DNA of 35,662 nt from Candidatus Omnitrophota bacterium (lineage in GTDB: Bacteria > Omnitrophota > Gorgyraeia > Zapsychrales > Fredricksoniimonadaceae), in assembly GCA_015228785.1 (NCBI GenBank), contig JADGCU010000003.1, forward strand, positions 8,018-43,679. Direction: 5' to 3'. The notes under the pieces are model-generated. The model made no database searches. It was not told the DNA's origin and saw only the letters and a program-made list of their open reading frames with translations. A program made the translations under genes and the position numbers. Every line of letters begins with the position of its first letter. Within the stretch, counting starts at the first letter, position 1. Positions 1 through 35,662 of this stretch are shown here, piece by piece.

Positions 1-921
1 CGCCAGTACTTTGGCCGCGCCATCGGACTTTATACGCCTCTCTATCTCTCGAACTTTTGCTCAAGTCAATGCATTTACTGTGGATTTAATACTCACCAGA
101 AAATCAAGCGTGTCCAGCTAACGCCTCCTGAAATCAACTCGGAAATGCGCGCCATTGCCAAGACAGGTGTTCAAAATATTCTGCTTCTAACAGGAGAATC
201 GCCCGACATCACCCCTGTCACGTATTTAACAGAAGCCATCATAATTGCTAAGAGATATTTCCAGGGCATTTCACTCGAGGTCTTCCCCATGAACGAGGAA
301 GATTACCGAACCCTTTACAACGCCGGAGCCGATGGGGTCACGATCTATCAAGAAACCTATGACCGCACACGCTACTCCAAGGTCCATCTGGCGGGAGAAA
401 AACGAAATTACGACTTTCGACGTAGCGCGCCTGAGCGAATCGCCAGGGCCGGCTTTCGACAAATTTCTTTGGGCGTCCTCCAAGGGCTCGGGCCTTTAGC
501 TGAGGACTTGGCCGCACTCTACACCCATCTTCGGGCTCTGGAAAAAGAATTCCCCGGCGTCGAATATAGCTTGTCCTTTCCCAGGCTCAGGACCATCAAA
601 GCCAAAGAATTTACGACCTCTCCTGTCGATGACATCACTTTTGTAAAGATTCTCTGCCTGACACGCATCCTGTTCCCTCGCGTCGGCATCAATCTCTCAA
701 CGAGAGAATCAGCAGAGTTTCGAAACAACGCCCTCGAACTTTCCGTGACACGTATCTCCATCGGCTCGCGCACAACAGTCGGTGGCTACGCGGAGGAAGC
801 ATCTAACGATCCTCAATTTGATATGGCCGATACCCGCAGTGCAGCAGAAATGATACAATATCTTAAAAATCACAACTTTGATCCCGTATTTACGGATTGG
901 AGACGAATTGAAAACACATAA
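1..921 (+). CDS. thiH: 2-iminoacetate synthase ThiH (radical SAM), 5'-truncated
   Basis: ThiH is a radical SAM enzyme that cleaves tyrosine to dehydroglycine (2-iminoacetate) and p-cresol, feeding the thiazole ring of thiamin. The frame is open from base 1. The radical SAM cluster motif CxxxCxxC is read directly in FCSSQCIYC, with cysteine codons at 58, 70 and 79, just upstream of the first in-window ATG at 145. That ATG is therefore not the true start and the gene enters from outside the window. The visible 306 residues continue with a ThiH-typical LLLTGESP segment and a barrel ending in SRTTVGGY. The N-terminal portion before the cluster (probably some 60-100 residues) is missing. The 3' end overlaps the thiF start, which implies co-transcription. 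Other radical SAM relatives (HydG, CofH) are less likely because a thiF gene follows immediately. Confidence 0.9.
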   Translation, partial: RQYFGRAIGLYTPLYLSNFCSSQCIYCGFNTHQKIKRVQLTPPEINSEMRAIAKTGVQNILLLTGESPDITPVTYLTEAIIIAKRYFQGISLEVFPMNEEDYRTLYNAGADGVTIYQETYDRTRYSKVHLAGEKRNYDFRRSAPERIARAGFRQISLGVLQGLGPLAEDLAALYTHLRALEKEFPGVEYSLSFPRLRTIKAKEFTTSPVDDITFVKILCLTRILFPRVGINLSTRESAEFRNNALELSVTRISIGSRTTVGGYAEEASNDPQFDMADTRSAAEMIQYLKNHNFDPVFTDWRRIENT

Positions 922-1534
922 TCCTTTCGAATCCAGCTTACTGCGCTACCTGACTGCCCAACAACTAACAACCATTCAGTCTCAGCACATTGGCATTGCG
1001 GGTGCTGGCGGCCTGGGCTCCAATATCGCGGTTGCGCTCGTCCGGACCGGATTCCGCCATCTTACCATTCTCGATAAAGACAAGGTCGATGCCTCGAATC
1101 TAAACCGTCAAGACTACACGCTTACGGACATCGGCAAGCCAAAAGTCAAAGCCCTCAAGCAGCGCTTGATCGCCATTAATCCTGATGTTGAGATCATGGC
1201 CCACGAAAGTGAATGGACACCCCAGACAGCAGATGGTTTCTTCGGCAAATGTACAATTTTGATGGAAGCATTTGATCAGGCTGATATCAAGGCGACATTC
1301 GTCAATTGGGCAAGTGCCCACGCAAAACATGTGATCAGCGGAAACGGAATGGCTGGCCTGATGAGGAAATCTCCAATGACCATCAAGAAGATCGGCAACA
1401 TCTATATGGTGGGAGACCAAACAACTTCCATCACCGACGGAAACCCGCCTCTAGCACCACGTGTGGTCCAATGTGCAGCCAAGATGGCCGAAATTGTCAT
1501 CGATCTGACACTTGACATCCCGGTCCTCACGTAA
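908..1534 (+). CDS. thiF: ThiF family 2 sulfur-carrier adenylyltransferase
   Basis: This is an E1-like adenylyltransferase expected to activate the ThiS C-terminus with ATP for thiazole sulfur transfer. It has the Rossmann nucleotide motif GIAGAGGLGSN near the N-terminus, the NLNRQ motif, the GKPK lysine and the acidic EAFDQAD segment. At about 208 residues it is the short form: it lacks the C-terminal half and the CxxC zinc pairs of E. coli ThiF/MoeB. The frame can open at TTG 878, but I prefer TTG 908 because GGAG at 899-902 sits 5 bases upstream and the protein then begins at the usual distance from the Rossmann motif. It overlaps thiH by 14 bp, suggesting translational coupling. Its stop lies 8 bp from the stop of the convergent membrane-protein gene. 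Confidence 0.85.
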   Translation: MKTHNPFESSLLRYLTAQQLTTIQSQHIGIAGAGGLGSNIAVALVRTGFRHLTILDKDKVDASNLNRQDYTLTDIGKPKVKALKQRLIAINPDVEIMAHESEWTPQTADGFFGKCTILMEAFDQADIKATFVNWASAHAKHVISGNGMAGLMRKSPMTIKKIGNIYMVGDQTTSITDGNPPLAPRVVQCAAKMAEIVIDLTLDIPVLT

Positions 1535-1542
1535 GCATATTT

Positions 1543-2229
1543 TCAACACTTGGATTTACGACTGATCAGAAAAGCCGCAAGGAAGGACACCACCAGATAG
1601 CCTGCTCCCAACCGAAGCGCCTCGGGATGGGCCATCAGATATTCCGTGATCTTCTCAGGGTGAAAAACAGCACTGCCCAGGCCAGCTAAAATGAACTGAA
1701 ACCAGAAGATCCGAAGCGGAGAGGCCACCGCCGAGACCGTAAAATACCGGCGAAACGAAACGGCCGTCAGCCCATAGGCCACATCCAAAATACGATAAGG
1801 AACCGCAGGAATGATCCGAAGGACAAAGATCTGCCAGACCCCGCACATCGCTTCAACCCAGCGTACGTCCTTCCCCCCAAGATGAAACTTACGTTCAATC
1901 CACGCCCGACCAAGACGGCGTGAAAGATGAAACAACATTGCATTGTTGATCAGTTCCGCAAGCCAAATAAAAAGAGTACTCCACCACGCACCAAAGAGGA
2001 TCGCAGCAACAATCTTCAAAATATCTTTCAAGTCAAGAATCACAAAAGAAGAAAGAACATACCCAATAATCAAAAAAACAGCCGCCAAACCAAAGGGAAA
2101 CTGTTGAAAGAACGACTGGATCCTGGCCTCATCAGAAAGAAGCGTGCGACCAGCCCACCATGCGGCTACTAATAAAATGACGATCCCCACGATCGATAAA
2201 ACTCTTTTCAGAAGATCATCGCGGTTCAT
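1543..2229 (-). CDS. TVP38/TMEM64 (VTT, DedA-like) family membrane protein
   Basis: This is a 228-residue integral membrane protein. It has an N-terminal helix (about residues 10-25), a second hydrophobic segment (about 47-65), then the VTT-type core with LFGAWWSTLFIWLAE, an amphipathic charged stretch around residues 105-125, and the family-typical RIIPAVPYRILDVAYGLT loop followed by C-terminal helices. VTT/DedA proteins are linked to lipid scrambling or undecaprenyl-phosphate and membrane homeostasis; the substrate here is unknown. The start is the ATG inside an ATGA overlap with the mnmG stop, so the two genes are almost certainly translated from one message. It ends convergently against thiF. 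I am sure of the family, not of the biochemical role. Confidence 0.8.
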   Translation of the reverse strand: MNRDDLLKRVLSIVGIVILLVAAWWAGRTLLSDEARIQSFFQQFPFGLAAVFLIIGYVLSSFVILDLKDILKIVAAILFGAWWSTLFIWLAELINNAMLFHLSRRLGRAWIERKFHLGGKDVRWVEAMCGVWQIFVLRIIPAVPYRILDVAYGLTAVSFRRYFTVSAVASPLRIFWFQFILAGLGSAVFHPEKITEYLMAHPEALRLGAGYLVVSFLAAFLISRKSKC

Positions 2230-4112
2230 GTGCGTCCTTCCGATGAATGACCATAATATTTCTTGATCGCGACCATCAAGATCGAGATCGCCGCCGGTGT
2301 CACACCGGAGATACGATTGGCCTGGCCCAAATTGACAGGACGCGCTGCCTCCAGCTTCTGCTGAATTTCGCGCGAAAGACCTGAAATCCCCTGATATACA
2401 AATCCAGCAGGAATATGAATGTTCTCCAAATGCCGGAACTTCTCAACTTCCTTCTTCTGACGATCAATGAACCCCGCGTATTTGACTGTATACTCAATCT
2501 GCAGCGCAACATCCTCAGACAAGACACTCAATTCCTCATCAAGTCCTCTGATCATTTCAAAGGTCACTAAAGGGCGTCGTAAAATATCGCCTAAGGGAAC
2601 ACTTTGTTTAATAGGCGCAGACCCCAAAGGTTCAAGGATCGGATTTATCACCTGCGGCCGGACACGCGCCTGTGAAAGCCGCACTATCCCTTGTTCTATA
2701 CGATCATACTTCCGTTGGATCATTGAGTACTGCTCATCGGTCATAAGCCCCAACCGGTGGGCATGCCCAAAAAGGCGACGATCGGTATTATCCTCACGAA
2801 CAAGAAGCCTATACTCAACACGCGAGGTGAACATCCGGTAAGGCTCATTGGTCCCTTTGGTAATAAGATCGTCGATCAAAACCCCCACATAGGCCTCATC
2901 ACGCCGAAGATGGAAGGGCGCCTTCCCCTGGACTTTAAGCGCTGCGTTGATACCTGCTATCGTTCCCTGAACAGCCGCCTCCTCATAGCCGGTCGTCCCG
3001 TTCACCTGTCCGGCGAAAAATAGACCTGAAATACGTTTGGATTCCAGGCCATGTGTCAATTCCTCAGTATAGATAACCGCATGCTCGATCGAATAGCCAT
3101 AGCGCACAAAGGAAACTTTTTTAAGACCTGGAATCGTACGCATAAATGCCTCCTGGACAGACTCCGGAAGCCCCGTCGATACGCCATTAGGATAAACAAT
3201 GGATGTTTCAATCCCATCAGGCTCAAGAAAAACATGATGTGACGGGCGCTCTGGAAATTTCTTGAGCTTATCTTCGATCGAAGGGCAATAGCGCACACCC
3301 GTTGCGTCAATTTGTCCGGAATACATCGGCGACAAATGAAAATTCTCACGAATAATCTGATGTGTTCTCTCATCCGTGTGCGTGATCCAACAAGGAAGGA
3401 GTTTTTGCTCTTTGGGAATACACGGGGTCTTAAACGAAAAGGGGATTGGCGGCATATCCGAATCCTGACGATCAAGCCGCGTATAATCAATGGTACGCCC
3501 GTCAAGTCTCGCGGGTGTTCCTGTCTTAAAATTACGCAATACAAATCCCAAATCCTGCAAGTTCTTGGCCAGGGAAATCGACGGCGGTTCATCGATCCGT
3601 CCTCCAGGAGTGATCCTGGTACCCACATGCATGCGTCCATTTAAAAACGTGCCACAAGTCACGATCACCATCGATGAAATAAAAATACTTCCATCCGCCA
3701 TCTTCAATCCGCGCACCACTCCCGCCTCTACAACTATTTCTACAGCCTCCCCAGCATAAAAATCAAGATGAGCCTGAGCGCGAACAACCCGTTGCATATA
3801 AAGCCGATACTGTTCCCGATCCGCCTGACACCGTGATGATCGAACAGCCTGCCCCTTAGATGCGTTTAGCTGGCGGAATTGAATACCACAACGATCCGCC
3901 GCAAGCCCCATCTCACCACCCAAAATATCCACCTCGCGCACAAGTTGACCCTTCCCTACCCCGCCAATCGCAGGATTACAGCTCATTTGGCCAATCGTAT
4001 CAAAAGATAAATTAACCATGAGGGTGGCAACGCCCATACGAGCCGGGGCCAGCGCAGCCTCAATGCCTGCGTGACCAGCACCAATCACAATACAACCATA
4101 AGATTTGGACAT
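2226..4112 (-). CDS. mnmG: tRNA uridine-5-carboxymethylaminomethyl modification enzyme MnmG (GidA)
   Basis: MnmG is an FAD-dependent enzyme that works with the GTPase MnmE to place the cmnm5 group on the wobble uridine of certain tRNAs. The 628-residue length matches the family. It shows the N-terminal FAD motif GAGHAGIEAA (about residues 11-20), SCNPAIGGVGKGQLVRE, the conserved NASKGQAVRSSRCQADR stretch, the TGTPARLDG segment, EYRLLVREDNTDRRL, and the C-terminal SGVTPAAI region used for MnmE/tRNA contact. Start is ATG at 4110-4112 next to the FAD motif; no good Shine-Dalgarno is visible. A promoter-like pair lies about 110 bp upstream. The VTT gene follows with a 4-bp overlap. No mnmE is in the window. 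Confidence 0.96.
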   Translation of the reverse strand: MSKSYGCIVIGAGHAGIEAALAPARMGVATLMVNLSFDTIGQMSCNPAIGGVGKGQLVREVDILGGEMGLAADRCGIQFRQLNASKGQAVRSSRCQADREQYRLYMQRVVRAQAHLDFYAGEAVEIVVEAGVVRGLKMADGSIFISSMVIVTCGTFLNGRMHVGTRITPGGRIDEPPSISLAKNLQDLGFVLRNFKTGTPARLDGRTIDYTRLDRQDSDMPPIPFSFKTPCIPKEQKLLPCWITHTDERTHQIIRENFHLSPMYSGQIDATGVRYCPSIEDKLKKFPERPSHHVFLEPDGIETSIVYPNGVSTGLPESVQEAFMRTIPGLKKVSFVRYGYSIEHAVIYTEELTHGLESKRISGLFFAGQVNGTTGYEEAAVQGTIAGINAALKVQGKAPFHLRRDEAYVGVLIDDLITKGTNEPYRMFTSRVEYRLLVREDNTDRRLFGHAHRLGLMTDEQYSMIQRKYDRIEQGIVRLSQARVRPQVINPILEPLGSAPIKQSVPLGDILRRPLVTFEMIRGLDEELSVLSEDVALQIEYTVKYAGFIDRQKKEVEKFRHLENIHIPAGFVYQGISGLSREIQQKLEAARPVNLGQANRISGVTPAAISILMVAIKKYYGHSSEGRT

Positions 4113-4158
4113 AAGAAATTATCGATCCTGGCTTTGGAAAACCTTCGGCTCACCCCTT

Positions 4159-4172
4159 CAGAGGTCCCTCTG
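4159..4172. repeat. Perfect 6-bp inverted repeat in the mnmG leader
   Basis: CAGAGG and CCTCTG flank a 2-base centre, giving a perfect short palindrome between the predicted mnmG promoter and its start codon. It could be a small operator or a hairpin in the leader. No T tract follows, so it is not a standard terminator. Its function is unknown. Confidence 0.35.
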
Positions 4173-4223
4173 GGTAATTCGATTTTCTGTAAAATAGGCA
4201 ACACATAAAGCAAATCGACCCAT

Positions 4224-4252
4224 AAAATACCTTTTCATGACGGAAAAGTCAA
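4224..4252 (-). promoter_or_regulatory. Predicted sigma-70-type promoter for mnmG
   Basis: On the minus strand TTGACT (4247-4252), a 17-base spacer and TATTTT (4224-4229) form a plausible -35/-10 pair. It lies between the lacI-type gene stop (4293) and the mnmG start (4112), giving a leader of roughly 105 bases. This is a match by eye to the general consensus; no experimental support. Confidence 0.5.
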
Positions 4253-4292
4253 TCTCGGAATCGAATGCGATCAGGAAAGATTATTCGGAAGT

Positions 4293-5300
4293 TCAGGCTG
4301 CAGGAGGCATGCAGGAATCGCGGACAACAAGTTCAGGATCCATGGCGATCTGGACCTTTTCCTCACGCAAGCCATTGATAAACTCGTGGAGGATCCGGAC
4401 GCCTTTTTCTGCCATCTCAAAAATAGGCTGGCGCACGGTCGTAAGCCCAATAGGACCATACAACGCCTGTGGGTTATCATCAAACCCGATAATCGAGACA
4501 TCTTCAGGGATACGAAGACCCATTTCAAAAGCAACAGCGATCACCTCAAGGGCCATGTCGTCGCTTTGGGCAAAGATCGCGGTGGGCCGATCTTTCATGG
4601 AGAAAAAGAATTCTGCGGCCTGACGAGAACTCCGACGAGAATAATCCCCGCGGTAAACATATTCTTTGGGAGTTTCGATCTTCGCCTCATCAAGACCCCT
4701 CATAAAGCCATCAAAGCGATCAAAACCGCCCTGCGTCTTCAGATTACCCGTGATTGTTGCGATCCTCTTATGCCCCAGGCCCACCAAGTAATCAGCGGCA
4801 ATCTTTCCACCTTTAATATTATTAATAGCAATATAACTAACATCAACATCCTGAACAACATTATTGATGACAAGACAGGGAATATGCTGCTCGAGGGCCT
4901 CTTGGACCTGCTTGCGGTTCTCGATAATATCCGCAAACAGAATTCCTCCCAGGAAATTTGTATTCAAAGGATTTGTCCCATCTGTAATATGAAACACCAT
5001 ATCCAGCTTGAGAGATTCACAGGCATGCCCCACGCCGCGGATAATTTCGATGGCAAAAAACGAATGGAATATCCCGGGATATCCGGGCATGACAAGACCA
5101 ATTGTGTTATTAGAGCCGCTGGCCAGCCTCTGGGCGCTGACATTAGGGCGATACTTGAGCTCAGCAACAGCCTGCTCAACGCGCGCAACATTTCTCTTGT
5201 TAACAGTGGGTAATTTATTAATAACACGAGACACGGTCGTAATGGAGACCTTGGCCCGGCGAGCGACATCTTTTATGCTGATGCGTTTTGTCGTAGACAC
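4293..5300 (-). CDS. LacI-family transcriptional regulator
   Basis: This is a 335-residue repressor-type protein. The N-terminus has the LacI helix-turn-helix and hinge (residues about 7-62: IKDVARRAKVSITTVSRVIN, later YRPNVSAQRLASGSNNTIGLV). A periplasmic-binding-protein-like sugar-sensing domain follows, with family motifs such as GHKRIATITG and IFAQSDDMALEVI and the FDD turn near residue 283. Start is GTG at 5298-5300, only 6 bp after the stop of the coiled-coil gene, so it probably shares that transcript. The carbohydrate locus at 6738-16624 lies just upstream on the same strand and is the natural candidate target, but this is inference from position. The effector sugar is unknown. Confidence 0.92.
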   Translation of the reverse strand: MSTTKRISIKDVARRAKVSITTVSRVINKLPTVNKRNVARVEQAVAELKYRPNVSAQRLASGSNNTIGLVMPGYPGIFHSFFAIEIIRGVGHACESLKLDMVFHITDGTNPLNTNFLGGILFADIIENRKQVQEALEQHIPCLVINNVVQDVDVSYIAINNIKGGKIAADYLVGLGHKRIATITGNLKTQGGFDRFDGFMRGLDEAKIETPKEYVYRGDYSRRSSRQAAEFFFSMKDRPTAIFAQSDDMALEVIAVAFEMGLRIPEDVSIIGFDDNPQALYGPIGLTTVRQPIFEMAEKGVRILHEFINGLREEKVQIAMDPELVVRDSCMPPAA

Positions 5301-5306
5301 GTTTTT

Positions 5307-6590
5307 CTATCTAACCGGATCCCCGGCCTTAAATGGCATGGTTTTCTGTTTGATGTCCGCCGCGGAGATATCCTTACGAACCTGGATAACTGCCACGGTC
5401 CCGATCGGCCTATTATCGCGATAAATCTTATAAGCATCGCCAACGCGGACGCCGTCTCTTTCCCCGAGATTAATGATAACAAAATTATTCTCGTCATTAA
5501 TGCTTACAACAAAACCACCCTTACGAAACGTGGCTGGTCCCGTCTTCACCGGTTCAACATTGGCGTTCACAACAATCGGTGCTAATTCAACTGATCCGGA
5601 AGATCCCCCCTTGTTCATATTAAACCGGGCATCCACATCCTTTTTGACCTTCCAAAGTTCATCGATGCGGTCCTGTATAATACTTTCCGTCTCAACCAAT
5701 TTCTTCTCAACAGAACTCTTGTCATCGCTCATCTTAGCAATGCTCTTTTCAAGAGCAACCTTGGTCGAGCTGAGCTGCTTGATCTCATTGCGAAGCGAAT
5801 TATTATCCGCGCCCACCACATCCGCCCTATCCTGAATCGCCTTCTGCTCATTGCGAGCGCGCGCCAGCTCAACAGAAAGATTATCCGCAAGCTCTTCGCC
5901 ATACTTGATCTTACGCAAAATGTCTTCGCGTTCAATCTTAAGCCGGCCCAATTCAACCTCGAGATCAGAATTGACCTTCTTGATCTCAGATAATTTCAGG
6001 TCACTTTCCGTGACTTTCTTTTTCGCATTCGCGATCTCAAGCTCAAGCGCACTCTTCTCGCGAAGGATCCCGGCCCAATACGCCTCATTGGCCTTATTCT
6101 CAACAACAATCGTTGTGGTGGATGCGGTCGGAGTGCCGGTAGCTGTCGCAGGAACCGTCTTCTCAACAATCTTCTCGACGACCCTTTCTTCAATGGGCCG
6201 GTTCTTCAGTTTTTCCATGAGATCATCACGCTCACGACGAAGGGTCGCCATGCGCTGTTCCCAATCTTTCTTGTCCCTCTCCAGGGATGCCAGATCATCG
6301 GAAGTACGGCGCTCTTCGCGCTCAAGATCATCATATTTCTTTTGAAGAATATCTTTATCGCTCTTCTGACGCTCAATATCCCGACGAAGATCCTTGGCCT
6401 GCTGTTCCTGATCACTTACCTGACGCGTAAAATCACGTACCTGTTTCTCATAATCAGTAACCTTGCCCTGCAAATAGTCATTCTTTTTCTCAAGTTCCTG
6501 TTTCTGCAAAAAAAGATATAGCGAGAAGCCAACGGCCACCACTAGTAAAACAAACAGGATTACCAGACTATGCTGGACGATCTTGGACAT
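5307..6590 (-). CDS. Membrane-anchored long coiled-coil protein with C-terminal beta domain
   Basis: I do not recognise a named family. The 427-residue protein starts with a short positive segment and one membrane helix (about residues 8-28). About 300 residues of charged heptad-type sequence follow, broken by a Thr/Ala/Pro-rich linker (KTVPATATGTPTASTTTIVV, about residues 145-165). The last 70 residues (from GGFVVSINDENNFVIINLGE) alternate hydrophobic strands with GV..GD turns and end in FKAGDPVR. That resembles small C-terminal beta domains of FlgT/MreC-like envelope proteins. Topology suggests a rod projecting into the periplasm. Start ATG is preceded by GGGAG 7 bases upstream and a promoter-like pair. 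The LacI-type gene follows after 6 bp. Confidence 0.8.
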   Translation of the reverse strand: MSKIVQHSLVILFVLLVVAVGFSLYLFLQKQELEKKNDYLQGKVTDYEKQVRDFTRQVSDQEQQAKDLRRDIERQKSDKDILQKKYDDLEREERRTSDDLASLERDKKDWEQRMATLRRERDDLMEKLKNRPIEERVVEKIVEKTVPATATGTPTASTTTIVVENKANEAYWAGILREKSALELEIANAKKKVTESDLKLSEIKKVNSDLEVELGRLKIEREDILRKIKYGEELADNLSVELARARNEQKAIQDRADVVGADNNSLRNEIKQLSSTKVALEKSIAKMSDDKSSVEKKLVETESIIQDRIDELWKVKKDVDARFNMNKGGSSGSVELAPIVVNANVEPVKTGPATFRKGGFVVSINDENNFVIINLGERDGVRVGDAYKIYRDNRPIGTVAVIQVRKDISAADIKQKTMPFKAGDPVR

Positions 6591-6624
6591 ATCGTCTCCC
6601 TTTTATTGGTTGGAAACAATTTAG

Positions 6625-6653
6625 AATATAACAAAGTATATGTACCAACTCAA
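6625..6653 (-). promoter_or_regulatory. Predicted promoter for the coiled-coil/LacI gene pair
   Basis: On the minus strand TTGAGT (6648-6653), a 17-base spacer and TATATT (6625-6630) stand about 35 bp upstream of the ATG at 6590. The surrounding intergenic DNA (6591-6737) is AT-rich and otherwise holds no gene. Prediction by eye only. Confidence 0.55.
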
Positions 6654-6737
6654 TCAAAAAAAGAAAAATCTTAGTCTATAATTCCAAAGGGGATAGGATG
6701 GGCTCGCCGAGGAAGAAAAAATGCAGAAAAAAAGAAA

Positions 6738-7403
6738 CTATTCAAAACGAATATTATCTAAATAAAACGTACAATGATGCGGATTGCCCTCCACATTGGC
6801 CACCCAGGCAAATCCACCGCTAATATACGAAAGGTCCTTGCCACGCAAATCCAATGTATATTCTTTCCATTCACTGGACAAAATCACAGGGCCCATGGAA
6901 GCTGTATCTGAGTCTGGATAAAGCTGATTAGCGCCTAGTCCACCGATCTTAAACTCCTCAATACGCTCCCCCCCCAATTCCCCCTTGGCCCAAAAAACAA
7001 GCCTGGTCGCACCGGTCAAATTATACCCGCCCTTCTTGCCGCCCCAGTTATCAGCCGGATTCTGCCAATACACGCCAGCCCATTGCCGACCCTCTTTGGA
7101 ACAGGCAATATCATACACAACACGAATACACGTCTTGCCATCTTTCACATCATACTGCCATCCATCATCAAGGCTCAGACATTCTCCTGTTGGCATGTAA
7201 CCAGATGGCGTAAAACGATTTTTGGATCCCTTGTCCTGATGAACAAAGAAAGAAGAAAACGCGGGCATCACTGTGCCCGTTTGGGGAGACACAGTCTGTT
7301 CCGGTTTCCGAGAAGACGTTGGCGGCTGTTTCGAACATCCCGAAACAGCCGCCAAAATCATACACACACTAATCAAAAAAACCTTTTGCTGCATACTGAT
7401 CAT
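6738..7403 (-). CDS. Secreted lipoprotein with carbohydrate-binding-like jelly-roll domain
   Basis: This 221-residue protein has a lipoprotein signal peptide ending in the lipobox VSGC (Cys at residue 23), then a Ser/Pro/Thr-rich linker. The rest (about residues 50-221) is beta-rich with features of CBM/galactose-binding-like folds: CIRVVYDIAC, an aromatic WAGVYWQNPADNWGG strand-loop, ATRLVFWAKG, SSEWKEYTLDLRGKDLS and the terminal CTFYLDNIRFE. No catalytic motif is evident. Its ATG overlaps the upstream gene's TAA by one base; a second in-frame ATG sits three codons later. As the last gene of the carbohydrate cluster it probably binds polysaccharide at the cell surface. The CBM family (11-like or other) is unassigned. 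Confidence 0.75.
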   Translation of the reverse strand: MISMQQKVFLISVCMILAAVSGCSKQPPTSSRKPEQTVSPQTGTVMPAFSSFFVHQDKGSKNRFTPSGYMPTGECLSLDDGWQYDVKDGKTCIRVVYDIACSKEGRQWAGVYWQNPADNWGGKKGGYNLTGATRLVFWAKGELGGERIEEFKIGGLGANQLYPDSDTASMGPVILSSEWKEYTLDLRGKDLSYISGGFAWVANVEGNPHHCTFYLDNIRFE

Positions 7404-8272
7404 TATTTCTGAGCTTCAAGCTCCACAATCTGCTGCTGAGCCGCCTCGGCAGGTTTCCAAAACCAACCCTGCGGATCCCAACACTGCGAAAACCCATAAT
7501 CTTTAGTAAGCTGATTAAACGTACTGATCGCCTCTGCCTTCATGCCAGCCGCGCGGTATGTCTGTCCCAGAATAAAAAGCGATGTCCCCACATCATTTAA
7601 AGCCCAATAAGAATGGATCTTCTCTGTGGACTCCCAAGGAAATTCCTTCAAGGTTGCCTGCATCTCTTTGGCGCGCTGCCCATAAAGATCCATATTCTTG
7701 GCCACATATGCCTTAACAGACTCAAGGTCCTTCTTGGCCGAAGCTGCCCACGCCTTCTGAACAATGGAACTGGAGGACATATCACCAAAATCCAGATCCA
7801 ACCCCTTCTCCATCATAGAAAGCTTATCTTTAGCCGCATCCACAGGCTTCCAGAATAACTTCTTACCCACATCGTAGCACTGACCAAAAGAATAATTATT
7901 CACAACAGACTGGAAAGCTGCCTTGGCTTCTTCCTTTTTCCCAGCTTGACGATAAGCCTCACCCTGAATGAAAAGACAGGTAGACACATCATTAAGCGCC
8001 CAGTATGAGAAAATCTTGGCATCATCGCCCGTTGGGACCGCGGTCAATTCTGACTGCATTTTCTTAGCCGTCTCTCCATACATCTCAATACACTTATTGG
8101 TATACGCAAGAACAGCATTCAAATCCTTCTGAGCCAAAGCACCCCATGCCTTTGTCGCAAAAGTAGAGGACTTGTGATCCCCAAAGTTATACGCAGCCTG
8201 TTGAGCCTGGGCGAACTGGGATCCGGCTACGGCGAAGATGGCCAGCACGCTTGTGATGATGAACTTTTTCAT
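7403..8272 (-). CDS. Secreted protein of two tandem TPR-like modules
   Basis: This 289-residue protein has a classic signal peptide (MKKFIITSVLAIFAVAGS, cleavage probably after AQA near residue 24). The mature part is two homologous modules of about 130 residues (roughly 28-155 and 158-287). Each runs FGD.., KAW.A.A.KDL..V.AY, a SYWALNDV segment, a TPR-like helix pair (G..YR.AG.K.EA...F), then a YxFxQC(Y/W)D..FWKP.(D/E)AA ending. The cysteine in QC is conserved between copies. The same module occurs in the upstream glycosidase gene. A good Shine-Dalgarno (AGGAGG, 7 bases) precedes the ATG. The upstream gap 8273-8374 holds a TTGACA hexamer but no convincing -10. Likely role: periplasmic scaffold or sugar-locus partner; function unknown. 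Confidence 0.8.
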   Translation of the reverse strand: MKKFIITSVLAIFAVAGSQFAQAQQAAYNFGDHKSSTFATKAWGALAQKDLNAVLAYTNKCIEMYGETAKKMQSELTAVPTGDDAKIFSYWALNDVSTCLFIQGEAYRQAGKKEEAKAAFQSVVNNYSFGQCYDVGKKLFWKPVDAAKDKLSMMEKGLDLDFGDMSSSSIVQKAWAASAKKDLESVKAYVAKNMDLYGQRAKEMQATLKEFPWESTEKIHSYWALNDVGTSLFILGQTYRAAGMKAEAISTFNQLTKDYGFSQCWDPQGWFWKPAEAAQQQIVELEAQK

Positions 8273-8374
8273 TTATTCCCTCCTGATTTTAATTAAAAAG
8301 ATTTAATTTTTCCTCAAATGTCAAATGTGCTAGTAAGTATGCCATATTTTTTGTCGTTTTGCCAGTGGACAACC

Positions 8375-10681
8375 TTACTCATTCCAAATTTTCTTATACA
8401 TGAAATATGCCGCACGCAAATGACGCAGAAAAGGGCTATGTTGTCCCTCCCCTTGCCCGACGATACCAAACCACTCCTCGTAATAATATCCCCCCGCAAA
8501 AGGCCCGATGACATCAGCTTTTATATCATGTTTTTCAGGTTCATAATTCTTCCACCACTCATCCAACCATTCAAAAGCAATGCCCCCCACCGCATTGCCT
8601 TCCCCTTCCTCATCACCTGCCATATTAGCCATGATGTCTAGCCAACTCCCCTGATGGTAATTCGCCTGAACGGCCTCGGCTTCCTCAAGAGTGCTCCCCT
8701 TAACATAAGCGGGGGCACCATATTCTGTCACAAACGCCGGTCTGTCAAGAACCCGTTTAACCTCGGCCCAAAATGACCCAAACCCGTAATCCCCACGATA
8801 TAAATTCGCGCCGTAAACGTCAATCTCGGTCGCGTATTTCGCTACATATTCAATCTGGATCGTATCCCCATTACATAACGCCACCGGACGCGATGGGTCA
8901 AGTTCCTTGATCCTCTTGGCGACCTTATTAACAAACTCATAATAAGCCTGCGGCTTTTTATCCGCGTTACTCGCAACACCATAATTGTTCTCATTCCCCA
9001 AAAGCCACATCACCACATACGGCTCATCTTTAAATTCCGTGACCATCTCCTCAACAGACTTCATCAAATTCGCCAAATGAACAGGATTCTCGTAGTCTGT
9101 TCCTTCGGCCCACGTGGCACCAGAACCAATGGTATACTTCCCAAAGAAATCTCCCATAATGACCCGAATCCCGTATTTTTTATAAAGATCTGATAAAACC
9201 TTCTTCTGAGGAAGATCAGGATGATGATAAACACGAAGGGCATTGACGCCCATATCCTTTAAAAGTTGAAAATCACCAACGGGAGTTTTCTTCCCATCCG
9301 TATCCACCCACGCATCGTACGGACCATCAGGTCGGCCATTACCATTGGTATCCTCAAGCATCCAGTTGGCGATCGTGCCCTTATCTGCGGTCTGACCGAT
9401 CTTAGTAGGGGAATACGTGATCCCCTTGATCACAAACGGTTTCCCGTCGACGAACATCCGCCAGTTCCCATCGGCATACTGCTCAAATCGCGCTTTTGCA
9501 CCCCCCAGAATGCGTGTCGGCTTCCCGAAATTCTTGACCAAATACGCCGGGCGTCCTTTCTTATGGCCATTAGGAACAATCTGCCCGGGAGAAACAATAA
9601 AGATATCGTTCTGAATATCCTTATCCGATCCATTGATCACATCGACCTTGGCATTCTTGAACGCCAGCTTCAATTCCGGATTGAACCGAAGAATATTTTT
9701 AATCTTACCGATCGCCGCTTGCGCCGGATACCATGGAGTATGCCAATATGTCCAGGATACAGAATTGGGGAAATTGACAACAAGTGCATGATATGCCTTA
9801 ATAGCCTCGAGATACATGCCCGAATTCTCAAGAATCAACCCCAGAAAAAAGAGCTTCACGCCGGGAGCCTCGGGCGCCATGGCCCACTTGAAATATGCGG
9901 CTTCCAGATCCTGCGTATTCACGAAATCCCAGTGAGACCCCTCGAGACGCCCTTCTCTATACACATCTTTATAACGTGAGTTTTTGTAAACATCTCCCGT
10001 GTTCGGATAAATCCCTTCCCCCACGGCCCGAGCCAACGCATTGGGATTACCCATGCTAAACTTATACTCTTTTGTTCCAATCCCGCTGAATGTTCCATAC
10101 TTTGTATAATCAACAATCGCATCCGTTCCCAGCGAAAACAACGTCGGCCTGGTCTTCGGAGCCTCCTTCACAACCTCTATTTTCTCAACACCCAGCATCA
10201 CATTAATACTTTCCTGACTTTTCTCAGCCACAGACCAAAAAGATCCTCGACTGGCATCCCACGACTGGGCATAAGGATAGACCTTGATCGTATTCTTAAA
10301 AGCCGCAATTGATTCTTCGTTCTTGCCTTGATGCATCAACGCCTCGGCGTGAACAAAAAGCACTGTCGCCAGATTATTCATGGTCTTATATTGCTCAATC
10401 ACATCTTTTGTCGGAAAAGTAGCTAGCCGCGATGCCTCTGCAAGGGCCTCCACCTCATAGGCCTTCAACGCAGCCTCGGTAATCGCATTCACCTTATCAT
10501 AATGACCGCTGCTCGAAGCCGCCCAAGCCATAGGAAGAAGTTCCGCTAATGGCTTTTGGGAAAAGTCCTCCTGAACGGCAACGACAACAGCAGGATCCTC
10601 AGCCCAAACATTCTGACTCGTGACGAATGACGTTAAAAAGATCCACCCTAAACCTGTAATGAACCGAGCTGTTTTACGCAT
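8375..10681 (-). CDS. Secreted clan GH-A glycosidase-like protein with N-terminal repeat modules
   Basis: This 768-residue exported protein has a signal peptide with likely cleavage after VWA (residue 27). Two copies of the TPR-like module shared with the next gene follow: one at about 40-170 and a shorter one at about 255-330. The C-terminal half is a glycosidase TIM barrel starting WRMFVDGKPFVIKGITY. Candidate acid/base is Glu564 in LLGNENNY and candidate nucleophile Glu653 in FVTEYGAPAY, the spacing and strand ends expected for clan GH-A (GH2, GH5, GH72 and relatives). DTNGNGRPDG at about 444-453 resembles a calcium-binding loop. The substrate is not predictable, but the setting (importer plus GH94 phosphorylase) suggests a beta-glucan or related glycan. 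It lies 18 bp after the permease gene. Confidence 0.82.
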   Translation of the reverse strand: MRKTARFITGLGWIFLTSFVTSQNVWAEDPAVVVAVQEDFSQKPLAELLPMAWAASSSGHYDKVNAITEAALKAYEVEALAEASRLATFPTKDVIEQYKTMNNLATVLFVHAEALMHQGKNEESIAAFKNTIKVYPYAQSWDASRGSFWSVAEKSQESINVMLGVEKIEVVKEAPKTRPTLFSLGTDAIVDYTKYGTFSGIGTKEYKFSMGNPNALARAVGEGIYPNTGDVYKNSRYKDVYREGRLEGSHWDFVNTQDLEAAYFKWAMAPEAPGVKLFFLGLILENSGMYLEAIKAYHALVVNFPNSVSWTYWHTPWYPAQAAIGKIKNILRFNPELKLAFKNAKVDVINGSDKDIQNDIFIVSPGQIVPNGHKKGRPAYLVKNFGKPTRILGGAKARFEQYADGNWRMFVDGKPFVIKGITYSPTKIGQTADKGTIANWMLEDTNGNGRPDGPYDAWVDTDGKKTPVGDFQLLKDMGVNALRVYHHPDLPQKKVLSDLYKKYGIRVIMGDFFGKYTIGSGATWAEGTDYENPVHLANLMKSVEEMVTEFKDEPYVVMWLLGNENNYGVASNADKKPQAYYEFVNKVAKRIKELDPSRPVALCNGDTIQIEYVAKYATEIDVYGANLYRGDYGFGSFWAEVKRVLDRPAFVTEYGAPAYVKGSTLEEAEAVQANYHQGSWLDIMANMAGDEEGEGNAVGGIAFEWLDEWWKNYEPEKHDIKADVIGPFAGGYYYEEWFGIVGQGEGQHSPFLRHLRAAYFMYKKIWNE

Positions 10682-10699
10682 AGCTGTCTATTCCTTTTT

Positions 10700-11545
10700 T
10701 TATCCAATAACCGCGCCGGAAGATAACCCCTTAACAATATGTTTCTGCATAATGAGATAAACAATAATAATCGGCAAAGCCGTCATGGTAAGCCCTGCCA
10801 TAAGAACCGGATAATCCACCTGATACGCCCCGTTAAAAACCATAAGACCACGCTGAAGCGGCATCAAGTCCTTATCGTTCAAAAGAAGAGTCGCCAGAAT
10901 ATACTCATTCCAGACATTGAGCGCGTTATAAATAACAACGACCGCAATAGCCGGCTTCGCCAAAGGAAGGGCCACATGCCACCAGATCTGCAGGCGACTA
11001 CAGCCGTCGATCCGGGCCGCATCCTCCAAGTCGGACGGCATCTTATCAAAGAATGTCTTTAAAATAAAGATGCTTAATGAAAGCCCCACGTTAATCATGC
11101 ACAGAATATACCCCAGACGCGTATTGACCAAATGAAGCTTGTTCATCATCACAAACAAGGGAACAAAGGATCCCGGCAAGGGGATCATCATAGCCGCGAG
11201 AAACATGTAGAAAAGAACATCGCGCCCCGGAAACCTGAGTCGCGAGAACGCGAAGGCCGCAAGAGAGGCAACAACAACGATCCCAAACACGACGGAAACC
11301 GTATAAACCATGCTATTGATGAAGTACACCGCAAAATTCCCCTTAGTCCACGCAACAATATAATTCGACCAATTCAGATCTTTAGGAATAAGCGCATGCT
11401 CAACAAAAATCGTCTGATTAGTCATTAATGAAGACCGGATCATCCAAAATATGGGAAACAGGCAGGACACCATGACCGTGAGGAGAAAGACGTGAAGCAA
11501 AGAATTCCTGGTCCAACTCCAAATAACGTACTTATTAGGGAACAT
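10700..11545 (-). CDS. ABC sugar transporter permease (MalG type)
   Basis: This 281-residue inner-membrane permease has six expected helices. The cytoplasmic EAA loop, which docks the ATPase, is read as EDAARIDGCSRLQIWWHVALP around residue 180. It also has the MalG-type N-terminus (helix ending PIFWMIRSSLMTN) and C-terminus (LIMQKHIVKGLSSGAVIG). CUT1-family permeases import di- and oligosaccharides. The start lies 3 bp after the MalF-type stop, so the two subunits are translated together. No ATP-binding subunit gene is present in the window; CUT1 systems often share one encoded elsewhere. Confidence 0.93.
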   Translation of the reverse strand: MFPNKYVIWSWTRNSLLHVFLLTVMVSCLFPIFWMIRSSLMTNQTIFVEHALIPKDLNWSNYIVAWTKGNFAVYFINSMVYTVSVVFGIVVVASLAAFAFSRLRFPGRDVLFYMFLAAMMIPLPGSFVPLFVMMNKLHLVNTRLGYILCMINVGLSLSIFILKTFFDKMPSDLEDAARIDGCSRLQIWWHVALPLAKPAIAVVVIYNALNVWNEYILATLLLNDKDLMPLQRGLMVFNGAYQVDYPVLMAGLTMTALPIIIVYLIMQKHIVKGLSSGAVIG

Positions 11546-11548
11546 ACC

Positions 11549-12472
11549 TTACGCCTGTTTTATAGAATTAGATAACTTCTTCATCCCAAAAGAGACAACC
11601 ACAAGAATCGCTCCAAAAATGACGGCCTGAGCACAAGCATAGCCAAACTGATTCGTTGTGAACATCGAACCCAAAATCCGCGTAACCGGAACCTCCGTAT
11701 GATAGACAAGCCCCTGATTCACCAAAGACAAAATAAGAACAAAAACCTGCATGGATCCCAGGATTGTTAGGATCACAACCACCATAATAACCGGAAGCAT
11801 CATCGGGATCGTTACATTCTTAAAAGAAGACCAGCTCCCTGCCCCATCCACCTTGGCCGCCTCATAATACTGCTTGTCAATAGTCTGAAGACCTGCCAAA
11901 AGCATAATAAAACCCCAACCAAATCCCTTCCAGGAATGAACAACCGCAATACACGTCAGCGCTGTTTTAGGGTCTGACAACCAATTATGTACAAGATTTG
12001 GAAGCCCTGTCTGAACCAGGAAATAATTGAGAAGACCAATGTTCTGGCCATTCTGCTGTCCAGCATTGAGAACCCAGTTCCAAAGAATACCGACGACAAC
12101 TTCTGACAAAACAGGTGGAATAAAGAACACCATACAATAAAACCTTTTCATCCGGATCTCACGGTCACAAGCCAAGGCAAGAGCAAAGGCCAGGGCATTT
12201 TGAAAGGTAAGCGCAATAAGCGTAATATACGCCGCATGTCCCATCGATGCCCACCAAACCTTGTCTCCCGCGATCCCCTGAAAATTCTGGAAACCCACCC
12301 AAATCATGGGACCAATCCCCTGCCACTGGTGAAACGAAAGCCACAGTAGATTAAAGAAAGGATAAATGTAAAAGACAGAAAAGATCAAAACCGCAGGAAC
12401 GACGAACAAGGAATTCTTGAACGCATCCAAGGGCCCTTTACTAAAATCTCTTGTATCCGCCATTACAGGCAT
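11549..12472 (-). CDS. ABC sugar transporter permease (MalF/UgpA type)
   Basis: This 307-residue partner permease begins with a short cytoplasmic tail and a first helix (VPAVLIFSVFYIYPFFNLLWLSF in part), has several further helices, and an EAA loop YYEAAKVDGAGSWSSFKNVTIP near residue 200, the ATPase contact site. It forms the heterodimeric channel with the MalG-type protein downstream. ATG at 12470-12472 is used here; another in-frame ATG lies three codons later. It follows the binding-protein gene by 11 bp. Confidence 0.93.
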   Translation of the reverse strand: MPVMADTRDFSKGPLDAFKNSLFVVPAVLIFSVFYIYPFFNLLWLSFHQWQGIGPMIWVGFQNFQGIAGDKVWWASMGHAAYITLIALTFQNALAFALALACDREIRMKRFYCMVFFIPPVLSEVVVGILWNWVLNAGQQNGQNIGLLNYFLVQTGLPNLVHNWLSDPKTALTCIAVVHSWKGFGWGFIMLLAGLQTIDKQYYEAAKVDGAGSWSSFKNVTIPMMLPVIMVVVILTILGSMQVFVLILSLVNQGLVYHTEVPVTRILGSMFTTNQFGYACAQAVIFGAILVVVSFGMKKLSNSIKQA

Positions 12473-12483
12473 AATAAAAAGAC

Positions 12484-13812
12484 CTACCTCTTCATCTTAT
12501 CCAGTTGTCGTTCCTTAACAGCCGCAACATCCTGGGCAACTCTTTCAGGAGTGCTTTCTGCGATCATGATCGATTGAATCCCTTTAACAAACGTCTCCAA
12601 AGCCAGGGGGTCTTCATTCAAAGGCCAAACTGAAGGATGCGTCACTGTCTCCATGACCCGAGAAAATTCTGCAAGAACCTGTGGAATGGCCCCCAACGCC
12701 TCGCGATTCGCTGGTAAATTATTTGTCTGCTCCGATAAAAAAACCTGTTGTTCTTTCGCCGTCAACCACTTTAAAAATGAGATCGCCTTGTCTTTATTCG
12801 GCGAACTATTACTAACCTCAAAGGAAGACCCTGCCCCTCCCCACATCCTCATCGGCAATGCGGAATTAATCGGAGGAAGCTGTATAACCCCGTATTCCAA
12901 GGATGGATTCATATCATGATACACATTCACACACCACGAACCATTGAAAGCAAATGCGGCGCGCCCCAACGCAAAATCCTGTTCTGCAAGTTTATTGCCT
13001 TTTGTCACGATTCCTTGCATAAAAGCCCCATGATCGGTCAAAGTCTTAAATACAGAGAACACCTGGATCCAATCAGGATCCGTGTAGGGCACCTCACCGC
13101 GAAAAGTCTTAAAGACCTTCTCCTCACCCATAATGTTAAACGCGTAATTCAAGGCAAAGCACTCAACCAGCCACATTTCACCAAAACCTGAAACAAACGG
13201 CACGATACCAACACGCTTAAGGGCCTTGATCTGAGAAACAAATTCCGTAAATGTCTCTGGAGGCCTGGTAATGCCCGCCTTCCGCAAGAGCTTCTTGTTA
13301 TAGATCAACTGAATATTCGTCACATCAATGGGAACGCCATAAAGACCTGGCTTAACTTTTTCAATATTGCCCTCCGGGAACCGATTAACATCCAGGGCCT
13401 TTACGAACATCGACTTTTCCCAGGCAGAATCATGAGCCGCAAAATCTGCGCTGAGGTCAGCCACATAACCGGCTTTAATAAAAGAAGCCACAATGGCCTT
13501 TTTACTAAGGATCCCATAAATATCGGGAAGAACATTGGCTTGAGCTGCGGCGATCACCTTTTGACTGTAGGCGTCAGATGGGGCAAAAAGTTCAATCTTT
13601 ACTTTAATTCCTGTTTCTTGTTCATATTTCTTGGCCATCACTTCGAGAGCATCCTGTCGATCGGTCATCCAATGCCAGACCTCGATCTGATGGGATGGCT
13701 TCTTGGGCTGAGCACATCCCACTGCTGTGGCCAGAAGCGCGCAACAGAACCAAGAAAATATTTTCTTCATTTCTTGCCCATTTTCTTCACCGCTTTTACG
13801 ACGAAGCAACAC
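12484..13812 (-). CDS. ABC transporter sugar-binding lipoprotein (MalE type)
   Basis: Extracellular solute-binding protein family 1. After a lipoprotein signal (MKKIFSWFCCALLATAVGC) it reads IEVWHWMTDRQDALEVMAKKYEQETGIKVKIE, the standard first lobe, and contains family signatures such as GLYGVPIDVTNIQLIYNKKLLRKAGI and FAFNGSWCVN. It captures the oligosaccharide and delivers it to the two permeases that follow. The start is uncertain. GTG 13812 has AAGGA about 10 bases upstream and lies just behind a near-consensus promoter. ATG 13770 gives the more typical signal peptide but a weak ribosome site. Confidence 0.92.
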   Translation of the reverse strand: MLLRRKSGEENGQEMKKIFSWFCCALLATAVGCAQPKKPSHQIEVWHWMTDRQDALEVMAKKYEQETGIKVKIELFAPSDAYSQKVIAAAQANVLPDIYGILSKKAIVASFIKAGYVADLSADFAAHDSAWEKSMFVKALDVNRFPEGNIEKVKPGLYGVPIDVTNIQLIYNKKLLRKAGITRPPETFTEFVSQIKALKRVGIVPFVSGFGEMWLVECFALNYAFNIMGEEKVFKTFRGEVPYTDPDWIQVFSVFKTLTDHGAFMQGIVTKGNKLAEQDFALGRAAFAFNGSWCVNVYHDMNPSLEYGVIQLPPINSALPMRMWGGAGSSFEVSNSSPNKDKAISFLKWLTAKEQQVFLSEQTNNLPANREALGAIPQVLAEFSRVMETVTHPSVWPLNEDPLALETFVKGIQSIMIAESTPERVAQDVAAVKERQLDKMKR

Positions 13813-13843
13813 TGATTCTTATCCTTCTTCTCATAAAGGAAAC

Positions 13844-13872
13844 ATTCTAACATTGGGGCTTTTTCTTGTCAA
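13844..13872 (-). promoter_or_regulatory. Near-consensus promoter for the ABC transporter genes
   Basis: On the minus strand a perfect TTGACA (13867-13872), a 17-base spacer and TAGAAT (13844-13849) lie between the GH94 stop and the binding-protein gene. Predicted transcription starts near 13837, about 25 bases before GTG 13812. It suggests that importer and downstream secreted proteins can be transcribed independently of the GH94 gene. Confidence 0.65.
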
Positions 13873-13906
13873 AAAGATATCTTCTTCCGCAAAAACTTCA
13901 AACTTA

Positions 13907-16624
13907 TTAAGACAGGAAAACTTTCACTTCCACAGCGGATGATCCCGCTAAAATGATCTCCCGAGGTAAACATATCTCAGCTAATGCAATCTTTTGCCCC
14001 GCCAGGCGAACCCCTGCCACTTCCACATGATCAATCCCATAAACTCCATAATCAAGCCCTTTGGGGTTAACATAGGTTACAGTTACGCGCTTACCAGCAA
14101 ACTGGCATATAACACGTGCCTCGCCTTTAGTATTAAATTCCTGAGCAACAAGCTTGGGAGCCAAAATCAAGTCCCCGCATTTACCACGCACACCATAGGC
14201 CTGCGTCAAAAGGGTCAACACATACCAACTCGCAGATCCCGTTAGAAAATGATACATCCCGCGCCCCAAAGAATCAAAATACTCCGGGATTCCTGGATAA
14301 ATTTTCGCACGATTGGGGTGCGCGCTCATTTCATACAGCGATCGCAGGACCTCATGCCCCTCACGGGCAAATCCCTGATGATAAAGCCCATAAGCATACA
14401 TGACCGCCATATGACTGAACACGGCCCCGTTCTCTTTTGTCCCAAAGGCAAACCCGAAAGCCCGCCCCATAGACAAATAATGACGCAACCCGAAATCTGT
14501 ATTCAGACGAAACCCTCCGGATTGATTGTCTCGAAGGAACTTCCGTACAGACTTTACAATCTCTTTCGCTTCCTCTTTTCCGGCAAGCCCGCTCATAAGA
14601 GGAAATACCTGCCCCGTCAGCGTCATCCAAACACGGTCATTCTTCTTGCCCTCGACGCGAACGCCCTCATTATCATAATAACCATTGAACCATGTCAGCC
14701 TTTCCCCGCCCTCGCTGATCGTGATCTTTTCCTGAGAACGAATATGCGCAAAAATCCATTCCGCCTTAGTCCTCAAATCCAAAACGAGTCCATCAATCGG
14801 TATGTCAACAACGACCCCACTAGGTTCCGGCTGAACAGCCTTAAAATACTCATCGAATAAACGTGCTTTCTTCGCAGCAGCATCATTATAATTAACAGGA
14901 TGATTGAGTGTATCAATCAACAGAGCCATCTCGCTCGTCATCTTGATCGACGTAATTGATTTAATGCGCGCCGCATTCTCCAAAAGATCCGCGATCTTAA
15001 GAAGATTGCCCGCATACATGCTCATAAACGCCACGCTCTCGCCGCGATGGAAGGCCATGTCAAGCCCGTCGTTCCAGTCCGCGCTCTCGAGACGCGTAAT
15101 ATTGTGCTCCCCGACATTAAAGAACTGAACAAGATTCTGAAGGAGAATATGTTCTAAGACCGTCGCGCGATGAACAGCCCCACTCTTATTTTTCAAGAAA
15201 TTCCCATAAGCTGCTGTCCAAAGAAGATTCTTCTCCATCGAGCGGGACATCTGCGGATCACAAAAATACGTCGCCTCCTCAAAGAGAAAATCTACATCCC
15301 CCGACTGATCGATATAAAGAAGCGTTGTCAGAAATGGCCACACGCCATGGTCCATCCACACGCGGGTAATGGCATTGCGATCCGCAATAAACTCTCCCGG
15401 CTTCTCACCGATGATCGTGGCATTGGAGCCATCAATACGAACCCCCGAAAAATTATTAAGAAGCTGAGCTCTCACCTCACCGGGCTCAATCAAGATCAAC
15501 GACAAAAGGTCCTGCCATATGTCGCGCCACCCCTTGCCGCCCTTGCCGTAATCATGATCCGGCAAAAAAGAACACCCGAATATCCGACGAAGGATAGGCT
15601 GCAAAGAAACCCAACGCATCCAGGAAGAGAATGCCTTGTCTGCTCCTTCAAAAAGAACAGCCGAGGTCTTCTCAATCCAGAAAACATCATTGGCCTTAAG
15701 GGCATCGTCGAACGCCGCGCTGGATGCAAATTTACTAAAATCAGCCTGGGCCGCGGCCTTACTATCCGCGATCCCGATGGCTATCACAAATTCTTTAGCC
15801 TCCCCGGGCTTCAGTGTTGTCGTCGAAAAACGTAAAGCCCCCACTGCTTCCTTCCCATCGCGCTCATCATCAGAAAGCAACCGTGGTTCGCGATGTTCAT
15901 AAATGGCCGCAGGTCTGTGAAGCCGTCCGCCCTCACCAAAGAAATCCTCTACCGTCGGGAAAGAGCCCACGGGCGTCGCTCCCGTCCCCTCACATCCAAA
16001 CACATAATAGATCAGCGAGCAGATCCTGTGCCCTTCCTCATTAAACAACATCGTAGGCTCAGAAATAACCCCTTCTGCAAGCTGTGTCGTACGTTTTAAA
16101 AGGGCCGTCACATGCTCATGATCGTGTTTATTAACAAGCGCCCTTCCAAAGATCGGCACAACGGCCGTAGGCGTAAACGTCACCGGCTGATAAACCACGT
16201 TCTTGACCCGAAACCTGGTTAATTCCAGCTGCTCTCCTGTAACAGGAATCAAGCTGGTCGCCTGAATCTCAAGGCCGACTTCCGGAAAAACGCGAACAAG
16301 TCGCTGCCACAACTGACCAATCTCAACATAAGACCCATCTCCGACTAAAGGCTCATCATCGAAAGAGACAACTCCCTTACCCGCAACATTAGTAAAGAAA
16401 TTTCTCACGGGTTCACGCAAATCTTCACGCGAAGAAGGTTTTGTCAGATACTTGCCTTTATCAACCTTGATATCACCACTTAAAAAAGGCGTGATGGCGG
16501 ATTTCAGGCTCGTTCCGTCCTTACCACACAGCGGCGCATAGGTCAGGCGCGAACGCATGGCCTCGGTCGATCGAAACGTAATCCCATCAGAAACAAAAGA
16601 GTAAAAACTATTGGCAGGCGGCAT
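13907..16624 (-). CDS. GH94-family glycoside phosphorylase
   Basis: This 905-residue cytoplasmic protein (no signal peptide) is of the cellobiose-phosphorylase type, which splits a beta-glucoside with phosphate to sugar-1-phosphate. An N-terminal beta-sandwich region (residues about 1-300) precedes an (alpha/alpha)6 barrel. DWNDGLDMAF at 516-525 is the GH94 catalytic motif, and by analogy with cellobiose phosphorylase the second Asp (residue 519) is the general acid. Other landmarks are YGKGGKGWRDIWQD near residue 358 and GGFRLNTDFG. The FNEEGH and FFGEGG segments remind me of the 1,2-beta-oligoglucan phosphorylase branch, but I hold this weakly. It leads the carbohydrate cluster behind a promoter-like pair; no Shine-Dalgarno is visible before ATG 16624. 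Confidence 0.88.
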   Translation of the reverse strand: MPPANSFYSFVSDGITFRSTEAMRSRLTYAPLCGKDGTSLKSAITPFLSGDIKVDKGKYLTKPSSREDLREPVRNFFTNVAGKGVVSFDDEPLVGDGSYVEIGQLWQRLVRVFPEVGLEIQATSLIPVTGEQLELTRFRVKNVVYQPVTFTPTAVVPIFGRALVNKHDHEHVTALLKRTTQLAEGVISEPTMLFNEEGHRICSLIYYVFGCEGTGATPVGSFPTVEDFFGEGGRLHRPAAIYEHREPRLLSDDERDGKEAVGALRFSTTTLKPGEAKEFVIAIGIADSKAAAQADFSKFASSAAFDDALKANDVFWIEKTSAVLFEGADKAFSSWMRWVSLQPILRRIFGCSFLPDHDYGKGGKGWRDIWQDLLSLILIEPGEVRAQLLNNFSGVRIDGSNATIIGEKPGEFIADRNAITRVWMDHGVWPFLTTLLYIDQSGDVDFLFEEATYFCDPQMSRSMEKNLLWTAAYGNFLKNKSGAVHRATVLEHILLQNLVQFFNVGEHNITRLESADWNDGLDMAFHRGESVAFMSMYAGNLLKIADLLENAARIKSITSIKMTSEMALLIDTLNHPVNYNDAAAKKARLFDEYFKAVQPEPSGVVVDIPIDGLVLDLRTKAEWIFAHIRSQEKITISEGGERLTWFNGYYDNEGVRVEGKKNDRVWMTLTGQVFPLMSGLAGKEEAKEIVKSVRKFLRDNQSGGFRLNTDFGLRHYLSMGRAFGFAFGTKENGAVFSHMAVMYAYGLYHQGFAREGHEVLRSLYEMSAHPNRAKIYPGIPEYFDSLGRGMYHFLTGSASWYVLTLLTQAYGVRGKCGDLILAPKLVAQEFNTKGEARVICQFAGKRVTVTYVNPKGLDYGVYGIDHVEVAGVRLAGQKIALAEICLPREIILAGSSAVEVKVFLS

Positions 16625-16663
16625 TATAAATTTTTCTTATTATTTATTATTTAAAAGGCAAGG

Positions 16664-16696
16664 GCGTATTGTAACGCAAGGGATACGACCGGACAA
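16664..16696 (-). promoter_or_regulatory. Predicted GH94 promoter with inverted repeat around the -10 box
   Basis: On the minus strand TTGTCC (16691-16696), a 17-base spacer and TACAAT (16668-16673) precede the GH94 ATG by about 45 bp. The -10 hexamer is bracketed by GCGT and ACGC (16664-16677), a 4-6-4 inverted repeat where a repressor would block RNA polymerase. Both the promoter and the operator idea are predictions by eye. Confidence 0.45.
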
Positions 16697-16704
16697 GAAA
16701 AAAA

Positions 16705-17046
16705 TCAATTCTCAGATAAGGCTAGCGCATATTTGGTAAGACGAGAAATGCGGACAAAATTAACCTTATGAAATTCAACTCCTGCCTCAAACACACGCGG
16801 GGTAACGCCACGGACCCAACACACGCGTCCATTCAAAGATACGGGGGCTTGGCCATCAGGAAGTTTAACATCTATAGACACAACATCATTTAAAAAGAGC
16901 TTGTCTTTCGTTGTGATGCGGACACCCGTCGCAGACATGTCCCTTAAAAAAACATCATCCCCATAGTCCCCCGAAGAATCGTGAAATTTTGTGGGAAATC
17001 GAGCTGGTAGGCGCTCAAAAACGCGTCGTTCTATTGGGATATCCAT
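16705..17046 (-). CDS. PilZ-domain protein
   Basis: A 113-residue single-domain PilZ protein, a family that binds cyclic di-GMP. It has the arginine-rich start (RRVFERLPARF) and the second motif D-x-S-x-x-G in RDMSATGVRI, then a beta-barrel segment with GRVCWV and AGVEFHKV. The frame extends to TTG 17088, but I choose ATG 17046 because GGAG lies 6 bases upstream and the domain begins immediately. This leaves 19 bp after the preceding PilZ gene instead of an overlap. Target process unknown (motility, polysaccharide and attachment are usual). Confidence 0.85.
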   Translation of the reverse strand: MDIPIERRVFERLPARFPTKFHDSSGDYGDDVFLRDMSATGVRITTKDKLFLNDVVSIDVKLPDGQAPVSLNGRVCWVRGVTPRVFEAGVEFHKVNFVRISRLTKYALALSEN

Positions 17047-17065
17047 CGTTCTCTCCACCAAAAAA

Positions 17066-17419
17066 CTAAACGCTCTCGTGCTTGGCAAAACGGTGATTCA
17101 AAGAATTGTCAAGCTCATCCCGAGACCCATCGATAATATCGGAGAACGTCAGTCCTACGCGATACCGATCACAATCAGAAATCTTACGCACCCATTTCAC
17201 TTCCCCAATCACAAGGACTGGTTCAGCATCCGGGCGAAGCGCGAGCTCGATCGCGATCTTCTCATGAAGCGGAATGGAATGATTCGAAACAAATCCAATC
17301 CCATCACGGCTGATATCAACGGTTTTTGTGCTGGAAAATGGTGAGTCTTTCCTGCCATCAACGGGAACGAGGCAATTGAAACGTCTTGTCTTTCTTTTAT
17401 CTTCTGGATTATTCATCAT
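17066..17419 (-). CDS. PilZ-domain protein
   Basis: A 117-residue PilZ protein with an N-terminal RKTRRF arginine motif and DISRDGIGF as the D-x-S-x-x-G motif, followed by GEVKWV and YRVGLTFSDI. It is upstream of a second PilZ gene and probably co-transcribed with it. Two adjacent ATG codons mark the start (17417-17419 used). No strong Shine-Dalgarno. A roughly 230-base leader with a stable hairpin may precede it. Confidence 0.85.
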   Translation of the reverse strand: MMNNPEDKRKTRRFNCLVPVDGRKDSPFSSTKTVDISRDGIGFVSNHSIPLHEKIAIELALRPDAEPVLVIGEVKWVRKISDCDRYRVGLTFSDIIDGSRDELDNSLNHRFAKHESV

Positions 17420-17494
17420 AGTTTCATTCTATTACGCAATTTTTGTATTGCAAGGTTTTTTCAAACTTTTCTTTGCTAACTCGCTGCCGTCTAA

Positions 17495-17527
17495 GCGATT
17501 AAGGTTCCCCCATAACCTTATGATCGC
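17495..17527. other. Stable hairpin in the PilZ leader region
   Basis: GCGAT-TAAGGTT, a 7-base loop (CCCCCAT), then AACCTTA-TG-ATCGC form a 12-bp stem with a 2-base bulge. It is not followed by a T tract on either strand, so it is unlikely to be an intrinsic terminator. In minus-strand RNA it would lie about 76 bases before the PilZ start, where a regulatory leader could sit. It does not match the cyclic di-GMP riboswitch pattern I know. Confidence 0.5.
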
Positions 17528-17657
17528 CCTCTGCGAACTAATTAAAAATATATTAATTCTTAATAAAGCGCCCTTAACGAATCCCCCTTCATAAGACAAT
17601 CGTAACCATATAAAACAGAATGAGTTACGCGCCAAACCATATCTTGATTTCAATTGA

Positions 17658-17686
17658 AGTATAACATAAAAAACGCTTTCTGAAAA
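17658..17686 (-). promoter_or_regulatory. Possible promoter for the PilZ pair
   Basis: On the minus strand TTTTCA (17681-17686), a 17-base spacer and TATACT (17658-17663). The -35 is weak. It would give a leader of about 230 bases that includes the hairpin. Confidence 0.3.
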
Positions 17687-17713
17687 GGCTTCCTTCAAAA
17701 ATTCTCATAAATT

Positions 17714-17743
17714 TTGTCTCTAAAAAGTTTAATCATGTATACT
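17714..17743 (+). promoter_or_regulatory. Possible promoter for the small membrane protein/CvpA pair
   Basis: TTGTCT (17714-17719), an 18-base spacer and TATACT (17738-17743), about 22 bases before ATG 17766. TATAAT at 17744-17749 overlaps and could serve as an alternative -10. Confidence 0.4.
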
Positions 17744-17765
17744 TATAATATTTACGGGATATTAT

Positions 17766-17963
17766 ATGACTTCTCAAAAGAAAAATAAGAACGAAAAACT
17801 TTCAATCCAAGAATATCTTAAGCTCAAAGAACAGCGTAAAAAAAGACGTTTCCACTTTGAGCCTTACCCATGGCCCGTATCCATCGCCCTAGGCATTCCC
17901 CTCATCATCATGCTCGGACTTATCTTAGGCTACATTTTTTATATCCAATACGCTACGAAATAG
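17766..17963 (+). CDS. Small single-pass membrane protein
   Basis: A 65-residue protein with a highly charged lysine-rich N-terminal half (residues 1-31), a short FEPYPWPV segment and one membrane helix (about 39-60). No family recognised. GGGA stands about 8 bases before the ATG. It precedes the CvpA-like gene by 4 bp, so the two are likely made together; it may be a partner or anchor. Confidence 0.65.
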   Translation: MTSQKKNKNEKLSIQEYLKLKEQRKKRRFHFEPYPWPVSIALGIPLIIMLGLILGYIFYIQYATK

Positions 17964-17967
17964 CTCT

Positions 17968-18669
17968 ATGGCCATCACAGATATTATCATCCTTCTTGGA
18001 TTCCTTGTTCTCGCGCTAACTGCAGCATATCGAGGCTTGATCCACACCCTCTTCTGGCCACTGGCGATCGTAACATCCAGCCTTCTATCCATTGGCGTTT
18101 ACTTTATTTCAAATAACCTCTGGTGCACACTCGCAATCTATGTTCTCTGCGCTTTCCTTATAAGAAAGCTTCGGCCCATCTTTCAAAAAAAGACCGATCC
18201 CAGCAACCCCGCCATCCTATCTCCCGCCAACAGGATCATTGCTGTTGGGGTTAATCTTGTCTGGGGCCTTTTTCTTGCATTTCTGATCGTTCTCATGCTT
18301 TCTCTCGTGCCTTTTGAAAGATTCGGCCTCTCAGATATCTCCTATGATATCTTCCACTCAAAAACTTATGACAAGATCGCTGAGATCATCATTATCCCTA
18401 CAGAAAAAACAACAACGAGCCCTAAAACCTGCGCTGCCTGTGCCTCCGAATTGCAAGACTTAATGGAAACCCCCATAACACAGGAACTTCTCAAAGATCC
18501 ACGGATCCTGAAACTTATCAGCGACCCTGAATTCCAGGATGCCCTCAGCAAAAAAGATATGGCGAAACTCTCCAGGAATCCGATTCTCCTGGAGCTTAGA
18601 CACGACCCTAAGTTTCTGCTCAACGCCGTACGCCTGCATATGACCATGCGGGCCAACACACAGCATTAA
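17968..18669 (+). CDS. CvpA-family membrane protein
   Basis: This 233-residue protein has four hydrophobic segments in the first 120 residues, starting ITDIIILLGFLVLALTAAYRGL, the N-terminal helix and YRG turn typical of CvpA (colicin V production) proteins. The C-terminal part (about 150-233) is soluble and helical, with a CAACASELQDL stretch and a repeated short pattern (LLKDPRILKLI, NPILLELRHDPKFLL) that may bind a partner. CvpA proteins are tied to envelope homeostasis; the exact role is unknown. A terminator hairpin follows. Confidence 0.75.
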   Translation: MAITDIIILLGFLVLALTAAYRGLIHTLFWPLAIVTSSLLSIGVYFISNNLWCTLAIYVLCAFLIRKLRPIFQKKTDPSNPAILSPANRIIAVGVNLVWGLFLAFLIVLMLSLVPFERFGLSDISYDIFHSKTYDKIAEIIIIPTEKTTTSPKTCAACASELQDLMETPITQELLKDPRILKLISDPEFQDALSKKDMAKLSRNPILLELRHDPKFLLNAVRLHMTMRANTQH

Positions 18670-18688
18670 CAACGCCAAGCCCTGACAC

Positions 18689-18712
18689 AGGATCCTCGCC
18701 TCCGAGGATCCT
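18689..18712. terminator. Hairpin between convergent cvpA-like and PilZ genes
   Basis: Perfect 10-bp stem (AGGATCCTCG and CGAGGATCCT) with a 4-base loop, placed exactly between the convergent stops at 18669 and 18715. Only a short TTT follows on the plus strand and none on the minus strand, so efficiency is uncertain. Confidence 0.6.
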
Positions 18713-19069
18713 TTAGCCGTGTCCCCACCATTGCTCCCTTAACTGATGCGGAAAATGGGAGCTGACATATTGATAGATCTGAGTCTTATCCTCATCTGCG
18801 ATCCGCCGAAAGGATAACCCATAAACATGTTGCCCCTCTTCCTGCCTATGCCACGGCACAACCGCTTCAACGGCCAGATTCAGCACCTGATCAATCAGAA
18901 GATCCATCTTGTAAGACGCCTGCTGCGGTAATTTCTCAGACATAGCAATCTGCATGCCCTTGAAATTAATATCCCGAACACAGCAATCAACCACACGATC
19001 GTCTTCATCGGTTTGAAGCTTGGCATCCCGCATAACCCGCCAACGATGAGTCTGTCTACGTTCTTCCAT
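18713..19069 (-). CDS. PilZ-domain-like protein
   Basis: A 118-residue protein with an Arg-rich N-terminus (EERRQTHRWRV) and VRDINFKGMQIAM, where DINFKG stands for the PilZ D-x-S/N-x-x-G motif, then VVPWHRQEEGQHVYGLSF as the barrel segment. Substitution of Ser by Asn makes ligand binding less certain. A strong AAGGAGG Shine-Dalgarno stands 8 bases before ATG 19069. It is about 115 bp downstream of the giant gene on the same strand and might be read from its transcript. Confidence 0.75.
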   Translation of the reverse strand: MEERRQTHRWRVMRDAKLQTDEDDRVVDCCVRDINFKGMQIAMSEKLPQQASYKMDLLIDQVLNLAVEAVVPWHRQEEGQHVYGLSFRRIADEDKTQIYQYVSSHFPHQLREQWWGHG

Positions 19070-19185
19070 ACACTGTCCTCCTTTCCATAATATTTCTTTT
19101 CTTTGTTCGATTGATCTTTCTCATTTTCTCACCTCATGATCCTCATTTCCATTCATCATTAAGAATCTTTCTTCTCCCCCTACGC

Positions 19186-22100
19186 TCAAACACCTTTTGC
19201 CGATCCATCATTTCTCACTGCCCTAAGCGATGCCGTTGAATGACGCCTCCCAAAAACACGGGGTAAATTCATCACCCATGCTGAAACAAAAAATTTCCCA
19301 ACATCATACAACCGTTCGTAGACCATTGCCGCCAACCCTCCGCAATTAGCGATTACTCCCGTCTTGCCTAGCGCGACCAGGGTCCAAAAACCCGTGAGCG
19401 CCCATCCCCGACGCCTTGCTTCTTTCTTATCAATCGGATACCCGGCCGCTACAGATCCCGCTTCAACCGCCTTGGTGTGAAGACGCGTGATCAAAACACC
19501 CGTCGCTCCTGGAAAGAACACCGGCCAGGTCTTGGCATAAAGCGTCGCAATCCACGACGGAAGAGAAAAAGGAAGCACGGAAGTAATAAATCCATAAAAC
19601 GCCTTAGATCCCGCCACCACTTCAGGATGATGAATAAATAGATAGGCCATGCTCGGCAAGGCCTGAAGAAGCCCGACAAGACTCACGATCGCGCTCTGTT
19701 TAAGGCTCACCCTCGGACGACCCGCCATCTTCTGACTCAGGTAATCCGTCGTAAAACAGATCAACATCCCAAAGAAGATATCCGAGAAGATCGACCAATT
19801 GACCGGAAGCCACCACGCCAAAACAGGCTGAGCACGCAACTGATAGTACCAATCAAGAAGCCCTAACTTGCCGAGAAGAGCGATCCCCATAAACAATGCC
19901 CCAACCTGTGCAAGAACCTTGACCTTCACGGGAAAACGAAAACCCGTCATGCCAAGACGCTGTGCTTTCCCTTGTGCCATGTCCCCGCTAGGCCTGTTCT
20001 TGATCCCATGCCCCAAAGCCGCAACAGCCGCTGCCAAAGCAATAAGAGAAATCCCTCCGTTAACAACTGCGCTCAACGCAAGCGCCGCACGCCACGCCAG
20101 ACCTAGCATCATAAATTGAACCTGATGATAAAAACGCGCATGACCCACCTTCACCACATACGGTGTTCCCGACTTGTCATAATGCCACTCGTACAAACGT
20201 TTATGCGAAAGCCCATAAACAACTCCTGAGGCAACCCATGCCCCGACAGCAAACAACGGAGACAAACCCCAAAATAAGGCGCCCAATGCCATCAATATGA
20301 TCGGTCCAGAGAACAGAATTTCCTCACGCCACCAGGCTTGATGCCCCGCACGGGTCAGCTCTCGAGAGGCCCTGCCCATCTTCGCCTTCACGCCGATCAT
20401 GCCCAGGGTCTTCTCATTGACAGAAGACGAACAATTCTGCCGCTGAAACACATACACATAACTATGCTCCTCAACAAGAGCGCTTTCTGAAGAATTAGAA
20501 AGGAATGGCGAGCGGATCCTGCGAACCAACGGACGAGAAGACTTCGTAATGGCAAATCCTTCCCGACGGGAGAAATCAAGGAGTAACCGCTCAATCCGCT
20601 GAGATGTTTCAACTGACTTTTGAATCTGGGGGAACACCGTATGACGAAAAATAATCCGAGATGAGGGAGCCAAATACGCACCCGCAAACCTAAAGAATTC
20701 TTTCACATGTCCAAGATATGTGTAGCGTGTAGCGAGCTCTCCGGCTGACGCATCATACCCATCAACAGGAGAGGGCGTAAAAACGACCGTCGTAAACTTC
20801 TCTTCTCCAAGACCAGTAAAAAGATCCGTCCGGACACAGTCAAAACGCTTGGAATCAGCATCAAGACCCAGGTTCGCCACATTTTCTCGGACGCACTCCA
20901 AGGCCTGCTCTTTAACATCCGTAAATACAACGCGACTGGCATTTCTCTTAAGCATCATCAATCCCAAAACTCCAGAGCCTGTTCCCACATCAAGCCCGAC
21001 CTCACCTGACAGATCATTGCCCAATCGACTAGTTACAATCTGGGTCAACATCGGTGAAGGTGCATACACATGCCCGCGGCTTGAGATAACCCCCAGGCCT
21101 TCAATCGGGACACTACGCTCAACACGAACGCGTGCAAACTGCTTAAGCCTCTGGGCCTCTTCATCCTGAGGATACGCTTTCCACTCACTCCTCCTGTTTT
21201 GATTCCGACGCACCATCCTTCCCCGCTGCGGCAACCCCTCCATTCTTTCGACAAGCCGACTTGGCAAAGCCGCCAAGCTGGGGCCTGCATAATGAATATC
21301 ATCAACCAAAGAAATTCTTGCTTCAGGAAACATCGACTGAACGCGATAATTAAAGACGGGATTACTCTTTGTCGTATAAAATACGGGAGGGGCACGACGC
21401 GAGCCTTCTCCATTGAGACCTACCTTGGGGACAAGATGCAAACTCTCCTCAAGATACTCAACCGGATCAACGATCCTGAGCCACGGAAAGTTTGCCTTCA
21501 AGAATTCCTTCAAGACCGGATAATGGGTGCAGCCCAAAAGAAGCGTATCGTATGTCTTGATCTCTGGAATGGCTTGAAGCATCGTCGACATCTCATGCTC
21601 AGCCTGAACGATCTGGCCCTCTTCAATAAGCTGTGCCAGCCGCGAGAATACCAACGGGTACACTTCGTATTGCGATCCAAGTTCTTTCTGATAATATCCG
21701 GACCTGATCGTTGCTGGTGTGGCTGCGAGAATGATCTTACTCGCAGGAAAACCACTCGTCTTAAGATAAGCAACATGCGCCACCATCTCAAGGGCAATAT
21801 TAGCCGTGCTCATGCCCTGGCGTTCTTTAATAAGGTCCCAGTCCACATTCACAGCCATCGTATTACAGGCACAAAAGATCCGCTGGGCCCCCATTCCTTT
21901 CAAGAAGGCCACACACTTTTCAACCCATTTCTGAACTTCTTCTCTGCCGTGGGACCCATACGGCAGATTTTCGATATCCCCCAAATAAACCACCCTATAT
22001 CCCGCCTCATGCAACACTCGCGCCGAATCAAGCCCGCCGCTCCCGGAATCCAGGACGCCGACCGCCTCATGACGGGAAAAAGCCCTCTCACTCACCTGAG

Positions 22101-25100
22101 ACTCTAAAGATGGCGAAGCAACCGAAGAAAGCATATCTGCCTTGCCCCGCTGGTCAACCATCCCCTGCCGCGATCCTTCCTCCCTTTCGTAAACCGGGGC
22201 AGGGACCACCTTTTCCACACCCTCAGACGGCCTTGTCTTTAAAGAACTCAGCCCCTCACAGAAAGCCCTGACCTCCGGACAGCCGAGAAGCCTCTCCAGC
22301 GATGAAGACGGATTAAGGCTCTCTAAAACATCCTCAACAAGAAGATCCTGCGGATCCACAAACACAATCTCAAAGACCTCTCCATCTCCTTGACCCTGCT
22401 TGCGCAGACGGCGCAGGGATTTTTCGAAAGCCTTACGATCCCGACCGCTTGCCTTATCAAGCGAGCCCTTAAATTCAAGGATATGCCTGGCTTCCAATAA
22501 CGACGGCGTATAAAGGAAAGCCGCGCTCCGGTGCGGCTCCCATTTGCGGCCATCATCAAAGAATCCTGTCCCGATCCGCTGAAAAGTACCCTCCAGAACA
22601 TGCCGCCCGGGCTTCCCCTTACGGAAGGCCAGGCCCGTCTCTTGAGATACCTCAGCCCGAGCCGCTGCCTTATAAGGATCAACCTGATAACGAGAACTCT
22701 CCAGCCGTCCACCGAATAACTTAAGCTTGCCATTGCTCCCGCGCATAAGTGCAATCTTCCCGGTCTCCGGCATCTGCACGAAAACCTTGGCAGCCCGGCA
22801 CAAGAGCATCTGCCCTTTCTTGCGTTCATCTTTATTGTCCGCATCCACATACCGGCCATCCTTCAAGAAGACCAGTTGTGTCACTGCCACATCCAAACTT
22901 CCCAGATGTTCTTCGCGATCATCCAGGCCAACCGCCACCACATCATTCTTCTGACCTTTAAGGCGTAATCGGCCACCACGGACATCAACAAGAAGTTTCC
23001 TATAATGATCCGGGGTGATCGGTGTGCGGCCTGAACGGATAAGCGGTTTCAATTGTCTCGCCAAGATCAGGAAATCCGATTTCTGACGAAGAAAACGCTT
23101 CATGTCCTTCACAAGACGCCTGAGCGCCTTTTTCTTCGACTCCGCAGGTTTCTGCGGAACACTCAGAGTAAAACGCGAAGGCACAACAAAATTCCATAAT
23201 GTATGCATTCCGATTGCAGCGGCAAACGCAGGCACCGCACCCCATGCCGCCCCCACAAGTGCTGCCAGCATGATCAGGCTAATACCACAGGCGCGATCTG
23301 CGCGCTGCGACTTAGTCTGAGGCGCATGTAAATCTAAATGTGTGCGCCCATTAACGAATGCCAGGCCAGCGACACACGCCGCGAATAAAATCTGAGCAAC
23401 AAGACCAAAAGAAGAAATATAAGGAAGTGCCAGAACGACAGGGATGATCAGCGCCACGCGACTGGCCCGCAGCATGCGCCAGGAAAGCTTCAGAGCCGTT
23501 CCCTTGTCCTTAAATCCAATCCGCGCATCAACAAGTTTAGCCAGCGCATAATGAAGCGCGCCGATACCCGTTTCCTCATAAATCGGAGCAATGCCCCTCT
23601 CCAGCTGCCGCTGAGATAGTCGAGGGAACAGCTCTTTCCAGAACGGCATACAATGAACCACCGGTCCTATGGAAGAAAATCGCCTGACAGGAAGAGCCGC
23701 CATCTCTGCTTTCAAACTCGAATGTGTTTTCAGAAGATCTTTAATACCACTAGCCCAGACCGTAGCCCCGCGGGTAAATACAGGAGATAAAGGATCATTG
23801 GCAAGGAGTTTTCTAAACCCAAGGCTCGCCACAAGCCCCTCAACAGGCTCTGCGATCTTTTGTGTTTCATCAGGCCCCAAAGTATAATAAACAAAAACCG
23901 ACTCCGGTGACATCCCGCGACGACGCGCTTCCTCATAAGCACGATCAACGCCTGAAATAATAAGCCTGCGGCCAATGCCATGACGGGGATTAAAACTCTT
24001 CAGATCAAAACACGAGTAGATCACGAGCGCCTTCGGATCGACCATCATATGAAGACGCCCCATCAACCTCTCCCCTGAATAAAGCAACACTCCGCAACGT
24101 ATGCTCTGCGCTCCCAGCTCATGAGCCTCCCACTTCACACACGTGAGGTCATTTCTAAAAAGACCGTCATGGCCCAGATCCGTCTCTCGTGCCGCCTTCA
24201 CGTCTGCGCTCTCCCAGACAAGATGCGCCATAACGGACGGCACCTTGAGTCGTTTGAGCGTAGCTAGACGATGCGTTCCGTCATCCATCTTGATTAGGCC
24301 TTCACGAGAAATAATAATCTTAATCCCTGTATGTTCCTGAACAGGAACATCACCCCGAGCAAACGCTCCGCTCAGGAACGAAACCCTTCTACCCCATTTA
24401 CGAACGATATCCACATGGCGCGCATCTGTTAAATACGCGACCGAAACCAAACGTGCCTCATGAATCTTGCCTGTAAAAATCGTATCATCCTGCCCCCGCC
24501 GGGCCTGCGCCTCGGCACACTGAGCCAGATAAGCCAGCGAGCGCTTCAGTCCTTCTGCCCAGAGAGAACCTTCACTATTTCCTAAGGTCATGGCAAGAGC
24601 GCCCCCGGAAACCAAACGAGCCATGTTCCATTTCACATGCTCATTGATAGCATCTACAAGATTTCTTTCTTTATTCTCGCGGGCCAAATTATAAAGGGCT
24701 GAGAGTTCTTTCCACGTCGCGATCCCTAAACGGGGCAATGGATCATCATCTTTCATCACGATCCTGATGCAGATAATGTGCTTCAGCGCAAACCAGAACG
24801 GCGCCCCACGGATCCCGTTATAAAGCTTAAGTTCGATCTCCTCACGACGGGCCTGCCTTCTTATAAACTCCTCAGTATCGCCCTGTAAAATCGCCCAGCT
24901 CAACTCGCCGATCTTCCACGGGTACAACCCCAACGGCCCCTGGCTCGACTGACCAAACTTCTGCTGGTTGTTGCGGACGCGCCAGGGACTCTTCCACTGA
25001 GGAAGCGTATGTTTACGGAAACTCACCATGGATGTTTCCGGAGAATCGATCCAGACGATCGGCGTCTCGACGGATTTATAACCCGCGATCTGAGCCCGGC

Positions 25101-28100
25101 CTATCCATTCCACATCCCCTGTAAAATCATAAATAAAATTCCGGTCAAAACTGATATTCATTTTCCCGTTCTCACTGACAGAATTGATCCTGACCGGCAG
25201 GATCTCTTTCAGCATCCTCGCGGAAAAGCCCTTGAACGCGCGCTGAAAATCCCTGGTCCTGTAAACCTGAGGAAGAAGAAGCCGAATATACGCGTTATAA
25301 AGAAATGTCCCTGCCTTGCGGATCGCGCGACGATTGGCCGTGACCGCCCCATCGACCTTGGTCGAGCCAACCGCCACATCATGGCCCTCATTCGCGATCT
25401 GACCTATCAGAACCCCGGCCTGACGCGCATCCATATCTCCGTCAGCATACATGACCACATCGGCCCCAAGGTAATCCACCGCATAGCGCATCGCACAAGC
25501 CAATGCTCCGTGCTTGACCGAATTCATGGCACACTTATCTGCCTGCGATAATTCTAAAGTCACGATCCTGTCTCTCAGATCATGATAACGATAATCTTTC
25601 AAGAGACCCCTCACCACATCCACGGTCTTTCTCCCAAGTGAACCCTTGGCCGCCGTATCATCGCCGTCATTGACCAGAACCATAAAACCCTGGACTTTAG
25701 GATTCACAGATAAAAGTTCTCTAAAAAGACGGCTGGTATTCTTATTCAACCAGTCTTTGCCAAAGGGCAACGGCGGATATTTACTCTGGCCACCGAACAA
25801 AGATGAGCAATAAGCGAACTTGATCGGTGATTTGACCCTGTAGACAGAAAGGTAAGAAGTGAGGAATATTTTCGCTTCCGGACTGATGAGGACTGCCTCT
25901 GTTGCTAAAAACTCATCCAGATAATCCGCGATCTTATCAGCATCCGGCCGTCTAAGGGCAACAGACAAGGCGGAAGATAATAGCGCCAGATATTCTTCCA
26001 GAGAAAGCGCTCGCGTTAACTCGAGATCGTTCCGTGAACTTGCCAAGAACAGGTTCCTCAGAAGAAGCTGCGCCTCACGCGTGTCTGCTCTGGCCAACTG
26101 AACAACCATTGTCCCTTCTTTGTCGATCAGCGCCGCAAGGGCAGAAGAAAATCTCTTGTCATCCGTCATGGCCAACCAGCCGAGATGAAGAAAAAACCAC
26201 TTCAAGTTATTCACAATATGCTTACGGATGCGGACCTCGCGAGGCGTGGTTCTTGGGTCTGTCTGGACCGCGAATGTCGAAAGGGCCATGTATTCTTTAC
26301 GAATATACCTCTGCTTCTGATGACGGCGCACAAATTGCTCAGAGGTCAACGTCTCACGTAAAATCTCTTCCTCGATAGCCTTGCGACGGATAATGGGATA
26401 GGCAATCGCGGTGACAACCAGCACAGGGATCAAAAATCCGAGGACAGCGGCAAGAAATCCCGCCTTCAAGCCCATGACCGCGCCTGCCAAAGCGAGAGGA
26501 TACATGGCCCACGATAAAATCTGAATCACAATCCTCTCCCAACCCGGGATCATGGCCAACGGTTTCTTATCAGTCTTCCCCGCAAGCCCCATCTTCTCAT
26601 CAAAATGAAGCCTCCATAAAAGCCTAAAAAGATTACACGTTGTCTTTCCTTCCCCCTGACGCCCATCTCCCATAAGGGACTTCCAGCATCCATATATCAA
26701 AGAATACAGAACGCTGACCCCAAAGAGCCCGGCAAAGATCCCTCCATTGAAAAGAACCATGAAAGCGGCAAATACCGCGTTGATAGCCCCTAGGACGAAA
26801 ATGGTTTTTATCATGGACCTCCCGGAACGGGAAGAACCGGACTGCGTCATCAGCGGCAACTCCGAAGCCTGTGGAGCCAGGATCATGATATCTGACGCCG
26901 GAATAACAACAAATCCATCCGCTTCCGTCTCCATAGACAGATCAGGACGGCACACATCAGCCCACACAGGAATATGCGGAACCCCGACAAGCCTGCTGTC
27001 GCAGACGCCCACAACCTGCGGCTTTTCATGTTCCACCTTTACGAATGTCCGAGCGCGGATAAGGTCTGTTAACTTCGCCCCTACATGGCCACGAATGACC
27101 TTTCCAATATTTCTCTCGTGCATCAAATTCTTCTCGGAGATCAAATATTCAATGTTATCAACCGTCATTTCCGTCTGAAGACGGGCATTGGGCCCAAGGC
27201 CATCGTCATCGGTCGCCTGCGCATCCAAGAATGACACAGAACCCTCCGGCAGCTCAAAAGCATTCTCGATCTTGCTCACGATACTCCAGAGTTTTCCCTT
27301 GCCGAACAAAGCGCCCTCGTCTTTAACCACGAACATCTTCTGAGCAGCTTCGAAAAGCTCAGGATCTTTTTTCAAGATCTCGCGAGCTTCATTAAATCCG
27401 ATAAACTGCCCTTTCATTCTGCCGGGCGCGAGAGCAAGGAACTTCTTTCTCAGATCAAGAGAAAGCCCTTCGGTAATACCAGCAAATTGTGTGCTCTCCC
27501 CACGAATGGATGCGGTTCCAGAAACATAAACAGTCACCCGCCACACAGAACCATCTTTAATAAGAACGACCTTGGCGCGCTCAAATTGAGGCGCTACTTT
27601 TTGTTTAACACCCTCAATCGCTTTGCCCTCGAGAAGCTTGACAGCATATTCATGAGCATTCACCTGAAGCATGTTCTTGATAGGAACGATAATGATATCT
27701 TTTCTGCTGCCGACATCGAGGGCTGTCAACTTAAGGACAACGCCACCGCACAACATACCAATACCGGTAGCGGCAGGATAACTATGGGCCCAATCCAAAC
27801 CCTTATAGGCTTTACTACGATGATCATTAAAAACCTGATAGTGCTGACGACCGGCCTCGTTATAACCAACGATTTTCTCAATATAATTCCACTGGCGAAC
27901 AACCTTGGCGTAATCAAGTCCTTCAGCAGCCAAGATCTTCGCGCCCGCAGCAAGAGCGCCTTCAGCCTGTTTTTCAATATCTCCCTGACCATCAACCGTA
28001 AGACCACCCGCATGGACCCAGCGCAACCCGTCGTAACTAACAACCACATAACGGAAACCATCCAACTGTTTATATTCAATGCGAACATCATTCTTCCTAT

Positions 28101-31100
28101 TTCTCTTCACCTTGATGAACATGCACTCGAGAGACACATCACTGCCGTTCAGCGGCGGTTGCGCCACAAAAGTGACGGGCGGAGCGCGACCGGCAAACAA
28201 TCTATCCCACTCGCGCTGTAACGCAGCCCTGCGCTCGGCAAACTCCTGATTGGTAAGAGCGCGAACAAGAACCGTTGCCTCGATCATGAAAGCCGATCTC
28301 CCAGCGGCCGAACGGACCTGTTTCAGGCAATTGACAAACTGTTCCTCTGCGGAAAGACCGGCTTGAGGCTTGACGCTAAAACGAACCTCTTGATACGGCC
28401 CCATATCAATGCGCCGAGATGTAACGGTATCATTCTTAAAATTCTTCTCTACATAGGGTTTCAGGATCGTCCACCAGAAGAAGCCCGCGATATTAAATAA
28501 CGCCGCCACAACGACCACGCTCTCAATAACCTTGGCAGCCACAAGCCCCCAGATCACCACGTTACAAGGGAACCAATAAAGGAAAGTAAGCGGAGACAGC
28601 TTCAATGACTTCTTCAGAGACTCCCGAATATTCTTTAAAATATTGAACCCCTGGGCGAATACAGCACCTACAGCGACGCCTAAGGGGATACACGTCACAT
28701 ATTCCAAAGCGCCTAATGAGAAGGTCAGCCGATCCCAAACACCAGCAAAATGATCTTTCATCAGCGGAATATAAACCGCGTTGGTAAAGTACCCCTGCAT
28801 CATGGCGGTCGCGGCAGCCCAATAAAACGCGTACCGCATGCTCTCAGCGATCTTTTTCGTCTTAAGATACTGAAGCCAGAGGATCGCGAGAAAATTCCTC
28901 ACCCCAAAGATAAGAACCAAAAGACTCGTCTGCCCCAGGTTGTTGGTCAGCGAACTAAGACTGCCATCAACATAACAAAACCCAACAAAAGCAGCCAAGG
29001 TCAACGGCAGGGCAACGACAAACTTCAGGACACGATTCTTAATCACTCCCACAAGACCACAAACCGCAACAAGAACCCAGGAAAGAAAAATAACAAAGGA
29101 AACCGGCTTGACCATCGCGAGCCATGGACCTTGATAAGTAACCAGAAACGTCAGAGCGCTCACAATAATCCCAACAAGCCCAGCCCACCAAATCTGATCA
29201 ACATGCGCATTAAGCCATGAAACAACCCACCATTCCTTCTTTAAGCCGACGGGCTGTGGCTCATTAGTAATACCTTGATTCCTTTGCGCCTTTAATACAG
29301 CTTTTCCTAAGACATCCTGCCTCTTTTTGCGTGAATATATAAACCACGTAAGAACACCGACAAGAAAAGCAAAGAAACCAGCAACAATCATGCGCATTTC
29401 TTGTTTGTTCTTCTCGATAGTATCCTTTAAGGTCTCCAGTTCTTTCTGATCGCGCTCGATCTTGACACGGGACGCCTCAAGCTGTTTCTGTAAGGCCACC
29501 ATGGCCTGGATCTCGTTCTCCAGCTCCCTCGCATTAAAAGGATAGAACGAGGCCTTCGCATCTTTTGTAAAATCACGGGCTGAAAGTTCCTGGCGCTTTC
29601 CCTCTTTATCGCAGACGATGAAATTCGGATAAAGGGCTTCAATGAAAGAGGCAAATCCCTCCTCCGTTGAACTTACGCAGAAAGGAAACTCCTTGGAAGA
29701 GTTCACAACATCAATGACCGCAAACGTCTTGTCCTGAAGCGTCACGATCGCGACCGCATGTTTCTGCAAACTACCATCTGGCTTTGTCATGTCGCAAACA
29801 ACAACACCGGCATTGAGACCGCATGCTCTTGAAAGAATAACGAACAAGCGAGAAACAGCAAAACATTCGCCCTTCTTTTCTGTAACCACATCCCCCATGA
29901 GCCGCGCCGCAACATCAGAATATCCGATGGAAAGACTGATCACGTCTCTCAGCCACCGGGCCGCCTGGATCTCAATAGCGGGCCAGCTCTTGCTGTATTT
30001 CTCACGGACAGAAGGCTCATGAAGAACCCGGACAATATCAGCAAAGAATATCTCAGCCCGATTCGTACGATATGTGGAATTATAAAGCTTGAGGAATTCT
30101 CCGTAGGCCTGAGCGGAGAAAGACTGGGGATCCTGATTGGCTCTCTGAATCCAGGTATTCACATCCTTCTCGAAACGGATATTATCATGCCCCACCCGAA
30201 CCAGAGATGCCGCATCACTCGGGGCAATCTCATATTTCACGGTGAGAGCTGCTTCTGCCGGTGGAGCACGCGGGCTGACAGATTCGGACGAAGCATTCGT
30301 CGTAGACACGACAACCGGCAAGCTCACCTTCTCCTGAGCTGGCAATCTGTTCGGAGTGCCCCATAAACCCAGGCTCGCCAGAAATACAAAAGGCAACTTC
30401 CCTACACGGAGGATCCCTGATTCAGGACCTGCATTTTTCTCCGATGTTGTCGTGGGCTCCCCGCCAGAAACAGGAGACCTGTCAGCTGTCTTGCTCTCTC
30501 CCGCCCTTACAGATGGATTAAAATCATTCCAACGCTTGATCTGACGACGGAACAAAAACCGGACCGCAAAGAAATTATTTATAAAAGACCTGCGCTTGCT
30601 AAGAATATCCCCCAGCCGTTTCGCCGCCGGGAATCGTGGATCCTGAGCCAGCCGGATTCCTTTAAGTTCCTCGAGACTCTTAAGCGGAAAGTGCTCCATT
30701 AACTCCTCATGATAAGACTGCCCTCTCGCATTCTGACTTTTAAGCGACTCAACCAAATGAATATAGCGCCAATCACTAGGACGCCATAACATATGAAACC
30801 GCTGCTTCGTTTTCAAATAGTTGTACCAATAAATAACCTCACCGAGCGCGCTAACAGCGGTCTGCGGCACTTCATCAGGATGGTTGTCCCGCGGAACAGC
30901 ATACTTGCGATACATCGGCGAACGGGCCAGATCAATAAGACGCGTAAACTCGGAACAGGAATTTCCATGCGCATCTCTATACATGATCGCAGCTGTCATA
31001 TGCGGATCGAACAAATCACGAGAATGTGTCATTTCATAGATCTCAATAAAACGTCGAGCCGCCATGATAATGGCATTATGCGTTAACCCCTTGGCATCCA

Positions 31101-34100
31101 TTTCCGAATAATTGCCTCTCCCCCAACCGTGATATCTCATAAAAAGATCCATATCACGCGTGTCTGCCCCCTGAAAACCAACGCCTGTGATTTTTCCCTG
31201 ATTACATTCAAAAAACCCTCTCAAATGGTAAAAAATCTTATTCTGGGGTGAATCCGTCTCAAAAACGCCAAAGATCGCACGCCCGCCGATGGTCGAACGG
31301 ATCATAAAGACCGCGGCGATCTCATTAGGCTTCTTACCCAGAAAATCCCTGATTCTCATCTCTATTTGATGATGGTTCAACAAAAGCCACTGAGATTGTC
31401 CCTCAACATTCAAGCCCACACCAGAATAAGAAGAGCCCCAATGCTGTTTCTGAAGATCTTCCAAAACTGCCAAGTTATAGAGCCCCTGAACCTCCTCGAC
31501 AGGCATATTCAACAATAGATCCGATGCGCGCTGTTGCGGGGCCTGGCTTCCATTTCTTGAAAACGTCTTGGTCAAAAGATCATGTGCCGTTGGCTCAAGC
31601 ATCAAACGGTTTGCCATGCCATACACGATCGCCTGCTCATCAATGAGCTTCTGGAAGAAACGATACTTAGCCAATGCTGCGGCGACACGAGCCACAACCT
31701 CTCCCATATAATGGAACGCAAACCAACGTAAACGGACAAAAATCCTGATGTGGCCATCCATGCTGACTTCAGACATCTTATGGCGCCTGGCTAATGGACC
31801 CTGACGCACAAAACTCAGAGAAGAATCATCCTTCAATTCAATGCCCTCAAAGAACCGCTCCATGGCCGTCTGATGCCTACGAAGATACTCATTAACCGCA
31901 TCAATCTTTTCTTTCCCGGCCATGATATGAACAGCGCTTTGTAATTTCTTAAGCTCCTTATCCAGCTTACCTTCAAGGCCCTGCACCTTGGCAACGGCAA
32001 ACCGTGATGCCGCCTCCAACAGAACCTTTTCCATAGGGATACCGGCCTCGATCTTTCGAATGGTCATCAACAGCCGCCGCCTTAACCCTTCAACGAAGAC
32101 AGTCTTATCAAAAACAATATCCACCGCCCCATGCTCAGCCACCATCTTGACCAACCGTTCCTCTAAGAGAACACGCTCTTCATCAGTCTTAACCGGCTCC
32201 GCATAAGCACGTACCCGAAAATACTTGTCCCCCACAACCGTGTCTGGTGCCGCAGCAGCCGCAAGACGGGCACAAGATCCAGAAACTTGTTCTGTTTCTA
32301 AAAGAACGGTATAGATCTCATCAAAATAACTTGTCTCAATCAAATCCTCATTCTGAGCAACGCACAAAGCGTATTCGGCATAATTGACCCCGAGCGTCCT
32401 GTCTTTCATTCTCATGGCCATCGGAAGCGTCTTATCAAAGAAAATCTGAAGAGACGTAGGCACGCGCTCCTGCATCCCGGCATTGGTCAATCCTTCCACA
32501 ACATGTTCTGCCAAAACCCGCTGAGTACTTCTTGCCACATCCATCAATCGCACCAGCTCATCACAGAGGGAAGCCATCGGCGCATCCTTCGTGAGCTCAA
32601 AAAGACCTGCGAGAAGACTATCATCAATATCGATGGCTTTGATCTCAGCACGAGAACTGAGAAACGCTCTAACTAAACTGACAAACTCATCAAAGCTCAT
32701 ACCCACAAGGGTCTCAGGTGTCTGACGCTCCAGAAGCCAGGCGCGGACCTGCTTCCTATTTTTATTCAACTGCATTCCAAGAGAGCTCCCGATCGGCTCC
32801 CAAGGCGCCTTGGGGAACACTTTAGAAGCATACCTAAAATAAGCTTTGCTCACCTGATTTGCCGCATCAAAGTCACTGGTCGCATGTGCCATCCCCTCAA
32901 GCATGCTCGCAAACATCATGGCCCGTTCCTCGTCACAGCCTGCTTTCTCAACAAGACACTTCACGCATGCTGCTTTATTGGAAAACCACCGATGACTCCA
33001 CAAAGCCCGCCGTCCAGAGCCGATCATCACGGGCAAACAACGGGTCATCAGCAAGGTCTTCCAAACAACAAAACGATTCCTGTGGCTATTAGCTCCTTGA
33101 TTAGGAAGGAAGATTTCGAGTGTCACACGGCGTAACATATCTGCCAAATCAAAAAGGATGGATGATAAGACCTCCCTCGGTACATGGCGGGCCAAAGCAA
33201 CGACTGTATTATAGGAAACAAACCGGATCGGTGTCGCATGCGGCCACAGCCTTTTCTGAATAGACCCGATGATCCTGGCAGACCAAGATGATCCTGCGTG
33301 TAAAATACATTGTAAAAACCAGGAAATGGCCACGCGGATCTTTCTGGAAGACCCAAGCTTTATTCTCGTCACGCGCGAAGGAATAAGAATACCCCAAAAC
33401 CGACCCAAAAGCGAAGTACGCGTAGGCTGCTTATCTTGAGAAGCCGTCTTACGCATCGACTTAACAACGCCCCAGACCAGGGCACCCATCAGAACAGCAG
33501 CCAGCAACAAGGCGCCTGTTGTCGCTACACCCGACGGGTCAACGCTAACCAGTGTCATGGCAAAAGAGGCAGCAACGGTGACAGGGTGCATATAAAGAGG
33601 CTTTCCTTCAGGCGTCTTTTTCTGTTGCGGCACATCTAACGTCTCCGCAGATGGATTAAACATGCGTACTGCAAATTTCTTTAAGAAAGCCTGTTTGTCG
33701 AAACGCGTATTATCTTCGGCAAGCAGACTATCGACCATTCGAAGGATCTCTTCTCCAGACTTAACGCCCCCCCCGATCGTCAGGACTCCAGGTTCACTAA
33801 CAGGCTCCCCTACATTAATAATGATCACATGGCGCAGACCAACAACAGAATAGTCATTGCCCTCTGGATCAAAACTGTCTCCCAGATACATCACAGGAAC
33901 ACCCGGCCACGCAGCAGACAAATTCTGCAAAGCTAGACGCTTACTTGCGCGCTTGATCTCAACCGTCCCGGCACCGGAGATCCCCACAGGAATATTGATC
34001 TGACGTTCCAGAGCTAACTTGCCTGCGATCTCCATGATCTGATGCCGCTCATCCGGGACCTGGCCATGGCGGATCTTCTGGGCCAAAGGATCCGTATTTT

Positions 34101-35662
34101 TTCCTGATATCCCTTTTACGGTCGGGATCCAGGACAGGGTGACTTTTCCGGAACTCCCATCCATCCAGCCACCCTTGACAACAACCGACGGAAGACCATA
34201 CTTCGTAAAATCAAATTTGTCATAAACCCTGCGATACTCCTCCTGGGAATGGGCCACACGCTCGAGATACCGGGCCTTGGCCTCTTCCAGGATCGACTGG
34301 GCAACCAGCGTTTCCTTATGACTCAACCGACAGCCGATATCCAAAGGTTGCGGCAGACCCGCATCCGAAAATCTATATGAATCCCCTCCATCACTTGCCA
34401 TGGCCAAGAAATTCTTACGTAAAGGCAAGCTAACCGCGTTCACGAAACGCGTCTTCATGCCTGTCTTTCTCGGCTCATCCTCCATCGAGCTCCCGGAAAT
34501 AAGAGCCAAAAGCATTCGTTTTTGTAAGAGACGGCCAATCACCTCTTTCAAAGACGACCGATCATCCAAGGTTTCGGAAAAATCCTTATCAGAATTCAAC
34601 AACGTCAAATCCATGTCTGAAGCAACGATCACACGCGGTGCAGCATTGACCATAAATTGATCCGTAGCAGACAACCGTCTCTTAAACAATTCGAGATCCT
34701 TGCGAACCCTGAACAAAGATTGGACCATGGTCCGCGCGCTCTTCCCGAAACGGATCGTGGAGGTCTCCGGCGCATCCACCCATACGATCGGCACTTCCAT
34801 GACGCGACACCCCAAAGCCTTGGCACGGCCGACCCACTCTGCATCGGCGGAGAAATCATATACAAAGTCAGGCTCATGGATGACCGTTGCTGTTCCATCT
34901 TGCTTGAGGGATGAAACGCTAACCGGCAAAATGCCTGACAACGCCCTGCCATTAAATGCCTTGAAGGACCGTTGCATATCCCTGATCCCCTCAACCGCAT
35001 GACCCAAGATCGTTTTTACAAATCCCACATAAACGGGTGTTCCCATACTACGCAATGCCTTACGATTGGTAACCACCGCGTCTTCATGCCGAATCGAGCC
35101 AACGGTCACCTCTGTTTCAGCCCGCACGATAGGCCCCACCAAAAGACCGCTCAAGGCCAGATGCGCGGACGGATCCCCATCGCTATACATCACAACATTG
35201 CGCCCGCGATCCACGGCATAGCGCATGCCAACAGCCAGCGCCCCATGTTTCTGAGAACCAAGTGCTTTCTTATCCGTTGAAGAAAGTTTCAAAAGATGAA
35301 TGTTCTGACGGATATTCTTATATCCCTCATCCGCCTCTAAGAGCCCACGAATGACATCCGCGGTCATCGGCAAATTCTCCTGTGAATCGTCCCCATCATT
35401 AACAAAAATAATTTCACCCTTAAGGCGCGGATTAACAGCAAGAAATTCATCGAAGAACTGGGTTACCTTTGTCCTCAACCACCCACGTCCCAACGGAGCA
35501 TCCGGATATTTCTTCTGCCCATGCCAAAGCGAAATACAAATAGACATGGTTGTCTCGCCCGTAATCCGATAGGCCTGAAGGTAAGAAGAGATAAACAACT
35601 TGGCTTCCGGAAGAAGTCCATTGCTGTGATGCTGCAGAAGATCATCGAGATAATACATGACC
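19186..35662 (-). CDS. Giant multi-domain membrane enzyme, N-terminus beyond the window
   Basis: One uninterrupted frame of more than 5,490 codons ends at TGA 19186-19188 and is still open at the right edge. The first in-window ATG (35658) lies inside a glycosyltransferase-associated segment that is repeated later, so it is not the start. Domains in order (residues from that ATG): GT-A glycosyltransferase 1-320; HAD 343-645; membrane helices 690-735; unrecognised helical region to about 1700; signal-like segment 1750-1774; transglutaminase-like 1915-1995; coiled coil and helix 2040-2107; about nine membrane helices 2147-2405; chorismatase-like 2430-2915; membrane helices 2948-3094; second glycosyltransferase 3247-3575; ParB/Srx-like 3735-3815; GNAT 3840-3965; CPBP-like 4015-4165; Nudix 4255-4440; glutamate racemase 4530-4775; methyltransferase 4840-5080; membrane block 5110-5430. 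The visible part is roughly 600 kDa. Absence of any stop in 16.5 kb argues strongly for an intact gene. Overall function is unknown; cell-envelope or predation roles have been proposed for giant genes of Omnitrophota. Confidence 0.93.
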   Translation of the reverse strand, partial: VMYYLDDLLQHHSNGLLPEAKLFISSYLQAYRITGETTMSICISLWHGQKKYPDAPLGRGWLRTKVTQFFDEFLAVNPRLKGEIIFVNDGDDSQENLPMTADVIRGLLEADEGYKNIRQNIHLLKLSSTDKKALGSQKHGALAVGMRYAVDRGRNVVMYSDGDPSAHLALSGLLVGPIVRAETEVTVGSIRHEDAVVTNRKALRSMGTPVYVGFVKTILGHAVEGIRDMQRSFKAFNGRALSGILPVSVSSLKQDGTATVIHEPDFVYDFSADAEWVGRAKALGCRVMEVPIVWVDAPETSTIRFGKSARTMVQSLFRVRKDLELFKRRLSATDQFMVNAAPRVIVASDMDLTLLNSDKDFSETLDDRSSLKEVIGRLLQKRMLLALISGSSMEDEPRKTGMKTRFVNAVSLPLRKNFLAMASDGGDSYRFSDAGLPQPLDIGCRLSHKETLVAQSILEEAKARYLERVAHSQEEYRRVYDKFDFTKYGLPSVVVKGGWMDGSSGKVTLSWIPTVKGISGKNTDPLAQKIRHGQVPDERHQIMEIAGKLALERQINIPVGISGAGTVEIKRASKRLALQNLSAAWPGVPVMYLGDSFDPEGNDYSVVGLRHVIIINVGEPVSEPGVLTIGGGVKSGEEILRMVDSLLAEDNTRFDKQAFLKKFAVRMFNPSAETLDVPQQKKTPEGKPLYMHPVTVAASFAMTLVSVDPSGVATTGALLLAAVLMGALVWGVVKSMRKTASQDKQPTRTSLLGRFWGILIPSRVTRIKLGSSRKIRVAISWFLQCILHAGSSWSARIIGSIQKRLWPHATPIRFVSYNTVVALARHVPREVLSSILFDLADMLRRVTLEIFLPNQGANSHRNRFVVWKTLLMTRCLPVMIGSGRRALWSHRWFSNKAACVKCLVEKAGCDEERAMMFASMLEGMAHATSDFDAANQVSKAYFRYASKVFPKAPWEPIGSSLGMQLNKNRKQVRAWLLERQTPETLVGMSFDEFVSLVRAFLSSRAEIKAIDIDDSLLAGLFELTKDAPMASLCDELVRLMDVARSTQRVLAEHVVEGLTNAGMQERVPTSLQIFFDKTLPMAMRMKDRTLGVNYAEYALCVAQNEDLIETSYFDEIYTVLLETEQVSGSCARLAAAAAPDTVVGDKYFRVRAYAEPVKTDEERVLLEERLVKMVAEHGAVDIVFDKTVFVEGLRRRLLMTIRKIEAGIPMEKVLLEAASRFAVAKVQGLEGKLDKELKKLQSAVHIMAGKEKIDAVNEYLRRHQTAMERFFEGIELKDDSSLSFVRQGPLARRHKMSEVSMDGHIRIFVRLRWFAFHYMGEVVARVAAALAKYRFFQKLIDEQAIVYGMANRLMLEPTAHDLLTKTFSRNGSQAPQQRASDLLLNMPVEEVQGLYNLAVLEDLQKQHWGSSYSGVGLNVEGQSQWLLLNHHQIEMRIRDFLGKKPNEIAAVFMIRSTIGGRAIFGVFETDSPQNKIFYHLRGFFECNQGKITGVGFQGADTRDMDLFMRYHGWGRGNYSEMDAKGLTHNAIIMAARRFIEIYEMTHSRDLFDPHMTAAIMYRDAHGNSCSEFTRLIDLARSPMYRKYAVPRDNHPDEVPQTAVSALGEVIYWYNYLKTKQRFHMLWRPSDWRYIHLVESLKSQNARGQSYHEELMEHFPLKSLEELKGIRLAQDPRFPAAKRLGDILSKRRSFINNFFAVRFLFRRQIKRWNDFNPSVRAGESKTADRSPVSGGEPTTTSEKNAGPESGILRVGKLPFVFLASLGLWGTPNRLPAQEKVSLPVVVSTTNASSESVSPRAPPAEAALTVKYEIAPSDAASLVRVGHDNIRFEKDVNTWIQRANQDPQSFSAQAYGEFLKLYNSTYRTNRAEIFFADIVRVLHEPSVREKYSKSWPAIEIQAARWLRDVISLSIGYSDVAARLMGDVVTEKKGECFAVSRLFVILSRACGLNAGVVVCDMTKPDGSLQKHAVAIVTLQDKTFAVIDVVNSSKEFPFCVSSTEEGFASFIEALYPNFIVCDKEGKRQELSARDFTKDAKASFYPFNARELENEIQAMVALQKQLEASRVKIERDQKELETLKDTIEKNKQEMRMIVAGFFAFLVGVLTWFIYSRKKRQDVLGKAVLKAQRNQGITNEPQPVGLKKEWWVVSWLNAHVDQIWWAGLVGIIVSALTFLVTYQGPWLAMVKPVSFVIFLSWVLVAVCGLVGVIKNRVLKFVVALPLTLAAFVGFCYVDGSLSSLTNNLGQTSLLVLIFGVRNFLAILWLQYLKTKKIAESMRYAFYWAAATAMMQGYFTNAVYIPLMKDHFAGVWDRLTFSLGALEYVTCIPLGVAVGAVFAQGFNILKNIRESLKKSLKLSPLTFLYWFPCNVVIWGLVAAKVIESVVVVAALFNIAGFFWWTILKPYVEKNFKNDTVTSRRIDMGPYQEVRFSVKPQAGLSAEEQFVNCLKQVRSAAGRSAFMIEATVLVRALTNQEFAERRAALQREWDRLFAGRAPPVTFVAQPPLNGSDVSLECMFIKVKRNRKNDVRIEYKQLDGFRYVVVSYDGLRWVHAGGLTVDGQGDIEKQAEGALAAGAKILAAEGLDYAKVVRQWNYIEKIVGYNEAGRQHYQVFNDHRSKAYKGLDWAHSYPAATGIGMLCGGVVLKLTALDVGSRKDIIIVPIKNMLQVNAHEYAVKLLEGKAIEGVKQKVAPQFERAKVVLIKDGSVWRVTVYVSGTASIRGESTQFAGITEGLSLDLRKKFLALAPGRMKGQFIGFNEAREILKKDPELFEAAQKMFVVKDEGALFGKGKLWSIVSKIENAFELPEGSVSFLDAQATDDDGLGPNARLQTEMTVDNIEYLISEKNLMHERNIGKVIRGHVGAKLTDLIRARTFVKVEHEKPQVVGVCDSRLVGVPHIPVWADVCRPDLSMETEADGFVVIPASDIMILAPQASELPLMTQSGSSRSGRSMIKTIFVLGAINAVFAAFMVLFNGGIFAGLFGVSVLYSLIYGCWKSLMGDGRQGEGKTTCNLFRLLWRLHFDEKMGLAGKTDKKPLAMIPGWERIVIQILSWAMYPLALAGAVMGLKAGFLAAVLGFLIPVLVVTAIAYPIIRRKAIEEEILRETLTSEQFVRRHQKQRYIRKEYMALSTFAVQTDPRTTPREVRIRKHIVNNLKWFFLHLGWLAMTDDKRFSSALAALIDKEGTMVVQLARADTREAQLLLRNLFLASSRNDLELTRALSLEEYLALLSSALSVALRRPDADKIADYLDEFLATEAVLISPEAKIFLTSYLSVYRVKSPIKFAYCSSLFGGQSKYPPLPFGKDWLNKNTSRLFRELLSVNPKVQGFMVLVNDGDDTAAKGSLGRKTVDVVRGLLKDYRYHDLRDRIVTLELSQADKCAMNSVKHGALACAMRYAVDYLGADVVMYADGDMDARQAGVLIGQIANEGHDVAVGSTKVDGAVTANRRAIRKAGTFLYNAYIRLLLPQVYRTRDFQRAFKGFSARMLKEILPVRINSVSENGKMNISFDRNFIYDFTGDVEWIGRAQIAGYKSVETPIVWIDSPETSMVSFRKHTLPQWKSPWRVRNNQQKFGQSSQGPLGLYPWKIGELSWAILQGDTEEFIRRQARREEIELKLYNGIRGAPFWFALKHIICIRIVMKDDDPLPRLGIATWKELSALYNLARENKERNLVDAINEHVKWNMARLVSGGALAMTLGNSEGSLWAEGLKRSLAYLAQCAEAQARRGQDDTIFTGKIHEARLVSVAYLTDARHVDIVRKWGRRVSFLSGAFARGDVPVQEHTGIKIIISREGLIKMDDGTHRLATLKRLKVPSVMAHLVWESADVKAARETDLGHDGLFRNDLTCVKWEAHELGAQSIRCGVLLYSGERLMGRLHMMVDPKALVIYSCFDLKSFNPRHGIGRRLIISGVDRAYEEARRRGMSPESVFVYYTLGPDETQKIAEPVEGLVASLGFRKLLANDPLSPVFTRGATVWASGIKDLLKTHSSLKAEMAALPVRRFSSIGPVVHCMPFWKELFPRLSQRQLERGIAPIYEETGIGALHYALAKLVDARIGFKDKGTALKLSWRMLRASRVALIIPVVLALPYISSFGLVAQILFAACVAGLAFVNGRTHLDLHAPQTKSQRADRACGISLIMLAALVGAAWGAVPAFAAAIGMHTLWNFVVPSRFTLSVPQKPAESKKKALRRLVKDMKRFLRQKSDFLILARQLKPLIRSGRTPITPDHYRKLLVDVRGGRLRLKGQKNDVVAVGLDDREEHLGSLDVAVTQLVFLKDGRYVDADNKDERKKGQMLLCRAAKVFVQMPETGKIALMRGSNGKLKLFGGRLESSRYQVDPYKAAARAEVSQETGLAFRKGKPGRHVLEGTFQRIGTGFFDDGRKWEPHRSAAFLYTPSLLEARHILEFKGSLDKASGRDRKAFEKSLRRLRKQGQGDGEVFEIVFVDPQDLLVEDVLESLNPSSSLERLLGCPEVRAFCEGLSSLKTRPSEGVEKVVPAPVYEREEGSRQGMVDQRGKADMLSSVASPSLESQVSERAFSRHEAVGVLDSGSGGLDSARVLHEAGYRVVYLGDIENLPYGSHGREEVQKWVEKCVAFLKGMGAQRIFCACNTMAVNVDWDLIKERQGMSTANIALEMVAHVAYLKTSGFPASKIILAATPATIRSGYYQKELGSQYEVYPLVFSRLAQLIEEGQIVQAEHEMSTMLQAIPEIKTYDTLLLGCTHYPVLKEFLKANFPWLRIVDPVEYLEESLHLVPKVGLNGEGSRRAPPVFYTTKSNPVFNYRVQSMFPEARISLVDDIHYAGPSLAALPSRLVERMEGLPQRGRMVRRNQNRRSEWKAYPQDEEAQRLKQFARVRVERSVPIEGLGVISSRGHVYAPSPMLTQIVTSRLGNDLSGEVGLDVGTGSGVLGLMMLKRNASRVVFTDVKEQALECVRENVANLGLDADSKRFDCVRTDLFTGLGEEKFTTVVFTPSPVDGYDASAGELATRYTYLGHVKEFFRFAGAYLAPSSRIIFRHTVFPQIQKSVETSQRIERLLLDFSRREGFAITKSSRPLVRRIRSPFLSNSSESALVEEHSYVYVFQRQNCSSSVNEKTLGMIGVKAKMGRASRELTRAGHQAWWREEILFSGPIILMALGALFWGLSPLFAVGAWVASGVVYGLSHKRLYEWHYDKSGTPYVVKVGHARFYHQVQFMMLGLAWRAALALSAVVNGGISLIALAAAVAALGHGIKNRPSGDMAQGKAQRLGMTGFRFPVKVKVLAQVGALFMGIALLGKLGLLDWYYQLRAQPVLAWWLPVNWSIFSDIFFGMLICFTTDYLSQKMAGRPRVSLKQSAIVSLVGLLQALPSMAYLFIHHPEVVAGSKAFYGFITSVLPFSLPSWIATLYAKTWPVFFPGATGVLITRLHTKAVEAGSVAAGYPIDKKEARRRGWALTGFWTLVALGKTGVIANCGGLAAMVYERLYDVGKFFVSAWVMNLPRVFGRRHSTASLRAVRNDGSAKGV
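19203..19246. repeat. Possible degenerate palindromic intergenic-type repeat at the 3' end of the giant gene
   Basis: The last residues (ASLRAVRNDG) resemble what is read when bacterial CGTCATTGCGAG-type dispersed palindromic repeats are translated. The DNA has imperfect inverted ends (CCATCATT and AATGACG). Weak, pattern-based call; a second copy would be needed to support it. Confidence 0.25.
20419..21141 (-). other. Domain in giant protein: class I SAM methyltransferase (HemK/RsmC-like)
   Basis: LDVGTGSGVLGLMML (Asp4890) is motif I, VVFTDV the acidic strand-2 motif, and VVFTPSPVDGY (near 4957) stands where N6/glutamine methylases have NPPY. Replacement of NPPY by TPSP suggests a changed substrate or lost activity. 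Confidence 0.6.
21334..22071 (-). other. Domain in giant protein: glutamate racemase (MurI)
   Basis: A complete MurI-like domain: GVLDSGSGGLDS (Asp4537, Ser4538), LGDIENLPYGSHG, FCACNTMA with catalytic Cys4598, and LGCTHYPVL with catalytic Cys4710. The 112-residue spacing of the cysteines is that of free-standing MurI. The reaction is L-/D-glutamate interconversion for peptidoglycan. Confidence 0.85.
22339..22896 (-). other. Domain in giant protein: divergent Nudix hydrolase
   Basis: KVFVQMPETGKIALMRG leads into GGRLE (from 4316), an extended loop, and AEVSQETGL (ending 4342). This follows the Nudix box GX5EX7REUXEEXGU but with extra residues and with the Arg and one Glu replaced, so the metal site may be altered. 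Confidence 0.5.
23164..23616 (-). other. Domain in giant protein: CPBP-like intramembrane protease, possibly degenerate
   Basis: APIYEE (EE at 4028-4029), FVNGRTH (His4104 by position in the motif) and HTLWN (4152-4156), set among membrane helices, resemble the three motifs of CPBP (CAAX/bacteriocin-processing) proteases. The Arg of EExxxR is missing, so activity is doubtful. Confidence 0.4.
23764..24141 (-). other. Domain in giant protein: GNAT-type N-acetyltransferase
   Basis: RHGIGRRL (3892-3899) is the Q/R-x-x-G-x-G/A acetyl-CoA loop, preceded by the strand LVIYSCFDLKSFNP and followed by AYEEARRRGM, FVYYTL and VASLGFRKL, the usual end of a GNAT fold. Substrate unknown. Confidence 0.6.
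24214..24456 (-). other. Domain in giant protein: ParB/sulfiredoxin-like
   Basis: MDDGTHRLATLKRLKVPSVMAHLV (3791 onward) carries the DGxHR nucleotide-binding signature followed by a helix and strand typical of the ParB/Srx fold. It directly precedes a GNAT domain. Small size makes the call moderate. Confidence 0.5.
24934..25920 (-). other. Domain in giant protein: GT2-like glycosyltransferase, copy 2
   Basis: Homologous along its length to copy 1: YLDEFL, SPEAKIFLTSYLSVYR, VNDGDD (3329-3334), KHGALACAMRYAVD, YADGD (3404-3408), RDFQRAFKGF, DVEWIGRA and DSPETSMVSF. Both metal-binding Asp residues (3406, 3408) are kept, so it looks active rather than decayed. Confidence 0.75.
26914..28371 (-). 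other. Domain in giant protein: chorismatase (FkbO/Hyg5, RidA-like) domain
   Basis: VRQWNYIEKIVGYNE (Trp2590), PAATGIG (from 2628), VYVSGTASIRGEST (around 2713) and ADVCRPDLSMETEA (Cys near 2903) follow the order of the conserved blocks I know from chorismatases, which convert chorismate to pyruvate and a (dihydro)hydroxybenzoate. The roughly 485-residue span is longer than usual, mostly through extra sequence between the last two blocks. Confidence 0.65.
29674..29916 (-). other. Domain in giant protein: transglutaminase-like cysteine protease fold
   Basis: The catalytic triad is visible as Cys1932 (KKGECFAVSR), His1967 (LQKHAVAIV) and Asp1983 (FAVIDVVN), with the spacing of the transglutaminase core. 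A signal-like hydrophobic segment (1750-1774) precedes it and a coiled coil plus membrane helix follows, so it probably faces the periplasm. Confidence 0.75.
33724..34632 (-). other. Domain in giant protein: phosphomannomutase-like HAD-IIB phosphatase
   Basis: All four HAD motifs are readable: DMDLT at 348-352, ISGSS near 387, a Lys in ASKRLAL near 573, and GDSFDPEGND at 593-602. The cap (with SWIPTVKGISG and GISGAGTVEIKRASKRL) resembles eukaryotic-type phosphomannomutase. Next to a glycosyltransferase this suggests sugar-phosphate chemistry. Confidence 0.75.
34699..35658 (-). other. Domain in giant protein: GT2-like glycosyltransferase, copy 1
   Basis: GT-A fold features: FVNDGDD at about 85-91, KHGALAVGMRYAVD, then VVMYSDGD with the metal-binding Asp-x-Asp at residues 160 and 162, and a conserved C-terminal block ending APETSTIRFG near 297. 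This arrangement resembles dolichol-phosphate-sugar synthases of family GT2. The acceptor is unknown. Confidence 0.75.

Follow-up and report, generated by a model that had tools for sequence, protein, structure and literature searches.

The window analysed here (a 35,662-nucleotide stretch of contig JADGCU010000003.1 from a Candidatus Omnitrophota bacterium) contains two neighbouring genes for secreted proteins which, like all features described below, lie on the reverse strand. The first (TPR2x, positions 7403–8272) encodes a 289-aa protein made up of a signal peptide and two copies, A and B, of the module under study, and the second (8375–10681) encodes a 768-aa glycosidase with a third copy, C, a half-module, D, a β-rich domain, and a GH-A barrel nearest to family GH158. 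Both open reading frames lie where a preliminary description had placed a 289-residue secreted protein and its glycosidase-like neighbour, and both begin with signal-like stretches. On one side follow MalG-like (10700–11545) and MalF-like (11549–12472) ABC sugar permeases, recognized by their reading frames and conserved synteny, the extracellular sugar-binding protein of the importer (12484–13812; SBP_bac_1, E 1.6e-32), and a GH94 phosphorylase (13907–16624). On the other side lie a 221-aa lipoprotein with a conserved CBM-like domain (LP221, 6738–7403; from its reading frame and synteny) and, assigned to the conserved operon by Pfam and synteny, a 427-aa coiled-coil protein (5307–6590) and a LacI-family regulator (4293–5300). 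A canonical LacI operator (TGNAANCGNTTNCA) was rejected, as its single match in the window had one mismatch and was at chance level.

Copies A (aa 28–157; 7802–8191) and B (aa 158–289; 7406–7801) were delimited by profile alignment and an AlphaFold2 model of the 289-aa protein (pLDDT 92.5), in which their architecture is the same. Copy C (aa 36–165 of the glycosidase; 10187–10576) was identified by hhalign against both and has the same predicted secondary structure. Profile–profile comparison gave E-values of 1.6e-70 for A–B, 1e-37 for A–C, and 2.9e-43 for B–C, and the score of 227 between A and C compares with a maximum of 22 for column-shuffled profiles of C (60 trials). Four copies of 80–130 residues had been proposed, three of which stand as full copies on these scores and shuffles, with an actual length of about 125–130 aa. 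The fourth, at aa 255–333 of the glycosidase (9683–9919), is a divergent half-module, D, which aligned over 59 residues only (score 45.6, E 1.7e-6; shuffled profiles reached 25.4 at most). It is predicted to contain the same TPR hairpin, β-hairpin, and cap helix as the full module, with WxPxxAA as the sole match to the module cap. Because D lacks the hallmark residues described below, including LNDVxT and QxWDP, and aligned over only half the length, a full fourth copy was rejected.

The model of copy A comprises helices at residues 35–47, 51–74, 84–88, 91–109, and 113–126, a β-hairpin at 132–141, and a cap helix at 143–155, so that an extended helix (carrying LNDVxT), the β-hairpin (carrying QxWDPxGWFW), and the cap helix are added to the TPR. 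The 34-aa helix-turn-helix repeat itself exceeds the Pfam gathering cut-off in both proteins: TPR_6 scores 48 bits (cut-off 26.3) at residues 99–127 of the 289-aa protein, where a second stretch matches TPR_12 at 228–255, and just clears the same cut-off in the glycosidase, with 26.5 bits at half-module D. In the 289-aa protein, both modules thus resemble known TPR repeats (TPR_6 PF13174, TPR_2 PF07719; periplasmic YbgF/CpoB-type) in their second hairpin, and the module also matches the NCBIfam model tol_pal_ybgF weakly. Unlike such repeats, it has a first hairpin that no Pfam family matches, an N-terminally extended helix A2, and an additional β-hairpin and cap helix with QxWDPxGWFW, so the module as a whole is not built of TPRs alone. 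PDB matches to TPRs cover only 25–29 of its residues, searches of Pfam, NCBIfam, PHROGs, and PDB returned nothing beyond the short TPR unit, and a fold search against PDB found no matching structure at E ≤ 0.001.

The hallmark residues (numbered as in the 289-aa protein) are W43, A69, L93-N94-D95-V-x-T98, and Q131-x-W133-D134-P-x-G-W-F-W141. Across 186 modules, N94, Q131, W133, D134, and W141 are 92–99% conserved, D95 84%, and W139 81%, compared with 35–67% for most positions of the TPR core. The preliminary description had set its module apart from ordinary TPRs by a specific end motif; a TPR match is present, and the end motif is there nevertheless and is conserved more strongly than the core. 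The module is therefore a TPR derivative with its own conserved end motif, rather than an unrelated fold, as the TPR_6 score indicates. That the copies resemble one another by chance, as ordinary TPR repeats with nothing specific in common, is very improbable: the confident Pfam matches are to TPR families only, but the shuffle controls, the non-TPR hallmarks common to the 186 modules, and the low E-values over the full ~125 aa all speak against it. Chance similarity is ruled out for A, B, and C (with the shuffled-profile controls for A–C), whereas it may still account in part for half-module D.

The catalytic barrel of the glycosidase (aa 404–766; 8384–9472), delimited by alignment and PDB matches, is nearest to the GH158 endo-β-1,3-glucanases (BuGH158 6PAL and GH158(Pro) 9ORO), both by sequence, with best PDB matches at E 7.6e-16 and 1.5e-13, and by fold. 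Both Glu-bearing motifs are aligned, yet identity in the fold alignment is only 17–19%, the Pfam match is to GH2_C, and the solved GH158 chains lack the N-terminal modules and the β-rich domain. E564 (GNENNYG) and E653 (TEYG) are invariant in the alignment and are the presumed acid/base and nucleophile. The GH94 protein is similar over its full length to a characterised laminaribiose phosphorylase (6ggy, 851 bits and E 6.4e-255 over residues 10–874), the next PDB match scoring 62 bits. Since other lineages carry a cellobiose-phosphorylase-like GH94 in its place, specificity for β-1,3-linkages may not be general.

The operon with the ABC importer, laminaribiose phosphorylase, CBM-like lipoprotein, and LacI regulator is largely syntenic across the phylum, as compared by order and class, and the proposed pairing of the module with a GH-A enzyme and importer recurs throughout Omnitrophota. 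Among 99 glycosidases, module C is fused to the enzyme in 84, whereas a separate single-module protein lies upstream in six (abutting or overlapping by 0–14 nt, both proteins having export signals) and a protein of two to three modules in four; four enzymes have no module and one is on a broken contig. Like a CBM, C is thus a discrete unit joined to a carbohydrate-active enzyme, and it is separable in other lineages. One 1242-aa enzyme frame that overlaps MalG (L050) was taken to be over-extended. In lineages L145 and L150, the module is a separate lipoprotein next to its glycosidase. The linkage to glycoside hydrolases anticipated in the preliminary description is borne out by genome searches, with a glycosidase in 153 of 155 module-positive genomes (93 expected), a number that is in part inflated by module and enzyme often being one gene, and with a two-module relative that in Chloroflexota lies close to a GH17 protein; 18 genomes carry the glycosidase and no module at all.

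Copies of the module also occur away from the locus. At nine loci with dispersed paralogues, from the same order, the neighbours checked included no glycoside hydrolase or carbohydrate genes and were unrelated, e.g., Sir2, SecA, DAG kinase, and BON-domain genes. Such scatter, together with the lineages that lack the module and a lone phage copy, would suit a general structural or stress TPR protein of the Omnitrophota envelope. The glucan locus would have captured this protein, whose hallmark would be a structural lock and whose link to the glycosidase would be historical. We consider this unlikely, as the module has repeatedly been kept at the glycosidase across the phylum, fused as well as separate, and again near a GH17 protein in Chloroflexota. 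In addition, the paralogues are intermixed within the clade of locus copies in a weakly resolved module tree and therefore look derived from these.

Beyond Omnitrophota, we searched for the module in plasmid, phage, and viral collections. Chlorohelix (Chloroflexota) encodes a two-module protein with 27% overall identity and most hallmarks kept and, one gene further on, a GH17 protein that carries the LP221 domain twice. For this domain, no known structure was found even by profile search. One phage carries a single module copy; the module is absent from described phages and PHROGs, and a second viral scan returned the same phage only. A prophage host was rejected, the phage terminase having matched one of 285 Omnitrophota genomes, at 44%. 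As the module is paired with the enzyme across Omnitrophota, being encoded separately upstream of it in some lineages, and lies near GH17 in Chlorohelix, it appears to work with β-glucan enzymes.

Sequence and gene order support a module that is exported, sits on or beside a secreted GH158-like glucanase, and belongs to an operon importing and phosphorolysing the products. Because it travels with the β-1,3-glucan enzyme and the sugar importer through most of the phylum, it probably helps Omnitrophota to hold and digest glucan. We put the probability that it is a TPR-derived, non-catalytic accessory of a β-1,3-glucan utilisation locus that acts by binding glucan at just under one in two. At the cell envelope it would then keep the enzyme and glucan together, most probably by way of the conserved Asn-Asp/Gln-Trp-Asp-Trp-Trp cluster. 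Judged from the order of secondary structures rather than from coordinates, this cluster should lie at the junction between the start of helix A2 and the β-hairpin that follows helix B2. With its two modules in tandem, the 289-aa protein may hold glucan multivalently, in a role like that of SusD-type and other glycan-binding proteins of the cell surface, and module C may act as a built-in CBM of the glycosidase. Oligosaccharides would then be taken up by the SBP/MalFG importer and cleaved by laminaribiose phosphorylase.

The usual binding partners of TPR domains are proteins, which makes docking an equally natural function: TPR faces could bring together the glucanase, the LP221 lipoprotein, and the importer with the 289-aa protein as a scaffold, in the manner of cohesin/dockerin pairs or of the TPR proteins of Fibrobacter, for which such a role has been proposed. 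Fusion to or fission from the enzyme and near-zero intergenic distances would suit a stoichiometric complex, multi-copy standalone proteins would suit a scaffold, and, in Fibrobacter succinogenes, TPR proteins have been reported to occur in cellulase complexes (PMC6851124). We regard docking as less likely than glucan binding, since the most conserved residues are the aromatic and polar hallmark instead of TPR-core positions, and since that hallmark is kept across phyla and in copies without a GH158-like enzyme, where surfaces used for docking should have diverged along with their partners. The reading we favour, drawing on the analogy to SusD and CBMs, is that the module may bind glucan. More tentatively, and at somewhat less than even odds, the module would be a previously undescribed TPR-derived carbohydrate-binding module for β-1,3-glucan with an Asn-Asp/Trp-rich end site, an equivalent of SusD or CBMs in Omnitrophota and Chlorohelix captured by at least one phage.

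Most Omnitrophota are ultra-small, uncultured bacteria whose diet is unclear. In a study of 14 MAGs from Ace Lake, enzymes for the initial depolymerisation of polysaccharides were concluded to be absent (PMC8542988), but Candidatus Zapsychrus exili and Aceula lacicola (L084 and L088), MAGs named there, encode this glucanase, in which both catalytic motifs are present, next to the module. Provided that the enzyme is active, Omnitrophota would have a conserved ability to degrade extracellular β-glucan that has been overlooked. Should the module bind glucan, it would represent a new fold class of glycan-binding modules and offer a means of testing what the whole phylum feeds on.

Among known systems, SusD is likewise helical and contains TPR units. 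Pfam gave no sign of homology to SusD or to cohesin/dockerin, with no SusD family among the Pfam matches at E ≤ 1 and no cohesin or dockerin Pfam domain in either protein; the 50 best Foldseek matches in PDB also included no SusD, a comparison weakened by the two-module query and low TM-scores. In the cellulose system of F. succinogenes, secreted TPR proteins have been proposed to assemble polysaccharide-degrading complexes at the cell surface (PMC6851124); they resemble the present proteins, by description, in being secreted TPR proteins tied to polysaccharide degradation, and differ in that the available account mentions no enzyme fusion. The SusD-like and SGBP proteins of Bacteroides 1,3-glucan loci (PMC7157763) work with a TonB-dependent importer instead of the ABC importer found here, and share with our locus a non-catalytic exported partner beside a GH158-type enzyme and an importer.

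The window belongs to a Candidatus Omnitrophota MAG. The two genes of the preliminary description are present as it had them, encoding a secreted 289-aa protein (7403–8272, − strand) and a secreted 768-aa glycosidase (8375–10681, − strand). Of the four module copies it had assigned to them, three proved to be full modules of ~125–130 residues each in split alignments: the 289-aa protein contains A and B, and the glycosidase contains C. Profile-profile comparison gave E-values of 1.6e-70 for A-B, 2.9e-43 for B-C, and 1e-37 for A-C; A scored 227 against C but at most 22 against column-shuffled C profiles. D is ruled out as a full fourth copy, as it aligned over 59 residues only (E 1.7e-6, score 45.6 versus a shuffled maximum of 25.4) and is devoid of the hallmark residues. 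The secondary structure predicted for D (TPR hairpin, short β-hairpin and cap helix) fits the second half of the module, for which reason we designate it a half-module.

The module runs from helix A1 through long helix B1, a short helix, helices A2 and B2, and a β-hairpin to a cap helix, and the 289-aa protein was modeled by AlphaFold2 with a pLDDT of 92.5. The preliminary reading of a module with its own closing motif, not covered by standard CBM types, holds in part: the module has its own hallmark but is TPR-derived, the A2/B2 hairpin being a true TPR (TPR_6, 48 bits, cut-off 26.3). Designed TPRs were the sole PDB sequence matches, over 25–29 residues, and Foldseek returned no PDB fold match to the module protein at E ≤ 0.001. 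Across 186 modules conservation peaks in the non-TPR parts, where A69, D134, N94, Q131, W141, W43, G138, and W133 (289-aa protein numbering) are 92–99% conserved and D95 84%, while A2/B2 TPR core positions reach 35–67%, except for A116 (93%). In a helical hairpin the A2 N-terminus and the end of B2 fall at one end, a topology that predicts N94-D95 and Q131-W133-D134-W141 to lie close together in space.

The catalytic barrel of the glycosidase is closest to GH158 endo-β-1,3-glucanases by both sequence (9oro, 7.6e-16; 6pal, 1.5e-13) and fold; both Glu-bearing motifs align with GH158, and E564 and E653 are invariant in the glycosidase alignment. The upstream GH94 gene matches laminaribiose phosphorylase (LBP) with 851 bits over positions 10–874 (next match 62 bits), and the operon also encodes an SBP/MalF/MalG importer and a LacI regulator, a combination that, judged from sequence, reads as a β-1,3-glucan utilization locus. 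The GH94 slot of the syntenic operon is occupied by the LBP type in the window (13907–16624, −), by a cellobiose-phosphorylase type elsewhere, as in L096, and is empty in some genomes; the exact glucan may therefore vary between lineages. Since the importer genes (10700–13812, −) lack an ATP-binding subunit gene of their own in the operon, one encoded elsewhere is presumably shared. A 427-aa membrane-anchored coiled-coil protein (5307–6590, −), weakly FlgT_C-like near its C-terminus, adjoins LacI and is kept across the class. The window also holds a giant 5490-aa open frame (19186–35658, −) with small Pfam matches to a methyltransferase, Asp/Glu racemase, chorismatase-N, and a transglutaminase-like domain.

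Pairing of the module with a GH-A enzyme and importer, as first proposed, recurs beyond the window. The order-wide gene order, PilZ-(GH94)-SBP-MalF-MalG-glycosidase-289-aa-LP221-coiled coil-LacI-MnmG, is largely kept; in most of the remaining class the 289-aa gene is absent, LP221 (the domain of a 221-aa lipoprotein) is often a two-domain tandem, and a second GH-A enzyme of ~430 aa comes next. Among 285 Omnitrophota genomes sampled, 184 have the glycosidase and 155 the module, and 153 of these 155 have a strong glycosidase match (93 expected), a figure inflated since both usually form one gene. The locus, with catalytic motifs intact, is also present in the Zapsychrus exili and Aceula lacicola MAGs (L084, L088), which were reported without polysaccharide depolymerases (PMC8542988).

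Module C is fused in 84 of 99 glycosidases. Six are instead preceded directly by a separate single-module protein overlapping by 0–14 nt (for L144 counted from a likely internal start, the longest ORF overlapping more); both proteins have their own export signals, so these are no frameshift artefacts. Four enzymes without C follow a two- or three-module protein, four have no module, and one lies on a broken contig. On the tree (FastTree, moderate support) the fusion state has to switch four times or more, and a single origin of the downstream 289-aa gene is compatible with it. The best case for joint action of the module and the enzyme comes from this Rosetta-stone pattern. Operon parts are further linked in one family, where the main glycosidase (about 1200 aa) begins with a fused GH-A barrel resembling the ~430-aa second enzyme (L160:4969–8673, −; L161:11200–14850, +).

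Outside the phylum, the plasmid records yielded a single relative: 552 aa long, with two modules (27% identity, E 3e-16), it is encoded by Candidatus Chlorohelix allophototropha. One gene beyond, on the same strand, lies a GH17 protein with two LP221 domains (1e-51, 7e-39). LP221-like proteins also lie near a GH17 gene in Haliscomenobacter. GH17 includes β-1,3-glucan-active enzymes. Finding these parts near an enzyme of β-1,3-glucan type in a different phylum speaks against an association that is purely historical. LP221 itself (window:6738–7403, −; L165:9780–13127; L167:5863–7020) is conserved and CBM-like, tandem in many Omnitrophota, and had no Pfam or PDB match, making it a candidate new carbohydrate-binding family.

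Module proteins also occur apart from the operon at nine loci of the order, with no glycoside hydrolase among scanned neighbors, which include Sir2, SecA, DAG kinase, BON-domain, and spermine-synthase-like genes; these paralogues nest within the locus-copy clade of the weakly resolved module tree. One tailed phage (IMG/VR; L163:4187–4672, +; L164:3501–3986, +), recovered as the same assembly from two metagenomes, has a gene for a secreted protein with one module. The gene lies between DnaB/DnaD replication and resolvase/terminase genes, and its product, which shares 64% identity with module copy A from an Omnitrophota relative, may serve in envelope modification or superinfection block.

At the sequence level the module is strongly supported as an exported partner co-acting with the glucanase. 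We favor that it would hold glucan directly, because an aromatic/polar site is what stays constant between phyla and between contexts, and the tandem standalone copies look like multivalent binding proteins. The main rival is docking, for which Fibrobacter TPR proteins offer a proposed precedent (PMC6851124). Neither the libraries searched nor the literature found contained the module family or its hallmark, or described the pairing across the phylum; LBP, the TPR unit, and the GH158-like barrel are already known. The SusD homologue of a Bacteroides GH158 locus bound no likely substrates and a second protein did (PMC7157763). An analogous division of roles here could have LP221 as the binder and the TPR module as an organizer.
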